A DNA stretch of 64,000 nt from NCBI RefSeq assembly GCF_017355405.1, contig NZ_CP061177.1, positions 124,001 through 188,000 of the forward strand, read 5' to 3'. Positions 1 through 64,000 of the stretch are shown here, piece by piece. The notes below the pieces were generated by a model. It saw nothing but the letters and a program-made list of their open reading frames with translations, searched no databases and was not told the DNA's origin. Each line of letters begins with the position of its first letter. Positions within the stretch are counted from its first letter, which is position 1. The position numbers were made by a program, and so were the translations under genes. The stretch comes from Roseomonas haemaphysalidis. Lineage in GTDB: Bacteria; Pseudomonadota; Alphaproteobacteria; Acetobacterales; Acetobacteraceae.

Positions 1-1482
1 CTGCGCGACCGCGGCCTGCCGCCGCTGCTGGCCGAGGCGCTGCTGGCCCTGGTGCCCGAGGCCTCGCCCCGCCCGGAACTGGACCGCGCCCTGGCCGAAA
101 CCCTGCCCGCCCGGGTGGAGGACGGCGGCACCGTCGCCCCCGGCTATGACGGCGAGCTGGACGCGCTGCGCCGGCTGCGCGACGACGGGCGCTCGGCCAT
201 CGCGGCCTTGCAGCTGGACCTCGCCCAGGCCTGGGGCGTGGCCAGCCTGAAGATCCGCCACCACCAGCAGTTCGGCTATCTGGCCGAGATGCCGGCGGCG
301 GCCGGCGAGAAGCTGCTGCGCGCCCCGCCCGCCCCCGGCCCCATGGCACCGGTGCACCGGCAAACCATGGCCAACGCCATCCGCTTCACCTGCGCGGCGC
401 TGGCCGAGCTGGACCGCAAGCTGGCCGAGGCCGGGCAGCAGGCGAGCAAGCGCGAGGCGCTGGTGGTGCGCCACCTGCGCGACCTGTGCCTGCGGGCCGG
501 CTTTGGCATCGATGCCAGCGCCGCCGCCATGGCGGAGTTCGACATCCACGCCGCCAGCGCGGAGCTGGCCGCCGGCCAGCGCTGGTGCCGGCCGGACATG
601 ACGGAGCGCGCCGAGTTCTGCATCATCCAGGGCCGCCACCCGGTGGTGGAGGCGGCGCTCGGCCGCGACCGCGCCAGGGCGGCCGCCTTTGTGCCCAACG
701 ACGCAGACCTGTCCCCCGGCCGGCGGCTGTGCCTGCTGACCGGCCCCAACATGGCCGGCAAGTCCACCTTTCTGCGGCAGAACGCCATCATGGCGGTACT
801 GGCCCAGGCGGGGCTGTTCGTGCCGGCCCAGCGCGCCGTGATCGGGCTGGTGGACCGGCTGTTTTCCCGCGTCGGCGCCGCGGACGACATCGCCGGCGGC
901 CGTTCCACCTTCATGGTGGAGATGACGGAAACGGCGGCCATCCTGAACCAGGCCACCGCCCGCTCGCTGGTGGTGCTGGACGAGGTGGGGCGCGGCACCG
1001 CCACCTGGGACGGGCTGGCCATCGGCTGGGCGGTGCTGGAAGCGCTGCACGACCGCATCCGCTGCCGCGCCGTCTTCGCCACGCATTTCCATGAGCTGTG
1101 CGCGCTGACCGGCAAGCTGCCGGAGCTTGCGCCCGCCACCATGAAGGTGCGCGAGCACCGGGGCGAGGTGGTGTTCCTGCACCAGGTCGCCCCCGGTGCC
1201 TCGGAACGCTCCTGGGGCCTGCATGTCGCCAAGCTGGCCGGCGTGCCGCGCGAGGTGGTGGCGCGCGCCACCGCCGTGCTGGCCGCGCTGGAGGAACGCG
1301 CGCGCGGCCTCGACCCGCTGGCGGGCGAGATGCCGCTGTTCGCCCGCGCGGTGCCCGTGGCCACCGCCGAGGAAGCCGGGGAAGACCCGCTGCGGGCGGC
1401 GCTGGCGGCGATCGACCCGGATACGTTGACGCCGCGCGGGGCGCTGGAAGCGCTGTACCGGCTCAAGGGCCTGGAAGGGTGA
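1..1482 (+). CDS. mutS: DNA mismatch repair protein MutS, 3' part (5' end outside window)
   Basis: This is the C-terminal part of MutS, the ATPase that recognises mismatches and recruits MutL. The reading frame is open from base 1, so the mismatch-binding and connector domains lie outside the window; about 493 residues are visible. They cover the lever and clamp helices followed by the ATPase domain. The Walker A motif GPNMAGKST is at 742-768. The Walker B region VVLDEVGRGTATWDG follows at about 970-1010. A conserved ATHFHEL stretch lies near 1080, and the helix-turn-helix dimerisation tail ends at 1482. The family assignment is certain from the signature motifs. The gene is followed by about 250 bp of non-coding DNA. 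Confidence 0.97.
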   Translation: MRDRGLPPLLAEALLALVPEASPRPELDRALAETLPARVEDGGTVAPGYDGELDALRRLRDDGRSAIAALQLDLAQAWGVASLKIRHHQQFGYLAEMPAAAGEKLLRAPPAPGPMAPVHRQTMANAIRFTCAALAELDRKLAEAGQQASKREALVVRHLRDLCLRAGFGIDASAAAMAEFDIHAASAELAAGQRWCRPDMTERAEFCIIQGRHPVVEAALGRDRARAAAFVPNDADLSPGRRLCLLTGPNMAGKSTFLRQNAIMAVLAQAGLFVPAQRAVIGLVDRLFSRVGAADDIAGGRSTFMVEMTETAAILNQATARSLVVLDEVGRGTATWDGLAIGWAVLEALHDRIRCRAVFATHFHELCALTGKLPELAPATMKVREHRGEVVFLHQVAPGASERSWGLHVAKLAGVPREVVARATAVLAALEERARGLDPLAGEMPLFARAVPVATAEEAGEDPLRAALAAIDPDTLTPRGALEALYRLKGLEG

Positions 1483-1682
1483 ACGGGCGGGGCGGGGCGG
1501 ATCGCCAGGAAGTTGAAATGCCGGGCGCCCCAAGCACCGCATGGTCCGGAACCAGAACAGAAAACCCGGGCATCTCGCAAATTCTTTCGCGGGCTTTTCC
1601 TTGCTTTCCGTGCGAGTCGCGCGTTTCAGCCCCCCGCCCCCGCTTGATTTCCGCTGTTGCGCACACAACCGGCGCCGCCGCT

Positions 1683-1710
1683 TTGACGTTGAGGCCCTGA
1701 CACAAATAGG
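1683..1710 (+). promoter_or_regulatory. Weak candidate sigma-70-like promoter in the 255-bp gap after mutS
   Basis: TTGACG at 1683-1688 is a good -35 hexamer. The DNA after it is unusually AT-rich for this genome (ACAAATAGG near 1702-1710), but no clear -10 hexamer sits at 16-18 bp. It would serve the gene starting at 1738. Nothing else was recognised in 1483-1737. Confidence 0.3.
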
Positions 1711-1737
1711 CTGGCCCGTCCTGCCAGGGAGAACCCG

Positions 1738-2937
1738 ATGTCGCTTGCCGAGTCCGCCGCTGAGCCGGCTACCCTTGCCTGGCAGGCCTTTCTGGGACTG
1801 GCGGGCGAGGACGCCTGGACGCAGCGCATCGCCGACCTCGGGCTCAAGGCCAAGCCGCATTCCTGGCGCGGGCGCGCGGCGCAGCAGCGGCACGCGCTGG
1901 AGCTGATCCTGGCGCGGCTGTCCCGCCCCGGCGCCAAGCCGCCGGCACCGGCGGAACGCCTGGCGCTCAACATGATGCAGGAAGCCGTCTGGCTGTCCGA
2001 CACCCTGCCCGAGGAACCCCGTGCCCGGCTGCGCGCCGAACTGCTGCGCGGCCTGACCGGCGAGGCGACGCTGATCCCGCTGTTCCACCTGCTGCGGCAG
2101 GCGGCGCGGCAGCGGGCGCGTGGCTTTCAGGTGCATTTCAGCGGGCTGAGCGACGGCACGCCGTTCGACCTGTTGCTGCGGCGGGACGGGGTGGAGGCGG
2201 AGCTGTCCTGCGAAACCATCTCGGCCGAGGAAGGCCGGCCCGTGCCGCGCCAGGACTGGTGCGCCCTGATGGACGGCATCAACCCCGACCTGCAGACCTG
2301 GCTGGCGGCCCATCCCGGCCGCTACCTGCTGAAGATGACCCTTCCCGAGGGCATCCACGGCCCGGAACAGCTGTCCGGGCTGCAGCGGCGCATCTCATCG
2401 CTGCTGGCGGCGCAGCGGCGGCAGGACAGCTCGGCCGATGCCGTGCTGAAGCTGGACCCGCTGGTGCTGGCGGGCGCGCAGATGTCCGGCCTGCCGCACC
2501 AGCTGCGGGCGCAGTTCGGCCCCGACGCGCATCTGGCCGTGACCGGCGACCCGAACGGCGGCAGCGTGTTCGTGCTGGCGGCGCGCGCCGGGCAGCGCAA
2601 CGCGGTGGCGGAGGCCGCCGTGCGGCGCCTAGCGGTGGCCGCGGGCAGCCGGCTGACCGGCACCCGCCCCGGCATCCTGGCGGTGCTGCTGGACGACATC
2701 GACCGCAACGAATGGCGGGTGCTGCGCGAATCGCTGGAGCTGGAGGGCGTGGTGCGGCGCTTCTTCACCACCCCCGAAGCCAAGCGGCTGGTCGCCGCCG
2801 GCTTCACCACGCGGCTGGAGATGTTCGGCGTGCAGCCACCCGATGCCGCCGGCGAGGGCGAGCTGCGGTTCCGCAATTCCGGCCATCCGGACGCCGCCAG
2901 CACGGCGCTGCGGCCGGCCATCGCCTCGGGCGGCTGA
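1738..2937 (+). CDS. Hypothetical protein, 399 aa, not recognised
   Basis: I do not recognise this protein. It is a soluble-looking polypeptide without signal peptide or membrane segment, rich in Ala, Leu and Arg. Residues 1-125 look helical. The middle contains FQVHFSGLSDGTPFDLLLRR and SAEEGRPVPRQDWCALMDG, and the C-terminal half has alternating beta-like stretches such as LAVTGDPNGGSVFVLAAR and GILAVLLDDIDRNEW. That pattern suggests a mixed alpha/beta fold that could bind or process something, but no catalytic motif is obvious. The start at 1738 is preceded by AGGGAGAACCCG, a good ribosome-binding site. It stands alone between mutS and a microprotein on the same strand. Confidence 0.8.
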   Translation: MSLAESAAEPATLAWQAFLGLAGEDAWTQRIADLGLKAKPHSWRGRAAQQRHALELILARLSRPGAKPPAPAERLALNMMQEAVWLSDTLPEEPRARLRAELLRGLTGEATLIPLFHLLRQAARQRARGFQVHFSGLSDGTPFDLLLRRDGVEAELSCETISAEEGRPVPRQDWCALMDGINPDLQTWLAAHPGRYLLKMTLPEGIHGPEQLSGLQRRISSLLAAQRRQDSSADAVLKLDPLVLAGAQMSGLPHQLRAQFGPDAHLAVTGDPNGGSVFVLAARAGQRNAVAEAAVRRLAVAAGSRLTGTRPGILAVLLDDIDRNEWRVLRESLELEGVVRRFFTTPEAKRLVAAGFTTRLEMFGVQPPDAAGEGELRFRNSGHPDAASTALRPAIASGG

Positions 2938-3062
2938 CGCTCGCCTCTTCGTGATGGCCGAATGGCGGCTGTGTCACGAAATCGTCGCGGTGCCAGACAA
3001 CCTCGGGCGGCTTACGGTGTTGTTACACCACCCTGCAACGCGTTTCCCGAGGCTGGAGCCCG

Positions 3063-3209
3063 ATGTCCGAGCGTGAGATGGAAGCCAAGCTGGTGGAGCT
3101 GGATCGCCTGCTGAACGACCCCGAGGTGCGGATGGACCCGCATCGCGTGTGGTTGCTGCTGCAGGAGATCTCGGGCGCCAACGGCACGGCGCAGCCGATC
3201 GCCGCCTGA
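3063..3209 (+). CDS. 48-aa microprotein, probable small ORF
   Basis: A 48-codon ORF starts at ATG 3063 (MSEREMEAKLVELDRLLNDP) and ends at TGA 3207-3209. It is charged, predicted helical and has a biased coding look (GC-rich third positions). The stretch LVELDRLLNDPEV followed by DPHRVWLLLQEIS is reminiscent of the coiled-coil N-terminus of release factor 1-type proteins, but is far too short to be one; I treat that only as a resemblance. It sits 125 bp after the 399-aa gene and converges on tlyA, whose stop is 6 bp away. Expression is unproven. Confidence 0.5.
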   Translation: MSEREMEAKLVELDRLLNDPEVRMDPHRVWLLLQEISGANGTAQPIAA

Positions 3210-3215
3210 CGCGGG

Positions 3216-3959
3216 CTACGCCGCGCCCTTGCGCGCGGCGATCAGGAACTCCCGGTTGCCTTCCGGCCCCAGGATCGGGCTGGGCTCGATGCCCAGGACG
3301 GTCCAGTCCGGCAGCCCGCCCCACCAAGCTTGCACCGTGTCGCACACCGCCTGATGCACGGCGGGGTCGCGCACCACGCCGCCCTTGCCCACCTTGTCCG
3401 GCCCGGCCTCGAACTGCGGCTTGATCAGCGCCACGGCCCAGGCACCGGGCGCCGCCAGCTCCAGCGCCGCCGGCAGCACGGTGGCCAGCCCAATGAAGCT
3501 GGCATCGCAGACCACGATGCCGGGAGCCTCCGGCACCCGCACCGCGGTCAGCCTGCGGGCGTTGCATTTTTCCAGCACCACCACCCGCGCGTCGCTGCGC
3601 AGCTTCCAGGCCAACTGGCCGTGGCCGACATCGACGGCGTAGACCCTGCTCGCGCCACGCGTCAGCAGCACGTCGGTGAAGCCGCCGGTGGAAGCGCCCA
3701 CATCCACGGCGACCCGCCCGTCCGGCGACAGCGCGAAATGGTCCAGCGCGTGGCTCAGCTTCATGCCGCCGCGCGACACCCAGGGGTGTTCCTGGCCCTT
3801 GACCTCCAGCGGCATGTCGTCGGGCACCGGCTGGCCGGGCTTGTCCACCCGCCGGGTGTCGGAAAACACCTTGCCGGCCATGATCAGCGCCTGGGCGCGC
3901 GAGCGGGTTTCCACCAGCCCGCGCTCGACCAGCGCCTGGTCGGCGCGCAGCTTGGGCAT
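3216..3959 (-). CDS. tlyA: TlyA family rRNA (cytidine-2'-O)-methyltransferase
   Basis: A 247-aa S4/FtsJ-type RNA methyltransferase of the TlyA (hemolysin A) family, which methylates ribose 2'-OH groups of 16S/23S rRNA cytidines using SAM. Residues 1-60 form the S4 RNA-binding domain (RADQALVERGLVETRSRAQ). The Rossmann methyltransferase follows, with the SAM-binding motif VDVGASTGGFTDVLL at about 85-100 and later VVCDASFIGL and ALIKPQFEAG. I chose ATG 3959 because it gives the usual family length and begins directly with the S4 domain; a longer frame extends upstream but overlaps the preceding gene. It is the last gene of the minus-strand run headed by tusA, 16 bp behind the small acidic gene. 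Confidence 0.95.
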   Translation of the reverse strand: MPKLRADQALVERGLVETRSRAQALIMAGKVFSDTRRVDKPGQPVPDDMPLEVKGQEHPWVSRGGMKLSHALDHFALSPDGRVAVDVGASTGGFTDVLLTRGASRVYAVDVGHGQLAWKLRSDARVVVLEKCNARRLTAVRVPEAPGIVVCDASFIGLATVLPAALELAAPGAWAVALIKPQFEAGPDKVGKGGVVRDPAVHQAVCDTVQAWWGGLPDWTVLGIEPSPILGPEGNREFLIAARKGAA

Positions 3960-3975
3960 CAGCGCGGGGCCGGGG

Positions 3976-4263
3976 TCAATGCAGCCGCGACCGGGCGGGC
4001 GCGCGGGGCGCGGGCCCGTCCTCCCAGCCGGGGAAGCCATCCTCGAAGGCGGCCTCGTCCAGCTCGGCATCCCAGATGCGCCAGCCGTCGGGCCAGTCGG
4101 CGAAGCCTTCCTTGTCGGCCCGCGCGTCGCGCGCCGCCTCGGCCAGCCGGCGGGTGGAGAAGATGCCGACGCGCAGGCCGTTCACCTCGTCCCAGTCCAC
4201 GTCCTCGTCATCGGCCTCGGCACCCAGCTGGTAGTGCCACAGCTCGAAGATGATCATGCTCAT
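3976..4263 (-). CDS. Small acidic hypothetical protein, 95 aa
   Basis: A 95-aa protein beginning MSMIIFELWHYQLGAE. It is acidic and Trp-rich in its middle (EGFADWPDGWRIWDAELDE), with no signal peptide or transmembrane segment. I do not recognise a named family. The start at 4263 has GAGG eight bases upstream. An in-frame ATG at 4257 is an alternative. It lies 10 bp behind dxs and 16 bp before tlyA, so it is almost certainly cotranscribed with them. The last residues (APRAPARSRLH) are basic and low-complexity. Confidence 0.75.
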   Translation of the reverse strand: MSMIIFELWHYQLGAEADDEDVDWDEVNGLRVGIFSTRRLAEAARDARADKEGFADWPDGWRIWDAELDEAAFEDGFPGWEDGPAPRAPARSRLH

Positions 4264-4273
4264 GCCGCCATCC

Positions 4274-6217
4274 TCACGCCCGGGCGGGGGCCGCCGCCGC
4301 TGCGCCGGGGCCCATGGCCGCCAGCACCTGCGCCACGATGGCCCGCGCCGACAGCCCCGCCGTCTCATACTGCGCCTTGGGGGTGTCGTGGTCGAGAAAG
4401 GCGTCCGGCAGGCACATGGGGCGGAACTTCAGCCCGCTGTCGAAGGCGCCGCCCATGGCCAGGTGCTGCATGACCAGGGCGCCGAAGCCGCAGACGGAGC
4501 CTTCCTCCAGCGTCACCATCACCTCGTGGTGGCGGGCCAGCTGGTCGACCAGCGCGGTGTCCAGCGGCTTGGCGAAGCGCGCGTCGGCCACCGTGCAGGA
4601 CAGGCCCAGCGCCGCCAGTTCCTCGGCCGCCGCCAGGCATTCACGCAGCCGGGTGCCGTAGGACAGCAGCGCCACGGCCGAGCCTTCCCGCAGCACGCGG
4701 CCGCGGCCGATCTCCACCGGCGTGCCACGCGCCGGCACCGGCTCCAGGCCGAAGCCCTCGCCGCGCGGAAAGCGGAAGGCGATGGGGCCGTCGTCGAAGG
4801 CGGCGGCGGTGGCCACCATGTGGGCCAGCTCCGCCTCGTCCGACGGCGCCATCAGCACCATGTCGGGGATGCAGCCGAGATAGGCGATGTCAAAGGCGCC
4901 GGCATGGGTGGCGCCGTCCGCCCCCACCAGCCCGGCGCGGTCCATGGCGAAGCGCACGGGCAGCTTCTGCAGCGCCACGTCGTGCACCACCTGGTCGTAG
5001 GCCCGCTGCAGAAAGGTGGAATAGATGGCGACAAAGGGCTTGATGCCCTCGGTCGCCAGCCCGGCGGCGAAGGTGACGGCGTGCTGCTCGGCGATGCCGA
5101 CATCGAAGGTGCGGCGGGGAAAGCGCTTGCCAAAGGCGTCCAGCCCCGTGCCGGACGGCATGGCGGCGGTGACGGCGACGATGCGCTCGTCCTGCTCGGC
5201 TTCCGCGATCAGGGCCTTGGCGAAGGTGGCGGTGTAGGTGGGCGGGCCCGGCGGCGCCTTGTTCTGCGCGCCGGTGACGACGTTGAACTTGCTGACCGCG
5301 TGGTACTTGTCGGGCGCGGCCTCCGCCGGCGGGTAGCCCTTGCCCTTCTGGGTCACCACGTGCAGCAGCACCGGCGGGCCGGTGTCGGCATCGCGCAGGT
5401 TACGCAGCAGCGGCAGCAGGTGGTCCAGGTTGTGGCCGTCGATCGGGCCCACGTAGTAGAAGCCCATCTCCTCGAACAACGTGCCGCCCGTCAGCATGCC
5501 GCGCGCGAACTCGTCGGCGCGGCGCGCCACGCGCTCCAGCGGCGCCGGAAAGCGGCGGGCGACCTTGGCCATCACCTCGCGCAGCGACAGGAAGGGGCGG
5601 GACGAGATCAGCCGCGACAGATAGGCCGACATGGCGCCGACCGGCGGCGCGATGGACATGTCGTTGTCGTTCAGCACCACGATCAGGCGCGAGCGCATGG
5701 CGCCCGCGTTGTTCATCGCCTCATAGGCCATGCCGGCGCTCATGGAGCCGTCGCCGATCACGGAGATGACGCTCTGCTCGTTGCGCTTGCCCCCCGGGCG
5801 CAGCAGGTCGCGCGCCACGGCCATGCCCAGGCCGGCGGAGATGGAGGTGGAGGAATGCGCGGCGCCGAAGGGGTCGTATTCGCTTTCGCTGCGCCGGGTG
5901 AAGCCGGACAGGCCGCCGGGCTGGCGCAGCGTGTGGATGCGGTCTCTACGGCCCGTCAGGATCTTGTGCGGGTAGGCCTGGTGGCCGACATCCCAGATCA
6001 GCTTGTCGCGGGGCGTGTCGAACACCGCGTGGATGGCCACCGTCAGCTCCACCACGCCGAGCGACGCGCCGAGGTGCCCGCCGGTCTGGCTGACGGCGTG
6101 CACCGTCTCGGCCCGCAGCTCCGCCGCCACCTGCTTGAGCTGGTCGGCGGAAAAATTCTTCAGGTCGGCCGGAATGCGGATGCGGTCCAGCAGCGGCGTG
6201 TGCGGGGCGGGGTTCAC
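4274..6217 (-). CDS. dxs: 1-deoxy-D-xylulose-5-phosphate synthase
   Basis: DXS condenses pyruvate and glyceraldehyde-3-phosphate into DXP, the first step of the MEP isoprenoid pathway, using thiamine diphosphate. The 647-aa length fits the family. Visible motifs are [14 protein letters not shown] near residue 50, the ThDP/Mg site [16 protein letters not shown]...NDNDMSI near 150-185, and the transketolase-type second half with [14 protein letters not shown] near 410. The frame stays open to 6481, but the GTG at 6217 ([13 protein letters not shown]) is preferred: it has GGAGG 11 bases upstream and lies 4 bp past the ispA stop. DXS and IspA, encoded side by side, supply the head and the C15 product of the pathway. 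Confidence 0.96.
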
Positions 6218-6221
6218 GGAA

Positions 6222-7136
6222 TCAGGACCTCCGGGCGATGGTGTAGTCGGCCAGCATCCGCAGGAGATCGGCACGCTCCCCGAAGCTGTCCAGGTGCTCG
6301 CGCGCCTGGGCGGCCAGCCGCTCGGCCTGGGCGCGGGCGCGGTCCAGCCCCAGCAGCCCGACCAGCGTCGCCTTGCCGGCGGCGGCGTCTTTGCCGGTGG
6401 CCTTGCCGGTTTCCTCGGCCGTGGCGGTGGCGTCCAGCACGTCGTCCGAGATCTGAAAGGCCGCGCCGAGGTCGCGGCCATAGGCGCAGAGCGCGTGGCG
6501 CTGCTGAGCCGCGGCCTTGCCCAGGATGGCGCCCGCCTCGGCCGCGAACTCGATCAGCTTGCCGGTCTTGAGCAGTTGCAGCCGGCCGATGGAGGCCTCC
6601 GTCGGCTCCTCGGTGCCCTGCTCGGCCAGCATGTCCAGCATCTGGCCGCCGCACATGCCGCGCGGGCCGGACGCGATGGCGAGGCGCCGCAGCAGCTCCA
6701 CCCGCACGCCGGAATCGGAATGGGTGTCCTCGTCCGCCAGCACCGCGAAGGCGTGGGCCTGCAGCGCGTCGCCGGCCAGAATGGCGGTGGCTTCGTCAAA
6801 GGCCAGGTGGGTGGTGGGCTTGCCGCGGCGCAACGCGTCGTTGTCCATGGCCGGCAGGTCGTCATGCACCAGGGAATAGGCGTGCAGCATCTCCACGGCG
6901 GCGGCCACCCGCAGGGCGCTGGCCCGCGCCACGCCGAAGGGCTTGGCGCCTTCCAGCACCAGAAAGCCGCGCAGCCGCTTGCCGCCGCCGAGCGTGGCGT
7001 AGCGCATGGCCGCCGCCAGCTTGGCTTCCGGCCCTTCCTCGGGCGGCAGCACCGCGTCCAGCGTGTCCTCGATCTCGGCCGCCGCCTCGCGCAGCGCCTC
7101 GGCCAGCGTGGGTGCGGCCTGGCGGGCGCTGGTCAT
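6222..7136 (-). CDS. ispA: Geranylgeranyl/farnesyl diphosphate synthase family (IspA)
   Basis: A 304-aa class I trans-prenyltransferase that condenses IPP with DMAPP/GPP to give farnesyl diphosphate for quinones, hopanoids or undecaprenol. The first aspartate-rich motif is DDLPAMDND at about residue 90 and the second is [11 protein letters not shown] at about 225, followed by [23 protein letters not shown] provides the diphosphate-binding Lys/Arg. Its start overlaps the xseB stop by 4 bp (ATGA) and its stop is 4 bp before the dxs start, so the three genes are translationally coupled. Chain-length specificity (C15 versus C20) cannot be fixed by eye. Confidence 0.94.
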
Positions 7137-7459
7137 GCCATGTCCCGCAGGCTGCCGGCTTGCGCGCCGTTCGCCACGATCGCCTGCACCTTCTGCTCGG
7201 CCTCGGCCAACTTGGCCTCGCAGTGGCGGCGCAGCGCGGCGCCGCGCTCGTAGTCGGCGATGGCTTCCTCCAGCTTGGCGGAGCCGCCTTCCAGCTTGCG
7301 CACGATGCCGTCCAGCTCCGCCAGCGCCGCCTCGAAGGACAGCGCGCTCACGTCGTTGGGGTCGGCTTTCGCCGCGCGGGCCGCCGGGCGGCCGGGGGCG
7401 GCGCTGGTGGACAGGGCCGGCGCGTCCTCAAACGGGGTCTGCGAGGGCGTCTCGGGCAT
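7133..7459 (-). CDS. xseB: Exodeoxyribonuclease VII small subunit
   Basis: XseB, the small helical subunit of the single-strand-specific exonuclease VII. The core SFEAALAELDGIVRKLEGG, then LEEAIADYERGAALRRHCE, is diagnostic. The protein is 108 aa, longer than usual because of about 35 extra N-terminal residues rich in Ala and Pro. The large subunit XseA is not in the window. Its stop overlaps the ispA start (ATGA). The xseB-ispA-dxs order is common in proteobacteria. Confidence 0.93.
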   Translation of the reverse strand: MPETPSQTPFEDAPALSTSAAPGRPAARAAKADPNDVSALSFEAALAELDGIVRKLEGGSAKLEEAIADYERGAALRRHCEAKLAEAEQKVQAIVANGAQAGSLRDMA

Positions 7460-7508
7460 GGCGGAAACCTCAGTGATCAGGGGCGCCGCCCCGGGGGGCA
7501 GCGGGCGC

Positions 7509-8444
7509 TCAGGCCATCAGCGCGCGCAGATGCACCGCGGCGCAGCTGGCCAAAGCGGACAGATCATAGCCGCCCTCGAGCAGCGAGACGACCCGGCCCC
7601 GCGCATGGCGGCCGGCCAGGTGGCAGATTTCATCCGTCAGCCACGCGAAGTCGGCTTCCCGCACCCGCAGCTGGGCCAGGGGGTCGCGCGCATGGGCGTC
7701 GAACCCGGCGGACACCACGATCAGCTCCGGCGCGAAACGCTCCACCGCCGGCAGCAGGTGCTCGGCCCAGGCGGCGCGAAAGGCGGCACCGTCGGCGCCC
7801 GGCGGCAGGGTGGCGTTGAACACGTTGCCCGCCCCCGTCTCGGCTTCCGCCCCCGTGCCGGGGTAGCAAGGCGACTGGTGGCTGGAGGCGAACAGGATGG
7901 ACGGGTCGTCCCACACCATGGCCTGGGTGCCGTTGCCGTGGTGCACGTCGAAATCCAGGATCGCCACGCGTGCCAGGCCGTGCGCCGCCTGGGCGTGCCG
8001 CGCCGCCACCACGGCGTTGCCAAAAAAGCAGAAGCCCATGGCGCGCTCCGGCTCGGCATGGTGGCCGGGCGGGCGGGTGGCGCAAAAGGCGCGCAGCACG
8101 GCGCCCGGGCCGCACACCGCGTCCACCGCCGCCACGGCGGCGCCGGCGGCGCGCAGCGCGGCCCCGGCGCTGGCGTGGTTCATGCCGGTGTCGCCATCCA
8201 CCGGCACAAAGCGGCCCGGCCCGGGGCGCACCGCCAGGATCGCCGCCACATGCGCGGGCGGATGCACGCGCAGCAACTGCGCCTCCGTCGCCTCGGGCGC
8301 CACGTCCCGCAGCAGGGGGGCGAATTCCTCGGCTTCCAGCGCGGACAGCACGGCGCGCAGCCGGTCGGGGCATTCCGGATGGTCGGGGAAGTTCTCGTGC
8401 GCCAGGCAGGCGTGATGCGTGAGCAGCAGCACCGGCCCGCTCAT
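7509..8444 (-). CDS. Histone deacetylase family protein (AcuC/acetylpolyamine amidohydrolase-like)
   Basis: A 311-aa zinc-dependent deacetylase of the arginase/deacetylase fold. Bacterial members remove acetyl groups from polyamines, acetoin-related substrates or protein lysines. Family motifs appear in order: HPECPDRL at residues 22-29, TRPPGHHAEP with the catalytic His pair, DFDVHHGNGTQ with zinc-binding Asp and His, SAGFDAHARDPL with the second zinc Asp, and LEGGYD near the C-terminus. The ATG at 8444 (MSGPVLLLTHHACL) is the natural start. It lies 25 bp behind tusA and 49 bp before xseB on the same strand. The substrate cannot be predicted; class II-like bacterial members are usually annotated simply as histone deacetylase family. 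Confidence 0.92.
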   Translation of the reverse strand: MSGPVLLLTHHACLAHENFPDHPECPDRLRAVLSALEAEEFAPLLRDVAPEATEAQLLRVHPPAHVAAILAVRPGPGRFVPVDGDTGMNHASAGAALRAAGAAVAAVDAVCGPGAVLRAFCATRPPGHHAEPERAMGFCFFGNAVVAARHAQAAHGLARVAILDFDVHHGNGTQAMVWDDPSILFASSHQSPCYPGTGAEAETGAGNVFNATLPPGADGAAFRAAWAEHLLPAVERFAPELIVVSAGFDAHARDPLAQLRVREADFAWLTDEICHLAGRHARGRVVSLLEGGYDLSALASCAAVHLRALMA

Positions 8445-8469
8445 CCCGCGACGCCCATCCAGGGGGCGC

Positions 8470-8712
8470 TCACGGCGCGGGAGCATCCTCGCGCTTGCGC
8501 AGCGTGAAGCGGTAGGCGCCGGCGGCCTCAGAGAAGCTGACCAGCGCGTGGCCGGTTTCGCGGCAAAAGGCCTGAAAGTCGGCGACGGACGCGGGGTCGG
8601 AGGACAGCACGGTCAGCCGCGCGCCGGGCGCCATGGCGCGCAGCGCCTTGTTGGCCTTGAGCACCGGCAGGGGGCAGCGCAGGCCCTGGACGTCGAGCGT
8701 TGTTTCACTCAT
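8470..8712 (-). CDS. tusA: Sulfurtransferase TusA family protein
   Basis: An 80-aa TusA/SirA-like protein with the defining LRCPLPVLKA motif at residues 11-20; its Cys13 would carry the persulfide sulfur. Members relay sulfur for tRNA thiolation, molybdenum cofactor or other thio-cofactors. The two-layer alpha/beta pattern (ARLTVLSSDPASVADFQAFC) is typical. It heads the minus-strand run and is read divergently from the ROK kinase; a composite inverted repeat fills the space between them. Confidence 0.9.
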   Translation of the reverse strand: MSETTLDVQGLRCPLPVLKANKALRAMAPGARLTVLSSDPASVADFQAFCRETGHALVSFSEAAGAYRFTLRKREDAPAP

Positions 8713-8746
8713 GCCGGGCAATGCATCACCAGGGGGCGCGGGAAGC

Positions 8747-8869
8747 AAGGTCGGGGAAAGGAATTCCCCCAAGCCCCCGTCTTTTTTCTGTCGGTCCGCC
8801 CGCCGCGAGCGAAGCCCGAACAGCACAAAAAGAAGCTGGGGGCCTGGGGGAATTCCGTTCCCCAACCTT
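8747..8869. repeat. Composite inverted repeat, copy A (divergent intergenic)
   Basis: The left arm (8747-8790) begins AAGGTCGGGG, contains the palindrome GGAATTCC with flanking C-tracts and ends in a CTTTTTTCTG tract. The right arm (about 8826-8869) is its near-perfect reverse complement: AAAAAGAAG, then GGGGGAATTCC, then CCCCAACCTT. About 44 bases per arm pair across a loop of about 35. It lies between the divergent 5' ends of tusA and the ROK kinase gene, so it cannot be a terminator for either. Confidence 0.9.
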
Positions 8870-8903
8870 CTCCCCCGCCCGCCACCCGCTATGATCCGCG
8901 CCC

Positions 8904-9824
8904 ATGACCCTGCGCATCGGCATCGACCTCGGCGGCACCAAGACGGAGATCGTCGCCCTCGACCCCCGGGGCGAGGTGCGGCTGCGCCGGCGCGCCGCGA
9001 CGCCCGCGGATTACGACGGCATCCTGGACCTGCTGGCCGGGCTGGTGAAGCAAACGGAGGCGGACCTGGACGCACCGGGCGCGGCGGAGGCCGCCGGGCC
9101 GGCGAGCGTTGGCGTCGGCATCCCCGGCAGCCTCAGCCCGGCCACGGGGCTGGTGCGCAACGCGAACACCCAGTGCCTGAACGGCCGGCGCCTGGATACC
9201 GACTTGGCGGCGCGGCTGGGGCGGCCGGTGCGCGTGTCCAACGACGCCAACTGCCTGGCGCTGAGCGAGGCGGCGGACGGCGCGGGCGCGGGCTTCGGCG
9301 TGGTCTTCGCGGTGATCCTGGGCACCGGCTGCGGCGGCGGCGTGGTGGTGGACGGGCGGCTGCTGGAAGGGCTGAACCGGGTGGGCGGCGAATGGGGCCA
9401 CACCCCCCTGCCCTGGATGACGCCGGAGGAATTCCCCGGCCGGCGCTGCTGGTGCGGCCAGCGGGGCTGCCTGGAAACCTTCCTCTGCGGCCCGGCGCTC
9501 GCGGCCGACTGGAAGGGCGAGGGCGAGCGCAACGCCACCGGCATCCTGGCCGCAGCCGAGGGCGGCGACGCCGCGGCGGCGGCGGCGCTGGACCGCTTTT
9601 TTTCCCGGCTGGCGCGGGCGCTGGCGGGGGTGACCAACCTCCTGGACCCCGATGCCATCGTGCTGGGCGGCGGGCTGTCCAACATGGCGCCGCTGTACCA
9701 GCGGGTGCCGGCGCTGATGCAGCCGCTGATCTTCGGCGATGTGGGCCGCACCCGGCTGCTGGCGGCCCGGCACGGCGACAGCTCCGGCGTGTTCGGCGCC
9801 GCCCGGCTGTGGGACCGCGGGTAA
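8904..9824 (+). CDS. ROK family sugar kinase (fructokinase/N-acetylglucosamine kinase-like)
   Basis: A 306-aa ROK kinase that phosphorylates a hexose with ATP. The N-terminal phosphate loop is IGIDLGGTKTEIVAL at residues 5-19. The catalytic Asp region is VSNDANCLAL, and the ATP-binding glycine loop is ILGTGCGGGVVVDG. The ROK zinc motif is the CWCGQRGCLETF stretch preceded by EWGH. The zinc motif spacing resembles Mak-type fructokinases, so fructose or mannose is my first guess and GlcNAc a real alternative. It has no regulatory helix-turn-helix domain, so it is a kinase rather than an NagC/XylR repressor. The gene stands alone. Confidence 0.9.
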   Translation: MTLRIGIDLGGTKTEIVALDPRGEVRLRRRAATPADYDGILDLLAGLVKQTEADLDAPGAAEAAGPASVGVGIPGSLSPATGLVRNANTQCLNGRRLDTDLAARLGRPVRVSNDANCLALSEAADGAGAGFGVVFAVILGTGCGGGVVVDGRLLEGLNRVGGEWGHTPLPWMTPEEFPGRRCWCGQRGCLETFLCGPALAADWKGEGERNATGILAAAEGGDAAAAAALDRFFSRLARALAGVTNLLDPDAIVLGGGLSNMAPLYQRVPALMQPLIFGDVGRTRLLAARHGDSSGVFGAARLWDRG

Positions 9825-9838
9825 GGCGCCGCCCCCAC

Positions 9839-9889
9839 ATTTCATTTTTGATTCGCAATTAATTGGGCTTCCGGGGCTGGCCGCCCCGG
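9839..9889 (+). promoter_or_regulatory. AT-rich patch and hairpin upstream of the GST gene
   Basis: Bases 9839-9864 (CATTTCATTTTTGATTCGCA and on to AATTAATT) are strikingly AT-rich in this genome and may hold the promoter. They are followed by a perfect 7-bp stem, CCGGGGC/GCCCCGG, at 9871-9889 with a 5-base loop. The hairpin ends a few bases before the AGG ribosome-binding site. No confident -35/-10 pair can be named. Confidence 0.35.
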
Positions 9890-9905
9890 TGGCAGGATGC
9901 GGCGC

Positions 9906-10544
9906 ATGACCCCGTACATCCTCTACGGCGACCGCCGCTCCGGCTCCTCCACCGTCGAGATGGCGCTGGCCGAGATCGGCGCCCCGGTGCAGCTGCACGA
10001 CGTGCCGCTGGACGGCGACAACCAGCTGGCCGAGGCCTACCGCCGCATCAACCCGATGGGCCGGGTGCCGACCCTGCTGCTGCCGGACGGCACCGTCATG
10101 ACGGAAAGCCTGGCCATCCTGCTGACGCTGGACGACCGCCACCCCGAGGCCGCCCTGCTGCCCCCCGCCGGCAGCAGCGACCGCGCCCGGGCGCTGCGCT
10201 GGATGGCGCTGGCCGCCGGCGAGTTCTACCCCCACGTCACCCGCAGCGATTACCCCGAGCGCTTCCACCCCGACCCCGCCCAGGCCCCCGCCATCCGCGC
10301 CCGCGCGCAGGAGATGGGGCGCGACATCTGGCGGCTGGTGGAGCGGGAAGCCAACCTCAGCCCCTTTGTGCTGGGCGAGCGCTTCAGCCTGGCGGACATC
10401 TACCTGTCCGCCCTGACCCGGTGGATGGAGGGCGATCGCTGGATTCCAGCGCATTGCCCGCGCCTGGAAGCGCTGGCCCAGGCGGTGGCCGTCCGCCCCA
10501 AGGCCGGCCCGGTGTGGCGCCGCCACTTCGCGCCCGCCGGCTGA
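9906..10544 (+). CDS. Glutathione S-transferase family protein
   Basis: A 212-aa GST. The N-terminal thioredoxin-like domain (residues 1-78) starts TPYILYGDRRSGSSTVEMAL and holds the conserved cis-proline region GRVPTLLLPDG followed by TESLAILLTL, the glutathione-binding Glu-Ser pair. The C-terminal all-helical domain includes ERFSLADIYLSALTRW, the N-capping box region. It would conjugate or transfer glutathione; the substrate is unknown. I prefer ATG 9906 over 9897 because AGG at 9894-9896 is then properly spaced. Nothing nearby suggests a dedicated pathway. Confidence 0.88.
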   Translation: MTPYILYGDRRSGSSTVEMALAEIGAPVQLHDVPLDGDNQLAEAYRRINPMGRVPTLLLPDGTVMTESLAILLTLDDRHPEAALLPPAGSSDRARALRWMALAAGEFYPHVTRSDYPERFHPDPAQAPAIRARAQEMGRDIWRLVEREANLSPFVLGERFSLADIYLSALTRWMEGDRWIPAHCPRLEALAQAVAVRPKAGPVWRRHFAPAG

Positions 10545-10601
10545 GCCGGAGCGGAACATCTGTTCTCCCCACCGCCGGCGGCGTGCTAGACTGGCGGGGC
10601 C

Positions 10602-11852
10602 ATGCCCACCCTGTGCCGAGACTGCCTGCGGCTGTCGGACCACCCCGCCCCGCGCTGCCCCGGCTGCGGAGGTCGGCGGCTGCTGCGGCACGCCGAGGTG
10701 GCCACCCTGTCCATCGCGCATATCGACTGCGACGCCTTTTTCGCCAGCGTCGAGAAGCGCGACCGGCCGGAGCTGCGCGCCAAGCCGCTGATCGTCGGCG
10801 GCGGCACGCGCGGGGTGGTGGCGGCCTGCTGCTACCTGGCGCGCATCCAGGGGGTGCGCTCGGCCATGCCCATGTTCAAGGCGCTGTCCCTGTGCCCGGA
10901 CGCCGTGGTGGTGCGCCCCGAGATGAGCAAATACGCCGAGGCCGGCCACCGCATCCGCGCCATGATGCAGGAGCTGACGCCGCTGGTGCAGCCCATGTCG
11001 ATCGACGAGGCGGTGGTGGACCTGTCCGGCACCGCCACCCTGCACAAGGCGCCGCCCGCCGCCGTGCTGGCCGGCCTCGCGCTGCGGGTGGAGCGGGAGG
11101 TGGGGGTGACCATCTCCGTGGGCCTCGCCCCCAACCGGCTGCTGGCCAAGCTGGCGGTGGAGCGCGACAAGCCGCGCGGCTTCGCGGTGATCGGCGCGGC
11201 GGAGGCCGCCGGGCTGCTGGCCACCGAGCCGGTGACGGTGCTGCCCGGCGTCGGCCCCGTGCTGGCCCGCCGGCTGGCGGCGCAGGGCTTTTCCACCCTG
11301 GGCCAGCTGCAGCGCCTGTCCCCGCGCGAGGCGGCGGAACGCTTTGGCGAGGACGGCCCCACCCTGGCCGCCCGCGCGCGCGGCGAGGACAGCCGCCCGG
11401 TGGACCCGCGCCGCGACACCAAGTCCATCAGCGCCGAAACCACCTTCGAGCATGACATCCGCGACCCGGCGGCGCTGGAGGTGCCATTGTGGCGGATGTG
11501 CGAGAAGCTGGGCCGGCGGCTGCGGGAAAAGGGCTTCGCCGCCGGCGGCGTGGTGCTGAAGCTCAAGACCGCCGACTTCGCGCTCCGCACCCGCCACGCC
11601 CGGCTGCCGGGGCACACGCGGCTGCCGGACACGTTGTTCGCCGCCGCCCGGCCGCTGCTGGCGCGCGAAGCCGACGGCACGGCCTTTCGGCTGATCGGCA
11701 TCGGCGCGCAGCCGCTGGTGGATGGCGCCGGCGCCGACCGGGGCGACCTGCTGGATGCCGAGGCCCCGAAGCGTGCCGCCCGCTGGCAGGCGATCGAGGC
11801 GCTGCGGGCCCGCTTCGGCGAGGCGGCGGTGGTCAAGGGGCGCGGGCGGTAG
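10602..11852 (+). CDS. dinB: DNA polymerase IV (DinB) with N-terminal zinc-ribbon-like extension
   Basis: A Y-family translesion polymerase of 416 aa. Catalytic motifs are HIDCDAFFASVEKRD (metal Asp pair) at about 40-54 and MSIDEAVVDLSG at about 128-139. The helix-hairpin-helix LPGVGPVLARRLAAQGF and the little-finger domain follow. The first 30 residues carry two CxxC pairs (Cys5, Cys8, Cys19, Cys22) that look like a small zinc ribbon, an extension seen in some alphaproteobacterial DinB proteins. I see no clear C-terminal beta-clamp motif. It is monocistronic, and no LexA box could be picked out with confidence. Confidence 0.94.
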   Translation: MPTLCRDCLRLSDHPAPRCPGCGGRRLLRHAEVATLSIAHIDCDAFFASVEKRDRPELRAKPLIVGGGTRGVVAACCYLARIQGVRSAMPMFKALSLCPDAVVVRPEMSKYAEAGHRIRAMMQELTPLVQPMSIDEAVVDLSGTATLHKAPPAAVLAGLALRVEREVGVTISVGLAPNRLLAKLAVERDKPRGFAVIGAAEAAGLLATEPVTVLPGVGPVLARRLAAQGFSTLGQLQRLSPREAAERFGEDGPTLAARARGEDSRPVDPRRDTKSISAETTFEHDIRDPAALEVPLWRMCEKLGRRLREKGFAAGGVVLKLKTADFALRTRHARLPGHTRLPDTLFAAARPLLAREADGTAFRLIGIGAQPLVDGAGADRGDLLDAEAPKRAARWQAIEALRARFGEAAVVKGRGR

Positions 11853-11975
11853 CCTATCGCGGCGCGGCGCGGCCACGCCCGCCGCAACCCTGCCCCGCCC
11901 TCAGGCGCGGTGTGGCTGCGCCCGCGCTGCTTTAGCGTGTTGCGCCGCAGCACCGCCGGAGCCCCTGTTCCCCCC

Positions 11976-13175
11976 ATGTCCGCATCCCTCGCCACCCCCA
12001 CCCGCGCCATGCCCGGCTGGCTCACCCTGTTGCTGGCCGCCGCCTGCGGGCTGCTGGTCGCCAACCTGTATTATCCGCAGCCCCTGGCCGGGCCGATCAG
12101 CCAGTCGCTGGGGATGAGCGCCGGCGCCGCCGGGCTGATCGTCACGCTGGGGCAGGTCGGCTACGGACTCGGCCTGTTGCTGCTGGTGCCGCTGGCGGAC
12201 CTGCTGGAAAACCGCCGGCTGGTGGTGGCCACCATCGCCGCCTGCGCCGTGGCCCTGGCCGTGGCCGCGCTCAGCACCAGCGCCCTGCCCTTTCTGCTGG
12301 CCGCCTTCGCCATCGGCGCCTGCACCGTGGCGGCGCAGATCCTGGTGCCCTATGCCGCGCACATGGCGCCCGAGGCCGCGCGTGGCCGCGTGGTGGGCAA
12401 CGTGATGAGCGGCCTGCTGCTCGGCATCATGCTGGCGCGGCCGGCGGCCAGCCTGGTCGCCAGCTTCGCGGGCTGGCACGCCATCTTCTGGCTGTCGGCG
12501 GCGCTGATGGCGGGGCTGGCCGTGGCGCTGTGGCGGCTCCTGCCGCGGCGCCAGCCGGCGGCGACGCTGCGCTACGGCGCGCTGCTGGCCTCGCTCGCCG
12601 CCATCTGGCGCGGCCAGCCGGTGCTGCGCCAGCGCGCCATGGCGCATGCCGGCATGTTCGCCGGCTTCACGCTGTTCTGGACGGTGGTGCCGCTGCACCT
12701 GGCGGGCGAGCTGGGGCTGTCGCAGCTCGGCATCGCCGCCTTCGCGCTGGCCGCCGTGGCGGGCGCGGTGGTGGCGCCCTTCGCCGGGCGCCTGGCCGAT
12801 GCCGGGCGGGCGCGGCCGGGGCTGGCGCGCGCCGGCCGCCTCGGGGCGCTGGGGCTGGGGGCGCTGTGCTTTCCCGTCGGCCTGCTGGGCCAGGGCCATG
12901 GGGCGATCGCCGCGCTGGTGGTGGCCGGCATCCTGCTGGACGCGGCGGTAACGGTGAACATGATCCTGTCGCAGCGCGACATCTTCGGGCTGGGCGATGC
13001 CATCCGGGGCCGGGTGAACGGGCTGTTCATCGCCACCTTCTTTCTGGGCGGCGCCTTCGGCTCGGCGCTGGGCAGCTGGGCCATGGTGCGGGGCGGCTGG
13101 CCGCTGGCCGCCTGGGCGGGGGCGGCGCTGCCGGCCGCCGGGCTGCTTTACGCCGCGACGCGCCGCGCGCGCTGA
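11976..13175 (+). CDS. MFS transporter (drug/metabolite efflux type)
   Basis: A 399-aa major facilitator with about 12 hydrophobic helices. It begins with LTLLLAAACGLLVANLYYPQ and has the loop 2-3 region LVPLADLLENRRLV. The LYYPQPL segment in helix 1 is typical of the YgaY/purine-ribonucleoside-like exporter branch. ATG 11976 is chosen because it precedes the first helix by a short polar stretch; ATG 12009 is possible. No substrate can be inferred. It lies 70 bp before the chorismate mutase gene on the same strand. Confidence 0.88.
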   Translation: MSASLATPTRAMPGWLTLLLAAACGLLVANLYYPQPLAGPISQSLGMSAGAAGLIVTLGQVGYGLGLLLLVPLADLLENRRLVVATIAACAVALAVAALSTSALPFLLAAFAIGACTVAAQILVPYAAHMAPEAARGRVVGNVMSGLLLGIMLARPAASLVASFAGWHAIFWLSAALMAGLAVALWRLLPRRQPAATLRYGALLASLAAIWRGQPVLRQRAMAHAGMFAGFTLFWTVVPLHLAGELGLSQLGIAAFALAAVAGAVVAPFAGRLADAGRARPGLARAGRLGALGLGALCFPVGLLGQGHGAIAALVVAGILLDAAVTVNMILSQRDIFGLGDAIRGRVNGLFIATFFLGGAFGSALGSWAMVRGGWPLAAWAGAALPAAGLLYAATRRAR

Positions 13176-13246
13176 GGGGGTGCGCGGCGGGCGCCGCTGG
13201 CGTAGCCATGCAGGCACCGCCGAATCGTGCGTGAGGAGGACACCCC

Positions 13247-13543
13247 ATGGCCGACCATTCCGACCCGCTGGCTGAACTGCGCGAGCTGCGCGGCAGCATC
13301 GACAACATCGACGCCGCGATGATCCACATGCTGGCCGAGCGTTTCCGCTGCACCCAGCGCGTCGGCGCGCTGAAGGCCCGCCACGCCCTGCCGCCGGCCG
13401 ACCCGGAGCGGGAAAAGTCGCAGGTCGCGCGCCTGCGCGCGCTCGCCGAGACGGCGCGGCTGGACCCGCAGTTCGCGGAAAAATACCTCGCCTTCATTAT
13501 CCGCGAGGTGATTCGGCATCACGAGGCGTTTCCGCGCGGGTAG
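13247..13543 (+). CDS. Chorismate mutase, AroQ type
   Basis: A 98-aa all-helical AroQ-class chorismate mutase converting chorismate to prephenate for Phe/Tyr synthesis. Characteristic segments are LRELRGSIDNIDAAMIHMLA with the active-site Arg, the VGALKARH stretch with the Lys, and PEREKSQVARL. It is a free-standing domain, not fused to prephenate dehydratase or dehydrogenase. GAGGAGGACACCCC ahead of the ATG is a strong ribosome-binding site. A composite repeat begins 6 bp after its stop. Confidence 0.92.
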   Translation: MADHSDPLAELRELRGSIDNIDAAMIHMLAERFRCTQRVGALKARHALPPADPEREKSQVARLRALAETARLDPQFAEKYLAFIIREVIRHHEAFPRG

Positions 13544-13548
13544 CGGAC

Positions 13549-13708
13549 AAGGTCAGGGGAATGAATTCCCCTGAAACCCCTTCTTTTTTTCTATCGGTTC
13601 TTCGGATGCGCCCGCGTGGCCCTTCTGCGGCCGGTCGCAGCTTGCCGCCTCTTTCAGACAGAAAAAAAGAAGTGGGGGTCCGGGGGAGAATTCATTCTCC
13701 CCCGGCTT
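13549..13708. repeat. Composite inverted repeat, copy B (convergent intergenic)
   Basis: The left arm is AAGGTCAGGGGAATGAATTC, then CCCCT and a TTCTTTTTTT tract. The right arm is CAGACAGAAAAAAAG, then GTGGGGGTCCGGGGG and a GAATTC-centred palindrome ending CCCCCGGCTT. It separates chorismate mutase from the oppositely read aldolase. Its interior shares GCCTCTTTCAGA with copy C, so the loop is conserved too. Confidence 0.9.
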
Positions 13709-13715
13709 CAGCAAG

Positions 13716-14474
13716 CTATTTGCGCATGATGGACACGTCGCGGATCGCGCCCAGGGCCACCAGGGCGCTGTCGTTGCTGGTGGTCACCAGCTTGAAGCCG
13801 CGGTCGACCATGGTGCGGGCGTATTCCGGCGTGCCGTTGTGGATGCCGCAGATCAGGCCGCGCTTTTTGGTTTCGGCCAGCAGGCGGTCGTAGATCGCCA
13901 GGATCTCCGGCTCGTCGCGGTCCAGCTTGGGCACCAGCCCGTGCGACAGGCCGAGGTCCGAGGGGCCCACGTAGATGCCGTCCAGCCCCGGCGTGTCCAG
14001 GATGGCGGTCAGGTTTTCCAGCGCCTGCTTGGTTTCGATCATCGCGATCACCGCCACGTCCTCGTTGGCGGTGGCGAAGTAGCCCGAGCCCTGGCCGTAG
14101 ACCGCGGCGCGGATCGGGCCGAAGGAGCGCAGGCCGATGGGCGGGTAGCGGCAGGCATCGACCAGGGCCTTGGCCTCGGCGGCGGTGTTCACCATGGGGC
14201 AGATCACGCCCATGGCGCCGGCATCCAGCACCTTGCCGATGATGCCCGGCTCGTTCCACGGCACGCGCACCATGGGCACCACCGGGTGGGCCTGGATGGC
14301 CTGAAAGCAGGCCACCGTGGACATGTAGTCCTGCACGCCGTGCTGCATGTCCACGGTCAGCGCGTCGAAGCCGCCCTTGGCCATCATCTCGGCGGCAAAG
14401 GCCGAGGGGATGGACAGCCACCCGTTCACCACCGCGCGGCCTTGTTTCCACGCGTCCTTCACCGGATTCGGCAT
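13716..14474 (-). CDS. HpcH/HpaI family aldolase
   Basis: A 252-aa class II metal-dependent aldolase of the HpcH/HpaI/citrate lyase-beta fold, which cleaves or forms 2-keto-3-deoxy acids (for example 4-hydroxy-2-oxoheptanedioate or 2-dehydro-3-deoxyglucarate) to pyruvate plus an aldehyde. Markers are GFDALTVDMQHG near residue 40, PMVRVPWNEPGIIGKVLDAG with the catalytic Arg, VIAMIETKQALEN with the metal-binding Glu, and DGIYVGPSDLGLSHG with the metal-binding Asp. The usual IDxEH in the first motif is VDMQH here, a modest deviation. No partner catabolic genes lie nearby, so the substrate is open. Confidence 0.9.
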   Translation of the reverse strand: MPNPVKDAWKQGRAVVNGWLSIPSAFAAEMMAKGGFDALTVDMQHGVQDYMSTVACFQAIQAHPVVPMVRVPWNEPGIIGKVLDAGAMGVICPMVNTAAEAKALVDACRYPPIGLRSFGPIRAAVYGQGSGYFATANEDVAVIAMIETKQALENLTAILDTPGLDGIYVGPSDLGLSHGLVPKLDRDEPEILAIYDRLLAETKKRGLICGIHNGTPEYARTMVDRGFKLVTTSNDSALVALGAIRDVSIMRK

Positions 14475-14605
14475 GTTGCTTCGACGTCCTCTGTGCTTGC
14501 CGGCGCTTGGGTCGCGACGGCTTGACCGGAACGCTAGGCCTGCCCCCCGGCAGCGTCAACGCGGCGGGCGGTTGCCGCGCGGCGGCGGCCGCCTATGCTG
14601 CGCGC

Positions 14606-15262
14606 ATGACCTTCTCGCTCCTCGGCCACTGTTCCCGCACCGGGCAGTTCGGCGCCGCCTGCACCACCTCCTCCATCGGCATCGGCGCGCGGGTGCCGTT
14701 CCTGGCCGCGCGCCTGGGCGGCGTGCTGACGCAGCACCGCACCGACCCGCGCCTCGGCCCGCGCGGGGTGGAGCTGCTGCGCAGCGGCTGCACGGCGCAG
14801 GAGACCATCGACGCGCTGGTGGCTTCCACCCCCGACCACGGCTGGCGGCAGCTCGCCGCCATCGACGGCGCCGGGCGCACCGCGCATTTCCACGGCGCCC
14901 GCATGAAGCCCGCGCATGCCGAGGCGCATGGCCAGGGCTGCGTCGCCATCGGCAACATCATGGCCAGCGAGCGGGTGCCGCAGGCCATGGTCGATGCTTT
15001 TCTGGCGTCACCCGACGCGCCGCTGGCCGAGCGGCTGCTGCTGGCGCTGCAGGCGGGCGAGGATGCCGGCGGCGAGGGCCGCCCGCTGGTGTCGGCGGCG
15101 CTGCTGGTGGTGGCCGGGGAAAGCTTTCCCTTTGTGGACCTGCGCGCGGACCGCGACCCGGCGCCCATCGCGGCGCTGCGCGGCATGTGGGCGGACTACG
15201 CGCCGCTGGCGGAGGAATACGTGGCCCGCGCCGTGCGGCCGAACCAGGCGCGCGGCGGCTGA
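14606..15262 (+). CDS. DUF1028 family protein (Ntn-hydrolase-like fold)
   Basis: A 218-aa DUF1028 protein. Family features are the N-terminal MTFSLLGHCSRTGQFGAACT, the IGARVPFLAARLGGVLTQ segment, GCVAIGNIMASERVPQAM, and the C-terminal ESFPFVDLRADRDPAPIAAL. The fold is described as resembling Ntn hydrolases, and members often accompany peptide or amino-acid catabolism genes, but the reaction is unknown. ATG 14606 was chosen because it begins exactly at the conserved N-terminus. It is divergent from the aldolase gene across 131 bp, and its stop is 10 bp from the end of the kai-linked histidine kinase. Confidence 0.88.
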   Translation: MTFSLLGHCSRTGQFGAACTTSSIGIGARVPFLAARLGGVLTQHRTDPRLGPRGVELLRSGCTAQETIDALVASTPDHGWRQLAAIDGAGRTAHFHGARMKPAHAEAHGQGCVAIGNIMASERVPQAMVDAFLASPDAPLAERLLLALQAGEDAGGEGRPLVSAALLVVAGESFPFVDLRADRDPAPIAALRGMWADYAPLAEEYVARAVRPNQARGG

Positions 15263-15272
15263 ACCGCCGCCG

Positions 15273-17015
15273 CTAGCCCTCGATCATGGCGCGGATGCGC
15301 ACCGCCAGCGCTTCCAGCGCGAAGGGCTTGGTCATCACCTGCATGCCCTGGCCCAGCGCGCCCGCCCCCAGCGCCGCGGTTTCCGCGAAGCCGGTGATGA
15401 ACAGCACGCGCAGCCCGGGGCGGGACACGCGGGCGGCGTCCGCCAGCTGGCGGCCGTTCAGCCCGCCGGGCAGGCCCACGTCGGTGACCAGCAGGTCGAT
15501 GCGCCCGTCCGCCTGCAGCAGGCGCAGCGCGCCCGCGCCATCGGCGGCCTCGATGGCGGCGTAGCCGAGGTCGCGCAGCACCTCCACCACCAGCATGCGG
15601 ATCACCGGCTCGTCGTCCACCACCAGCACCGTCTCGCCCTGCCCCGGCTCGGCGGTGAGCGGCGGGGCGGGGATCGGGTCGTCGATGCTCGCGTCGCCGG
15701 CATGGGGCAGAAACAACCGCACCGTGGTGCCGTGGCCTTCGCGGCTTTCGATCCGCACCTGCCCGCCGGACTGGGTGGCGAAGCCATAGATCATGGACAG
15801 GCCGAGCCCGGTGCCCTCGCCCATCGGCTTGGTGGTGAAGAAGGGGTCGAAGGCGCGGGCGCTGACCTCGGGCGTCATGCCCGTGCCGGTGTCGGTGACG
15901 GACAGGGTGACGTATTCGCCGGCCTGCAGGTCCAGCGCCGCCGCCATGGCCGGGGTCGCGGTCATGTTGGCGGTGGCGATCACCAGGCAGCCGCCATCGG
16001 GCATCGCGTCGCGCGCATTGATCGCCAGGTTGAGCAACGCGTTTTCCAGCTGGTTGGGGTCGCACAGCATGGCGCCGGCATCGGGCGCCAGCACGGCGCG
16101 CACGTCGATCGCCGGGCCCACGGTGCGGGCCAGCAGCTCCTCCATGCCGCGCACCAGCCGGTTGGGCGACAGGCGCTTGGGGTCCAGCGTTTGCCGGCGC
16201 GAAAAGGCCAGCAGCCGGTGGGTCAGCGCCGCCGCGCGGGTGGCGGAAGCGTTGGCGGCCGTCAGAAAGCGCCCCAGCCCGTCGGTGCGGCCGCGGCCCA
16301 GCTGCGTTTGCATCAGGTCCAGGCTGCCGATGATGCCGGTCAGGAGGTTGTTGAAGTCGTGCGCCAGCCCGCCGGTGAGCTGGCCCACCGCTTCCATCTT
16401 CTGGCTTTGCCGCAGCGCCGCCTCGGCGGCCTCGCGGCTGGCGATCTCGGCGGTCAGCTGCTCGTTGGCGGCGGACAGCTGGCGCAGATGCGCCTTTTGC
16501 GTGGTCAGGTCCGCCAGCACGCCGCAGCGCAGCGGCGCTTCCGCCTCGCGCGCCAGCAGGCCGAGCGAGATGAACACCGGCACCTCGGCGCCATCCGCCG
16601 CCAGCAGCACCAGCTCGCCGCGCCCGCCCTCGGCCAGCAGGCGCGCAAAGGCGGCGTGGTCGGCCGGGCGCAGAAAGGCCGGCAGCGGCTGGCCGGTCAC
16701 CCGCTCCTGCGGCACGCCCAGCATCTCCGCCAGGCGGCGGTTGCAATACAGCACCGTGCCCTCGGCCGAGAGCGTCACCGCGCCTTCGCGCATCTGCTCG
16801 ATCAGCACGCGGTAAGGCCGGTCGGCGTTTTCCAGGGTGTAGACGCGGTGCTGCTCGCCGGGGCCGGACACCACCAGCGCGTCGATCGCGCCCTGGCGGA
16901 TGGCTTCCAGCGTTTCCTCGCTTTCCGCCAGCCGCGCTTCCAGGGCGCGGGCGCGGCGGCGCCAGGCGGCCGCGTCCTCCGGCACGGGCGGCGCGTCGCG
17001 GTCGCCGGCGCTCAT
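15273..17015 (-). CDS. Soluble PAS hybrid histidine kinase of the kai module
   Basis: A 580-aa hybrid sensor kinase with no membrane helix, so cytosolic. Residues 1-45 form a coiled coil. A PAS domain follows (about 65-185, MREGAVTLSAEGTVLYCNRR). Next come a short coiled coil, HisKA with the phospho-His in GGLAHDFNNLLTGIIGSL, and HATPase with the N box NLAINARDAMPDGG and G boxes SVTDTGTGM and GEGTGLGLSMIYGF. A C-terminal receiver domain carries the acceptor Asp in LLVTDVGLPGG. The ATG at 17015 overlaps the kaiB2 stop (ATGA). It probably reads the state of KaiC/KaiB, as SasA or other kinases do elsewhere. The output regulator is not encoded here. Confidence 0.92.
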   Translation of the reverse strand: MSAGDRDAPPVPEDAAAWRRRARALEARLAESEETLEAIRQGAIDALVVSGPGEQHRVYTLENADRPYRVLIEQMREGAVTLSAEGTVLYCNRRLAEMLGVPQERVTGQPLPAFLRPADHAAFARLLAEGGRGELVLLAADGAEVPVFISLGLLAREAEAPLRCGVLADLTTQKAHLRQLSAANEQLTAEIASREAAEAALRQSQKMEAVGQLTGGLAHDFNNLLTGIIGSLDLMQTQLGRGRTDGLGRFLTAANASATRAAALTHRLLAFSRRQTLDPKRLSPNRLVRGMEELLARTVGPAIDVRAVLAPDAGAMLCDPNQLENALLNLAINARDAMPDGGCLVIATANMTATPAMAAALDLQAGEYVTLSVTDTGTGMTPEVSARAFDPFFTTKPMGEGTGLGLSMIYGFATQSGGQVRIESREGHGTTVRLFLPHAGDASIDDPIPAPPLTAEPGQGETVLVVDDEPVIRMLVVEVLRDLGYAAIEAADGAGALRLLQADGRIDLLVTDVGLPGGLNGRQLADAARVSRPGLRVLFITGFAETAALGAGALGQGMQVMTKPFALEALAVRIRAMIEG

Positions 17016-17290
17016 GCTTCCTCCGGCTCGGCCAGCAGCGCCAGCAGCCGGGCCTCGTCCGACAGGTCGCCCACCAGCCGGCGCTCCGGCAGCGGCGACA
17101 GGCGCAGCAGCGTGGGGGCGGCCAGCACGCGGTCGCGCTCGGCCAGCTCGGGCTGCTGGTAGATGTCCACCACCTCCAGCTCGGCCGCCATGCCGGCGCG
17201 GGACTGGCACAGCGCGCGCACCGCCTCGATCACCCGCAGCGAGCGCGGGTTGCCGCCGGCCACGAACAACCGCAGGCGCGGGGCGCTCAT
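17012..17290 (-). CDS. KaiB-like protein, second divergent copy
   Basis: A 92-aa KaiB-family, thioredoxin-fold protein beginning [20 protein letters not shown]. It shows the KaiB signature blocks: [29 protein letters not shown] and [10 protein letters not shown]. It is shorter and more divergent than its upstream neighbour and lacks that protein's N-terminal extension. ATGA overlaps join it to the first kaiB (upstream) and the histidine kinase (downstream). KaiB normally binds KaiC in its fold-switched state; whether this copy still switches fold or serves as an adaptor for the kinase is open. Confidence 0.9.
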
Positions 17291-17628
17291 GCCCCGCCGC
17301 CGGCCGGCATGCGGTTGGCGATGTCGAGGCCCACCAGCACCTTCTCGGTGTTGGACAGGTCGCCGATGATGCGCTTCAGCGGCGAAGGCAGGCGCCGCAC
17401 CAGGGTCGGGATGGCCAGGATCTGGTCGCCCGCCGCTAGCCGCGGGTTCAGCATCAGGTCGATGATCTCGATCTCGTAGCGCCCGGCCAGGTGCTGCTCG
17501 CACACCCGCCGCAGGTTGGCCAGCGCGGTCAGCGACTTGGGCGTCTGGCCGGCGACGTAGAGCCGCAGGCGGTAAAAGCCGTCCGGGTCCTCGGCCACGC
17601 CGGGCGGGGGCTCGCTCCAGCCGCTCAT
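17287..17628 (-). CDS. kaiB: Circadian clock protein KaiB homologue
   Basis: A 113-aa KaiB. After about 18 extra N-terminal residues ([18 protein letters not shown]) comes the canonical core: [60 protein letters not shown]. In cyanobacteria KaiB binds phosphorylated KaiC and drives dephosphorylation. In non-cyanobacteria, KaiBC pairs are linked to stress or timing. The gene starts within the kaiC stop (ATGA) and ends within the next kaiB start, so the stoichiometry of the module is probably set by translational coupling. Confidence 0.94.
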
Positions 17629-19325
17629 TCCGCAGCGTTCCGGTGGCGGCTCATGACGTCGCGCTCGGCATCCAGCCCGGCCTCGCGCAGGTTGTCCTCC
17701 TGCAGCAGCAGGCGGCCTTCCCGCTCTTCGGCCTCCAGCGCCGCGCGCATCTCCTCGATCTGCCGCTCCATCGCAGCGCGGCGGCGGGCCAGCTCGCGCC
17801 CGCGCCGCTCCGCCTCCTGCGCCCGGCGGTTCCGCGCCGCCTGCTCGCGCGCCGCCTGGGACAGGCGGGCGGAGCCGGTCAGCACGCCTTCCGGCCCCAC
17901 ATAAGGCGCGATCAGGCCGATGCCGGCGCCGCTCATGATGTATTCCCGCACCTGGTTGGAATGGCTCATGCCGCGCGACTTCACGACATAAAGCGTGCGG
18001 TTCATCTCGCCGTTGGCTTCCTCGTTGGCCAGCCGGACCCAGCTGTCCATCAGCGAGGACAGGCCGAGGTCCATGCTGTCCGCCGGCGCGGCATGGTGCA
18101 TCAGGCTGGTGAACAGCCCGGTGATGCCGCGCGACTTCAGCAGGTCGACGATGCGCAGAAGCGCCGACTGCACCTCCCCCACGGGTCCGCGAAAGGCGCT
18201 GATGGGGTCCACCACCACCAGCTGCGGGCGAAACGCGTCAAGGTCGCGGTGCATGCGCGCCAGGTGCATCTCCAGCCCGTACAGGCTGGGCCGCGCCGCC
18301 TCGAAGCGCAGCAGGCCGGACGCGACGTGCTGCCCGAGGTCCAGGCCGATCGAGGTGGCGTTGCGCGTCACCTGCCCGGCGCTTTCCTCGAACATGAAAT
18401 ACAGCACCCGCTCGCCCCGCGCGCAGGCGGCGGCGGCGAAGGAGGTGGCGAAGGAGGTCTTGCCGGTGCCGGCGACGCCCGACAGCAGCACGCTGCTGCC
18501 GCAGAAAAAGCCCCCCGCGCCCAGCATGCTGTCGAGCCCCGGCACGCCGGAGGAGATCACCTCACTGCTCACCTCGTAGTCGAGGCCGGCGGCGGTGACC
18601 GGCAGCACGCTGATGCCGTCGCCATCGATCAGAAAGGGATACTCGTTGGTGCCGTGCGCCGAGCCGCGGTACTTGACCACGCGCAGCCGGCGGGTGGTGA
18701 CCTGGTCGTGCACCCGGTTGTCCAGCAGCACCACGCAGTCGGACACGTATTCCTCCAGGCCCTGCCGGGTGAACTGCCCTTCCCCGCGCTCGCCGGTGAT
18801 GATGCAGGTCAGGCCGCGGTCCTTGATCCAGCCGAACAGCCGGCGCAGCTCGGACCGCAGCACCGCCTCGTTGCTCAGCGCGGAAAACAGCGTCTCGACC
18901 GTGTCCAGCACCACGCGCTTGGCGCCCACGGAATCCACCGCGAAGCCGAGCCGGAGAAACAGCCCTTCCAGGTCGTATTCGCCGTTTTCCTCGATGTCGC
19001 CGCGGTCGACCTGCACGTGGTCGATGGCGATGCGGCCCTGTTCCACCAGCCGGTCCAGGTCGTAGCCCAGCGAGGCGACGTTGGCCGCGAGGTCGGCGGC
19101 GCGCTCCTCAAAGGACATGAACACGCCCGGCTCGTCGAACATCACGGCGCCGTTGACCAGAAAGGTGGTGGCGAACATCGTCTTGCCGCTGCCGGCCGAG
19201 CCGCACACCAGCGAAGGCCGCCCGGCGGGCAGGCCGCCCAGGGTGATGTCGTCAAAGCCGGCGATGCCGGTGGGCGCCTTGGGCAGCAGCCGCGAGGCGG
19301 CGGGCAGGGCATGGTCAGCAGGCAT
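17625..19325 (-). CDS. kaiC: KaiC, double-domain RecA-like ATPase
   Basis: A 566-aa KaiC with both CI and CII domains. CI has Walker A GSAGSGKT at 42-49 and the catalytic Glu pair in SFEER at 71-75. CII has Walker A GVAGTGKT at 283-290 and the Glu pair in FEES. By eye, LGLSSLMDS at 420-428 aligns with the cyanobacterial phosphorylation region, giving Ser423-Ser424 at the Ser-Thr dyad position. After residue about 485 there is an Arg/Glu-rich coiled coil of 80 residues in place of the short KaiA-binding tail. No kaiA is present. ATG 19325 lies about 128 bases below a good promoter. The hybrid kinase downstream suggests signal output. Confidence 0.95.
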
Positions 19326-19459
19326 TCGGGCCGGTTCCAGGGCTCGCCCGCCACGGCGGCGGGGAACGCAGGCAGGAGGAAAGACACGCCCCGGGCGGAT
19401 GCCCCGGTCATCGAAACCCTTGGCCAGGAAAGCCGGGTTCCAGAGGCATCGAGGCGCCG

Positions 19460-19488
19460 ATTTTATTGCGCCGCCAACGCCGTGGCAA
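19460..19488 (-). promoter_or_regulatory. Predicted promoter of the kai operon
   Basis: Read on the minus strand: -35 TTGCCA (19488-19483), a 17-bp spacer, and -10 TAAAAT (19465-19460). This is one of the few good sigma-70-like promoters visible in the window. It would start transcription near 19453, giving a leader of about 128 bases before kaiC. The 13-mer GCGCAATAAAATC overlapping the -10 recurs exactly upstream of the bactofilin gene at 33892-33904. Confidence 0.55.
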
Positions 19489-19573
19489 GCGGCCCGACGC
19501 ATCCCGCCCGCCCGCCGCCCGGAAGCGTCAGCCCGACTTGCCACCCCGCGTGCCGCGGCGCAGCATTGGTGGC

Positions 19574-20767
19574 ATGACCCCCAACACCCCCGCGCCGGCC
19601 ACCATCCGCAGAATGGTCGCGGTGTTCGGCCTGTGCGGCTTTTCCGGCGCGCTGGCCAGCCGCGCGCTGGACCCCCTGATGGGCGAGCTGGCGCAGGGCT
19701 TCGGCGCGCCGCACCACCAGGTGGCGCTGCTGGCTACGGCCTTTGCGCTGCCCTACGCGCTGGTGCAGCCCGTGCTCGGCCCGGTGGGCGACGCGCTGGG
19801 CAAGCGGCGCATCGTCACGATCTGCGCCGGGCTGCTGGCGCTGATGCTGCTGGGCTGCGCGCTGGCGCCGGGGCTGGGCTGGCTGTTCGCGGCGCGCGTC
19901 GCTTCCGGCCTCGCCGCCGGGGGGATCTTTCCGCTGACGCTGGCGCTGTTCGGCGACGCCGTGCCCCTGGCGCAGCGGCAGGTGGCGATCAGCCGCGTGC
20001 TGGCCTGCGCCATCCTGGGGCAGCTGGCGGGCGGCGCGGTGTCGGGGCTGGTGGCGCCCTTTGTGGGCTGGCGCGGGGTGCTGGGCGTCTGCGCCGCCGC
20101 CGCCGCTCTGTCCTTTGCCGTGCTGGTGGCGGAAGCGCGCGGCAAGCCGGCGCCGCCCCCCGGGCCCCGCCCCCTGCCGGGCGAGGTGGTGCGCCGCTAC
20201 GCCGCCATCCTCAGCCTGCCCGCCGCGCGCCCCTTGTATCTCGGGGTGTTCGGCGAGGGCATCGCGGTGTTCGGCGTGTTTCCGTTTCTGGCGGTGCTGC
20301 TGGGCCGGCCCGGCGGCAGCGGCGCGGCGGAAGCCGGCCTCGCCGTCGCCGCCTTCGGCCTGGGCGGCTTCGGCTACACCATGGCGGCGCCGCTGCTGCT
20401 GCGGCACCTGGGCCAGGGGCGGATGATGCAGCTGGCCGGGGTGCTGGCGGCGCTCGGCCTCGCGGTGATCGCCGCCGCCGGGGGGTGGCTGGCGGCGGGC
20501 GCGGCGGGCGCCCTGCTGCTCGGCCTCGGCTTCTTCATGCTGCACAACAGCATCCAGGTGCGGGTGACGGAGGTGGCGCCGCAGGCGCGCGGCTCGGCCG
20601 TGGCGCTGCACGCCTTCTGCTTTTTCATGGGCCAGTCGCTGGGCCCGGCGGTCTACGGCTCCGGGCTGGCGCTGGCCGGGCGCGGCGGCATGCTGGCGGC
20701 GGGCGCGGTGGGGATCGCGCTGATCGGCGCCTGGCTCGGCGGCATGCGCCAGCCGGCGCGGGCCTAG
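19574..20767 (+). CDS. MFS transporter
   Basis: A 397-aa major facilitator with about 12 transmembrane helices. The loop 2-3 signature appears as GPVGDALGKRRIVTICAG. It begins MTPNTPAPATIRRMVAVFGL. The pattern resembles the bicyclomycin/arabinose-efflux-like DHA1 branch (MFS permeases such as YdhC/AraJ), which exports small metabolites or drugs. ATG 19574 follows a GGTGGC stretch and precedes helix 1 closely. The longer frame from 19466 would add a Pro/Arg-rich tail and cover the kai promoter, so I reject it. It is divergent from kaiC, and the substrate is unknown. Confidence 0.88.
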   Translation: MTPNTPAPATIRRMVAVFGLCGFSGALASRALDPLMGELAQGFGAPHHQVALLATAFALPYALVQPVLGPVGDALGKRRIVTICAGLLALMLLGCALAPGLGWLFAARVASGLAAGGIFPLTLALFGDAVPLAQRQVAISRVLACAILGQLAGGAVSGLVAPFVGWRGVLGVCAAAAALSFAVLVAEARGKPAPPPGPRPLPGEVVRRYAAILSLPAARPLYLGVFGEGIAVFGVFPFLAVLLGRPGGSGAAEAGLAVAAFGLGGFGYTMAAPLLLRHLGQGRMMQLAGVLAALGLAVIAAAGGWLAAGAAGALLLGLGFFMLHNSIQVRVTEVAPQARGSAVALHAFCFFMGQSLGPAVYGSGLALAGRGGMLAAGAVGIALIGAWLGGMRQPARA

Positions 20768-20857
20768 CCCCGCCGCACAGCGAATCGCGCCGCGCCCCCT
20801 TTACGTCCCGGCCCGGAGCAGCGCTAGCTCGGCGGCAACAGAACGGAGGAACGCGGC

Positions 20858-22402
20858 ATGGCGGCGACAGGGTGGTGGCGGGCGGCCTGGGTGGTGCTGG
20901 CCTGCGCGGCGGCGGCGGGGCCCGCGGTGGCGCAGCCCGACGGCGGCCCGAAGCGCGGCGCCGCCCCGCCTGCCCGGAGCTGCGAGCAGCAGCGCGTCGC
21001 GATGCGCCCCGCCGATGCCGCCGGGGTTCCCGCGCTGCGCCCCGGCCGCGCCGTGTGCCTGCGCCTGTCCCGCGGGCAGGAAGCCTTTTTCCGGGTTGCG
21101 CCCGAGGCGGGCGGCAGCTTTTCCGTGGTCACCCGCCGGCTGGCGCATGGCACCGACACGGTGCTGGCGGCGCTGGACGCCCGTGGCCGCGTGCTGCAGC
21201 AGAACGACGACGGCGGCGGCGAAACCCTGGAATCGCGCCTGGACATCCTGCCCGGGGTGGCGGTGGCGCTGGTGCGCGCCGGCACGCTGGACGGAGACGG
21301 CGGCGTGTTCGAGCTGCTGCTGACGCGCGAGCCGGTGCCGCCGCCGCCCGATTTCCCCACCAGCCCGCAGGCGGCCGCCGCCCAGCCGCCGCTGGCCGAC
21401 AATGCCCGCCGGCCGATCCTGCTGCGGCGCGGCCAAAGCGCCTTTTTCGCCTTGCCGGCGGACCGCGCCCGGCTGGTGGCCACCACGCGCGGCCTGCGCC
21501 GCGACACGGACACCGTGCTGGCGCTGCTGGACGCCGATGGCAACGTGCTGGCCGAGGATGACGACGGCGGCGAGGGCTTCGCTTCCGAGTTGCTGCTGGA
21601 CGTCGCCCACCCCGGGCCGCTGTTCCTGCGCGCCGGCACGCTGGACGATGCGGGCGGCAGCTTCGACCTGGTGCTGCAGCGCGAGGCCCCGGCCCCGCCA
21701 CCGGACTTCCCCACCACCCTGGAGCAGGCGCGCGCCGCGGGCCCGCTGGCGGCTGACACCGTGCGCACGCTGCGGCTGGGGCGGCGGCAAAGCGCCGTCT
21801 TCGCCCTGCCGGCCGGCCCCGCGCTGCTGGCCCTGACGCGCGAGCTGGACGGCGACACGGACACCGTGCTGACCCTGCTGGACGAGGACGGCGCCACCCT
21901 GGCGGAGGATGACGACGGCGGCGGCGGCTTCGCGTCGCGCCTGACCACGGCGCGCGCCAATGGCCGCCCGGCCTTTCTGCGCGCCGGCACGCTGAACAAC
22001 CGGGGCGGCGCCTTCACGCTGGCGCTGCGGCCGCTGGCGCCCCCCGGCGCCCCCGCCACCGGCGGTCCCGCCGCCACGGTCGCCGAGGCCGCCCGCCGCC
22101 CCACGCTGATCCCGGGCGAGGCCGTGGCGCTGCAACTGGAAGCCGACCAGCCGGCGGTGTTCGGCCTGCCGCAGGACGGCCGCGCCGGCGTGGCGCTGAC
22201 CTTCGACCTGCGCGAAGGCGCCGACACGGTGCTGGAGATGCTGGACGCCGACGGCACCGTGCTGGACCAGAACGACGACGCGGATGGCGGCCTCGGCTCC
22301 CGCCTGAGCATCGGGTCGCAGCCGCGCCCGGCGTTTCTGCGGGTGCGCGCGCTGGGATCGGCGGCGTTCTCGGTGGTGCTGGTGCGGGCCGCGGGGAACT
22401 AG
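20858..22402 (+). CDS. Secreted protein with four tandem PPC-like repeats
   Basis: A 514-aa exported protein. Residues 1-26 form a Sec signal peptide ending AAAAGPAVAQ. The rest is four repeats of about 100-115 aa. Each has a beta-rich start (for example LSRGQEAFFRV or LRRGQSAFFAL), the core DTVLALLDADGNVLAEDDD with variants, then a FASRL-type motif and a block such as FLRAGTLDDAGGSFDLVL. This is the pattern of pre-peptidase C-terminal (PPC)-like jelly-roll domains, which usually accompany secreted enzymes and bind calcium through Asp-rich loops. No catalytic domain is attached, so the protein is repeats only. Linkers between repeats are Pro-rich (PPPPDFPTS). It is monocistronic, and a composite repeat begins just after its stop. 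Confidence 0.8.
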   Translation: MAATGWWRAAWVVLACAAAAGPAVAQPDGGPKRGAAPPARSCEQQRVAMRPADAAGVPALRPGRAVCLRLSRGQEAFFRVAPEAGGSFSVVTRRLAHGTDTVLAALDARGRVLQQNDDGGGETLESRLDILPGVAVALVRAGTLDGDGGVFELLLTREPVPPPPDFPTSPQAAAAQPPLADNARRPILLRRGQSAFFALPADRARLVATTRGLRRDTDTVLALLDADGNVLAEDDDGGEGFASELLLDVAHPGPLFLRAGTLDDAGGSFDLVLQREAPAPPPDFPTTLEQARAAGPLAADTVRTLRLGRRQSAVFALPAGPALLALTRELDGDTDTVLTLLDEDGATLAEDDDGGGGFASRLTTARANGRPAFLRAGTLNNRGGAFTLALRPLAPPGAPATGGPAATVAEAARRPTLIPGEAVALQLEADQPAVFGLPQDGRAGVALTFDLREGADTVLEMLDADGTVLDQNDDADGGLGSRLSIGSQPRPAFLRVRALGSAAFSVVLVRAAGN

Positions 22403-22406
22403 GCCA

Positions 22407-22547
22407 AAGGTCGGGGGAAGGAAGTCCCCCGAGCCTCCATCTTCCTTCTGTCCGTTTTGCCGGGCGTGGCCGGTGCGGCCTACGGCCTCTTTCAGATGAA
22501 AACAAAGGAAGCGGGGGGTCCGGGGGAGAATCCATTCTCCCCCGGTT
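22407..22547. repeat. Composite inverted repeat, copy C (convergent intergenic)
   Basis: The left arm is AAGGTCGGGGGAAGGAAGTC, then CCCCGAGCCTCC and a CTTCCTTCTG tract. The right arm runs from TTTCAGATGAAAACAAAGG through GGGGGGTCCGGGGG to CCATTCTCCCCCGGTT. It lies between the PPC-repeat gene and the oppositely read flavoprotein. Here one GAATTC core has drifted to GAAGTC and the other to GAATCC. Confidence 0.88.
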
Positions 22548-22556
22548 CCGAACCCG

Positions 22557-23948
22557 TCAGTTGCCGGGAAACATCTTGCCCGGGTTCATGATCCCCTTGG
22601 GGTCCAGCGTCGCCTTCAGCGAGCGCATCACGTCCAGCACGTCCGCGCCGTGCTCCTGCGCCAGGAACTCGCGCTTGCCGAGGCCGACGCCGTGCTCGCC
22701 CGAGCAGGTGCCGCCCAGCGCCAGCCCCTGCGCCACGATCCGGCGGTCCAGCTCCCAGGCGCGTTCCAGGCCGCGCGGGTCGGATTCGGGGAACAGGATG
22801 ACGCAATGGAAGTTGCCGTCGCCCACATGGCCGACGATGCAGGTGTTCTGTTCCATGGCCACCGCCTGCTCCTTGGCACCGACGATGGCCTCGGCCAGCT
22901 TGGAGATCGGCACGCAGACATCGGTGGTGATGCCGCGGCAGCCGGGGTAGAGCGCGTTGGCCGCCCACCAGGCGTCGTGCCGCGCCTTCCAGAGCTTGTT
23001 GCGCGCCTCGGCGTCATGCGCCCAGGCGAAGCCCTTGCCGCCCATGTCGGCGGCGATCGCCTCCACCGCCTCGGCCTGCTCCGTCACGCCGGCGGGGGAG
23101 CCGTGGAATTCCAGGAACAGCGTGGGCAGCGGCTCGAAGTCCAGCTTGGAATAGGCGATGGAGGCCCGCATCTGGTCGGCATCCGCCAGCTCGATGCGCG
23201 CCACGGGAATGCCCGCCTGCATCACCATGATGGTGGTCTCGACGGCGGCGGCCAGGCTGTCGAACTGGCACACGGCGGCGCTGGTCGCCTCCGGGATGCC
23301 GTGCAGCCGCAGGCGGATCTTGGTGACCACGCCCAGCGTGCCCTCCGAGCCGATGAACAGCCGCGTCAGGTCGTAGCCATTGGCGGACTTGCGGGTGCGG
23401 CCGCCGGTGGTGATCACGCGGCCATCGGCCAGCACGACCTCCAGCCCCAGCGTCGCCTCGCGCATGGTGCCGTAGCGCACGGCGTTGGTGCCGCTGGCGC
23501 GGGTCGCCACCATGCCGCCCAGCGAGCAATGGCTGCCCGGGTCCACCGGAAAGAACAGGCCCTGGTCGCGCAGGTAGTCGTTGAGCTGGTGGCGGGACAC
23601 GCCGGGCTCCACCAGCACGTCCATGTCCTCGGCGTTCAGCTCCAGGATCGCGGTCATGCGCGACAGGTCCAGGCTGATGCCGCGGCGCACGGGCACCACG
23701 TGGCCTTCCAGGCTGGTGCCGGCGCCGAAGGGCGTGACCGGCACGCCGTGCCGGTTGCACAGCGCGAGCAGGCGCGACACCTCCTCCGTGGTTTCCACGA
23801 AGGCCACGGCGTCCGGCAGCACGGGGGGGTTGGCATCCTCGCCCTTGCTGTGCTGCTCGCGGATGGAGGTGTTGGTGGAGAGGCGCTCGCCCAGGAAGCC
23901 ACGGGCCTCGGCCAGCACGGCGTCCAGGGGATTGGTCTCGATGTTCAT
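22557..23948 (-). CDS. FAD-linked oxidase, GlcD/D-lactate dehydrogenase family
   Basis: A 463-aa flavoprotein of the vanillyl-alcohol-oxidase/GlcD superfamily oxidising a D-2-hydroxy acid such as glycolate, D-lactate or 2-hydroxyglutarate. The FAD-binding region is VPVTPFGAGTSLEGHVVPV, followed by LVEPGVSRHQLNDYL, DPGSHCSLGGMVAT, ASGTNAVRYGTMREATLGLE and FIGSEGTLGVVT. The C-terminal substrate cap has GHVGDGNFHCVILF and ends GTCSGEHGVGLGKREF with the NPGKMFPGN tail. ATG 23948 opens the family's normal N-terminus; the longer frame upstream only shadows another gene. No iron-sulfur GlcF or GlcE gene is adjacent, so this is a single-subunit enzyme. Confidence 0.93.
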   Translation of the reverse strand: MNIETNPLDAVLAEARGFLGERLSTNTSIREQHSKGEDANPPVLPDAVAFVETTEEVSRLLALCNRHGVPVTPFGAGTSLEGHVVPVRRGISLDLSRMTAILELNAEDMDVLVEPGVSRHQLNDYLRDQGLFFPVDPGSHCSLGGMVATRASGTNAVRYGTMREATLGLEVVLADGRVITTGGRTRKSANGYDLTRLFIGSEGTLGVVTKIRLRLHGIPEATSAAVCQFDSLAAAVETTIMVMQAGIPVARIELADADQMRASIAYSKLDFEPLPTLFLEFHGSPAGVTEQAEAVEAIAADMGGKGFAWAHDAEARNKLWKARHDAWWAANALYPGCRGITTDVCVPISKLAEAIVGAKEQAVAMEQNTCIVGHVGDGNFHCVILFPESDPRGLERAWELDRRIVAQGLALGGTCSGEHGVGLGKREFLAQEHGADVLDVMRSLKATLDPKGIMNPGKMFPGN

Positions 23949-24015
23949 CGGTGGGTCCCTTCCTGGATGCACGGATGAACCCGGCGGGCGGGGGGCGCAA
24001 GCGGAAGGGGAAAGA

Positions 24016-24183
24016 AAGGCCGGGGAAAGAATTCCCCGGACCCCTTCTTTTTTCCGTGAGTCCGCGAGCCGGAGGGGGCAGTGCGCGCGGGACCTGTTTT
24101 GAAATGCGGCAGGCGCTCCCTGGCCGGCAGCGCCAATCCGCAGAAAAAGATGGGGGTCCGGGGGAATTGCTTTTCCGGGCCTT
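24016..24183. repeat. Composite inverted repeat, copy D (overlaps a stop codon)
   Basis: The left arm is AAGGCCGGGGAAAGAATTCC, then CCGGACCCC and a TTCTTTTTT tract. The right arm is CAGAAAAAGATGGGGGTCC, then GGGGGAATTGC and CCGGGCCTT. It fills the space between two minus-strand genes. Its last two bases belong to the TAA stop of the amidinotransferase-like gene, so the element reaches into the coding region's end. Confidence 0.9.
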
Positions 24184-25042
24184 ATCCGTCCCGCGACAGC
24201 GGGCAGGTCAGGCAATGCGGCCCGCCGCCGCCCAGCGTGAACAGCGACAGCGCCGGGTCCAGCACCGCCAGCCCCTCGGCCCGCAGCGCGGCGTTCAGCG
24301 CCGTGCTTTCGCGCGCCGAGATCACCTGCCCCCCGCCCAGCGCCAGGATGTTGCAACCCAGCGCCATGACATCGCGGTACGACACGGGGATGCAGCGGAT
24401 GCCGTGCCCCTTCAGCCAGCCGATGAAATCCGGGTCCAGCACGTCGAGGCAGGCCACCGCCAGCCCGGGGGCGGCCATGCAGAACAGCACGTCCAGATGC
24501 AGGAAATGCTCGTCGAACGGCTCCAGCCGCACCTCCCAGCCCTCGGCGCGCAGCCAGCCGGCCAGCTGCGCCGCGCCCGCCTCGTCCGTGCGGCCGCCGG
24601 AATGGCCGATCAGGGCCAGCCCGTCGCGGAGGATGTGGATGTCGCCGCCTTCCAGCGTGCCGGCGGAGGACTTGCGCCAGAATTCGCTGCCGTGGGCGGC
24701 GTGGAAGTCGATCAGCCCGGCATATTCGCCGCGCCGCTGCGGCCGCTCCAGCTGGCACAGCACGGGGCCCCGGTGCGTCACCACCACGCTGTCGCGCGTG
24801 TAGACCATGTAGGGCAGATGCGGCTCGGGCGAGAGCCGGCGCACCCGCACCCCCGCCTGTTCCAGCGCCGCCACCAGCTCGGCATGCTGCGCGGCCAGGT
24901 GATGCGCGGCGGGGGCCTGGCGCTCGCCGGCCAGGGTGTGGCGGCTGATACTGTTGGTGGGCAGCCAGCGGTAATGGTCCGGTGCACACACCAGCACCTC
25001 GGACAACAGCCCCGTTTCGGAAGCGACGCGCCATTGGGTCAT
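24182..25042 (-). CDS. Arginine deiminase-fold amidinohydrolase (DDAH-like)
   Basis: A 286-aa enzyme of the amidinotransferase/dimethylarginine dimethylaminohydrolase family, which hydrolyses guanidino groups. Signs are the substrate-binding Asp region MVYTRDSVVV at about 80, the EGGD motif in GTLEGGDIHIL, the catalytic His in EHFLHLDVLFCM, and the nucleophilic Cys near the end in GGGGPHCLTC. The tail is PLSRDG. The start at 25042 (MTQWRVASETGLLSEVLVCA) matches the family's usual beginning. Candidate substrates are methylated arginines, arginine or other guanidines; no neighbouring urea or citrulline genes help decide. It may be cotranscribed with hflX, but copy E of the repeat family intervenes. 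Confidence 0.88.
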   Translation of the reverse strand: MTQWRVASETGLLSEVLVCAPDHYRWLPTNSISRHTLAGERQAPAAHHLAAQHAELVAALEQAGVRVRRLSPEPHLPYMVYTRDSVVVTHRGPVLCQLERPQRRGEYAGLIDFHAAHGSEFWRKSSAGTLEGGDIHILRDGLALIGHSGGRTDEAGAAQLAGWLRAEGWEVRLEPFDEHFLHLDVLFCMAAPGLAVACLDVLDPDFIGWLKGHGIRCIPVSYRDVMALGCNILALGGGQVISARESTALNAALRAEGLAVLDPALSLFTLGGGGPHCLTCPLSRDG

Positions 25043-25077
25043 GGGGCGGAAGGCTAGAACGGCACGGGGCGGAGAAG

Positions 25078-25226
25078 AAGGCTGGGGGAAGGAATTCCCC
25101 AAACCCCCATCTTTTTTCTTTCTGTTGTTCAGCCTGTGATGTGCGGGGCCATGGCGTAGACCTGCGATCGCGCAGGGATATCAAAAAGAAGATGGGGGTC
25201 CGGGGGGAATTCTTTCCCCCGGCCTT
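25078..25226. repeat. Composite inverted repeat, copy E (tandem intergenic)
   Basis: The left arm is AAGGCTGGGGGAAGGAATTC, then CCCAAACCCCCATC and a TTTTTTCTTTCTG tract. The right arm is CAAAAAGAAGATGGGGGTCC, then GGGGGGAATTC and CCCCCGGCCTT. It separates hflX (stop at 25230) from the downstream amidinohydrolase gene, both on the minus strand. The two arms pair over almost 45 bases. Confidence 0.9.
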
Positions 25227-25229
25227 CCG

Positions 25230-26582
25230 CTACCCTTCCAGCCCGCGCCGCAGCCGGGCGATGGCGCCCGGCAGCCCGCGCACCCGCAGCACGCGCCCGT
25301 GCTCGTCGTAGTCCTCGGACAGCACGCGGGCGCTGTCGTAGATCTCGCCGATCAGCCCCTGCTTGCTGTAGGGCAGCGACAGGGTGTCCTCCACCATCGC
25401 CGCCTCGAAAAAGCCGACGATGGTGTCGCGCAGGTCCGACACGTCCCCGGGGCGGTGGGCGGAAAGCTGGATGGCGTCGGGGAAGCGTTCGCGCAGGGCG
25501 TCGCGGGCGGCCTCGTCCAGCCGGTCCATCTTGTTGAGCACCAGGCGGGACGGCACGGCGTCGGCGCCGATCTCGCGCAGCACGTCCTGGCTGACCTTGA
25601 GCTGCGCTTCCCAGGTGGGGTCCGAGGCATCGACCACGTACAGCAGCAGCGAGGCTTCCAGCGCTTCCGTCAGCGTGGAGCGGAAGGAGGCCACCAGGTC
25701 GTGCGGCAGTTGCTTGATGAAGCCCACGGTGTCGGACACCAGCACCCGCGGCCGCGTTTCGGGCTGCAGGATGCGCACGGTGGTGTCCAGCGTCGCGAAG
25801 AGCTTGTCCTCCACCAGCACCTGGCTGCCGGTCAGCGCCCGCATCAGCGAGGATTTGCCGGCGTTGGTGTAGCCCACCAGCGCCACGCGCAGCTGGTCGC
25901 GGCGCGCGGAACGGCGGTGGTCGCTGTCGCGCTGCACCGCCTCCAGCTGGTCCTTCAGCTCGGCCAGCCGGTCGCGGATCTTGCGGCGGTCGAGGTCCAG
26001 GTGGCTTTCGCCCGCGCCCGGCCCCTGCTGCCGCCCGCCGCCGCCGGAGGATTCACGCAGCCGGGGCGCCACGTATTTCAGCCGCGCCATCTCCACCTGC
26101 AGCTTGGCTTCGCGGGTGTTGGCGTGGCGGTGGAAGATCTCGACGATCACGCCGGTGCGGTCCAGCACCTCGGCGCCCGTGGCGCGCTCCAGGTTGCGGA
26201 TCTGGCTGGGCGACAGCTCGTGGTCGACGATCACGAAGTCCGGGCGCGGGCCTTCGCCGGGTTCCGGCGCGGCGGGGGCGGCGGCCTCGGCGCCGGCGCC
26301 CTCGAACCGCGCGCGGGCCTTGGCCTTTGGCGCGGAGGCCATGGAGGTGATCGTGCCGCTGCCGCCGGTCAGCGCCGCCAGCTCGGCCAGCTTGCCGCTG
26401 CCCAGCAGCGCGCCGGCGCCGGTGCCGTCCCGCCGCTGGGACACGCTGCCCACCACCTCGTAGCCCAGGGTCTTCACCAGCCGGCCCAGTTCTTCCAGGC
26501 TGGCGGCATGCGCGACATCGTCCACCTCCGGCAATTGAATGCCGACGAGCACGGCGCGGGGGATCGGGGGCTTGGTCTCCAT
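25230..26582 (-). CDS. hflX: GTPase HflX
   Basis: A 450-aa HflX, the ribosome-associated GTPase that splits stalled or heat-damaged 70S ribosomes. The N-terminal HflX domain includes VDHELSPSQIRNLERAT and VLDRTGVIVEIFHRHA, followed by ARLKYVAPRL and a glycine-rich SSGGGGRQQGPGAGE loop. The G domain has G1 GYTNAGKSSL, G3 DTVGFIKQLP and G4 NKMD. An insertion of about 35 residues rich in Ala, Lys and Pro (near residues 85-120) interrupts the N-terminal domain. ATG 26582 gives the normal start; its 63-bp spacer to a divergent small gene holds both promoters. hfq is not adjacent. Confidence 0.94.
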   Translation of the reverse strand: METKPPIPRAVLVGIQLPEVDDVAHAASLEELGRLVKTLGYEVVGSVSQRRDGTGAGALLGSGKLAELAALTGGSGTITSMASAPKAKARARFEGAGAEAAAPAAPEPGEGPRPDFVIVDHELSPSQIRNLERATGAEVLDRTGVIVEIFHRHANTREAKLQVEMARLKYVAPRLRESSGGGGRQQGPGAGESHLDLDRRKIRDRLAELKDQLEAVQRDSDHRRSARRDQLRVALVGYTNAGKSSLMRALTGSQVLVEDKLFATLDTTVRILQPETRPRVLVSDTVGFIKQLPHDLVASFRSTLTEALEASLLLYVVDASDPTWEAQLKVSQDVLREIGADAVPSRLVLNKMDRLDEAARDALRERFPDAIQLSAHRPGDVSDLRDTIVGFFEAAMVEDTLSLPYSKQGLIGEIYDSARVLSEDYDEHGRVLRVRGLPGAIARLRRGLEG

Positions 26583-26645
26583 GCGGCGGCTTGTAGCACG
26601 CCTGGGCCCGGGAACGATGGCCGCCGCCCGGGCGTTGCCGGCGGC

Positions 26646-26915
26646 ATGGATCGTTTTCTCGCCAAGCTCGACACGCTGCCCGCCGGCTATTCGGAAGGGC
26701 ATTACGAGGGCCAGCGCTACGGCATCACGCTGTCCGCCTCGGCCGACGGGCGGCGGCGCTGGCTGTATGGCGAGGAGCTGGGCGGCACCGGCCGAGTGAG
26801 CGCCAACCTGTATCGCCTCGCGGATGGCCGCGTGGCCCTGCGGCCTTGCGAGATGCCGGAGGCCTGGGTGATGGGCTTCGTGATCGGCTTTGTGCCGGAC
26901 GGCACCGGCCGGTAG
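26646..26915 (+). CDS. Small conserved-looking hypothetical protein, 89 aa
   Basis: An 89-aa protein starting MDRFLAKLDTLPAGYSEGHY with no signal peptide or membrane helix. Blocks such as GHYEGQRYGITLSASADGRR, LYGEELGGTGRVSANLYRL and EMPEAWVMGFVIGF give an alternating beta pattern, a possible small beta-rich domain. I do not recognise a family. It is read away from hflX. The frame is open far upstream, but that part is antisense to hflX and not coding. I take ATG 26646 because it follows GCCGGCGGC closely and leaves a sensible spacer. Confidence 0.65.
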   Translation: MDRFLAKLDTLPAGYSEGHYEGQRYGITLSASADGRRRWLYGEELGGTGRVSANLYRLADGRVALRPCEMPEAWVMGFVIGFVPDGTGR

Positions 26916-26950
26916 GCCACGGCCCGGCGTTCCGGTACCTCCTTCCCCCT

Positions 26951-26993
26951 AAGGAAAATTTCTTTCCTTCTCTTTCAACCGGACAGCGTCCGG
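26951..26993 (+). promoter_or_regulatory. Two hairpins ahead of the yjbH-like gene
   Basis: AAGGAAA/TTTCCTT (26951-26969) forms a 7-bp AT-rich stem. CCGGAC/GTCCGG (26979-26993) forms a 6-bp GC stem. The first could end the small upstream gene; the second lies about 20 bases before the GTG start at 27015. Their role is undecided. Confidence 0.35.
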
Positions 26994-27014
26994 CGCATCC
27001 GGTATCACGGCTGC

Positions 27015-29141
27015 GTGAGACGACGCCCGCCCCATCGCGCCTGCCGGACCGCCGCGGCCCTGCTGCTGCTGCTTTTGGCCACCGGCGCACGGGCGGAGGA
27101 GGTGCCGGCCAGTGGCGGCAATTTCGGCGGTGTCGGGCTGCTGGAAACGCGCAATGCCCGCTTTCGCGAGGACGGCACGCTGGAAGCCGGCGCCAGCCTG
27201 CGGCACCAGCGGCGCTTCTGGTTCGTCAACTTCCAGGCCCTGCCGTTTCTGGAAACCACCTTCCGCCTGACGGAGCGGCTGAACGCCACCACCGGGCGCG
27301 GCTTCACCACCGACCGCTCCTTCGACCTCAAGCTGCGGCTGCTGCGGGAAGGCGACTGGACGCCCGCCGTGGCCGTGGGGCTGCAGGACTTCATCGGCAC
27401 CGGGCTGTACAGCGGCGAATACCTGGTCGCCTCCAAGCGCTGGTGGGGGCTGGACCTGTCCGCCGGGCTGGGCTGGGGGCGGCTCGGCACCGGGGGCGAG
27501 TGGAACAACCCGCTGGGCTATCTCCACGACGGCTTTGACAACCGCCCGCGCGACGTGGGGCGCGGCGGCACGCTGCAGCGCAACTGGTTCCGTGGCGAGG
27601 ACGTGGCGCCCTTCGCGGGCATCGAATGGTCGGTGCCGCCGCTCGGCACCCCCTGGGGCGTGGTGGACGGGCTGCGCGCCAAGGCGGAATGGTCGGGCGA
27701 CCGGCTGCGGGACGAGCGCGGCGGCTACCCGGCGCGGCGCGACACCGGCAGGGGCGACGCGGCATCGCGCGTCAACCTCGGCCTGCAATGGTCCAACGAC
27801 TGGCTGGATGCGGGGCTGTCCTTCACCCACGGCACGGACCTGCTGCTGCGCGTGTCGCTGCGCATGAACCCGGCCGACCCGCCCCGCCTGCCCTTGCCCG
27901 ACCCGCCCCCCCTGCCCCGCCGCGCCGCCCACGTTCCGGCCAGCGAGGCCGCGCTGGCCGAAGCGGTGTTCGACGCCCTGGCGCAGGCCGGCTTCACCCC
28001 CCTCGCCTTCCGGCAGGAGGAACAGACCGCCGAGATCGCGGTGGAAGGCGGCCGCTTCAACGGCCAGCCGCAGGTCGCCGCCCGCATCCTGCGCGCGACG
28101 GAGGGGCTGCTGCCGCCGGGGGTGGAGATGCTGCGCATCCGCTGGTGGCTGGCCGGCGCCGAGGTGGCGGTGCTGGAAATCCCCCGCGCCGTTCTGGAAG
28201 GCACCACCACCGGCCGCGCCAGCCCGGAGGAGGCCTGGGCCACCGCCCGCCCGCTGCCGGCCACCGGCGCCATTCCCCCCGGTGGCTTCGAGCCATCGGA
28301 CCTCGACACCAGCTGGGGCGTGGAGCCGCGCCTGGCGCTGCAGCTCGGCGACCCGACGCGCACGCTGCGCTGGCAGGCGGGGGTGGCGGCGGGCGGCCGG
28401 GTGTCGCTGGGCGCGGGCTTCTCGCTGGCGGGCAGCGTGCAGCAGGCGCTGGCCGGCAACCTGGACCAGGGCCCGACGTCCGACAGCCGGCTGCCGCATG
28501 TGCGCACCGACTACGGCCGCTATGCCGCCGAAGGGAAGTTCTCGATTCCCGCGCTGTATGGCGAGCGCATCTGGAACCTGGCGCCGGACGTCTTCGCGCG
28601 CGGCACGGTGGGGCTGCTGGAGCCGATGTTCGGCGGCGCCTCGGCCGAGGTGCTGTGGCGGCCCTTCGACCGCGGCTTCGCGGTGGGGCTGGACCTCAAC
28701 TGGGTGAAGCAGCGCGCCTTTGACGGCCTGCTCGGCTTGCGCAACTACCAGACCACCACCGGCCACCTGTCCGTCTACGCCGACCTGCCGGTCTGGAACC
28801 TGTATGGCGTGGTGCGCGCCGGGCGCTACCTGGCCGGCGACTGGGGCGCCACATTCGAGCTGGGGCGGCGCTTCAGCTCAGGCATCGAGGTCGGCGGCTT
28901 CGCCACCTTCACCAACGTGTCCGCCGCGCAGTTCGGCGAGGGCTCCTTCGACAAGGGGCTTTACGTGCGCGTGCCGCTGAACCTGTTCGGCGCCGAAAGC
29001 CGCGGGCGCGGCGGCGTGCTGATCCGCCCCATCCAGCGCGACGGCGGGCAGCGGCTGTCCGTGGACAACCCGCTGTGGGACGTCACGCGGGAAGGCCGCG
29101 CCGACATGCTGCGGGACGGCATCGCAGGCTTCTCGCGTTGA
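27015..29141 (+). CDS. YjbH-like outer-membrane protein (exopolysaccharide-associated)
   Basis: A 708-aa exported beta-barrel-type protein resembling YjbH/DUF940 proteins, which accompany extracellular polysaccharide production. A Sec signal peptide occupies residues 1-27 (LLLLLLATGARAEE). The mature part opens with GGNFGGVGLLETRNARF, typical of the family, and has many amphipathic strands, including YSGEYLVASKRWWGLDLSAG and VYADLPVWNLYGVVRAGRYL. The first codon is GTG at 27015. The usual yjbEFG partners are not adjacent, so it works alone or with distant genes. Length is close to E. coli YjbH (about 700 aa). The family call is by eye. Confidence 0.78.
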   Translation: MRRRPPHRACRTAAALLLLLLATGARAEEVPASGGNFGGVGLLETRNARFREDGTLEAGASLRHQRRFWFVNFQALPFLETTFRLTERLNATTGRGFTTDRSFDLKLRLLREGDWTPAVAVGLQDFIGTGLYSGEYLVASKRWWGLDLSAGLGWGRLGTGGEWNNPLGYLHDGFDNRPRDVGRGGTLQRNWFRGEDVAPFAGIEWSVPPLGTPWGVVDGLRAKAEWSGDRLRDERGGYPARRDTGRGDAASRVNLGLQWSNDWLDAGLSFTHGTDLLLRVSLRMNPADPPRLPLPDPPPLPRRAAHVPASEAALAEAVFDALAQAGFTPLAFRQEEQTAEIAVEGGRFNGQPQVAARILRATEGLLPPGVEMLRIRWWLAGAEVAVLEIPRAVLEGTTTGRASPEEAWATARPLPATGAIPPGGFEPSDLDTSWGVEPRLALQLGDPTRTLRWQAGVAAGGRVSLGAGFSLAGSVQQALAGNLDQGPTSDSRLPHVRTDYGRYAAEGKFSIPALYGERIWNLAPDVFARGTVGLLEPMFGGASAEVLWRPFDRGFAVGLDLNWVKQRAFDGLLGLRNYQTTTGHLSVYADLPVWNLYGVVRAGRYLAGDWGATFELGRRFSSGIEVGGFATFTNVSAAQFGEGSFDKGLYVRVPLNLFGAESRGRGGVLIRPIQRDGGQRLSVDNPLWDVTREGRADMLRDGIAGFSR

Positions 29142-29147
29142 GGCCGC

Positions 29148-29570
29148 TCAGCTTTTGCCCATCGCCGCCTGGGCGGCGGCCAGGTCCATGTGCATCACCT
29201 CCCACACATGGCCGTCGGGGTCCTCGAAGCTGCGGCCCAGCATGAAGCCGTAGTCCTGGGTGGGGTTGGGATCGGCCCGCCCGCCGGCGGCGGCGGCGCG
29301 CGCCACCATGTCGTTCACCGCGTCCCGGCTGTCGGCCGACAGGCACAGCAGCACGCCCGTGGTGGCCCTGGGGTCCGGGCGCGGGCGCTTGCTGAAGACG
29401 GTGAACTTCTCGTGCGTCAGCAGCATCACGTGGATGGTGTCGGACAGCACCATGCAGGCGGCGGTCCCGTCGCTGAACTGCGGGTTCCTTTGGGCGCCCA
29501 CCGCCTCGTAGAAGGCGGTGGCGGCCGACAGATCGGCAACGGGCAGGTTGATGAAGATCAGCTTGGGCAT
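29148..29570 (-). CDS. VOC (glyoxalase/bleomycin-resistance fold) protein
   Basis: A 140-aa vicinal-oxygen-chelate protein beginning MPKLIFINLPVADLSAATAF, with the paired beta-alpha-beta modules of the fold and the C-terminal FEDPDGHVWEVMHMD motif containing the metal-ligand Glu position. Members of this subgroup (PhnB-like or lactoylglutathione lyase-like) are often annotated only as glyoxalase/extradiol dioxygenase. No partner gene indicates the substrate. It converges on the yjbH-like gene with 6 bp between stops and is divergent from the LysR gene, which might regulate it. Confidence 0.88.
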   Translation of the reverse strand: MPKLIFINLPVADLSAATAFYEAVGAQRNPQFSDGTAACMVLSDTIHVMLLTHEKFTVFSKRPRPDPRATTGVLLCLSADSRDAVNDMVARAAAAGGRADPNPTQDYGFMLGRSFEDPDGHVWEVMHMDLAAAQAAMGKS

Positions 29571-29687
29571 CGGGTCCGCTTTCCGGCCAGGTCGCCGAGG
29601 CTCGCATGCCGGCGCCGTCCGCCACAACCGCGCCGGCGTGGCCGATTGCCCCTGGGGAATGCCGCCGCCCCGCCCTAGACTGCCGCC

Positions 29688-30626
29688 GTGAAGCTCGCCC
29701 ACCTGGAAACCTTCGCCGCCGTGATCGCCACCGGCAGCCTCAGCGCCGCCGCCCGGCAGATCGGCCGCAGCCAGTCCGCCGTCACGCGCGTGATGCAGGA
29801 GCTGGAAGCCCAGCTCGGCTTTCCGCTGCTGGACCGCAACGGCCCGCGCGTGACGCCCACCGAGCGCGCCCTGCTGTTCCATGACGAGGTGGAGCGCTCG
29901 CTGGCCGGCATGCGGCGCATCGCCGAGCGCGCGGCGGCCATCGCCGGGCAGGCGCAGGCGCGCATCGAGATCGCGGCCATCCCCTCGCTGGCGGCCGGGC
30001 TGGTGCCGGCGGCGCTTGGCCGGCTGGCCGCCGCCGGGCAGCCGCAGCAGGCGGTGCTGGCCGCCATGCCCGCCGGCGAGGTGGTGCGCGCCCTGCTGGA
30101 CCGCCGCGCCGACCTCGGCTTCGCCAGCCTGCCGGTGGAGCACCGCGGGCTGGACCTGCACTGGATCGGCGCCGCGCCCTGCGTGGCGGTGCTGCCCGCC
30201 GGCCACCGGCTGGCCCGCCACGCCGTGCTGCCGCTGGCCGCCCTGCACGGCGAGGCGCTGGTGACCCTGGCCGACCCCGACCGCTTGCGCCGCCGCCTGG
30301 ACCGCGCGCTGGACCGCGCCGGCGCCCGCCCGGCCACGCTGCTGGCCACCAACACCTCGCTGGCGGCCATCATGGCCGCGCGCGCCGGGCTGGGCGTGGC
30401 GCTGGTGGACCCGGTGACCGCCAGCGGCGTGGCGGTGGATGGCACGGTGGTGCGGCCGCTGGACGCGGCGGTGGCCTTTTCCTGGGGGGTGGTCACGCCG
30501 GTGTCCCGCAGCCCGGGCGCGCCGGTGCGCGCGGTGATGCAGGCGGTGGCGGCCGAGGCCGCGCGGCTGCCGGGCTTCGTGCTCCATCCGCCCGAGGCGA
30601 TGGAAGCGCTGGTGGCGGAGGAGTGA
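29688..30626 (+). CDS. LysR family transcriptional regulator
   Basis: A 312-aa LysR-type regulator. The N-terminal winged helix (LETFAAVIATGSLSAAARQI, GRSQSAVTRVMQELEAQLG, PLLDRNGPRVTPTERA) is followed by a dimerisation helix and a periplasmic-binding-like effector domain from about residue 90. The start is GTG 29688. It is divergent from the VOC gene (117 bp between starts), the usual arrangement for a LysR regulator and its target. The effector is unknown. Confidence 0.9.
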   Translation: MKLAHLETFAAVIATGSLSAAARQIGRSQSAVTRVMQELEAQLGFPLLDRNGPRVTPTERALLFHDEVERSLAGMRRIAERAAAIAGQAQARIEIAAIPSLAAGLVPAALGRLAAAGQPQQAVLAAMPAGEVVRALLDRRADLGFASLPVEHRGLDLHWIGAAPCVAVLPAGHRLARHAVLPLAALHGEALVTLADPDRLRRRLDRALDRAGARPATLLATNTSLAAIMAARAGLGVALVDPVTASGVAVDGTVVRPLDAAVAFSWGVVTPVSRSPGAPVRAVMQAVAAEAARLPGFVLHPPEAMEALVAEE

Positions 30627-30646
30627 CGCGCGGCGGGGCCGCGGCC

Positions 30647-30693
30647 CACAGAAAAAGGCCGGGGGCCCGGAGGAATTCCTTTCCCCCAACCTT
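30647..30693. repeat. Composite inverted repeat, half copy F (right arm only)
   Basis: Only the right arm is present: CACAGAAAAAGGCCGGGGG, then CCCGGAGGAATTCC, then TTTCCCCCAACCTT. The left arm and its T-tract are missing. It lies between the LysR stop and tRNA-Leu, about 39 bp before the tRNA. This is evidence that single arms can exist alone. Confidence 0.85.
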
Positions 30694-30731
30694 CATCCCC
30701 CGCCTCAGCTATGCCACAACCCCCGGCGCGC

Positions 30732-30814
30732 GCGGACGTGGCGGAACGGTAGACGCAGCAGACTTAAAATCTGGTTCCCCCCGGGGAGTGCGGGTTCGAA
30801 TCCCGCCGTCCGCA
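30732..30814 (+). tRNA. tRNA-Leu (anticodon TAA)
   Basis: An 83-nt class II tRNA. The acceptor stem GCGGACG (30732-30738) pairs with CGTCCGC (30807-30813), and A30814 is the discriminator. The D-loop contains AACGGTAGACG. The anticodon stem-loop CAGACTTAAAATCTG presents TAA. A long variable arm built on TTCCCCCCGGGGAG and the TpsiC loop GGGTTCGAATCCC complete the fold. No CCA is encoded. It reads the rare Leu codon UUA in this GC-rich genome. Confidence 0.97.
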
Positions 30815-30821
30815 GGCGCGT

Positions 30822-31793
30822 TCAGCTATCCAGCCGGATGCCGAGGTCGCGGATCAGCGGCCGCCACTGGGCGTTCTCGGCCGCCACAAAGGCGTCGAGC
30901 TGTGCGGGGCTCCAGGGCGCGCTTTCGATGCCGAGGCCGGCCATGCGCGCCTGCATGCCCGGCTCCGCCACGGCGGCGTTCAGCTCCGCGTTCAGGCGCG
31001 AAACCACGGCTGCCGGCGTTGCGGCCGGGGCGTGCATGGCCTGCCAGCCAAAGGCCACCACGTCGGAAAAGCCCAGCTCCACCGCCGTCGGCACGCCTGG
31101 CGCCTGGGCGGAGCGGGTGGCGGACAGCACGGCCAGCCCGCGCACCCGGTTCTCGCGCAGAAAGGGAATGCCGGTGGCGCAGTCGATCAGGACGCTGTCC
31201 ACCGTACCGGCCAGGAGGTCCTGCATGGCCGCCGGGCCGCCGCGATACGGCACGTGGGTGGCGTCAAAGCCGGCGCGGCGCTTCAGCAGTTCCATGGCCA
31301 GGTGGTGCGGCGAGGCCACGGCGGGCGAGCCATAGGTCGGCGCCCGCTGCCGGGCACCGGCCGCGAAGTCGGCCAGGCTGGCGAAGGGGCTGTCCGCCCG
31401 CACCACCAGGAACAGGGGAAAGCGCCCGATAAAGCCGACGCCGGCGAGGTCGCGGTCCGGGTCATAGGGCAGGCGCGCGTAGAGCGCGGGGTTGTAGACC
31501 ATGTTGCCGTTGTCGGTGTGCAGCAGGGTGAGGCCGTCGGCGGCGCTGCGGGCCACCGTCTCGCTGGCCAGCACGGCGCCGCCGCCGGGGCGGTTCTCCA
31601 CCACCATGTTGACGCCAAGGCGCGGGCTCATGCTCGCCGCGATCAGCCGGGCGAAGGTGTCGCTCGGGCCACCCGGCGGGTAGCCCACCACCCAGCGCGG
31701 CGGGCGCTCCGGCCAGTTGCCCTGGGCGCGCGCGGCATGGGCCAGCAAAGCCGTGGTCACCACCATTCCGCCAAAGCCGCGCCGTCCGAGCAT
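30822..31793 (-). CDS. Bug family periplasmic substrate-binding protein (tripartite tricarboxylate transporter receptor)
   Basis: A 323-aa Bug/TctC-like receptor that captures small carboxylates or related compounds in the periplasm. A Tat-like or Sec signal begins MLGRRGFGGMVVTTALLAHA and ends around AARAQG. Family blocks are RWVVGYPPGGPSDTFAR, VVENRPGGGAVLASETVAR, LARLPYDPDRDL-type text, and HVPYRGGPAAMQDLLAG. ATG 31793 has AGGG nine bases upstream; ATG 31823 is possible. No TctA/TctB membrane genes are near, so it is an orphan receptor. Its stop lies 7 bp from the 3' end of tRNA-Leu, facing it. Confidence 0.92.
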   Translation of the reverse strand: MLGRRGFGGMVVTTALLAHAARAQGNWPERPPRWVVGYPPGGPSDTFARLIAASMSPRLGVNMVVENRPGGGAVLASETVARSAADGLTLLHTDNGNMVYNPALYARLPYDPDRDLAGVGFIGRFPLFLVVRADSPFASLADFAAGARQRAPTYGSPAVASPHHLAMELLKRRAGFDATHVPYRGGPAAMQDLLAGTVDSVLIDCATGIPFLRENRVRGLAVLSATRSAQAPGVPTAVELGFSDVVAFGWQAMHAPAATPAAVVSRLNAELNAAVAEPGMQARMAGLGIESAPWSPAQLDAFVAAENAQWRPLIRDLGIRLDS

Positions 31794-31854
31794 CGCATCA
31801 TCCCTGTTGCCGCGGCGCATCATGCGTCGCGGGCGGCCGCCACGCCAGCGGCCG

Positions 31855-32781
31855 TCAGGCGCCCACCAGCAGCACCGCCCAGAAGGTCAGCGAGGCGAGC
31901 GCCAGCACGTGCTGGCCGGTGATCATGGCCGCCATCAGCGGCGCGTCGCCCCCCATGGCGCGCGCCTGCACATAGGCGGTGGGGGCGGTGGGCTGGGCCA
32001 TGAACAGCACCGCGATGGCCGCCGCCAGCGGCGCGAGGCCCGCCCAGCGCGCCAGCAGCATGGCGATGGCGGGCATCACCAGCAGCTTCAGCACCGCCAC
32101 CAGCATCTGGCTGCGCCAGCGGTCGCGCAGCGCGCCGGGGGTCAGGGCGGCGCCCACGCACAGCAGCCCGGTGGCGAGGCTGGCCTGTGCCAAGCTGCGC
32201 AACAGCCCGGCGGCACCGGGCGGCGGCCCGCCCAGGGCGGCCAGCGCGAAGCCGGCGGCGCAGGCCAGCAGCAGCGGGTTGAGCGCGATCTGCCGGGCCA
32301 GCCGCCGCGGGTCCAGCGCCCGCCCGCCGCCAAAGGCGAAGCCCAGCGTGACGATCAACTGCGCCATGGGCACGATGAAGCCCGTGGCCACGCCGCCCAT
32401 GGCGATGCCCGGCGCCCCCAGCAGCGCGCCGGCGGCGGCAAAGGCCAGGAGGTTGTTGTAGCGGATGCCGCCCTGCAGGATGGAGGTGGCGGCGGCGTGC
32501 CCGTGCCCCAGCGCGCGGGCCAGCCCCAGGCTGAGCCCCGTGCCGATCAGCAGCGTGCCCCAGATGGTGGCGGCCATGCCGCCCAGCGGCAGCCGGGCCA
32601 GGTCCACGCCGCCGATGGCACCCGCCAGCAGCGCCGGCAGCAGCACAAAGAACACCAGCTTCTCCAGCCCCGCCCAGACGGCGCCGTCCGGCAGCAGGGT
32701 GCGGCGCAGCAGGGCACCCAGCGCGATCAGCCCGAAGGAGGCGGCGAAGGCGTCCGCCCCCGCGGCCAGCGGCAGCGCCAT
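31855..32781 (-). CDS. AEC family transporter (auxin efflux carrier-like)
   Basis: A 308-aa membrane protein of the AEC/malonate transporter-like family with about 10 helices. It opens with AASFGLIALGALLRR, contains GGIRYNNLLAFAAAGALLG and ends with LFMAQPTAPTAYVQARAMGG and a final helix. Members move carboxylates such as malonate or malate, or act as efflux permeases. It lies 61 bp downstream of no same-strand gene except the PfkB kinase (4 bp before its start), with which it is probably cotranscribed. Substrate is not deducible from sequence. Confidence 0.88.
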   Translation of the reverse strand: MALPLAAGADAFAASFGLIALGALLRRTLLPDGAVWAGLEKLVFFVLLPALLAGAIGGVDLARLPLGGMAATIWGTLLIGTGLSLGLARALGHGHAAATSILQGGIRYNNLLAFAAAGALLGAPGIAMGGVATGFIVPMAQLIVTLGFAFGGGRALDPRRLARQIALNPLLLACAAGFALAALGGPPPGAAGLLRSLAQASLATGLLCVGAALTPGALRDRWRSQMLVAVLKLLVMPAIAMLLARWAGLAPLAAAIAVLFMAQPTAPTAYVQARAMGGDAPLMAAMITGQHVLALASLTFWAVLLVGA

Positions 32782-32785
32782 GGCG

Positions 32786-33769
32786 TCAGGCGGCGCCGAC
32801 CAGCGCCTTCAGCTCCGCCTGCGGGCGGGCGCCGAAATGGCTGATCACCTCCGCCGCCGCGACCGAGCCCCAGCGGCCGCATTCGGCGAGGTCGAGGCCC
32901 CGGGTCAGCGCCGCCAGAAAGCCCGCCGCATAGGCGTCGCCCGCGCCGGTGGTATCCACCACCGTGGTGGGCACGGCGGCCACCGTTTCCGTGCGCGCGC
33001 CGGACACCACGACGCTGCCCTGCTCCGAGCGCGTCAGGGCGGCGATCGCCACCTCAGCGCGCGCCTGCTCCATGGCCTGGGCGAAATCGTCCGTCTCGTA
33101 CAGCGACAGGATCTCGTCCTCGTTTGCGAAGAGGATGTCCACGCCGTCGCGCACCAGGGCGCGGAAGGCGTCGCGGTGGCGGCCCACGCAGAACGGGTCG
33201 GACAGGGTCAGCGCGACCTTGCGGCCGGCGCCGTGCGCGATGGCGGCGGCGCGGCGGAACGCGGCCTGCGCCGCCGGCGGGTCGAACAGGTAGCCTTCCA
33301 GGTAGGTGACGGCGGCCGATGCCACGGCGGCCTCGTCCACGTCGTCCTCGCCGAAATGCACGCAGGCGCCGAGAAAGGTGTTCATGGTGCGCTGCCCGTC
33401 GGGCGCCACCAGGATCAGGCAGCGCGCGGTGGGCGCGCCGCCGGCCAGCGGCGCGGTGGGAAAGCGCACGCCCGCCGCGCGGATGTCGTGGCCGAAGGTC
33501 TGGCCCAGCGCGTCGTCCGCCACCTTGCCCAGAAAGCCGACGCGCGCGCCCAGCGCGGCGGCCACCGCGCAGGTGTTGCCGGCCGAGCCGCCGCTGCTTT
33601 CCACCCCCGGCCCCATGCCGCCGTAGATCGCTTCCGCCTTGGCGGCGTCGATCAGGTTCATGGCGCCGCGCTGCATGCCGTGCTGCGCCAGAAAGCCGTC
33701 CTCCTCCCGCGCCAGCACGTCCACGATGGCGTTGCCGATGCCGAGGATGTCGAGGGTGGGAAGCGCCAT
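32786..33769 (-). CDS. PfkB family kinase, adenosine kinase-like
   Basis: A 327-aa ribokinase-fold sugar/nucleoside kinase. It opens DILGIGNAIVDVLAREEDGF, has the substrate-binding GGSAGNTCAVAAALGARVGF and the PfkB signature 2 VDTTGAGDAYAAGFLAAL with the catalytic Asp. Extended loops (MNTFLGACVHFGEDDVDE) match the adenosine kinase branch common in alphaproteobacteria, which phosphorylate adenosine to AMP in purine salvage. Other nucleoside or ribose-like sugars are possible. ATG 33769 fits the family start. It is the first gene of a two-gene unit with the AEC transporter, 4 bp apart. Confidence 0.88.
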   Translation of the reverse strand: MALPTLDILGIGNAIVDVLAREEDGFLAQHGMQRGAMNLIDAAKAEAIYGGMGPGVESSGGSAGNTCAVAAALGARVGFLGKVADDALGQTFGHDIRAAGVRFPTAPLAGGAPTARCLILVAPDGQRTMNTFLGACVHFGEDDVDEAAVASAAVTYLEGYLFDPPAAQAAFRRAAAIAHGAGRKVALTLSDPFCVGRHRDAFRALVRDGVDILFANEDEILSLYETDDFAQAMEQARAEVAIAALTRSEQGSVVVSGARTETVAAVPTTVVDTTGAGDAYAAGFLAALTRGLDLAECGRWGSVAAAEVISHFGARPQAELKALVGAA

Positions 33770-34079
33770 GGGGATGCGGAACCTTGAACTTGCGCGCGCG
33801 GGATTGCCGGTCGGCAGCGCGATAGCAGCCGCGCGCCGGATGGGCCAGGGGGCGGAGGGCGGGCGGGGCGCGCCGCCACTTGTGCCGTTTCGCGCAATAA
33901 AATCCTGGCGCGCGGGCGGCGGGCGGGTTGTCCGCCCGGGCCGCCGCATGATAGCCCCACGAAACGCCATGTCGCCGCCGATGCCCGCCAGGGTTGCGGT
34001 CCGGCTGCCGGTGTGACCGCGATCCAGGCCCGCGCCGTCCGGCGCGGGACAACACCCAGCCGAGCCAAAGGGGGAAACC
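33770..34079. other. 310-bp divergent intergenic region with a shared AT-rich box
   Basis: This lies between the PfkB kinase (minus) and the bactofilin gene (plus). Its one AT-rich patch is GCGCAATAAAATC at 33892-33904, identical to the -10 region of the kai promoter and oriented towards bactofilin; no good -35 accompanies it. The rest is GC-rich without recognisable sites. Confidence 0.5.
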
Positions 34080-34757
34080 ATGTCCGTCTTCCGCCGCCGC
34101 CGCGAAGAGCCCACCCCCGCCGCCGCTCCCGGCCTGCCCGAGGGCGACGTGCCGACCACCATGCCGGTGGCCCGCGACCCGGACCTCGCCGTTCCCCCCT
34201 TCCGCCCCGCGCCGAGCCCAGCGCTGGCCCCGCATTCCAAGGATGCCGACATGAACATGCCGCAGAAGCCCGGCCAGCCCGGCATGGGCGTGCCGCCCCG
34301 CCCGATGCCGATGGCCGGCACCGGCCCGCTGATCACGCCCGGCGGCGGCGCCCGCCCGGCCCCCGCGCCGGAGCGGCGCTCCATGGTCGTGGGCAAGGGC
34401 ATCAGCCTGCAGGGCACCGTGACGGACGCCGAGCGGCTGGTGGTCGAGGGCACGGTGGAAAGCCAGATGATGCACGCGGCCGAGCTGATGATCAGCCATT
34501 CCGGCGTGTTCAAGGGCGAGGTCGAGGTGGATGACGCCGAGGTCGCCGGCATCTTCGACGGCACGCTGACGGTGCGCGGCAACCTGATCATCCGCGCCAC
34601 GGGCAAGGTGATGGGCAACGCCCGCTGCCGCCGCCTGCAGGTGGAGGAAGGCGGCCAGGTGTCCGGCCGCATGGAGATGCTGGGCGACGCCGCCCCCGCT
34701 CCCGCGCCGCGCCCGGCCATGCCGGTCGGCTCGTCGGACGTCGAACCGCTGGAATGA
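34080..34757 (+). CDS. Bactofilin family cytoskeletal protein
   Basis: A 225-aa bactofilin. The beta-helical DUF583 core occupies about residues 100-205 (VVGKGISLQGTVTDAERLVV, EGTVESQMMHAAELMISHSG, GKVMGNARCRRLQVEEGGQV). It is flanked by a long Pro-rich N-terminal tail and a short C-terminal tail ending SDVEPLE. Bactofilins polymerise without nucleotide and localise wall enzymes or surface appendages. The N-terminal tail of about 95 residues is longer than in BacA. The ribosome-binding site AAAGGGGGAAACC is strong. A classic terminator follows at 34781. Confidence 0.9.
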   Translation: MSVFRRRREEPTPAAAPGLPEGDVPTTMPVARDPDLAVPPFRPAPSPALAPHSKDADMNMPQKPGQPGMGVPPRPMPMAGTGPLITPGGGARPAPAPERRSMVVGKGISLQGTVTDAERLVVEGTVESQMMHAAELMISHSGVFKGEVEVDDAEVAGIFDGTLTVRGNLIIRATGKVMGNARCRRLQVEEGGQVSGRMEMLGDAAPAPAPRPAMPVGSSDVEPLE

Positions 34758-34780
34758 GCCGGGCCGTGCCGGCCTGACGG

Positions 34781-34813
34781 GGGCGGGCCGGGAACACCGG
34801 CCCGCCCTTTTTT
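34781..34813 (+). terminator. Rho-independent terminator after the bactofilin gene
   Basis: An 11-bp perfect stem, GGGCGGGCCGG (34781-34791) with CCGGCCCGCCC (34797-34807), around a 5-base loop and followed by TTTTTT (34808-34813). It ends the bactofilin transcript 24 bases after the stop codon. It is the clearest terminator in the window. Confidence 0.92.
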
Positions 34814-34856
34814 CGTTCCGCTTTCCTCGGCCGCGGCGGGGCGCTATCCCGCCCGC

Positions 34857-35336
34857 ATGCCGCCCCTGTTCCGCCCGATCCGCGCTGGCCTGGCCGCGCT
34901 GCCGCTGGCCCTGCTGGCCGCCTGCGGCGGCGAGCCCGTGCTGGACCGCCAGGCGGTGCTGGACGAGGTGCTGGCCAACTACCGTGCCAACCTGGCCGGC
35001 ATGCAGCCGCTGGACGCCCCCCCGGTGGCCGAGGCCGCCGCCGGCACCGCCGCCATGCCCGCCCTGGCGGGCGCGCCCACCCAGGCGCAGCAGCTGCTGG
35101 GCCAGCCCCCCGCCGTGCTGCGCCGCCTGCTGGGCGAGCCGCGGCTGCGCCGGCGGGAAGGCGAGGCCGAGATCTGGCTGTACCAGAGCCCGTTCTGCCA
35201 CCTGGACGTGATGCTGTACGGCGATGCCGGCGGCGCGGACCTGCGCGTCACCTACGCCACCGCCCGCGCCGCCGGGGCCGAGCGGCGGACCGAGGCGGCG
35301 TGCCTGCGGGAGCTGGCCGCGCAGCACGGGGCGTAG
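34857..35336 (+). CDS. Putative lipoprotein, 159 aa
   Basis: A small exported protein with a lipoprotein signal: positive start (MPPLFRPIR), hydrophobic core and lipobox LLAACGG, giving Cys22 as the lipidated residue. The mature part begins GEPVLDRQAVLDEVLANYRA, then has an Ala/Pro-rich linker and a domain containing LRRLLGEPRLRRREGEAEIW and YQSPFCHLDVMLYG. This is the pattern of short outer-membrane or periplasmic lipoproteins of unknown function. It follows the terminator and likely has its own promoter. Confidence 0.78.
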   Translation: MPPLFRPIRAGLAALPLALLAACGGEPVLDRQAVLDEVLANYRANLAGMQPLDAPPVAEAAAGTAAMPALAGAPTQAQQLLGQPPAVLRRLLGEPRLRRREGEAEIWLYQSPFCHLDVMLYGDAGGADLRVTYATARAAGAERRTEAACLRELAAQHGA

Positions 35337-35474
35337 CGGCGCGCATGGCCGCCCGCCCCTGCGCGGGCCGTGGCGGTGCCGAAAGCCCTTTGGCCGCGCA
35401 TGCCGGCGGGCATCGTGCCAGGATGCGGGGACAGGCCGCGACAGACGGCCGGCCGAGGACAGGAGACACCCGCC

Positions 35475-36449
35475 ATGTTCACCCACCACCCCACCCGGCG
35501 CGCCGCGCTGGGTTTGCTGGGCGGCGCCGCGCTGGCCGCCCCCGCCCGCGCCGCCGGCTGGCCGGCCGAGCGGCCGATCCTGGCCATCGTGCCGTTTCCC
35601 GCCGGCGGCGGCGTGGACGTCATGACCCGCGTGCTGCTGCAGCATGTGCCGCGCCACTTGCCGGGCGCGCGCTTCGTGGTGGAAAACCGCGCCGGCGCCG
35701 CCGGGCAGCTGGGCTTCGAGGCGATCTTCCGCGCCGATCCGGACGGCTACACCATCGGCGCCATCACCACGCCGGCGATCAACACCATCGCCATCGAGCG
35801 CAGGCCGCAATACCGGCTGGACGGCTTCGCCTATCTGGCCAACGTGGTGGACGACCCGGGCGGGCTGTTCGTGCGCCCCGATTCGCCGTTGCGCACGCTG
35901 GCCGACCTCAAGGCGGCGGCGCTGCGCGATCCCGGCGCCCTGGCCTATGGCACCGCCGGCATCGGCTCGGACGACCACCTGCTGGGGATGGCCTTCGAGC
36001 AGGCGGCGGGGGTGAAGCTGTCGCACGTGCCCTACAGCGGCACGCCGCCCATCATCACCGACCTGCTGGGCGGGCGGCTGGCCGTCGGCTCGCTGAACAT
36101 GGGCGAAGGGCTGCCCATGCTGCGCGAAGGCAGGGCCCGCGCCCTGGCGCAGGGCGGCACCGCGCGCTGGAGCGGCACGCCGGACGTGCCGACCTTCGGG
36201 GAACAGGGGGTGGCCGTCACCGGCGGCTCCGCGCGCGGGCTGGTGGCGCCGCCGGGCCTGCCGCAGGCGGTGCGCGAGCAGCTGTCCGCCGCCATCGGCG
36301 CGGCGCTGGCCGACCCCGCGTTTCTGGCCGAGGCCGGCAAGCTGAACCTGCCGCTGAACCCGCTGGTGGGCGACAGCTACAGCCGCTTCGTGATGGCCAA
36401 CGACGCGGAAGCGCAGGCGCTGTGGCAAAGGCGCCCCTGGCGGGAATAG
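35475..36449 (+). CDS. Bug family periplasmic substrate-binding protein, second orphan
   Basis: A 324-aa Bug/TctC-type receptor. The signal contains a twin arginine (TRRAALGLLGGAALAAPARA), followed by PILAIVPFPAGGGVDVMTRV, the ARFVVENRAGAAGQLGFEAI block, and HVPYSGTPPIITDLLGGRLA. ATG 35475 follows AGGAGACACCCGCC, a good ribosome-binding site. It differs clearly from the Bug protein at 30.8-31.8 kb, so the two probably bind different ligands. No membrane partner genes are nearby. Its stop is followed by about 190 bp of regulatory DNA of the secretion operon. Confidence 0.92.
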   Translation: MFTHHPTRRAALGLLGGAALAAPARAAGWPAERPILAIVPFPAGGGVDVMTRVLLQHVPRHLPGARFVVENRAGAAGQLGFEAIFRADPDGYTIGAITTPAINTIAIERRPQYRLDGFAYLANVVDDPGGLFVRPDSPLRTLADLKAAALRDPGALAYGTAGIGSDDHLLGMAFEQAAGVKLSHVPYSGTPPIITDLLGGRLAVGSLNMGEGLPMLREGRARALAQGGTARWSGTPDVPTFGEQGVAVTGGSARGLVAPPGLPQAVREQLSAAIGAALADPAFLAEAGKLNLPLNPLVGDSYSRFVMANDAEAQALWQRRPWRE

Positions 36450-36605
36450 GCACCCGGGCCAAAAAATTACCGTGGGGCGGCGGGGCATTCTTGTGCCCTG
36501 CGCATGCCATGACCGGGGGATGCGGAAAAACCTTCCTTCTGCGTAATTTCCGCCGAACCGTGCCCCAGAGCACTTCATCAAATCTTAAGCCTGCCGATTC
36601 TTTAA

Positions 36606-36631
36606 CTCCCGCCTGACACAGCGGCGGGAGG
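36606..36631 (+). promoter_or_regulatory. Hairpin sequestering the Shine-Dalgarno of the secretion operon
   Basis: A perfect 8-bp stem: CTCCCGCC (36606-36613) with GGCGGGAG (36623-36630), with a 9-base loop. The ribosome-binding site GGGAGG (36626-36631) of the gene starting at 36638 lies almost entirely in its 3' strand. Translation of the first ABC gene, and by coupling the next two, could depend on opening this stem. The upstream 36450-36605 is AT-rich and presumably holds the promoter. Confidence 0.55.
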
Positions 36632-36637
36632 CCGGAC

Positions 36638-38332
36638 ATGTTTGACGCGCTGCCCTCGCCCACCCGTGGCGCGCCCTGGCTGACCCGGCCGGTGGGCGCC
36701 ATGGCGCGGTGCTTCGGCTGGACGTTCCTGCCGCCGGTGCTGCTGGCGACGCTGCTGGTGACGCTGCTGGCGCTGGCCCTGCCCATCATGCTGCTGCAGA
36801 TCTACGACCGCGTGCTGCCCAATGCCGCCGGCGGCACGCTGCTGGTGCTGGCACTGGCCGTCGCCGGCGCCATTCTGGCGGAAGCGGCGCTGCGCCACGT
36901 GCGCGGCCGCATCCTGGCGCGCGTCGCCGCCACGTCCGAGGCGCAAACCCACCGCCAAGCCATGCAGCGGCTGCTGCAGGCGCCGCTGGCGGACCTGGAA
37001 GCCCACGGCAACGGTTACTACGCCGAGCGGCTGTCGGCGATCGGCACGCTGCGCGAGGCCTGGTCGGGCCCGGCGCTGCAGGCCATGCTCGATCTGCCTT
37101 TCGCGCTGCTTTACCTGCTGGGCATGTGGTTTCTGGCCGGCCCGCTGGTGCTGGTGCCGCTGGCGCTGCTGTGCGGCATCGCGCTGCTGGCGGTGCTGAC
37201 CGGGCGGCGGGTGCGGCGCGCCGCGCATGCCCTGGCGATGGCCGAGGAGCGCCGCTTCAACTTCCTGTTCGACACGCTGCACGGCATCAACGCCATGAAA
37301 ATCCTGGGCGCCGAGCCGCTGCTGGAACGGCGCTACGACCGGCTGCAAAGCGGCTCGGCCGAGCTGCGCCGGGCGCTGGGCCTGGCCACCGCCGCCGGGC
37401 AGGAAGGCGGGCTGCTGCTGGCGCAGCTGGCCACCGTGGGCGTTGCCAGCCTGGGCGCGATGATGGTGCTGGACGGGCAGCTCAGCGTCGGCGGGCTGGG
37501 CGCCTGCACCATGCTGGTGGGGCGCACCATGCAGCCGCTGCTGGGTGGCATCGCCTTGTGGTCCCGGCTGCAGTCGCTGGCCGAAAGCCGCCACCGCGTG
37601 GCCGAGATCGGCACCCTGCCGCAGGAGCGCCGGCCCGACCGCCCGCCGCTGCGGGTGGCCGAGGGGCGGCTGGCGCTGCGCGGCGTCGGCTTTCGCACGC
37701 CGGGGCACGACGTGCCGCTGCTGGACGGTGCCAGCCTGGACACGCGGCCGGGCGAGCTGGTGGGCATCACCGGCGCCAACGGCACCGGCCGCTCCACCCT
37801 GCTGCGGCTGATGGCCGGCGACCTGCAGCCCACCGCCGGGCAGGTCTGCATCGACGACCAGGACCTGGCGGCGGCGGACTTGGGCGAGGCGCGCCGCCGC
37901 GTGGCGCTGGTGCCGCCCGATGTCGCGCTGGTGCGCGGCACGCTGCTGCAGAACCTGACGCTGCACCAGCCGCGGATGGAGGCCGCCGCGCTGCGCCTGG
38001 CCACCGAGCTGGGGCTGGACCAGGTGGCCACCGGGCTGCCGGGCGGCTGGCACACACCGGTGGGCATCGCCGCCATGCCGCTGTCGCGCGGGGCGGTGCA
38101 GCGCATCGGCATCGTGCGCGCGCTGGTGGAAGCGCCGCGCATCCTGCTGCTGGATGACATCACCACGCAGATCGACGCGGATGGCGACCTGCGGCTGTCG
38201 CGGCTGCTGGCCGGGCTGCGCGGCCGGGTGACGGTGGTGATCGTGACGCACCGCCGTTCCATCCTGTCCGCCGCCGACCGCGTGCTGGAAATTCGCGCCG
38301 GCCTGCTGCGGCCGGCGGAGCCGCAGGCATGA
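36638..38332 (+). CDS. Type I secretion ABC half-transporter with degenerate ATPase
   Basis: A 564-aa membrane-plus-ATPase exporter half of the PrtD/HlyB type without a C39 domain. Five to six helices (for example FLPPVLLATLLVTLLALALP) precede the ATPase domain from about 350. The Walker A is GANGTGRST at 379-387, with the invariant Lys replaced by Arg385. The Q-loop Gln is Pro (VPPD). Walker B ends LLLDD, so the catalytic Glu is Asp507. The signature is LSRGAVQR at 482-489, nearly normal. It therefore looks unable to hydrolyse at its own Walker site but able to complete a site with its partner. ATG overlaps at the 3' end join it to the next gene. Confidence 0.92.
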   Translation: MFDALPSPTRGAPWLTRPVGAMARCFGWTFLPPVLLATLLVTLLALALPIMLLQIYDRVLPNAAGGTLLVLALAVAGAILAEAALRHVRGRILARVAATSEAQTHRQAMQRLLQAPLADLEAHGNGYYAERLSAIGTLREAWSGPALQAMLDLPFALLYLLGMWFLAGPLVLVPLALLCGIALLAVLTGRRVRRAAHALAMAEERRFNFLFDTLHGINAMKILGAEPLLERRYDRLQSGSAELRRALGLATAAGQEGGLLLAQLATVGVASLGAMMVLDGQLSVGGLGACTMLVGRTMQPLLGGIALWSRLQSLAESRHRVAEIGTLPQERRPDRPPLRVAEGRLALRGVGFRTPGHDVPLLDGASLDTRPGELVGITGANGTGRSTLLRLMAGDLQPTAGQVCIDDQDLAAADLGEARRRVALVPPDVALVRGTLLQNLTLHQPRMEAAALRLATELGLDQVATGLPGGWHTPVGIAAMPLSRGAVQRIGIVRALVEAPRILLLDDITTQIDADGDLRLSRLLAGLRGRVTVVIVTHRRSILSAADRVLEIRAGLLRPAEPQA

Positions 38333-40488
38333 GGCCCCCCGCCGCCCCCGGCCATGATGACGGCGAGGACGACCGCCGCCGCCTGGTGGCGTTGCCGGAC
38401 ACGCTGCTGGCGCCGTCCGACCTGGCGCGCTGCCTGCCCTTGCTGCTGTGGCTGCTCGATTGGCGCGGCGGCGAGGACGACCTGCTGGCGGCGCTGCCGC
38501 ATGCCAAGCCCGAAATCGACCTGACCGACCTGCGCAACAGCCTGGCGGTGCTGGGCTTTCCCACCCGGCTGCACCGGCTGCGGGGGGGCCGGGCACCGGC
38601 GGAGCTGCTGCCCGCCATGCTGCTGGCGCCCGGCCGCCCGGCGGCGGTGCTGTATGCCGACGAGCAGGGCCGGCTGCTGCGTGCCGAGCCGGGCGGCGGT
38701 GCCGCGCCCTGCCCGCCTTCCGCGCTGCGCGGCCTGCTGCTGTGCTGCGCCCCGCCCCTGGCGGCGCGGCCGCGCCAGGGCTGGTTCGCCGGCGTGGCGC
38801 GGCGCTTCCACGGCGACCTGCCGGCGCTGCTCGGCGTCAGCGGGCTGATGGCGGTGCTGGGGCTGGCGGTGCCGGCCTTCGCCATGGCGGTGTTCGACAC
38901 CATCATCGCCGGCCACAGCCCCGCCACGCTGCCCATGCTGGCGCTGGGCGTGACTGGCGCGGTGCTGGGCGAGGCCGCCTTTCGCAGCCTGCGCCAGCGC
39001 GCCCTGCTGCGCATCGGCGAGCGGCTGGACCGGCTGGTGTCGGGCGCCGTGTTCACGCAGCTGATGTCCTTGCCCACCGCTCTGGTGGAACGCGCCGGCA
39101 CCGCGTCCCAGGTGTCGCGGCTGCGCGACTTCGCGGCGATCCGCGAGTTCCTGACCGGCGCCTTCGCCGTGGCGGTGCTGGACCTGCCGTTCACGCTGGT
39201 GGTGCTGGCGCTGATGCTGGCGCTGGGCGGCTGGATCGCGCTGGTGCCGGTGGGCACGGTTTGCGCCTTCGGCCTGTTGTTTCTGCTGACCCGCGCGCCG
39301 CTGCGGCTGGCCATCGCGGATGCTGCCCGCGCCAGCCAGGCGCGCGAGGCGCTGGCGGTGGAGGCGCTGGAAGCCGCCCGCACCTTGAAGCTCGCCGGTG
39401 CCGAAGGGCGCTGGGTGGAACGCTACGCCGCCGCGGCCGCCGCGGCCGCCGTGGCCTCGGCCCATGCCGCCACGCTGTCGGGCGCGGTGCTGCTGGCGTC
39501 GCAGGCCATTGTCACGCTGTCCGGGCTGGCCGCCGTGGTCACCGGCGTCCTGGCGGTGTTCGGCGGGGCCATGACCGCGGGCGCGCTGATCGCCGGCATG
39601 ATGCTGATCTGGCGCGTGCTGGGGCCGCTGCAAACCGGCTTCACCATGCTGAGCCGCTGGGAGCAGACCCAGGCCTCCATCCGCCAGGTGGACCAGTTGA
39701 TGGCGCTGGAAAGCGAGCGGCCGGACCCGCTGGACGCGCGCATGGCGCCGCCCGAGCGGGGCGAGATCGTGTTCCATCGCGTCACTCTGCGCTACCTCGC
39801 GCAGGCCGAGCCGGTGCTGGCCGGCGCCAGCGTGTCCATCCGCCCGGGCGAGGTGGTGGCGGTGGTGGGTGGCGAGGGCGCGGGCAAGTCCAGCCTGCTG
39901 CTGCTGGTGGCCGGGCTGTACCGGCCGCAGGGCGGCGTGGTGCGGATCGACGGCCACGACGTGCGCGCCTTCGACCCGGCGGTGCTCCGGCGCAACATCG
40001 GCTGGGTGCCGCAAAAGCCCGAGCTGCTGTACGGCACCGTGGCACAGAACCTGCGGCTGGCGCATCCCACCGCGTCCGACAGCGTGCTGCGGCGCGCCGC
40101 CGCGGAAGCCGGCGTGCTGGCGGCGATCGAGGCCCTGCCGCAGGGCTTCGACACCCGCGTGGGCGACAATCGCAGCGGCAGCCTGCCGCGTTCCATCCTT
40201 TTGCGGATCGCCCTGGCGGCCGCGCTGCTGCGCGACGCGCCCATCCTGCTGCTGGATGAGCCGGTGGCCGGGCTGGACGATGCCTGCGCGCAGGCCTTCA
40301 CCGACGTGATCGCCAGCCGGCGCGGCCGCTGCACCATCCTGATGGCCACCCACCGCCCCAGCCACGTGAAGCTGGCCGACCGCGTGCTGCGCGTGCGCGA
40401 CGGCCAGCTGGAGGAGCTGGCGCGCCCCGCCGCCGGCGCCGCCCCGCAGCGCACCCCCGTATTCAGCCCTTCTGGAGCCGGCCGATGA
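38329..40488 (+). CDS. Type I secretion ABC half-transporter with C39-like N-terminus
   Basis: A 719-aa exporter half. Residues 1-150 resemble the inactive C39-peptidase-like domain of LapB/HlyB transporters (PHAKPEIDLTDLRNSLAVLG; no catalytic Cys recognised). Six helices follow. The ATPase has a canonical Walker A GGEGAGKSS (Lys520), Q-loop WVPQKPELLYG, Walker B LLLDEP (Glu644) and switch His in ATHRP. Its signature is degraded to SGSLPRS at 616-622 where LSGGQ is expected. It is thus the mirror image of the upstream half: good Walker motifs, poor signature. It overlaps both neighbours by ATGA. Confidence 0.93.
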   Translation: MRPPAAPGHDDGEDDRRRLVALPDTLLAPSDLARCLPLLLWLLDWRGGEDDLLAALPHAKPEIDLTDLRNSLAVLGFPTRLHRLRGGRAPAELLPAMLLAPGRPAAVLYADEQGRLLRAEPGGGAAPCPPSALRGLLLCCAPPLAARPRQGWFAGVARRFHGDLPALLGVSGLMAVLGLAVPAFAMAVFDTIIAGHSPATLPMLALGVTGAVLGEAAFRSLRQRALLRIGERLDRLVSGAVFTQLMSLPTALVERAGTASQVSRLRDFAAIREFLTGAFAVAVLDLPFTLVVLALMLALGGWIALVPVGTVCAFGLLFLLTRAPLRLAIADAARASQAREALAVEALEAARTLKLAGAEGRWVERYAAAAAAAAVASAHAATLSGAVLLASQAIVTLSGLAAVVTGVLAVFGGAMTAGALIAGMMLIWRVLGPLQTGFTMLSRWEQTQASIRQVDQLMALESERPDPLDARMAPPERGEIVFHRVTLRYLAQAEPVLAGASVSIRPGEVVAVVGGEGAGKSSLLLLVAGLYRPQGGVVRIDGHDVRAFDPAVLRRNIGWVPQKPELLYGTVAQNLRLAHPTASDSVLRRAAAEAGVLAAIEALPQGFDTRVGDNRSGSLPRSILLRIALAAALLRDAPILLLDEPVAGLDDACAQAFTDVIASRRGRCTILMATHRPSHVKLADRVLRVRDGQLEELARPAAGAAPQRTPVFSPSGAGR

Positions 40489-41855
40489 ACATGTCCGTGC
40501 CGCCCGGGGCGCTGCGGCCCGAGCCGCCGCCGCCCCTGCCCGAGCTGCCGCGCGCCAGCCGCCTGCAGCGCCCCGACAGCCACGTGCTGGCGCTGGAGGA
40601 GGTGCGGGTGCAGGGGCTGGAGCGCGCGGTCGTGGTGGGCGCCGCGGTGCTGGTGGCGCTGGCCATCGGCTGGGCCACCGTGACGCGCGTGCCGGAAGTG
40701 GCGGTGGGGCTGGGTGACATCGCCCCCGCCGCCGCGCCCGCGCCGGTGCAGCACCTGGAAGGCGGCATCGTCGCCGCCGTGCTGGTGGAGGAGGGCGAGG
40801 GCGTGGACGCCGGGCAGCCGCTGGTGCGGCTGAACGACGTGGCGGTGCTGGCCGAGCTGTCGCAGGCCCGCACCCGCCTGGAGTCGCAGCTGTTGCAGGC
40901 CCAGCGCCTGGCCGCCGCCGCCGAGGGCGATGCCCGTGGCATGCCGCGCCTGCCCGCCGGCACGCAGCAGGCGCCGCAGCGCGCCGCGCTGGAAGCCAAG
41001 CTGCGCGCCCTGGCCGACCGGCGCGGCGTTCTGCGCGAGCAGGTGGCGCAGCGGCGGGCGGAGCTGGCGACGCTGGCGGCCTCGGCCGCCGCCGTGGCGG
41101 CGCAGGTGGCGCTGCACCAGCGCGAGCTGGCGGTGCGCGAAGGGCTGGCGCGCGACGGGCTGACCACCCGGCTGGCGGTGCTGGAAGCCCGGCGCCTGCT
41201 GATGGGCGCGCAGGCCGAGCGCGACCGCCTGGTGGGCCAGGGCGATGCCGCCCGCCGGGCCCTGGCGGAAGCCGAGGCACGCGTCACGGAGCTGCAATCC
41301 GCCGCCGCCGACGAGGCGCGCGGTGAAGCCGCCCGGGTGGCGCTGGAGATCGCCGAAAGCACCGAGGTGGTGGCCCGGCTGGACGAGCGGGCGGCCCGCG
41401 CCGTGCTGCGCGCGCCGATCGGCGGCGTGGTGCGTGGCCTGGCGGTGCACCGTCCCGGCGCCGTGCTGCAGCCCGGCGCGCTGGTGGCCGAGATCATGCC
41501 GCTTGACGCTTCCCTGGTGGCCGACGTGCGGCTGGCGCCGCGCGACATCGGCTTTATCGCGCCCGGGCAGGAGGTGCACGTCAAGGTGCAGGCCTTCGAC
41601 TACGCCCGCTTTGGCGCGGTGGCCGGGCGGGTGGAGCGGATCTCCGCCGGCACTTTCTTCGACGAGCAGCGGCAGCCGCATTACCGCGCGCGCATCGCGC
41701 TGGACCAGCAGCATGTCGGCCACGACCCGCGCCACGCGCGGCTGGCCGCCGGCATGACCGTCCAGGCGGACATCACCACAGGTACCAAGACGGTGCTGCA
41801 GTACCTGCTGAAGCCGATCTATTCGGCGGTGGCAGCCTCCTTCCACGAGCGCTGA
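40485..41855 (+). CDS. HlyD family periplasmic adaptor of type I secretion
   Basis: A 456-aa membrane fusion protein. A cytosolic Pro-rich tail (1-45) precedes one transmembrane helix (48-66, VVVGAAVLVALAIGWATV). Next come the lipoyl half-motif PVQHLEGGIVAAVLVEEGEG, long coiled-coil helices (about 115-290), and the second lipoyl half VLRAPIGGVVRGLAVHRPGA. The beta-barrel region ending FHER is typical of PrtE/LapC-type adaptors. It links the inner-membrane ABC pair to a TolC-like outer-membrane channel, which is not encoded in the window. It starts inside the stop of the second ABC gene, and the giant passenger follows 11 bp later. Confidence 0.95.
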   Translation: MNMSVPPGALRPEPPPPLPELPRASRLQRPDSHVLALEEVRVQGLERAVVVGAAVLVALAIGWATVTRVPEVAVGLGDIAPAAAPAPVQHLEGGIVAAVLVEEGEGVDAGQPLVRLNDVAVLAELSQARTRLESQLLQAQRLAAAAEGDARGMPRLPAGTQQAPQRAALEAKLRALADRRGVLREQVAQRRAELATLAASAAAVAAQVALHQRELAVREGLARDGLTTRLAVLEARRLLMGAQAERDRLVGQGDAARRALAEAEARVTELQSAAADEARGEAARVALEIAESTEVVARLDERAARAVLRAPIGGVVRGLAVHRPGAVLQPGALVAEIMPLDASLVADVRLAPRDIGFIAPGQEVHVKVQAFDYARFGAVAGRVERISAGTFFDEQRQPHYRARIALDQQHVGHDPRHARLAAGMTVQADITTGTKTVLQYLLKPIYSAVAASFHER

Positions 41856-41866
41856 AAGCACGCCCC

Positions 41867-44800
41867 ATGGCCGACCCCAAGCCCGCGACAGCCCAGGAAA
41901 CCAGCGTCGTCGACGCCGAGGCATTGCGCCTGCTGCGCGCCGTGCAGCGCATGACCCCGCAGGGCGGCGATGTCGGCCACGCGCTGGTGGGCGGCACCAT
42001 CGCCGCCGGTGGCATCGCGGCGGTGCAGGCCGCCCCCGCCAGCGGCACCCGGACGACTGAAGCGGACGCGGCGCCCCTGCGGCGGCCCGACGCGGCGGCC
42101 CCGGCCACAGTGGCGGCGCTGGAGCAGCATCCGGTGGCCGACCATGCCACGGTGGCGGACACCGTGCTGCCAGTGGCGGCCCCGGCGGGGCTGGCGCGGC
42201 CGGCCGCAGCCGCCATCCCGGCCGGCCTGGCGCGGCTGGCGGTGGCGCCCCCCCTGGACGAGGCGGTGCCGGAACGGGCACCGCCGGTTGCGAGCGTGGT
42301 ACCCACGCCCGCCGCCACGGTGCCGGACGCGAGCGCCACGCCGCGCCGCGCCACCGGCTCCCCGGCGGCCTTGACCCCCCCGCCACCCGCCGCGGAGGCC
42401 GAGACCGCCGCCGCGTCACCGGCCGCCCCGGCTGCACCCGCGATGCCGGACGGGCTCGCGCCGGTCGCCACCCCGCGGCCAGTGCCTGCCGATGCGTTGC
42501 CGGCCGATGCCTCGCCACCTCTGCAACACGCCCCCGCTCCGGTCAGCCCGCCCCCGCCAGCCGTCGATCCGGTGCCCCCTGCCGAACCCGGGCCTGCACC
42601 TTCAGGTCCGACCCCACCGGTTGAGCCCGGTCCTACACCGGTTGATCCAACCCCGCCGGTCGAGCCTGCCCCTACGCCGCTCAATCCGACTCCGCCGGTT
42701 GAGTCCGATCCCACACCGGTTGATCCGACCCCGCCGGTCGAGCCTGAGCCCACGCCGGTCGATCCGACCCCACCGGCTGAGCCCGAGCCCACGCCGGTCG
42801 ATCCGACCCCACCGGCTGAGCCCGAGCCCACGCCGGTCGATCCAACCCCGCCGGTCGAGCCTGAGCCCACACCGGTTGATCCGATCCCGCCGGTTGAGCC
42901 CGAGCCCACGCCGGTCGATCCGACCCCACCGGCTGAGCCCGAGCCCACGCCGGTCGATCCGATCCCGCCGGTCGAGCCTGAGCCCACACCGGTTGATCCG
43001 ATCCCGCCGGTCGAGCCTGAGCCCACACCGGTTGATCCGATCCCGCCGGTTGAGCCCGAGCCCACACCAGTCGAGCCGCCCCCACCGGCTGGGCCCGAGC
43101 CCACGCCGGTCGATCCAACCCCGCCGGTCGAACCCGACCCCACACCGGTTGATCCGACCCCGCCGGTCGAGCCTGAGCCCACACCGGTTGATCCGATCCC
43201 GCCGGTTGAGCCCGAGCCCACGCCGGTCGATCCGACCCCACCGGCTGAGCCCGAGCCCACGCCAGTCGAGCCGCCCCCACCGGCTGGGCCCGAGCCCACG
43301 CCGGTCGATCCAACCCCGCCGGTCGAACCCGACCCCACGCCGGTCGATCCGATCCCGCCGGTCGAGCCCGAGCCCGAGCCCACACCGGTTGATCCGATCC
43401 CACCGGTCAAGCCTGAGCCCACGCCGATCGATCCAACCCCGCCGATTGAGCCCGAGCCCACGCCAGTCGATCCGACCCCGCCGGTTGAGCCGGAGCCCAC
43501 GCCAGTCGATCCGACCCCGCCGGTCGAACCCGACCCCACGACAGTCGATCCGACCCCGCCGGTTGAGCCCGAGCCCACGCCGGTCGATCCAACCCCGCCA
43601 GTTGAGCCCGAGCCCACGCCGGTCGATCCAGCTCCACCGGTCGAGCCCGAACCGCCACCCGCCGTTCCGGCACCGGTCGCGCAGATACCGCTCGTTGCCG
43701 CCGATTCAGCGCAAGGGTTCGAAGATGCCGCCATCGCCCTGCATCTTTCCGCTTCGGTGGCGGATACCGACGGTGCGGAAACCCTGGTGCTCAACCTGTT
43801 CGGGGTGCCGGACGGTGCCAGCTTGTCGGCGGGTGCGCGGCAGGCGGACGGCTCCTGGCTGCTGGCCGCCGGAGACCTGCCCGGCCTGACGCTGACGCCG
43901 CCGGCGGACTTCGCCGGCAACATCGAGCTGACGCTGCGCGCCACCGCCCGCGAAGCGAACGGCGATGCCGCGAGCAGCGAGGTGCCCTTCGTGGTCAAGG
44001 TAGCGCCGGTGGTCGACGGCGCCGTGCTGGCCGGCATGGCCGCCGGCAGCGAAGACCAGTGGATCGCGCTGGACGTGCAGTTCGGCCAGTCCAGCGACGC
44101 CTCGGAATCCTGGGACGCGACGGTGCTGGTGCAGGGCGTGCCGCCCGGCGCCGCGCTGAACCAGGGCGAGGCGCTGGGCGATGGCCGCTGGGTGGTGAGC
44201 CAGGCGGCGCTGGCCGCCGGCCTCGTGGCCATCCGCCCGCCGGCGGATGCCAGCGGCTCCATCGCGCTGCGGCTGGAAGCGGTGCTGCGCGATGCCGATG
44301 GCGAGGGCGCCAGCCAGCCCGTGTCGCTGGCGCTGGAGGTGCAGGTGGCCGCCGTCGCCGACGCGCCGCTTGTGCGGGCGGCCGATGCGGCGGGTCTGGA
44401 AGACGGCAGCGTGGCGCTGGATCTTTCAGCGGCGCTGGCGGATACGGACGGGTCGGAAAGCCTGTCCGTGGCGTTGCTCGGCCTGCCGGAGGAAGCCCGG
44501 CTGTCGGCCGGCACGCGCCAGGCGGATGGCAGCTGGAGCCTGCTGGCCACCGAGCTGGACGGGCTGCGCCTGTGGCTGCCGGCGGACCAGAGCGGCACGC
44601 TGGCGCTGACCCTGCGCGCCACCGCGCACGAAGCCGATGGCGACGCCGCGACCAGCGAGGCCGCCTTCACCGTGCGCATCGCCGCCGTGTCCGACGGCGC
44701 GGTGCTGCAGGCCGGCGGCGAGGGCGACGAGGACAGCTGGATCCCGCTGCGCGGCACGCTCGCCTTGCGCGACACCGATGGGTCCGAGCGCTTCGGCGAG

Positions 44801-47800
44801 GTGCTGGTGGTGCGTGGCCTGCCGGAAGGGGCCGCGCTGTCGCACGGGCACGAGGTATCGCCCGGCACCTGGGAAGTGCCGCTGGCCGCCTTTCAGGCGG
44901 GCGGGCTGGCGGTGCGGCCGCCGGCGGACAGCGACGCCGACCTGCGGCTGCTGTTCACCGTCACCACCATCGACCAGGGCGGCGGCGCCGAGGACCGGAG
45001 GGACACGGAAGCCGAGGTGCGCGTGGTGGTGCGCGCGGTGGCCGACGCGCCGCTGCTCACCGTGGCCGACCTGCAGGGCCAGGAGGACGTGCCGCTGCGC
45101 CTGAGCGGCCTTGGCGGGGCGCTGCGCGACACGGACGGGTCGGAAACCCTGAGCTTCCTGCTGGATGGCCTGCCGGCCGGCGCCAGCCTCACTGCGGGCA
45201 CGCGCCAGCCGGACGGCTCCTGGCGGCTGACGGCGGCCGAGCTGGCGGTGGCCGAGCTGACGCCACCCGCCAACCTGTCCGGCAGCTTCGCGTTGACGCT
45301 GACCGCGGTGGCGACCGAGCAGGGGGACAGCGCGTCCAGCGCGGCGACCTCGGCCGGCTTTACGCTGCGGCTGGACCCGGTGGCGGATGCCGGCAGCATC
45401 GGCGGCGGCAGCAGCGGCTGGGAAGACAGCCCGATCCTGCTGCGCCCGGTGTTTTTCACGCCGGACACCGATGGTTCCGAGCAATGGGCGGCGGTGTCGC
45501 GGCTGTCCGGCGTGCCGGAAGGCGCCAGCATCAGCCACGGCCGCGCCGTCGCGCCCGGGGAGTGGGAGGTGCCGACCGCGGCGCTGCGGGCGGGCGAGGT
45601 GTTCCTGACCCCGCCGCCCGACAGCGATGCCGACATCGTGCTGACCATCACCACCGTGCTGACCGACAGCGGCAACGGCACCACCGACAGCCGCGTGGTC
45701 AGCGGCCGCCACACCGTGGCCGTGGGCGCCGTGGCGGATGCGCCGCTGGTGACGGTGGCCGACCAGCAGGGCAGCGAGGACACGCTGCTGCGCCTGGCCG
45801 GGCTGGGCGGCGCGCTGCGCGACACGGACGGGTCGGAAACCCTGAGCTTCCGGCTGTCCGGCGTGCCGGCGGGCGCCAACCTCAGTGCCGGCACGCGGCA
45901 GGCGGACGGCTCCTGGCTGTTGTCGCCGGCGCAGCTGGCCACGCTGTCCATGGCGCCGCCGTCGCAGTTCTCCGGCCGCTTCAGCATGACGCTGACGGCC
46001 ATCGCGACGGAAGGCGCGGACGGCCGGCCCAGCGCCGGCACCAGCGCCAGCTTCACCGTCAGCCTCGACCCGGTGGTCGATGCCGGCAGCATCAGCGGCA
46101 AGACCAGCGGCAAGGAAGACACCGCGATCGTGCTGCGGCCCAGCTTTTCCACGCCGGATACCGACGGTTCCGAAACCTGGGCGGCCTTCAGCCAAGTGGC
46201 CGGCGTGCCGGCTGGCGCGCGGCTCAGCCAGGGCACGGAGCTGTCGGCCGGCGTGTGGCAGGTGTCCACCGCCGCGCTGCGGGCCGGGCAGGTCAGCGTC
46301 ACGCCGCCGCACGACAGCGACGCCGACTTCACGCTGCGCATCACCACCACGCTGTCCGACACCGGCAACGGCATCACGGTGAGCCGCAGCGTGACCGGCA
46401 GCTACGCCGTCACCGTGGTCGCGGTGGCCGATGCACCGGTTGCCACCGCCGCCGACAGCAGCGGCCTGGAAGACCAGTGGATCGGCCTCACGCTCGGCGC
46501 CGCGCTGCGCGACACGGACGGATCGGAAACGCTGTCGGTCAGCCTGCTCGGCGTGCCGGCGGGGGCCAGCCTGTCGCGCGGCAGCCGCGCCGCCGACGGC
46601 AGCTGGACGCTGGGGGCGGGCGACCTTTCGGGATTGATGCTGCTGCCGCCGAAGGACTTCTCCGGCCGCATCGCGCTGACGCTGAAGGCCGTGGCGTCGG
46701 ACCACGACAACAGCACCGCCACCACCACCGCCGCCTTCGCGGTGCAGGTGGCCGGCGTGGCGGACACGCCCGTGCTGCGCACCGGTGGCGTGGCGGGCGC
46801 CGAGGACAGCGCCATCGCGCTGCACGCCAGCGCGCTCACCACGGATCTGGACGGGTCGGAAAGCATTGTCGCCTTTCGGCTGGCCGGCGTTCCGGCGGGC
46901 GCGGTGGTGCGCGCCGGCGGCACCGTCCTGGTCGCCGAGGCGGATGGCAGCATCCTGGTGCGCCCCGACACCATGGGCAGCCTCAGCATCACCCCGCCAC
47001 GCGATTCGGACCGTGACTTCGTTCTGCGCATCTCCGCCATCTCGGCCGAGCCCAACGGCAGCCGCGCCGAAAGCCCGCCCACCGACCTCGCGGTGCGCGT
47101 CTACGCCGTGGCGGATGCGCCGGTGGTGGCGGGCGCCGGCGGCAGCGGGCGGGAAGACAGCCCCGTCCTGCTCGACCTCGGTGCCGCGCTGCGCGACACG
47201 GATGGCTCGGAAACGCTGTCCGTGCTGGTGGGCGGCCTGCCGCCGGGCGCGCGGCTGTCCGCCGGCACCTGGCGCGGCGACGGTCAATGGTCGCTGACGG
47301 CGGAGGAAGCGCGCACCGTGTCGCTGCTGCCGCCGGCGGATTTCTCCGGCACCATCGCGCTGCGCGTCACCGCCATCGCGCAGGAAAGCGCCAACGGCGC
47401 GCAGGCCCGCACCACCGCCATCCTGCCGGTGGTCGTGGAAGGGGTGGTGGACACGCCGGCGGTGGGCGGCATGGACGGCCATTCCGGCGACTGGGGCGTC
47501 ATGCGCGGTGCCGAGGACCAGCCCATCGCCCTGCGGCTGGACCCCGGGCTGCGCGACCGCGACGGGTCGGAGCAGGTGGTGGGCCAGGTGGTGCTGGGCG
47601 GCATCCCGCCCGGCGCGGTGCTGCGGCTGGCCGATGGCAGCGTGGTGGCCCCGGATGCCGACGGGCTGTGGCGCATCGATGCCGCGCGCATGGCCGGCGT
47701 GACGCTGCAGCCGCCGCCCGACAGCGACGACGCCATCGCCCTGACCGTCCGCATGACGCTGCGCGACGGCGAGGCATGGCAGGAGGTCGGCGGCCGGATG

Positions 47801-50800
47801 CTGGTGGAGCCGGCGGGCGTGGCCGACGCGCCGCTGCTGAGCGCGGCCGATGCCGCCGGCCAGGGCGGCGACTGGGTGCCGCTGGCGGTGGACGCGCGGC
47901 TGGCCGACACGGATGGCTCGGAAACCCTGTGGCTGTGGGTGCGCGACCTGCCGGACGGGTTCCAGCTGTCCGCCGGGCGGCCGGCGGGCGCGCAGGGCTG
48001 GCTGGTGCCGGCCGACGCCCTGCCCGGCCTCGCGATCCGCGCGCCAGCAGGGTTCAGCGGCGATGTTTCGCTGCGGCTGGACGCCATGGCCGAGGAACGC
48101 GGCGGCGACCGGGCGGTCACCGGCACCACGCTGCGGCTGCATGTCGCACCGCCACCCGGCGGCGGCACGGGGGACGGCGGCACGGGAGATGGCGGCGAGC
48201 CCTCGCCCACGGTGCCGCTGCCGCCCGTGCTGCTGGCCAGCGCCGGGGCCGGGCAGGAAGACACGGCCCTGGCGCTGCACGTCACCCTGGCGGGCAGCGC
48301 CCTCGACGGCCATGCCGAGCGGCTGGGGCTGCGGGTGGAAGGCGTGCCGGCCGGGGCCAGCCTGTCCGCCGGCGTGCGCGATCCGGACAGCGGCGCCTGG
48401 ATCGTCGCGCCCGCCGAGCTGGACGGGCTGCTGCTGCACCCGCCGGCCGACTTCAGCGGCGACATCCGGCTGTTGCTGCGCGGGCTGGCGGTGCAGCCGG
48501 ACGGCACCACCCTGAGCACGGAGCAGGCGCTGACGCTGTCCGTGGCGCCGGACACGGATGCCGCGCGCATCACCGCAGCCCCCGGCGCGGCCCGGGAAGG
48601 GACGGCCGTGGCGCTCAACCTGCAGGTTTCGCCGGGCGACGCCGATGGCAGCGAGCAGCTGCTGTCCGTCACCCTGTCCGGCCTGCCGCCGGGCGCGCGC
48701 ATCGCCGAGGGCGAGGGCATCACCGACCATGGCGACGGGCGCTGGTCCGTGGCCACGGCGCAGCTCGGCACCGTGCGGCTGTTGCCGCCGGAGCATTTCT
48801 CCGGCCCGCTGTCGCTCACCGTCTCGGCCGTCACGCAGGACCCCGGCGCCGCCAGCCGCACCACCGCGGTTGTGCTGTCGCTGGACATCGCCCCCGTGGC
48901 CGATGCGCCCGTTCTGTCGGTGCAGGACGCGCATGGCACCGAGGACCAGGCGGTGCCGCTGGCGCTCAGCGCCGCGCTGGCCGACCGGGACGGCTCGGAA
49001 ATCCTGTCGCTGGTGCTGGAAGGATTGCCACCGGGCTCGCGGCTGTCGGCCGGCATCAACAACGGCGACGGCAGCTGGACCCTGACGCCGGCGCAGCTGG
49101 CCGGGCTGAGCCTGTCGCCGCCGGGCGACTGGAGCGGCCGCATGGCGCTGACCCTGGTGGCGCATGCCATGGAGGGCGCCGATGGCAGCACCGCCAGCAG
49201 CCGTGCCGGCTTCGCGGTGGTGGTCGATGCCGTGGCCGACACGCCGTTGATCGAGGTGGCCGCCACCGCCGCCGGGCTGGAGGATGGCGTGCTGCCGCTG
49301 GACCTGCGGGCGCAGCTGCTGGACCTCGACGGATCGGAAACCCTGACGCTGCGCGTGTCCGGCGTACCGGCCGGCAGCCGCTTCACCGCCGGCACGGACC
49401 ATGGCGACGGCAGCTGGACCATTCCGGGCGAGGCGGTGCCGGGGCTCGGCTTTCAGCCGCCCCGCGACTTTTCCGGCACGCTGAGGCTGTCCTTCACCGC
49501 CATCGGTACGGAAGCCGATGGCAGCAGCGCCAGCAGTGCCACGCACGACATGCTGCTGACCGTGCGCCCCGTGGCCGATGCGCCGCTGCTGGCGCTATCC
49601 GCCGCCACGAGCCAGGAGGACGCGCCGCTGGCGCTGTCCATTGTCGCGGCGCCGGCCGATGCGGACGGGTCCGAAACCCTGTCCCGCGTGCTGCTGCGGG
49701 GCGTGCCGGCGGGGGCGATGCTGTCGGCCGGAAGCCGCCAGGCGGATGGCAGCTGGCTGCTGCTGCCGGCGCAGCTGGACAACCTGACGCTGACACCGCC
49801 GGCGCATTTCTCCGGCACGCTGACCCTGGCCGTGACCGCCGTGGCCACCGAACGAGCCAGCGGCGAGGAAGCCAGCACCACCGGCATGCTGGAGCTGCAA
49901 GTGGCGCCTGTGGCCGACGCGCCCCTGCTGTCCGTGAGAAATGCCACCGGCACCGAGGACCACGCTCTGGAATTGCCGATCAGCGCCGCGCTGGTCGATA
50001 CGGACGGGTCCGAGCGGCTGCTGGACCTGCGCATCAACGGGCTGCCGGCGGGCTTCGCGCTGTCGGCCGGACATGCGGAGCCGGATGGCGCCTGGAGCGT
50101 GGCGGCCAGCGATCTGCCCGGCCTGCGGCTGCTGCCGGCGGCCGACTGGAACGGCACGCTGCACCTCAACGTGCAAGCCGGCAGCGAGGAAGTCGGCAAC
50201 GGCGCCCGTGCCTTTTCCAGCCGCGACCTGACGGTGACGCTGGCTGCCGTCAACGACGCGCCGGTGCTGTCGCTGGTGGCGGCGCCGCCCGCGGCCGGCG
50301 GCACGGCGGAAGCGCCCGTGCTGGCGCAGGTGCAGGCGCAGGACGTGGACAGCCCGCAGCTGGGCGGTGCCGTGGTGACGCTGAGCGGCGGCCAGGGCGG
50401 CGACCACCTGGGCTTTGATGGCTTCAACCTGCATCGCACGGACGGGCACCTGATGATCGGCGACACCGGCATCGAGCTGCTGCAAGGCGGCTTCGATGCC
50501 GGCAGCGGCCGGCTGGTGCTGCATGGCGCCGCGCCGCCGGAAACCTATGCGGCCGTCTTGCAGTCGATGGTGCTGGAAACAGCGGCGCCCGGCGGGCTGG
50601 TGGCGGGGGAGCGCAGCGTCAGCGTGCAGTTGCAGGACAGCGGCGGTGCCGAATCCACCTGGCACAGCGTGACGCTGGCCGTGCAGCCCCCGCCCCCGCC
50701 GGTGATGCCCGATGCGCCGGCCGAGCCGCCCGCCGCCGCCCTGCCCTGGGCCGACATCGCGCTGGACCATGGCGGCACGGTGCCGGCCACCGACTGGGCC

Positions 50801-50905
50801 GATGCCCTGCATGTGGCCGATGCGTCGGCCCTGCCGCCGGTGGCGGATCTGATGCCGGTGGAGCTGGGCCTGCCGCCGCTGGAACACCCGCCGCTGCATC
50901 ACTGA
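41867..50905 (+). CDS. Giant repeat-rich adhesin, predicted type I secretion passenger
   Basis: A 3012-aa protein. Residues 1-230 are Ala/Pro-rich, without a Sec signal. About 234-600 is a stretch of 28 Pro/Glu repeats of 13 residues. From about 610 come 19 repeats of about 110-125 aa with the hallmarks VADAPL, GxED, DTDGSETLS, GVPAGASLSAGT, ADGSW and PPADFSG, resembling cadherin-like/T1SS-143 adhesin modules whose Asp clusters bind calcium. Repeats 1-12 alternate between PPADFSG and PPxDSDAD forms. A GGGTGDGGTGDGG linker precedes repeats 14-19. The C-terminus holds a last VNDAPVLS module and an Ala/Pro-rich tail, with no RTX nonapeptides. Being directly behind the HlyD gene, it is the likely cargo. 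Confidence 0.88.
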   Translation: MADPKPATAQETSVVDAEALRLLRAVQRMTPQGGDVGHALVGGTIAAGGIAAVQAAPASGTRTTEADAAPLRRPDAAAPATVAALEQHPVADHATVADTVLPVAAPAGLARPAAAAIPAGLARLAVAPPLDEAVPERAPPVASVVPTPAATVPDASATPRRATGSPAALTPPPPAAEAETAAASPAAPAAPAMPDGLAPVATPRPVPADALPADASPPLQHAPAPVSPPPPAVDPVPPAEPGPAPSGPTPPVEPGPTPVDPTPPVEPAPTPLNPTPPVESDPTPVDPTPPVEPEPTPVDPTPPAEPEPTPVDPTPPAEPEPTPVDPTPPVEPEPTPVDPIPPVEPEPTPVDPTPPAEPEPTPVDPIPPVEPEPTPVDPIPPVEPEPTPVDPIPPVEPEPTPVEPPPPAGPEPTPVDPTPPVEPDPTPVDPTPPVEPEPTPVDPIPPVEPEPTPVDPTPPAEPEPTPVEPPPPAGPEPTPVDPTPPVEPDPTPVDPIPPVEPEPEPTPVDPIPPVKPEPTPIDPTPPIEPEPTPVDPTPPVEPEPTPVDPTPPVEPDPTTVDPTPPVEPEPTPVDPTPPVEPEPTPVDPAPPVEPEPPPAVPAPVAQIPLVAADSAQGFEDAAIALHLSASVADTDGAETLVLNLFGVPDGASLSAGARQADGSWLLAAGDLPGLTLTPPADFAGNIELTLRATAREANGDAASSEVPFVVKVAPVVDGAVLAGMAAGSEDQWIALDVQFGQSSDASESWDATVLVQGVPPGAALNQGEALGDGRWVVSQAALAAGLVAIRPPADASGSIALRLEAVLRDADGEGASQPVSLALEVQVAAVADAPLVRAADAAGLEDGSVALDLSAALADTDGSESLSVALLGLPEEARLSAGTRQADGSWSLLATELDGLRLWLPADQSGTLALTLRATAHEADGDAATSEAAFTVRIAAVSDGAVLQAGGEGDEDSWIPLRGTLALRDTDGSERFGEVLVVRGLPEGAALSHGHEVSPGTWEVPLAAFQAGGLAVRPPADSDADLRLLFTVTTIDQGGGAEDRRDTEAEVRVVVRAVADAPLLTVADLQGQEDVPLRLSGLGGALRDTDGSETLSFLLDGLPAGASLTAGTRQPDGSWRLTAAELAVAELTPPANLSGSFALTLTAVATEQGDSASSAATSAGFTLRLDPVADAGSIGGGSSGWEDSPILLRPVFFTPDTDGSEQWAAVSRLSGVPEGASISHGRAVAPGEWEVPTAALRAGEVFLTPPPDSDADIVLTITTVLTDSGNGTTDSRVVSGRHTVAVGAVADAPLVTVADQQGSEDTLLRLAGLGGALRDTDGSETLSFRLSGVPAGANLSAGTRQADGSWLLSPAQLATLSMAPPSQFSGRFSMTLTAIATEGADGRPSAGTSASFTVSLDPVVDAGSISGKTSGKEDTAIVLRPSFSTPDTDGSETWAAFSQVAGVPAGARLSQGTELSAGVWQVSTAALRAGQVSVTPPHDSDADFTLRITTTLSDTGNGITVSRSVTGSYAVTVVAVADAPVATAADSSGLEDQWIGLTLGAALRDTDGSETLSVSLLGVPAGASLSRGSRAADGSWTLGAGDLSGLMLLPPKDFSGRIALTLKAVASDHDNSTATTTAAFAVQVAGVADTPVLRTGGVAGAEDSAIALHASALTTDLDGSESIVAFRLAGVPAGAVVRAGGTVLVAEADGSILVRPDTMGSLSITPPRDSDRDFVLRISAISAEPNGSRAESPPTDLAVRVYAVADAPVVAGAGGSGREDSPVLLDLGAALRDTDGSETLSVLVGGLPPGARLSAGTWRGDGQWSLTAEEARTVSLLPPADFSGTIALRVTAIAQESANGAQARTTAILPVVVEGVVDTPAVGGMDGHSGDWGVMRGAEDQPIALRLDPGLRDRDGSEQVVGQVVLGGIPPGAVLRLADGSVVAPDADGLWRIDAARMAGVTLQPPPDSDDAIALTVRMTLRDGEAWQEVGGRMLVEPAGVADAPLLSAADAAGQGGDWVPLAVDARLADTDGSETLWLWVRDLPDGFQLSAGRPAGAQGWLVPADALPGLAIRAPAGFSGDVSLRLDAMAEERGGDRAVTGTTLRLHVAPPPGGGTGDGGTGDGGEPSPTVPLPPVLLASAGAGQEDTALALHVTLAGSALDGHAERLGLRVEGVPAGASLSAGVRDPDSGAWIVAPAELDGLLLHPPADFSGDIRLLLRGLAVQPDGTTLSTEQALTLSVAPDTDAARITAAPGAAREGTAVALNLQVSPGDADGSEQLLSVTLSGLPPGARIAEGEGITDHGDGRWSVATAQLGTVRLLPPEHFSGPLSLTVSAVTQDPGAASRTTAVVLSLDIAPVADAPVLSVQDAHGTEDQAVPLALSAALADRDGSEILSLVLEGLPPGSRLSAGINNGDGSWTLTPAQLAGLSLSPPGDWSGRMALTLVAHAMEGADGSTASSRAGFAVVVDAVADTPLIEVAATAAGLEDGVLPLDLRAQLLDLDGSETLTLRVSGVPAGSRFTAGTDHGDGSWTIPGEAVPGLGFQPPRDFSGTLRLSFTAIGTEADGSSASSATHDMLLTVRPVADAPLLALSAATSQEDAPLALSIVAAPADADGSETLSRVLLRGVPAGAMLSAGSRQADGSWLLLPAQLDNLTLTPPAHFSGTLTLAVTAVATERASGEEASTTGMLELQVAPVADAPLLSVRNATGTEDHALELPISAALVDTDGSERLLDLRINGLPAGFALSAGHAEPDGAWSVAASDLPGLRLLPAADWNGTLHLNVQAGSEEVGNGARAFSSRDLTVTLAAVNDAPVLSLVAAPPAAGGTAEAPVLAQVQAQDVDSPQLGGAVVTLSGGQGGDHLGFDGFNLHRTDGHLMIGDTGIELLQGGFDAGSGRLVLHGAAPPETYAAVLQSMVLETAAPGGLVAGERSVSVQLQDSGGAESTWHSVTLAVQPPPPPVMPDAPAEPPAAALPWADIALDHGGTVPATDWADALHVADASALPPVADLMPVELGLPPLEHPPLHH
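42566..43663 (+). repeat. 39-bp tandem repeat (13-aa Pro/Glu unit, about 28 copies)
   Basis: In-frame direct repeats within the adhesin gene encode DPTPPVEPEPTPV and variants (DPIPP, PAEPEP, EPPPPAGPEP, VEPDP). One unit carries an extra EP pair (6 bp), so the unit length is otherwise fixed at 39 bp. Blocks such as EPPPPAG followed by DPTPPVEPDP recur twice, showing multi-unit duplication. Array length probably varies between strains. Confidence 0.95.
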
Positions 50906-50917
50906 GGCGAGGGACGC

Positions 50918-51087
50918 AAAGGGTTCGGGCAGCAATGCCCGGACGTTCCTTCCGGCCCGTTTTCCGGAAGCCGCAGGGTGAACAGAGAAAGGCGACTGCC
51001 AAAGCAGTCGCCTTTTCCGAACCGTGGTCGTGCGTCCCCGGCACGCGGGAACAGGCGCGGGCCGGGGAGTTTCCTCCCCCCGACCCT
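50918..51087. repeat. Possible decayed composite repeat flanking a terminator
   Basis: GGGTTCGGGCAGCAATGCCC near 50919-50938 resembles the right arm of copy G. GCCGGGGAGTTTCCTCCCCC near 51061-51080, followed by CGACC, resembles one palindromic unit. They flank the strong stem at 50989-51014. The similarity is loose, and this is the weakest member of the family. Confidence 0.35.
50989..51016. terminator. Bidirectional terminator between adhesin and chemoreceptor genes
   Basis: A perfect 11-bp stem, AAGGCGACTGC (50989-50999) with GCAGTCGCCTT (51004-51014), has a 4-base loop. A-rich flanking on one side and T-rich on the other allow it to act in both directions. It sits between convergent genes. 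Confidence 0.85.
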
Positions 51088-51101
51088 GCGCCCGGCCGGC
51101 G

Positions 51102-53165
51102 TCATGCCACCCGCAGCGCGCCCAGGAAGTCGTCCATCCGCCCGCGCAGGCCTTCCGCGCGCTGCGCCAGCTCGCCGGCGGCGCCGCGCACCTCGGCGGC
51201 GGCGCGGCCGGTGCGCTCCGCATCCTCGCTGACGCCGGCGGCATGGCGGGATGCTTCCTCCGTGCCGGCGGCAGCCTGCGCCACGGCGTGGCCGATCTCA
51301 CGCGTCGCCTCGGCCTGCTGGCCGGCGGCCTCGGCCACCAGGCCGGTCGCCTCGTTCAGCTCGCGGATCATGCGGGCGATGTCGCCAATCGCCTGCACGG
51401 TGCGGGCGGTTTCGGCCTGCATGCCGGCGATCTGCTGGCCGATCTCCTCCGTCGCCTTGGCGGTCTGGCTGGCCAGGTTCTTGACCTCGCCCGCCACCAC
51501 GGCGAAGCCCTTGCCGCTTTCGCCGGCGCGCGCCGCTTCGATGGTGGCGTTCAGCGCCAGCAGATTGGTTTGGCTGGCGATGCCGGTGATCAACTGCACC
51601 ACGTCGCCGATGCGCCCGGCGGCCTCGGACAGCCCGCGCACCGTGCGGTCGGTGTGCTCGGCCGCCTGGGAGGCCTGCTGGGCGCGGGCCGCGCCGTCGC
51701 GCACCTGGCGCGCCACCTCGGCGATGGAGGCCGACAGCTCTTCCGCCGCGGCGGCCACCGTCTGCACATTGCCGCTGGCCTGCTGCGACGCGCCCGCCAC
51801 CGCCGCCGCGCGGTTGTTGCCGCTGGCCGCGATGTCGACCATGCCGGCCGCCGTGGCGTCCATCTCCGTGGCGGCGGAAGCGACGGCGCGCAGCACGCCG
51901 GCGGTTTCCTCCTCGAAGTCGCGCAGCAGGCCGTCCACCCGCGCGGCGCGGGCGATCTGCTGGCGCTGGCCTTCCTGCTGCTCCGCCACCATCCGCTGCC
52001 GCTCGGCCGAGCCGGCGCGCAGCGTCTCGACCGCCGCGGCCATCTCGCCCAGCTCGTCGGCGCGCTCGCGCCCGGGCACCACGATGCTCAGCTCGCCCTG
52101 CGCGATGCGCGTGACGCTGCCGGTCAGCGCCTGCAGCGGCAGCACCACGCGGCGCAGCAACAGCACGATGGCCGCCGCGGCGATGCCGCACACCGCCACC
52201 GCCAGCAGGCCGGCCAGCAGGAACGTCAGCCGCGCCCGGCTGGACAGGGTGTTGGTTTGCGTGATCGCCTCATCCAGCGCCACGTCGCGCAGCGCCAGGA
52301 TGTCGGCCTGCGAGCGCAGCGACCAGGGGCGGAACTCGGGCACCGTGGTGTTCCAGTTCGCCGCCCCGCCCGCCAGCACGTCGCGCGCCACTTCCACCAT
52401 CTGGCGCCAGCGCGGCTCGGACTGCGCCTGGATCGCCTTTTGCGCGGCCACCGCGGTTTGCAGCGGCGCGTTGCCGGGCAGCGCCGCGATCAGGCGCTGC
52501 ATGCCGGCCCAGGACTGCTCCATCCGCCCGGTGAGCTGGTGCATCTCCGCATAGGTCTGCGGCTGCACGGGCAGGCCGCCGATCCAGGCCGTCACGGGCA
52601 CGCTGCGGCGGCCGATCATGTCGCGGAAGTCCATGGCGCCGCTGGCGATCTCGACCAGCAGGGCGGCGGTGGGCGAGGTTTCGAACACCCGCTCGGCCGC
52701 CTCGGCGCCCAGGCGGCGCATCGCGTCGACGGACTGGTTGCGCACCTCCTGCGTCTGGTTCGGCATGCTGGCGTCACGCGCCGCCAGCGGCTTGGCCATC
52801 TCGGCCATCGCCCGCTCGCGGATGGCGAGCACGCGCTGCTGCACGATGCGCGCGGCCTCGACCTGGAAGCCGCCCTCGGTGGCGCTGCTGATGGCGTCCT
52901 GCAGCGCCTGGTCGGTGCGCGGCGCGGACAGGCGGCTGGTTTCGATGTCCGGCGTGGCGGAGCGCAGCTGGGACGCGAAGCCCCCCACCTCGACCGCCAC
53001 GGCGGTTTGCGCGCGCTGCGCCGTGCTGACGGCGCGGGTGGCGGCCTGTGCCTGCTCCGCCCGCTGCCAGCCGGACCAGGAGGAAGCGGACAGCCAGATC
53101 GAGGCTGCCGCCCCCGGCACGGCCACCGCGCAGAAGCAGGCCAGGAAGACGGTACGGATACGCAT
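51102..53165 (-). CDS. Methyl-accepting chemotaxis protein
   Basis: A 687-aa transmembrane chemoreceptor. TM1 is at about 5-25, a helical periplasmic ligand domain of nearly 290 residues follows, and TM2 is at 312-338 ([20 protein letters not shown]). HAMP comes next (about 338-390), then a long signalling coiled coil with the hairpin tip [20 protein letters not shown] and [20 protein letters not shown]. The periplasmic domain has no recognisable PAS/Cache core and looks like a helical bundle of the nitrate/4HB type. No CheB/CheR-binding pentapeptide is obvious at the C-terminus (GALRVA). It is monocistronic, between the adhesin and gamma-glutamyltransferase genes. Confidence 0.94.
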
Positions 53166-53238
53166 GGTGCCCCCTCAGTGCAATCGGAAGCATCAATCTG
53201 CGACGCCTCCGCTTGCCGAAGGGTAAAGGCCGGGGCCT

Positions 53239-54849
53239 TCAGTCCACGCGCATCGCCATGCCGTCCCGCTGCGGGTCGGCGCCGCCGTCCAGCCGCCCGC
53301 CCTCGACGCGGATGCCGTGCAGCGCCGCGAAGGCGTAGCCCTGCGGATTGCGCTTGGTGGCGTAGCCATCGGCTTCCAGCGCGTCCGTCACCGCCAGCGG
53401 CACGCGGTTGGACACGTCGATGGTGTCCGACACCGCGACCACGCGCGGCGCCGCCACGGCTTCCAGCATGCCCATGCCGAAATCGACGACGTTCATGATG
53501 CCCTGCGCCACGGCGGGCGCGATGTAGGAGCCGCCCGGCGCGCCGATGACGATGCGCGGCGCATCCCCCGCGAAGACGATGGTGGGCGCCGCCGAGGAAG
53601 AGCGCCGCTTGCCCGGCGCGATGGAGCCGGCGCGGCCGGGGCGCGGGTCGAAGCGGCTCATGGTGCCGTTGTAGATGAAGCCCAGCCCTTCCGTGATGGC
53701 GCCGGACGGGCTGCCCAGCGTGTGCGTCAGCGCCACGCAGTTGCCGTGCCGGTCGACCACGGAAACATGCGTGGTGTCGCGCTGCGAGCGGTCCACGCGC
53801 TTGACGGACGCGCGCTCGCCCCGGCGGATGCTGTCCGCCTGCTCGGCGGCGTAGTCGCGGGAGATCAGGCGTTCCACCGGCACGTCCACGTATTCCGGGT
53901 CGCCCATGTGGGTGTCCTTGTCCACCGTCATGCGCTTCATGGCTTCCGCCAGCAGGCGCACATGCGCCGCGCTGTTGTGGCCCAGCGCCGCGAGGTCGAA
54001 GTGCTCCAGCATGTGCAGGATCTGCAGCATGGACAGGCCGCTGGCCGGCGGCGGCGTGGTGGAGATGCGGTGGCCGCGGTAGCTGCCCCAGATCGGCGCC
54101 ACGACCGAAAGCCTGTAGGCGGCAAGGTCCTCCATGCCGATCAAGCCGCCCTTGGCGCGGAAGTCGGCGCTGATCTGCTCGGCCAGCTCGCCGTGGTAGA
54201 ACAGCTCGGGCCCGCCGGCGGCCAGCCGCTCCAGCGTGCGGGCCATGTCGGGGTTGTGCAGCATCTGGCCAGGGCGCAGCGCCGAGCCGTCGGGGTTGAA
54301 GTAGACGCGCCGCCCCGTCTCGCTCAGGCGCAGCTTGTTGGCGGTGTTGACCTGGCCGCTGCCGCCCTGGTCCTGCGACCAGAACCAGTGCATGTGCGGC
54401 CGCACCATGGTGCCGCGCCGGGCCTGCGCGATGGCCGGCGCCATGGCATCCGCCCAGTCCAGCGTGCCGTAGCGCGACAGCGCCTCGGCATAGCCGCGCA
54501 CGTTGCCTGGGGTGCAGACGGCCAGGTGCCCCTGCTCGCTGATGCCGCCTTCCAGCAGAAAGGCGAAGCCGTCGCGCGACTGGCCCTGCAGCTTGTCCGC
54601 CCACATGTCCGCTGTCGCGGCCAGGGGGGCGCGGGCGTAGAATTCCAGCACCTCGTGCACGCCGCGCCCGGGCATGAACACCTGCATGGAGCCGAAGCCG
54701 CCGATGCCGCACATCAGCGGGTCCACCACGCCCTGCACAAAGGCGCAGGCGATGGCGGCGTCGATGGCGTTGCCGCCCCGCGCCAGCACGGCCGCGCCCG
54801 CTTCCACCGCCTCGGGCTGCGGCGCCACGATCATGCCGGGCATGCTCAC
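53239..54849 (-). CDS. Gamma-glutamyltransferase family protein
   Basis: A 536-aa Ntn-hydrolase that would self-cleave and transfer or hydrolyse gamma-glutamyl groups from glutathione or related amides. The substrate-pocket region is GGNAIDAAIACAFVQGVVDP, followed by GIGGFGSMQVF. The autoprocessing site is DTTHVSVVD, with Thr359 as the nucleophile after cleavage, then GSPSGAI. Near the end is APGGSYIAPAVAQGIMNVVD, the GG-containing oxyanion region. No signal peptide is visible, unlike periplasmic E. coli GGT, so it may be cytosolic or a cephalosporin-acylase-like amidase. Its start overlaps the upstream hydrolase stop (ATGA). A small hairpin at its end may terminate the operon. Confidence 0.92.
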   Translation of the reverse strand: MSMPGMIVAPQPEAVEAGAAVLARGGNAIDAAIACAFVQGVVDPLMCGIGGFGSMQVFMPGRGVHEVLEFYARAPLAATADMWADKLQGQSRDGFAFLLEGGISEQGHLAVCTPGNVRGYAEALSRYGTLDWADAMAPAIAQARRGTMVRPHMHWFWSQDQGGSGQVNTANKLRLSETGRRVYFNPDGSALRPGQMLHNPDMARTLERLAAGGPELFYHGELAEQISADFRAKGGLIGMEDLAAYRLSVVAPIWGSYRGHRISTTPPPASGLSMLQILHMLEHFDLAALGHNSAAHVRLLAEAMKRMTVDKDTHMGDPEYVDVPVERLISRDYAAEQADSIRRGERASVKRVDRSQRDTTHVSVVDRHGNCVALTHTLGSPSGAITEGLGFIYNGTMSRFDPRPGRAGSIAPGKRRSSSAAPTIVFAGDAPRIVIGAPGGSYIAPAVAQGIMNVVDFGMGMLEAVAAPRVVAVSDTIDVSNRVPLAVTDALEADGYATKRNPQGYAFAALHGIRVEGGRLDGGADPQRDGMAMRVD

Positions 54850-55703
54850 GCCCCCCGCCGCGCGCGCAGCACGTCGGCCAGAAAGTCCTTCACCCGGTCC
54901 AGCACCTTGATGCGGTCATGCGACACGCCGGGCACCAGGTCGAAGCGCACGGAAACCCCCGCCTTCTCGAAGGACGCGGCAAGCGACCTCAGCCGTTCGG
55001 GCCGCGTGGCGCCGGCGTCGTTGGCGCCTTCCATCCAGTAGGTGCCGCCGGGCTTGTGGGTGATCTCCCAGGTTTCCAGGTCGGCATCCCCCACCACCAT
55101 CTGCACCGGCACCTTGGCCAGCGCCTCGCGGTCGAAGGTGATGCCGAAGCGCTCGCGCAGGTCGCGGATGCCGACCCACCAGTTCTTGTCCGCGTCCAGC
55201 AGCGTCACGGAGCCGGCGGCGCCGATGCTGGCGGCCCACAGCGTCTGCGGGTGCAGAATGGCGAAGCGGTGCGCGAAATGCCCGCCGCCGGAAAAGCCGA
55301 ACACCGCGAAGCGCGACCAGTCCTGGTCGTACTTCTCTGCCACTTCCCGCACCATCTCCAGCAGCAACAGGTCGTAGCGGATGTCGCCTTCCGCCATGTA
55401 CTTGTAGCCACTGCGCGCGCCATCCCCCCGCACGCCGACCGGAAAGATCGGGCACAGCACCGCCACGTCGTTCCACTTGCCGAATTCCGAGAAGCCGTCG
55501 CGGAATTCCAGGAACGAGGTGCGCCCCGTGCCGTGCACGGCCACCAGCAGGTCCACCTTCCTGCCCTTGCCCACCTGCGGTGGCACGTACAGGCAGTACT
55601 GGAAGCGCGGGTCCGACCGGCAGGAGAAGATGACAGTGGGGCCGAGGTCGTAGATGGCCCGCGCGCGGGCGGTCGCTTCAGGCGTGGCGGGGGCGTCGGT
55701 CAT
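54846..55703 (-). CDS. Alpha/beta hydrolase, polyhydroxybutyrate depolymerase/esterase-like
   Basis: A 285-aa alpha/beta hydrolase. The strand-loop DLLVAVHGTGRTSFLEFRD forms the oxyanion region. The nucleophile elbow is FGFSGGGHFAHRF with the central Ser, and the C-terminal His lies in LVPGVSHDRIKVLD. The acid is probably the Asp in MVVGDADLETWE. The fold matches LpqC/PHB depolymerase-type esterases lacking a signal peptide. It is cotranscribed with gamma-glutamyltransferase (4-bp overlap) and lies downstream of an orphan peptide-binding protein, suggesting work on an imported peptide, amide or ester. Start ATG 55703 is the only one that begins at the conserved domain. Confidence 0.86.
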   Translation of the reverse strand: MTDAPATPEATARARAIYDLGPTVIFSCRSDPRFQYCLYVPPQVGKGRKVDLLVAVHGTGRTSFLEFRDGFSEFGKWNDVAVLCPIFPVGVRGDGARSGYKYMAEGDIRYDLLLLEMVREVAEKYDQDWSRFAVFGFSGGGHFAHRFAILHPQTLWAASIGAAGSVTLLDADKNWWVGIRDLRERFGITFDREALAKVPVQMVVGDADLETWEITHKPGGTYWMEGANDAGATRPERLRSLAASFEKAGVSVRFDLVPGVSHDRIKVLDRVKDFLADVLRARRGA

Positions 55704-55739
55704 GGCGGTCCTGCGTTTGGTCGGGGGGAGAAAAAGGGG

Positions 55740-55890
55740 AAGGTCGGGGAACGAAGTCCCCGGGCCCCTTCTTTCTTCTGTCTGTTGTGCGGGCGCCCGG
55801 GTGGCGGGCGTGGCGCCCCGCCGCAGCGGCGCGACGGCAGGACAGGCAGCGAAAAGAAGGGGGTTCGGGGGCATTCATTCCCCCGGCCCT
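55740..55890. repeat. Composite inverted repeat, copy G (inside an operon)
   Basis: The left arm is AAGGTCGGGGAACGAAGTCC, then CCGGGCCCC and a TTCTTTCTTCTG tract. The right arm runs from GCGAAAAGAAGGGGG through TTCGGGGGCATTC to ATTCCCCCGGCCCT. It sits between the substrate-binding-protein gene and the hydrolase gene of the same operon. Confidence 0.9.
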
Positions 55891-55910
55891 GTTGGCGTGA
55901 CAGCGGCGCT

Positions 55911-57524
55911 TCAGGCCGGGCTGATGCCCGTCGCCAGCGTGTACTGGTCCGCCCGCGTTTCATAGGTGATGCCGCTGCGGGCCGCCCAAACCGAAACCTC
56001 GTGGTGCAGCGGCAGCAGCGCGCAGTCGGTGAAGGCGATCTCGCTGGCCTGGGCCAGCAGCGCGTTGCGCGCGGCCTCGTCCATGGTCAGCAGCGCCTGC
56101 TGCACCAGCTTGTCCAGCGCCGGGTTGGAATAGCGGCCGGAATTGCTGGCGCCCATGCCCGCGGCGCGGTCGTAGGTCGCGACCAGGGCCTTCAGCGGAT
56201 TGGAGGTCTCGCCCGTGTTCACCCCCCAGGCGGACAGCGACATGCTGAACTCCCCCTGCGGGTTCTTGCCGGAATACACCGACCACGGCATCACCTCCGC
56301 CTGGGTTTGCACGCCGATGCGGGTGAACATCTGCGCCACCGCCTGCACGATCTTGCTGTCGTTCACGTAGCGGTCGTTGGGCCCGTGGATGGTCATGCGG
56401 AAGCCGTCGGGATAGCCGGCCTCGGCCAGCAGGGCCTTGGCACGCGCGGCATCGAAGGCCACCGGCTCCAGCTTGTCCGAGGTGCCGGCGCCGCCCTTGG
56501 GCAGGAACTGGCTGGCGATCACGGCATCGCCTTCCATCACCCGCTCCACCAGCGCCTGGCGGTTGACCGCCATGGACAGCGCCTGCCGCACGCGGAGGTC
56601 GCGCAGCGGGTTCTTGTCGAGCGGCTTGCCGTCGTGGCCGGTGACAAACGGCGTGACGTCGCGCTTCTGGTCCATGGCGAAGTACACGAAGCGCGAGGAG
56701 ATGCCGCGGATCAGGTGGAAGCGGCTGTTCTGCCGCACGCGCTGCACGCCCTGGCTGGCCACCGCCTCGATCAGCTCCAGGTCGCCCGACAGCAGCGCCG
56801 CCAGCCGCGCGCCGTCATCGGTCACGACGCGCAGGACCACCTCGTTCCACGGCAGCCGGCCGCCCCACCAGCTGTCGTTGCGCGACAGCCGCAGGTGGCT
56901 GCCGGGCACGTATTCCTTGAGCACCAGCGGGCCGGTGCCGATGGCCGCGTTGCCGTTGTTGAACTCGGTGGTCGGCGCGTCCTTGTGGTCGGCGCTGATG
57001 ATGCGGATGCGGCTCAGCGAATTGGGCAGCAGCGGGTCGGGGCCGCTGGTCTCGATCCGCAGGGTCAGCGGGTCGGGCGCCGTCATCGCCTTGATGCTGC
57101 GGGTATAGGTGCGGAAGGAGGAGGTGCTGGGCAGGTCGTTGGCGCGGCGGATGGAGGCGATGGCGTCCTCCGCCGTGAAGGCGGTGCCGTCGGTGAACAG
57201 CACGTCGGGGCGCAGGCGGAATTCCCAGTGCGTGTCGTCCAGCGCCTGCCAGGAGGTGGCCAGCCCGGGGCGGGAGCCGGACTTGGCGTCGTTGGTCACC
57301 AGCGCGTCGAAGATGTGGCTGTTGACGGCGTTGTTGGGCGCGTTGCTCTGGAAGTGCGGGTCCAGCGTGGTGTTGGGTGCCGCCAGCCCGATGCGCAGCA
57401 GACCCGCCACGGCGCCCGACCCCTGGGCCAGCGCGGCTTGCAGCCAGCCCCCCGCAGGCGCGGCGGCGGCGGCCCCCAGCGCGGCACGCGTCAGCCAGCG
57501 GCGGGTCGGGCGGAAGGCGGTCAT
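55911..57524 (-). CDS. Peptide/nickel-type ABC transporter substrate-binding protein (SBP_bac_5), orphan
   Basis: A 537-aa periplasmic binding protein of the oligopeptide/dipeptide family. A Tat-like signal ([20 protein letters not shown]) precedes a mature protein opening with LLRIGLAAPNTTLDPHFQSN. Hallmarks are HIFDALVTNDAKSGSRPGLA, HWEFRLRPDVLFTDGTAFTA and a tail near GISPA. These proteins bind peptides, glutathione, opines or heme. No permease or ATPase genes accompany it, so it must borrow a distant complex. Within its operon, gamma-glutamyltransferase suggests a gamma-glutamyl peptide or glutathione ligand, which is inference only. Confidence 0.92.
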   Translation of the reverse strand: MTAFRPTRRWLTRAALGAAAAAPAGGWLQAALAQGSGAVAGLLRIGLAAPNTTLDPHFQSNAPNNAVNSHIFDALVTNDAKSGSRPGLATSWQALDDTHWEFRLRPDVLFTDGTAFTAEDAIASIRRANDLPSTSSFRTYTRSIKAMTAPDPLTLRIETSGPDPLLPNSLSRIRIISADHKDAPTTEFNNGNAAIGTGPLVLKEYVPGSHLRLSRNDSWWGGRLPWNEVVLRVVTDDGARLAALLSGDLELIEAVASQGVQRVRQNSRFHLIRGISSRFVYFAMDQKRDVTPFVTGHDGKPLDKNPLRDLRVRQALSMAVNRQALVERVMEGDAVIASQFLPKGGAGTSDKLEPVAFDAARAKALLAEAGYPDGFRMTIHGPNDRYVNDSKIVQAVAQMFTRIGVQTQAEVMPWSVYSGKNPQGEFSMSLSAWGVNTGETSNPLKALVATYDRAAGMGASNSGRYSNPALDKLVQQALLTMDEAARNALLAQASEIAFTDCALLPLHHEVSVWAARSGITYETRADQYTLATGISPA

Positions 57525-57568
57525 GGTGGGTTCCTGACATCGGTTGAAAAGCGGCGGCGCATCAGAAC

Positions 57569-57576
57569 TGGTACCA
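57569..57576. promoter_or_regulatory. Candidate FCD-type operator
   Basis: ACTGGTACCAAT (palindromic core TGGTACCA, 57569-57576) stands between the regulator stop (57586) and the start of the binding-protein gene (57524), in an AT-rich patch rare for this window. FCD/GntR proteins typically bind short TGGT...ACCA-like palindromes. It is about 45 bp upstream of the binding-protein start. Confidence 0.45.
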
Positions 57577-57585
57577 ATTTCGAAG

Positions 57586-58260
57586 TCAACCGGCGGCCAC
57601 CAGCCCGCCCCGGCGCCGGGACGGGGGCGCCGCCGCCGCCGGCACGGCCGCCGAGCGGATATGCGCGCAGACCGCGGCGCGGAACGCCGTGCCGTTTTCC
57701 GCCGCCAGCGCTTCCACCATGGCGTGGTGCTGGCGGGCGGATTCCTCGGCCCAGCCCGCTTCCGGCCATTGCGTGACCACGGCGGAGGGCATGCGCAGCC
57801 GCAGTTCCCGGATCAGCCGCACCAGCTCGGCATTGGGGCACAGCGCCAGCAGCGCGGCGTGGAAGGCTTGGTTGGCTTCATGCTGGTCCAGCAGCGTGCC
57901 ATGCTGCACGGCGCGGGAAAAAGCCCCGGCCAGCTGCCGCAGGCGCTCCAGCGCGGCGGCATCGGCCCGGCCCAGCATCAGCTCGGCGGCGGCGCCTTCC
58001 AGGATGCGGCGCACCTGCCGCAGCTCGTCCAGCCGCGCGGTGTCCAGCCCGTGCACGCGGTAGCCGCAATTGGGCAGCTGCACCACCAGCCGCTGCGCCG
58101 CCAGCCGGTCCAGCGCCCGCCGCACGTCGCCGCGGCTGCAGCCATAGCGCTTTTGCAGCACGATCTGCTTCAGCCAGCTGCCGGACGGCAAGGCACCGTT
58201 GTGGATGTCGGCGGCGATCGCCGTTTCCAGCAGCAGCAGCGGATCGGCGGGTTTGGTCAT
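57586..58260 (-). CDS. GntR family regulator, FCD subfamily
   Basis: A 224-aa regulator. A winged helix occupies residues 1-75 (KPADPLLLLETAIAADIHNG, KQIVLQKRYGCSRGDVRRAL, RLVVQLPNCGYRVHGL). The helical FCD ligand domain follows, with LRQVRRILEGAAAELM and its metal-binding positions (Asp and His among NQAFHAALLALCP and QHHAMVEAL). It is upstream of, and in the same direction as, the orphan binding-protein/hydrolase/gamma-glutamyltransferase genes and is their likely regulator. ATG 58260 or 58272 (12 bp earlier) may be used; spacing to AAGGG does not decide. Confidence 0.88.
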   Translation of the reverse strand: MTKPADPLLLLETAIAADIHNGALPSGSWLKQIVLQKRYGCSRGDVRRALDRLAAQRLVVQLPNCGYRVHGLDTARLDELRQVRRILEGAAAELMLGRADAAALERLRQLAGAFSRAVQHGTLLDQHEANQAFHAALLALCPNAELVRLIRELRLRMPSAVVTQWPEAGWAEESARQHHAMVEALAAENGTAFRAAVCAHIRSAAVPAAAAPPSRRRGGLVAAG

Positions 58261-58583
58261 GCGGGGCGGCATCCCTTGCGGCGCGGGGCCAGGATAGCGC
58301 GGCGGGCGGGCATGGCCCAGGCATGGCTGAATTCGGCAAACGCCCGGACGGCGGGCATGCCCCCCGCCCAGTTCCCCACCCCTCCGGCCCGGGGGCGTAT
58401 CGGCGCACCGCATCAGCGCGGAGCCGGCAACAGCGGCGCCATGCCGCCGCGCGGCACAAGCGGCGCAGCATCGGCCCAGCGCCGGGCGGGGTGCTTGGCC
58501 GAACGGTCGCCGCCGGCCCAGGCACGGCCAAACCCGTGCGCGCTTCCAACGCCGCGCCGGAACGGCCATCATCACCGGCATCA
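58261..58583. other. 323-bp divergent intergenic region
   Basis: This separates the FCD regulator (minus) from a LysR gene (plus). It is GC-rich throughout with no AT-rich patch, no palindromic operator and no repeat unit that I can recognise. Open frames run through it in several phases but have no ribosome-binding sites. Confidence 0.5.
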
Positions 58584-59528
58584 ATGGCCGACCTGTCCAG
58601 CCTCGACCTCAATCTCCTGCGGGTTTTCGACGCGGTGGCGCGCGAGCGGCACGTGACGCGTGCGGCGCAGCAGCTGCACCTGTCGCAGCCCGCCGTGTCC
58701 AATGCGCTGACCCGCTTGCGCCAGGCGCTGGGCGACGAGCTGTTCCTGCGCCGCCCCGGCGGCGTGGAGCCGACCGAGCTGGCCTTGTCCCTGGCCCAGC
58801 CGGTGGCCGAGGTGCTGGACCGGCTGCGCGAAACGCTGGCCGCGCACGCGCCCTTCGCCCCCGCCACCTCGGACCGCGTGTTCAGCCTGGGGCTTTCGGA
58901 ATACGCCGAGGCCGTGCTGGCGCCGCCCCTGCTGGCACACCTGGGGCGGGACGCGCCGGGGGTGCTGCTGGCCATCCAGCATGCCGACCGCACCAATGCC
59001 CTGGCCCTTCTGGAACAGGGCGAGGCGCAGCTGGTCATCGGCATGCTGGCGGAACCGCCGGCGCTGTTCACCCGCCTGCGCCTGCTGCCCGAGGCCTTTC
59101 TGGTGATGATGCGGGCCGGGCATCCGCTGGCCGGGGGGCCCATGACGGTGGAAGGCTTCGCCGCCTTTCCCCACCTGCTGCATTCCCCCAACGGGTCGCG
59201 CGAAGGCGCGCTGGACGGGCCGATGCGCGAAGCCGGGCACCCCCGCCGCCTGGGCGCCGTGGTGGCGCACCTCGCCGCCGTGCCCCCCATCCTGCGGGAA
59301 ACCGACATGGTGATGGCCCTGTCCGCCCGCCTGGCGCGGCAGATGGCCGCCGCGCACGGGCTGGCGCTGCAGCCCTGCCCCGTGGCCACCCGCCACACCC
59401 GGTTGTCGCTGGTGTTCCACCGCCGCTTCGAGGCGGACCAGGGCCATGCCTGGCTGCGGCGCCTGCTGCTGAACGTGGCGCGGGAAGCGACGCCGCCGGC
59501 GGAATGCGAGAAGGCCGGCATGGTGTGA
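58584..59528 (+). CDS. LysR family transcriptional regulator (NodD/PcaQ-like)
   Basis: A 314-aa LysR protein beginning MADLSSLDLNLLRVFDAVAR. The helix-turn-helix is RAAQQLHLSQPAVSNALTRL, followed by GDELFLRRPGGVEPTELA. The opening DLNLL plus the SQPAVSNAL helix place it in the NodD/NahR-like LysR branch that responds to aromatic or related ligands. ATG 58584 is the only start that begins at the HTH domain; the longer frame upstream is Pro/Arg-rich and not coding. It might regulate either the FCD operon across the divergent gap or a distant target. No cofactor-binding clues. Confidence 0.88.
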   Translation: MADLSSLDLNLLRVFDAVARERHVTRAAQQLHLSQPAVSNALTRLRQALGDELFLRRPGGVEPTELALSLAQPVAEVLDRLRETLAAHAPFAPATSDRVFSLGLSEYAEAVLAPPLLAHLGRDAPGVLLAIQHADRTNALALLEQGEAQLVIGMLAEPPALFTRLRLLPEAFLVMMRAGHPLAGGPMTVEGFAAFPHLLHSPNGSREGALDGPMREAGHPRRLGAVVAHLAAVPPILRETDMVMALSARLARQMAAAHGLALQPCPVATRHTRLSLVFHRRFEADQGHAWLRRLLLNVAREATPPAECEKAGMV

Positions 59529-59556
59529 AGCGGGCCGCCCCCGCCGGAACAGTGGT

Positions 59557-60300
59557 TCAGGGCGCCAGCGCCGCCGCGAAGTCGCGCAACGCCGCTTCCG
59601 GCCGCGCCGCCAGCCGTGCTGCCATGGCCCGGCGCACATCCGGCGGCCCGCCATCCGCCGCGCGGCGGAACCAGGCCAGGGCTTCCGGCAGGCGCCCATC
59701 CTCCACCAGCAGGGTGCCGAGGCTGTATTGCGCGCGGCAATCGCCGGCCTCGGCGGCAGCGGCGTAAAGCCTGCGGGCGCTGGCGGGGTCGCGCGGGGCG
59801 TCGTCCCAGCCTTCTTCCAGAAAGCGCGCCAGCACCGTCAGCGACTTGGCGTGGCCCTGCGCGGCGGCGGCGCGGAACAACGCCACCGCGCGGGCACGGT
59901 CCCGCGGCACGCCGGCGCCGCGGACATGCAGCGTGGCGAGGTTGTATTGCGCCCAGTCGTGGCCGCGCGCGGCGGCCTGGGCGTACAGCGCCGCGGCGGC
60001 CGGGAAGTCGGTGGCAACACCCCAGCCCAGCTCGTGGCAGCGGCCCAGCATGGTGGTGCCGCGCACATCCCCCGCCGCGTGGGCAACGCGGAACCAGCCC
60101 AGCGCGGCGGCGCGGTCGCGCGCCACGCCGCGCCCGTCGGCCAGGATCTGGCCGAACAGCAACGCCGCCTCGGCATGGCCGGCGCGGGCGGCGGCGGCGA
60201 TCCAGCGGGCGGCTTCCGCCGGCGGCCCGGCAAAGGCGGCGGCCAGGCGCCCGGCACTGGCTTCGCGGATCTCGGCAAGGGTGACGGGTGGTGGCGACAT
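59557..60300 (-). CDS. Sel1-repeat (SLR) protein
   Basis: A 247-aa protein made of about five Sel1-like repeats of 36 residues. Each shows the A-x-x-WFR-x-A-A-x-x-G pattern, for example AALLFGQILADGRGVARDR, LGRCHELGWGVATDFPAAAA and AQYNLATLHVRGAGVPRDR. No signal peptide is visible, so it is probably cytoplasmic. Sel1 solenoids serve as protein-protein interaction scaffolds. The gene converges on the LysR gene. A neighbouring DUF1194 gene lies 56 bp upstream on the same strand, so the two may be cotranscribed. Confidence 0.9.
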   Translation of the reverse strand: MSPPPVTLAEIREASAGRLAAAFAGPPAEAARWIAAAARAGHAEAALLFGQILADGRGVARDRAAALGWFRVAHAAGDVRGTTMLGRCHELGWGVATDFPAAAALYAQAAARGHDWAQYNLATLHVRGAGVPRDRARAVALFRAAAAQGHAKSLTVLARFLEEGWDDAPRDPASARRLYAAAAEAGDCRAQYSLGTLLVEDGRLPEALAWFRRAADGGPPDVRRAMAARLAARPEAALRDFAAALAP

Positions 60301-60356
60301 GGTCCGGGCTTAGCCGTGGCGCCGGCCAGGGTCCAGCGAATTGCGAACGGCTCGCA

Positions 60357-60971
60357 TCACGCCACCAGCGTGCCGCGGATCTCGCGAAACAGCTTGCGGG
60401 CCATGGCATCCGCGAAGTCGGCATAGTCGGCGCAGCTCATGGCAAAGGCGCCGGGGCCGCCGATCACCTCGGCCTCGTAATGTTCCAGGAGGTCCGGCTC
60501 CTCGTTCAGCACCGCCAAGCCGTTGATGGACACGCCGGCCGCCACGCCGATGTCGCGCACCGGCCCCGGCGGGCGGCCGAGGTTGTGCCGGCCGTCGCCC
60601 GACACGTCCAGCACCAGCCGCGTGGCTTGCGCGTCCAGCCGCCCCAGCAGTCCGAGGCCGGCGGCCATGCCGGGGCCGAGCGCGGTGGCGCCCGCCGGCG
60701 GCAGGCGCGGCGCGTTGTCGATGGCATCCGCCAGGGCGGCGGCGCCGGCGGCGTCGGCCACGCGGGTCCAGGGCACCGCCAGTTCCTGTTGCGCCGACCA
60801 GAATAGCAGCGACACGGCGATGGCGCCGCGCGGCCCGCCGGTCGCCGCCTGCCGGATCCGCTCCTGCCGGAAGCTGTTGGCGAGGCCGCCGATCATCAGC
60901 CCGAATTCGTCGAAATCGACGCTGGCCGACACATCCACCGCCAGGCACAGCGCCAAGTCCACCGCTTGCAT
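60357..60971 (-). CDS. DUF1194 / von Willebrand factor A-like protein
   Basis: A 204-aa DUF1194 protein with a von Willebrand A-type fold. The MIDAS-like start is LCLAVDVSASVDFDEF. Other family blocks are RLVLDVSGDGRHNLGRPPG and GVSINGLAVLNEEPDLLEHY, and the tail includes CADYADFADAMARKLFREI. It would bind a metal ion through the DxSxS motif. The function is unknown; related proteins are often exported, but no clear signal peptide precedes the domain here. ATG 60971 begins close to the domain; an upstream ATG at 61025 would add a tail of 18 residues. Confidence 0.88.
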   Translation of the reverse strand: MQAVDLALCLAVDVSASVDFDEFGLMIGGLANSFRQERIRQAATGGPRGAIAVSLLFWSAQQELAVPWTRVADAAGAAALADAIDNAPRLPPAGATALGPGMAAGLGLLGRLDAQATRLVLDVSGDGRHNLGRPPGPVRDIGVAAGVSINGLAVLNEEPDLLEHYEAEVIGGPGAFAMSCADYADFADAMARKLFREIRGTLVA

Positions 60972-61111
60972 GTCCCGCTCCCATCCGGCTGCCGGATCAG
61001 ATGGGGGTGGCGAGCCATGTCGCAAAACATGACAGATGGTTCATTTTGGCCGATGAAGGCCTTATCTCCCTCGCGGCCGCTTTCCGGTCCTTGCGCGCAA
61101 CAGGAGCAACG

Positions 61112-61768
61112 ATGCCCCATCAGACCTCGCCCCTGTCCGCCGCCGGCCTTGCCCCTGCAGGGGCGGAAGGCGGGGCAGCCGCGCCGATCTCGCGCATCGT
61201 CGCCGAGGTCGCCGCCAGCTTCCCGGGCGAGCGGATCACGCTGGGCGACATGGCGGAAGCCTTTGGCGAGCGCGCCTTCGGGCTGCTGATCCTGCTCCTG
61301 TGCCTGCCGGGCATGCTGCCGGGCATGGCCAGCGTGTTCGGCGTGCCGATGCTGCTGCTGGGCATCCAGATGGGGCTGGGCTTCCGCACGCCGCGCCTGC
61401 CGGGCTTCATGGCGCGGCAAACGGTGCGGCGGGCGGACCTGCTGCGGCTCGCCTCCGTGACCTCCGGCCCGCTGAAGCGCGTGGAACGCCTGCTGCGCCC
61501 ACGCCCCGGCTGGTTCACCAGCCGCGCCGGCGAGATGCTGGTGGGCTGGCTGACCGCCTATTCCGCGCTGATGCTGATCCTGCCCGGCCCCGGCACCAAC
61601 GGCCCGCCGGCCTTTGGCACCATCATCATGTCGCTGGGCGTGGTGGAGCAGGACAGCCGCGTCACCGGCTGGGGCGTGGGGCTGACCATCGCCGGCTGCC
61701 TGTTCGCGACAGGCGTGCTGGTGGCGATCTGCCTGTTCGGGATGGCGGCGTTTTCCTGGATCTTTTGA
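61112..61768 (+). CDS. ExoD family exopolysaccharide synthesis protein
   Basis: A 218-aa ExoD-like membrane protein. It begins MPHQTSPLSAAGLAP, then has the conserved ERITLGDMAEAFGERAFGLL and several hydrophobic helices (LLCLPGMLPGMASVFGVPML; GLTIAGCLFATGVLVAICLF). ExoD was found in rhizobial succinoglycan/alkaline-tolerance mutants; its molecular role is unsettled. ATG 61112 has AGGAG at 8 bases' distance. The longer frame from 61001 covers the divergent DUF1194 promoter region, so I reject it. It might work with the yjbH-like and bactofilin genes in surface polysaccharide or adhesion, but that is inference. Confidence 0.9.
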   Translation: MPHQTSPLSAAGLAPAGAEGGAAAPISRIVAEVAASFPGERITLGDMAEAFGERAFGLLILLLCLPGMLPGMASVFGVPMLLLGIQMGLGFRTPRLPGFMARQTVRRADLLRLASVTSGPLKRVERLLRPRPGWFTSRAGEMLVGWLTAYSALMLILPGPGTNGPPAFGTIIMSLGVVEQDSRVTGWGVGLTIAGCLFATGVLVAICLFGMAAFSWIF

Positions 61769-61777
61769 GTACGGGGC

Positions 61778-61806
61778 AAGGTCGGGAAATGCATTCCCCC
61801 GACCTT
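61778..61806. repeat. Minimal 29-bp unit of the composite repeat, copy H
   Basis: AAGGTCGGGAAATGCATTCC followed by CCCGACCTT is a single self-complementary unit with the same AAGGTCGGG and CCCGACCTT ends as the full elements. It lies between the convergent ends of exoD and the PduO gene. It shows that one arm can exist alone as a closed palindrome and could act as a two-way terminator there. Confidence 0.88.
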
Positions 61807-61808
61807 GC

Positions 61809-62360
61809 TCACCCCCGCGACGCCCCCGGCACCCAAAGCACGTCCGCCCCCGCGTTCAACCGGCGTGACAGCACGAACAGGTGGTCCGACAGCCGGTTGA
61901 GGTAGCGCAGCGCCACCGGGTTCACCGCCTCGGCCGCCGCCAGCGCCACCGCCACGCGCTCGGCGCGTCGGGCGCTGGTGCGGGCCAGGTGGGCGTGGGC
62001 CGCGGCGGCGGTGCCGCCGGGCAGCACAAAGGAACGCAGCGGCGGCAGCGCCGCGTTCATCGCCGCCACCTCGGCCTCCAGCCGGGCGCACTGGGTGTCG
62101 GCCATGCGCAGGCGCTCGCCCTCCTCGCCCGGCACGCAAAGGTCGGCGCCGAGGTCGAACAGGTCGTTCTGGATGCGGGCCAGCATCGCGTCCTCCTCCC
62201 CCGCTGTGTGCAGGCGCAGCAGGCCGAGGGTGGCGTTGCATTCGTCCACCGCGCCGATCGCCTCGATCCGCAGGGTGTCCTTGCTCACGCGGGTGCCGTC
62301 GCCCAGCGAGGTCTGGCCGCCGTCGCCGCCGCGGGTGGTGATGATGTCGAGTCGGACCAT
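61809..62360 (-). CDS. Cob(I)alamin adenosyltransferase, PduO type
   Basis: A 183-aa PduO-type ATP:corrinoid adenosyltransferase, which makes adenosylcobalamin. Hallmarks are the N-terminal ATP-binding ITTRGGDGGQTSLGDGTRVS, the GAVDECNATLGLLRLH helix, SFVLPGGTAAAAHAHLARTS, and RRAERVAVAL with the YLNRLSDHLFVLSRRLN C-terminal motif. No cobalamin synthesis genes are near. It is read towards exoD; a single palindromic unit separates the two 3' ends. Likely monocistronic, with 27 bp to tonB upstream on the same strand, so cotranscription with tonB is possible. Confidence 0.95.
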   Translation of the reverse strand: MVRLDIITTRGGDGGQTSLGDGTRVSKDTLRIEAIGAVDECNATLGLLRLHTAGEEDAMLARIQNDLFDLGADLCVPGEEGERLRMADTQCARLEAEVAAMNAALPPLRSFVLPGGTAAAAHAHLARTSARRAERVAVALAAAEAVNPVALRYLNRLSDHLFVLSRRLNAGADVLWVPGASRG

Positions 62361-62387
62361 GGGGGGTGGGCTCCTGGAAGGGTGCGG

Positions 62388-63173
62388 CTAGCCGGCCGTG
62401 GGCCTGAAGGTGGTCCGCCAGTCGCGCGAACTCCAGACCGGCACGCCGTCGCGCACCGCAGGCTCGAAGCGGCAGCGGCGGACGCCGCGTTGCGCGGCGG
62501 CATCCAGCTCGGCATGGCCGCTGGACTGCACCACGCGCGCCTCGATCACCCGGCCCTTGTCGGTCAGGCGCAGGCGCAGCAGCACGTCGCCGCCGATGCC
62601 GGCCTGGGACAGTGCTGCGGGGTATTCGGTGGCGTCGTTGCAGCCGATCTCACGCGGGCGGGCGGCACTGCGGTCGGGACCGGGCGGCGCCTCGGCCAGC
62701 GCCAAGCCGGCGCCGAGGCGGATGGGACCGGGCGCGGCCTCCGGCGGCGGCGGCGGTGCGGCGGGTGCCGGGGGGGGCGGCAAGGGCAGTGCCTGGGGGC
62801 GGGGTGGCGGCGGGGCGACAGGGGCCGGCGCGTCCGGCGGGGCAGCTTGAGGCAGGGATGGCCCGGCGGCCGGGGCTGGCGGCGCGGGCTCGGAGGACGC
62901 GGGCTCGGGGGACGGGATGTCCGGCGGCGGCGCGGGCTCCGCCGGCCCGGGGGCCGTGGGGGGCGGCGCGGCACCGGCCCCCTGTTCGTCCGGCCCCGCG
63001 ACGCCCGCGAAGACCAGCGGCACGCCGTAGAGCGGCGGCGGCGGCGGCAGCCCTGGCTCGGCCCGCCACAGCAGCGCCAGCAGCACCGCCGCGTGCAGCG
63101 CCAGCGCGGCGGCCAGCGCGGCGCCGCGTAGCCAGGGGCTGTGTTCCGGCCGCGCGGCGGCCCGGACGGTCAC
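62388..63173 (-). CDS. TonB family energy-transducing protein
   Basis: A 261-aa TonB-like protein. One N-terminal anchor (LRGAALAAALALHAAVLLAL, about 15-36) is followed by a long Pro/Ala/Glu-rich spacer of about 130 residues that spans the periplasm. The C-terminal TonB domain is from about residue 175: ATEYPAALSQAGIGGDVLLR, LTDKGRVIEARVVQSSGHAE, AQRGVRRCRFEPAVRDGVPV. The domain would contact outer-membrane receptors, but no ExbB, ExbD or receptor gene is present. Its start overlaps the stop of the cation-efflux gene by 4 bp (ATGA), an unusual partnership suggesting link to metal handling. Confidence 0.9.
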   Translation of the reverse strand: MTVRAAARPEHSPWLRGAALAAALALHAAVLLALLWRAEPGLPPPPPLYGVPLVFAGVAGPDEQGAGAAPPPTAPGPAEPAPPPDIPSPEPASSEPAPPAPAAGPSLPQAAPPDAPAPVAPPPPRPQALPLPPPPAPAAPPPPPEAAPGPIRLGAGLALAEAPPGPDRSAARPREIGCNDATEYPAALSQAGIGGDVLLRLRLTDKGRVIEARVVQSSGHAELDAAAQRGVRRCRFEPAVRDGVPVWSSRDWRTTFRPTAG

Positions 63174-64000
63174 AGCACCAGCACGCCCTGGTGCTTGGCC
63201 TTGGCTTCCGGCTCCACATGGATGGTGATGACGGCGGCCCCGAGTTCATCCTTCAGCGCCGCCTCGATCCGGTCGCAGATCTCGTGCGATTCCCGCACCG
63301 CCATGTCCCCCGGCACCACCAGGTGGAATTCCACGAAGGTGGTGCGGCCGGAATGGCGGGTGCGCAGGTCGTGCATCTCCAGCGCGCCTTCCGCCTCCTG
63401 TCCCATCAGCGCCCGGATGCGCGCCAGCAGCGCGGGTTCCACCGCCTCGTCCATCAGGCCACCGACGCTTTCACGCAGCAGCTGCCAGCCGGAAAACAGG
63501 ATGTTCACCGCCGTCAGCGCGGCCAGCAGCGGGTCGAACCACAGCAGCCCCGTCAGCGCCACGATGCCGACGCCGACCACCACGCCGGCCGAGGTCACGA
63601 CATCCGAGAACAGGTGCCGCGCATCGGCCAGCAACGCCGGCGAGCGCAGCAACCGCCCTTCGCGGCGCAGCTTCAGCGCCCAGACGGTATTGATGGCCGT
63701 GGCGACCACCGAGATGGCCAGGCCGATCCAGGGCACGTCCGGCGCCTGGGGCATCAGCCAGGCGCCCCAGGCCTCCTTCAGGATGAGCAGGGCGGCGACG
63801 ATGATCAGCGCGCCTTCCAGCACCGCCGAGAAGTATTCCGCCTTGGCGTGGCCGTAGGGGTGGTTGGCGTCCGGCGGCTCGGCCGACAGGCGCACCGCCA
63901 GCAGGGCCGCGACGGCGGCAGCGACATTGACCACGGATTCCAGGGCATCGGCCAGCAGCGCGACGCTGCCGGTCAGCCACCAGGCGGCCGACTTCAACCC
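63170..64000 (-). CDS. Cation diffusion facilitator family transporter, 3' part (5' end outside window)
   Basis: This is the C-terminal 276 or so residues of a CDF metal exporter (zinc, iron, manganese or cobalt). The visible part begins within the first transmembrane segments (GLKSAAWWLTGSVALLADAL). The metal-site helices are ESVVNVAAAVAALLAVRLSA and ADARHLFSDVVTSAGVVVGV, with the HxxxD-type pattern (HLFSD). The loop has DANHPYGHAKAEYFSAVLEG. The C-terminal cytosolic metallochaperone-like domain (about 190-276) is complete. It overlaps tonB by 4 bp. The exact metal cannot be assigned from sequence. Confidence 0.95.
   Translation of the reverse strand, partial: GLKSAAWWLTGSVALLADALESVVNVAAAVAALLAVRLSAEPPDANHPYGHAKAEYFSAVLEGALIIVAALLILKEAWGAWLMPQAPDVPWIGLAISVVATAINTVWALKLRREGRLLRSPALLADARHLFSDVVTSAGVVVGVGIVALTGLLWFDPLLAALTAVNILFSGWQLLRESVGGLMDEAVEPALLARIRALMGQEAEGALEMHDLRTRHSGRTTFVEFHLVVPGDMAVRESHEICDRIEAALKDELGAAVITIHVEPEAKAKHQGVLVL

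Follow-up and report, generated by a model that had tools for sequence, protein, structure and literature searches.

Two overlapping half-transporter genes of Roseomonas haemaphysalidis as a candidate asymmetric engine for type I secretion

In textbook accounts, type I secretion is driven by symmetric ABC homodimers. An operon in a 64,000-nucleotide stretch of Roseomonas haemaphysalidis DNA (contig NZ_CP061177.1, hereafter the window) raises the question of what two unlike ABC half-exporters, encoded by overlapping genes next to an adaptor and a giant surface protein, might do together. A sequence-only reading had proposed that they form an asymmetric heterodimer in which one composite ATP site would be near-consensus and the other dead, a proposal now supported by conservation within the window's clade and by natural fusions. 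We consider it highly probable that the two proteins (half 1 and half 2) constitute one asymmetric exporter that drives type I secretion of the operon's giant cadherin-like protein and hydrolyses ATP mainly at the site built from the Walker motifs of half 2 and the signature of half 1.

The operon and its presumed cargo

The tandem, overlapping arrangement of the two genes, noted beforehand, was confirmed (Table 1). Both proteins have ABC_membrane and ABC_tran domains in a domain search, and the LssB model (TIGR03375) is matched by half 2 from model position 3 on and by half 1 only from position 150 on, i.e. past the C39-like part. The HlyD-type adaptor scores 321.8 bits with TIGR01843 (cut-off 208.65), and a TolC-type outer-membrane factor is encoded in the genome outside the window (G000:C1:2323019-2324230; TIGR01844, 336 bits, cut-off 225.15). 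Relatives share this layout: half 2 adjoins half 1 in 76 of 76 usable loci (all found via their half 1), of 70 unfused pairs, counting that of the window, 60 have an in-frame ATGA or GTGA overlap, and in 73 of 75 loci half 2 is followed by hlyD, the remaining two reaching a contig end at that point.

The 3012-aa protein, which contains Cadherin_4, Big_9 and Cadherin_5 domains and also matches NF012211, is the likely substrate of the window's exporter. Of nine long frames scanned downstream of hlyD in other loci of the family, five contain domains of this kind. A giant adhesin as cargo, as first suggested, fits the window clade and Elioraea but not every member of the family. A 539-aa plus-strand frame (50935-52554) was rejected as an operon member: it has no family match and for the most part overlaps a chemotaxis-type gene on the other strand.

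Table 1. Genes and nucleotide-binding motifs of the exporter operon (window positions; fractions refer to 73 locus pairs)
Feature	Position	Strand	Remarks
Half 1, ABC half-exporter lacking a C39-like domain at the N-terminus	36638..38332	+	564 aa
Half 2, ABC half-exporter beginning with a C39-like domain	38329..40488	+	719 aa
Half 1/half 2 stop/start overlap	38329..38332	+	ATGA
hlyD, HlyD-type periplasmic adaptor	40485..41855	+	456 aa; shares 4 bases with the end of half 2
Presumed cargo, cadherin-like/tandem-95 surface protein	41867..50905	+	3012 aa
Half 1 Walker A, Lys to Arg385	37790..37792	+	GANGTGRST, residues 379-387
Half 1 Q-loop, Gln to Pro427	37916..37918	+	VPPDV
Half 1 signature	38081..38095	+	LSRGA, residues 482-486; Gly at fourth position kept
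Half 1 Walker B, Glu to Asp507	38156..38158	+	LLLDD
Half 1 H-loop, His538	38249..38251	+	VTHR; His kept
Half 2 Walker A, Lys520	39886..39888	+	GGEGAGKSS, residues 514-522; Lys in 72/73
Half 2 Q-loop, Gln562	40012..40014	+	VPQKP; Gln in 67/73
Half 2 degenerate signature	40183..40197	+	LPRSI, residues 619-623; fourth-position Gly in 10/73
Half 2 Walker B, catalytic Glu644	40258..40260	+	LLLDE; Glu in 72/73
Half 2 H-loop, His675	40351..40353	+	ATHR; His in 71/73

Complementary losses in the two halves

With motif positions in both halves set by alignment with relatives, the changes assigned beforehand to half 1 (Walker A Lys385Arg, Q-loop Gln to Pro, Walker B Glu507Asp) and its LSRG signature each proved correct to the residue. 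The same holds for the canonical Walker A, Q-loop and Walker B of half 2, in which Gln562 and His675 are also kept, and for its degraded signature, which reads LPRSI (the SGSLPRS given earlier spans the first four of these letters). The retention of His538 in half 1 had gone unmentioned.

Two composite sites were scored over five residues each: site A combines Lys, Gln, Glu and His of half 2 with the fourth-position Gly of the half 1 signature, and site B the same four residues of half 1 with the signature Gly of half 2. The set consists of 73 locus pairs, that of the window among them, in which each half has a complete nucleotide-binding domain, drawn from 84 loci after removal of short pieces (L001-L003), loci at contig ends (L026, L037, L050, L051, L066, L075), one half 2 broken by N (L049) and one split across two frames (L033). 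Site A is intact in 65 of these pairs and site B in two; at least one site A residue is missing in eight, among which L056 has a poorer site A than site B, and the Q-loop Gln of half 2 is lost in six.

Conservation of the defects across orthologues, a check named beforehand, reveals the same complementary losses throughout the window clade (30 pairs, window counted): half 1 has lost Lys, Gln and Glu in every pair (Asp replacing Glu in all 30) and has kept His in all 30, while half 2 has all 30 of each of its Lys, Gln, Glu and His, and no signature Gly. Fixed in this clade, the set of defects differs by clade in the other 43 pairs, where half 1 retains Lys in 41, Gln in 32, Glu in 35 and His in only 14. 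The Walker A Arg occurs in 32 of the 73 pairs, that is, the whole window clade plus L040 and L070, which sit elsewhere in the tree. Judged from the sequences, the complementary losses of the two halves exceed chance. All five own residues are kept in 23 of 24 lone ABC proteins of type I secretion type (30 loci minus six holding pairs), a set that consists of the top scorers with the LssB model and is hence biased towards intact proteins.

In some relatives, Magnetospirillum moscoviense being one example, the two halves are joined by a linker into one protein, half 1 first, which is a direct argument for a heterodimer. The predicted structure of one such fusion (P0244, a relative rather than the window pair, modelled with its N-terminus cut) has a full-transporter fold; its half 1 keeps Lys, Gln and Glu, unlike that of the window. 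In the same five-residue count, site B is also kept in 64 of 111 fusions, and asymmetry is therefore not needed for the family to work. The 111 come from 120 listed: two were left out as incomplete (P0284, P0319) and seven because the alignment is gapped where their half 2 signature starts, at its first column (P0342-P0344, P0347, P0349-P0351), all seven of which have Arg, Asp and LPSS or LPST and so favour the asymmetric reading.

What the sequences, gene order, directional conservation, fusions and predicted fold of one fusion point to is a heterodimer of the window's proteins that would assemble with the neighbouring HlyD protein and the TolC-type channel encoded elsewhere. ATP would be split mainly where the Walker A, Q-loop, Walker B Glu and H-loop of half 2 meet the half 1 signature; the opposite site, made of the half 1 Walker motifs and the half 2 signature, would be hydrolytically dead or nearly so and, by analogy with what has been proposed for TAP, TM287/288 and CFTR, probably holds ATP or serves as a hinge. 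As the C39-like domain is on half 2 only, there would be one per ABC dimer, not two.

A first impression that the gene is rare, with half 1 matched at E<=1e-70 in three of 150 family genomes (its own included), was overturned by wider scans. A named-genome scan covered 143 relatives, of which the best 80 were kept, and a class search gave matches at E<=1e-80 in 161 of 387 genomes, lone proteins included; 42 of the 387 exceed 403 bits in a raw list count (the lone protein L084 scores 402.5). By these homology searches, the family to which half 1 belongs is wide, not rare. We think it reasonably likely that it represents a widespread class of obligately asymmetric type I secretion engines, encoded either by two coupled half-genes or as a single fused protein and mostly with a Pro-for-Ser signature, in which the site formed by the half 1 Walker motifs and half 2 signature (NBS1 in fusions) lost catalytic residues repeatedly and by different routes.

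Alternatives to a one-site heterodimer

One alternative, which we regard as unlikely, keeps the heterodimer and has both sites impaired, so that ATP binding rather than one-site hydrolysis sets the cycle, or both sites are slow. It draws on the Pro that most pairs have in place of Ser in both signatures (67 of 73 half 1 proteins, 56 of 73 half 2 proteins). Since only four half 1 proteins have Ser at this position, "nearly intact LSRG" holds for the window (Ser483) and not as the family state, which is mostly LPRG; even the better site is thus non-canonical in most of the family, and its activity is not assured. Against impairment of both sites stand that same Ser483 in the window's half 1 and the near-total conservation of Lys, Glu and His in half 2 (Table 1).

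Equally unlikely, in our estimate, is that half 2 is a homodimeric engine while half 1 forms a separate, inert homodimer filling places in a multi-dimer export complex. A complex of three HlyB dimers and six HlyD has been reported (PMC11026475), which makes mixed complexes with idle dimers conceivable, and the window-clade half 1, lacking Lys, Gln and Glu, could pass for such a dimer. However, a half 2 homodimer would carry two LPRS signatures, 71 of 73 half 1 proteins retain a signature Gly for which they would have no use, and the linker-joined fusions, one with a predicted full-transporter fold, speak for a joint transporter. That half 1 is a functionless, decaying duplicate beside a half 2 acting alone is very improbable despite the three catalytic residues gone in the window clade, because median dN/dS is alike in the two halves (0.116 for half 1 and 0.105 for half 2, 168 pairs each), indicating like purifying selection, and because half 1 is always found next to half 2 (in loci found by half 1) and has its signature Gly in those same 71 proteins.

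Comparison with known systems

By sequence, the nearest named families to both halves are of HlyB/LapB/LssB type (TIGR01846, TIGR03375), and HlyB (7SGR) is the best solved relative of half 1 (E 1.1e-63). An adjacent hlyD and the C39-like part of half 2 are shared with them, whereas these are single-gene proteins with LSGGQ-type signatures and intact sites (the 23 of 24 lone relatives above). Both halves score far below the membership cut-offs of TIGR03375 (LssB/LapB; half 1 373.5 and half 2 434.7 bits vs 693.1), TIGR01846 (HlyB; 271.2 and 304.8 vs 725.55) and TIGR01842 (PrtD; 253.9 and 287.3 vs 510.15). NHLP bacteriocin exporters (ABC1/ABC2) likewise have two ABC genes per locus, one of which encodes a C39 peptidase motif at its N-terminus (PMC6959600), but scores with their models (TIGR03796, TIGR03797) are 206.6-227.1 bits, at most 227.1 against 853.3 for ABC1 and 216.2 against 709.4 for ABC2. 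In the BapP locus of Pseudoalteromonas tunicata, tandem ABC genes beside an adhesin have been modelled as a heterodimer; that system differs in its separate LolD-like ATPase subunit (PMC12153261), ATPase and permease presumably being on different proteins.

The idea that a dedicated asymmetric exporter for a giant adhesin is undescribed needs amending. A heterodimer of RtxB and RtxE, two ABC proteins for one giant cargo as proposed for the window, was, according to PMC4316617, suggested for Vibrio MARTX by Boardman and Satchell in 2004, both proteins being needed (PMC3034196), and a Thermus system based on TmrAB, with a degenerate site noted in TmrB, has been termed a type I secretion system in one review (PMC8277102). 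Compared by gene order, the ABC genes of RtxB/RtxE flank the adaptor gene (PMC4316617), an order absent from the window, which like its relatives has half 1, half 2 and hlyD in succession (the 73 of 75 loci above). Apart from the naming of TmrAB, the largely open-access literature searched yielded no pair of type I secretion ABC proteins in which one site is degenerate.

In logic, the pair resembles TAP, TM287/288, TmrAB, CFTR, MRP1 and ABCG5/G8, in which one composite site combines an altered signature with altered Walker residues; these have other substrates, and we know of no HlyD-type operon among them. The whole family described here seems to be made up of protein exporters, many of which would have a single working ATP site per dimer, and it spans near-symmetric to fully one-sided members, so that the role and recurrence of degenerate sites become testable within one bacterial family. 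Its very long cargo also bears on how much ATP such a pump consumes and on the number of engines required. In human degenerate sites, only one change is commoner than Glu to Asp, the Walker A Lys is Arg in ABCG5/G8, and the degenerate site of full-length transporters is NBS1 (PMC7756269), as it would likewise be in the fusions with half 1 first. If the family is indeed a class of obligately asymmetric engines, it would record the stepwise change from a near-symmetric protein exporter to a one-site engine of the CFTR/TAP kind.

Organisation of the operon and its two ABC proteins

The two tandem half-exporter genes share an ATGA overlap and, together with hlyD (Table), precede a gene for a 3012-aa protein with cadherin-like and tandem-95 repeats, the presumed cargo, near the N-terminus of which a 39-base repeat encodes a proline-rich 13-residue unit. 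A TolC-type gene scoring above cut-off was found in the same genome outside the operon. The nearest families of both ABC proteins are LssB/HlyB/PrtD, with scores well under those families' cut-offs, and since the LssB model is matched by half 2 from position 3 but by half 1 only from position 150, half 1 is without the C39-like N-terminal domain.

Table. Features of the operon, its surroundings and the rest of the genome (window positions unless preceded by G000, the window's genome)
Feature	Position	Strand	Remarks
Bactofilin gene	34080-34757		upstream of operon
Half 1 gene	36638-38332	+	ABC exporter membrane domain and nucleotide-binding domain
Half 2 gene	38329-40488	+	ABC exporter membrane domain and nucleotide-binding domain
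HlyD-family adaptor gene	40485-41855		four-base overlap with half 2; score above curated cut-off
Tandem repeat in giant gene	42607-43650		39-base unit, 26.6 copies, 84% match
Open reading frame	50935-52554	+	probably spurious; chemotaxis-type gene opposite
Methyl-accepting chemotaxis-type gene	51102-53165	-	HAMP and MCPsignal; convergent with giant gene
TolC-type gene	G000:C1:2612498-2613710		read as overlapping open frames of 269 and 308 aa; possible frameshift
T1SS-type ABC frame	G000:C4:86318-87742		LSGGQ canonical; only 512 aa, hence perhaps truncated

When motif residues are placed by alignment with relatives, half 1 has Arg385, Pro427, Asp507 and the signature LSRGA, with His538 retained, and half 2 retains Lys520, Gln562, Glu644 and His675 with the signature LPRSI, which bears out every residue named in the sequence-only reading of complementary defects. 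In two further type I secretion system (T1SS)-type ABC frames of the same genome (TIGR03375 matches below cut-off), one of them the 512-aa frame on contig C4, the signature is LSGGQ and the Walker B Glu is present.

Conservation of the asymmetry

At E<=1e-60, a large protein set yielded 111 proteins for half 1 and, for half 2, the best 120 of 121, the window's own included each time, each list ending in other ABC proteins. One genome per species was also scanned for half 1 relatives, and among the best 80 of 143, which were used, Alphaproteobacteria predominate (including Microvirga, Pseudoroseomonas, Belnapia, Paramagnetospirillum, Azospirillum and Elioraea), alongside L039 and L068, both from Gammaproteobacteria, and two records titled Micavibrio and Stygiobacter. 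The motifs of the last, a metagenome-assembled pair (L060), are identical to those of Magnetospirillum-type pairs, and its contig is perhaps mis-binned.

Table. Motif residues retained in pairs with complete nucleotide-binding domains in both halves, window included
Half and sample	Lys	Gln	Glu	His	Signature 4th Gly
Half 1, 73 pairs	41	32	35	44	71
Half 2, 73 pairs	72	67	72	71	10
Half 1, window's clade, 30 pairs	0	0	0	30	30
Half 2, window's clade, 30 pairs	30	30	30	30	0
Half 1, outside clade, 43 pairs	41	32	35	14	41

Site A, which combines Lys, Gln, Glu and His of half 2 with the signature Gly of half 1, is intact in 65/73 pairs and the reverse combination, site B, in 2/73 (35/43 and 2/43 outside the window's clade). 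Different residues are lost inside and outside this clade, and it is therefore one and the same site that has been spoiled by different routes. By parsimony on a 45-pair tree, half-1 His, Glu, Gln and Lys need 9, 5, 5 and 3 changes and the half-2 signature Gly 4, whereas half-2 Lys, Glu and His (1, 1 and 2) and half-1 Gly (2) need fewer, half-2 Gln being the exception with 4. The near-intact LSRG signature reported earlier is indeed present in the window's half 1 but is a minority state, Ser occupying position 2 in only 4/73 half-1 proteins and Pro in 67/73, which makes even the better of the two sites non-canonical in most members; this position is Pro in 56/73 half-2 proteins.

For the control, 58 related genomes were searched, and the 30 loci taken hold 24 T1SS-type proteins judged lone only within loci of a few kilobases. 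Of these, 23 retain all five motif residues, although choosing the best LssB-model matches biases this figure towards intact proteins. The exception, L113 (genome G171), apparently lone with a C39 peptidase match, has its Q-loop, signature, Walker B Glu and H-loop all altered, and is possibly one half of a different asymmetric pair.

Linkage of the halves and nature of the presumed cargo

Five of the 81 loci sampled (80 named plus the window) end ahead of half 2, and in all 76 others half 2 is the first same-strand ABC gene after half 1, a count that would miss any half 2 without half 1 because half 1 was the query. It is a separate frame in 71 loci (split over two frames in L033, and with the matched frame beginning 890 bases past half 1 in L056), fused in four and, in L049, interrupted by 442 N and detected by tblastn. 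Leaving out L049, hlyD comes next in 73/75 loci, the contig ending in the other two, and an in-frame ATGA or GTGA overlap is found in 60/70 unfused pairs. Two-in-one type I secretion ABC proteins number at least 120 (P0233-P0352), of which 117 are 1254-1524 aa long.

In a tree built by a quick method, half 1, half 2 and lone proteins (45, 45 and 15 rows) form three sides with supports of 100, 100 and 94, and within-half distances of the two halves correlate (r 0.96 over 990 pairs). Microvirga, which belongs to another order, nests in the acetobacteral clade for both halves, Belnapia and Roseomonas lying outside it, and this placement suggests that the pair moved by transfer as one unit.

Dedication to a giant adhesin, as originally proposed, fits the window's clade but not the whole family. 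Among the 24 window-clade loci with at least 2.5 kb past hlyD (window and L033 included), 23 have a stop-free frame of at least 885 codons starting at most 1.5 kb from the end of hlyD, many of them still open where the locus stops, and L025 has no such frame. Nine long post-hlyD frames drawn from the whole family were scanned for domains, which revealed cadherin-like domains in L005, L013, L018 and L032 (window's clade) and in L055 (Elioraea), an SMC-type protein in L063 and no convincing family in L061, L073 and L080. It is this mixture that limits the proposed dedication to the window's clade.

Proposed mechanism and known systems

By analogy with TAP, TM287/288, CFTR and ABCG5/G8, as presented in PMC7756269, ATP would remain bound at the site formed by the half 1 Walker motifs and half 2 signature, serving as a hinge, and would be turned over at the other (half 2 Walker/half 1 signature). 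In HlyB-HlyD, six HlyD are described as joined by three ABC dimers (PMC11026475), from which we infer that three half1-half2 heterodimers would supply C39-like domains and active sites, three of each.

Beyond RtxB/RtxE, BapP and TmrAB, the literature searched contained no conserved degenerate site that was recognised as belonging to paired or fused type I secretion ABC proteins. For RtxB/RtxE, the gene order of which differs from that of the window's operon, heterodimerisation within a type I system has already been proposed (PMC4316617, PMC3034196). A tandem-ABC heterodimer has been modelled for BapP (PMC12153261), and one review describes a type I system based on TmrAB, degenerate site included (PMC8277102).
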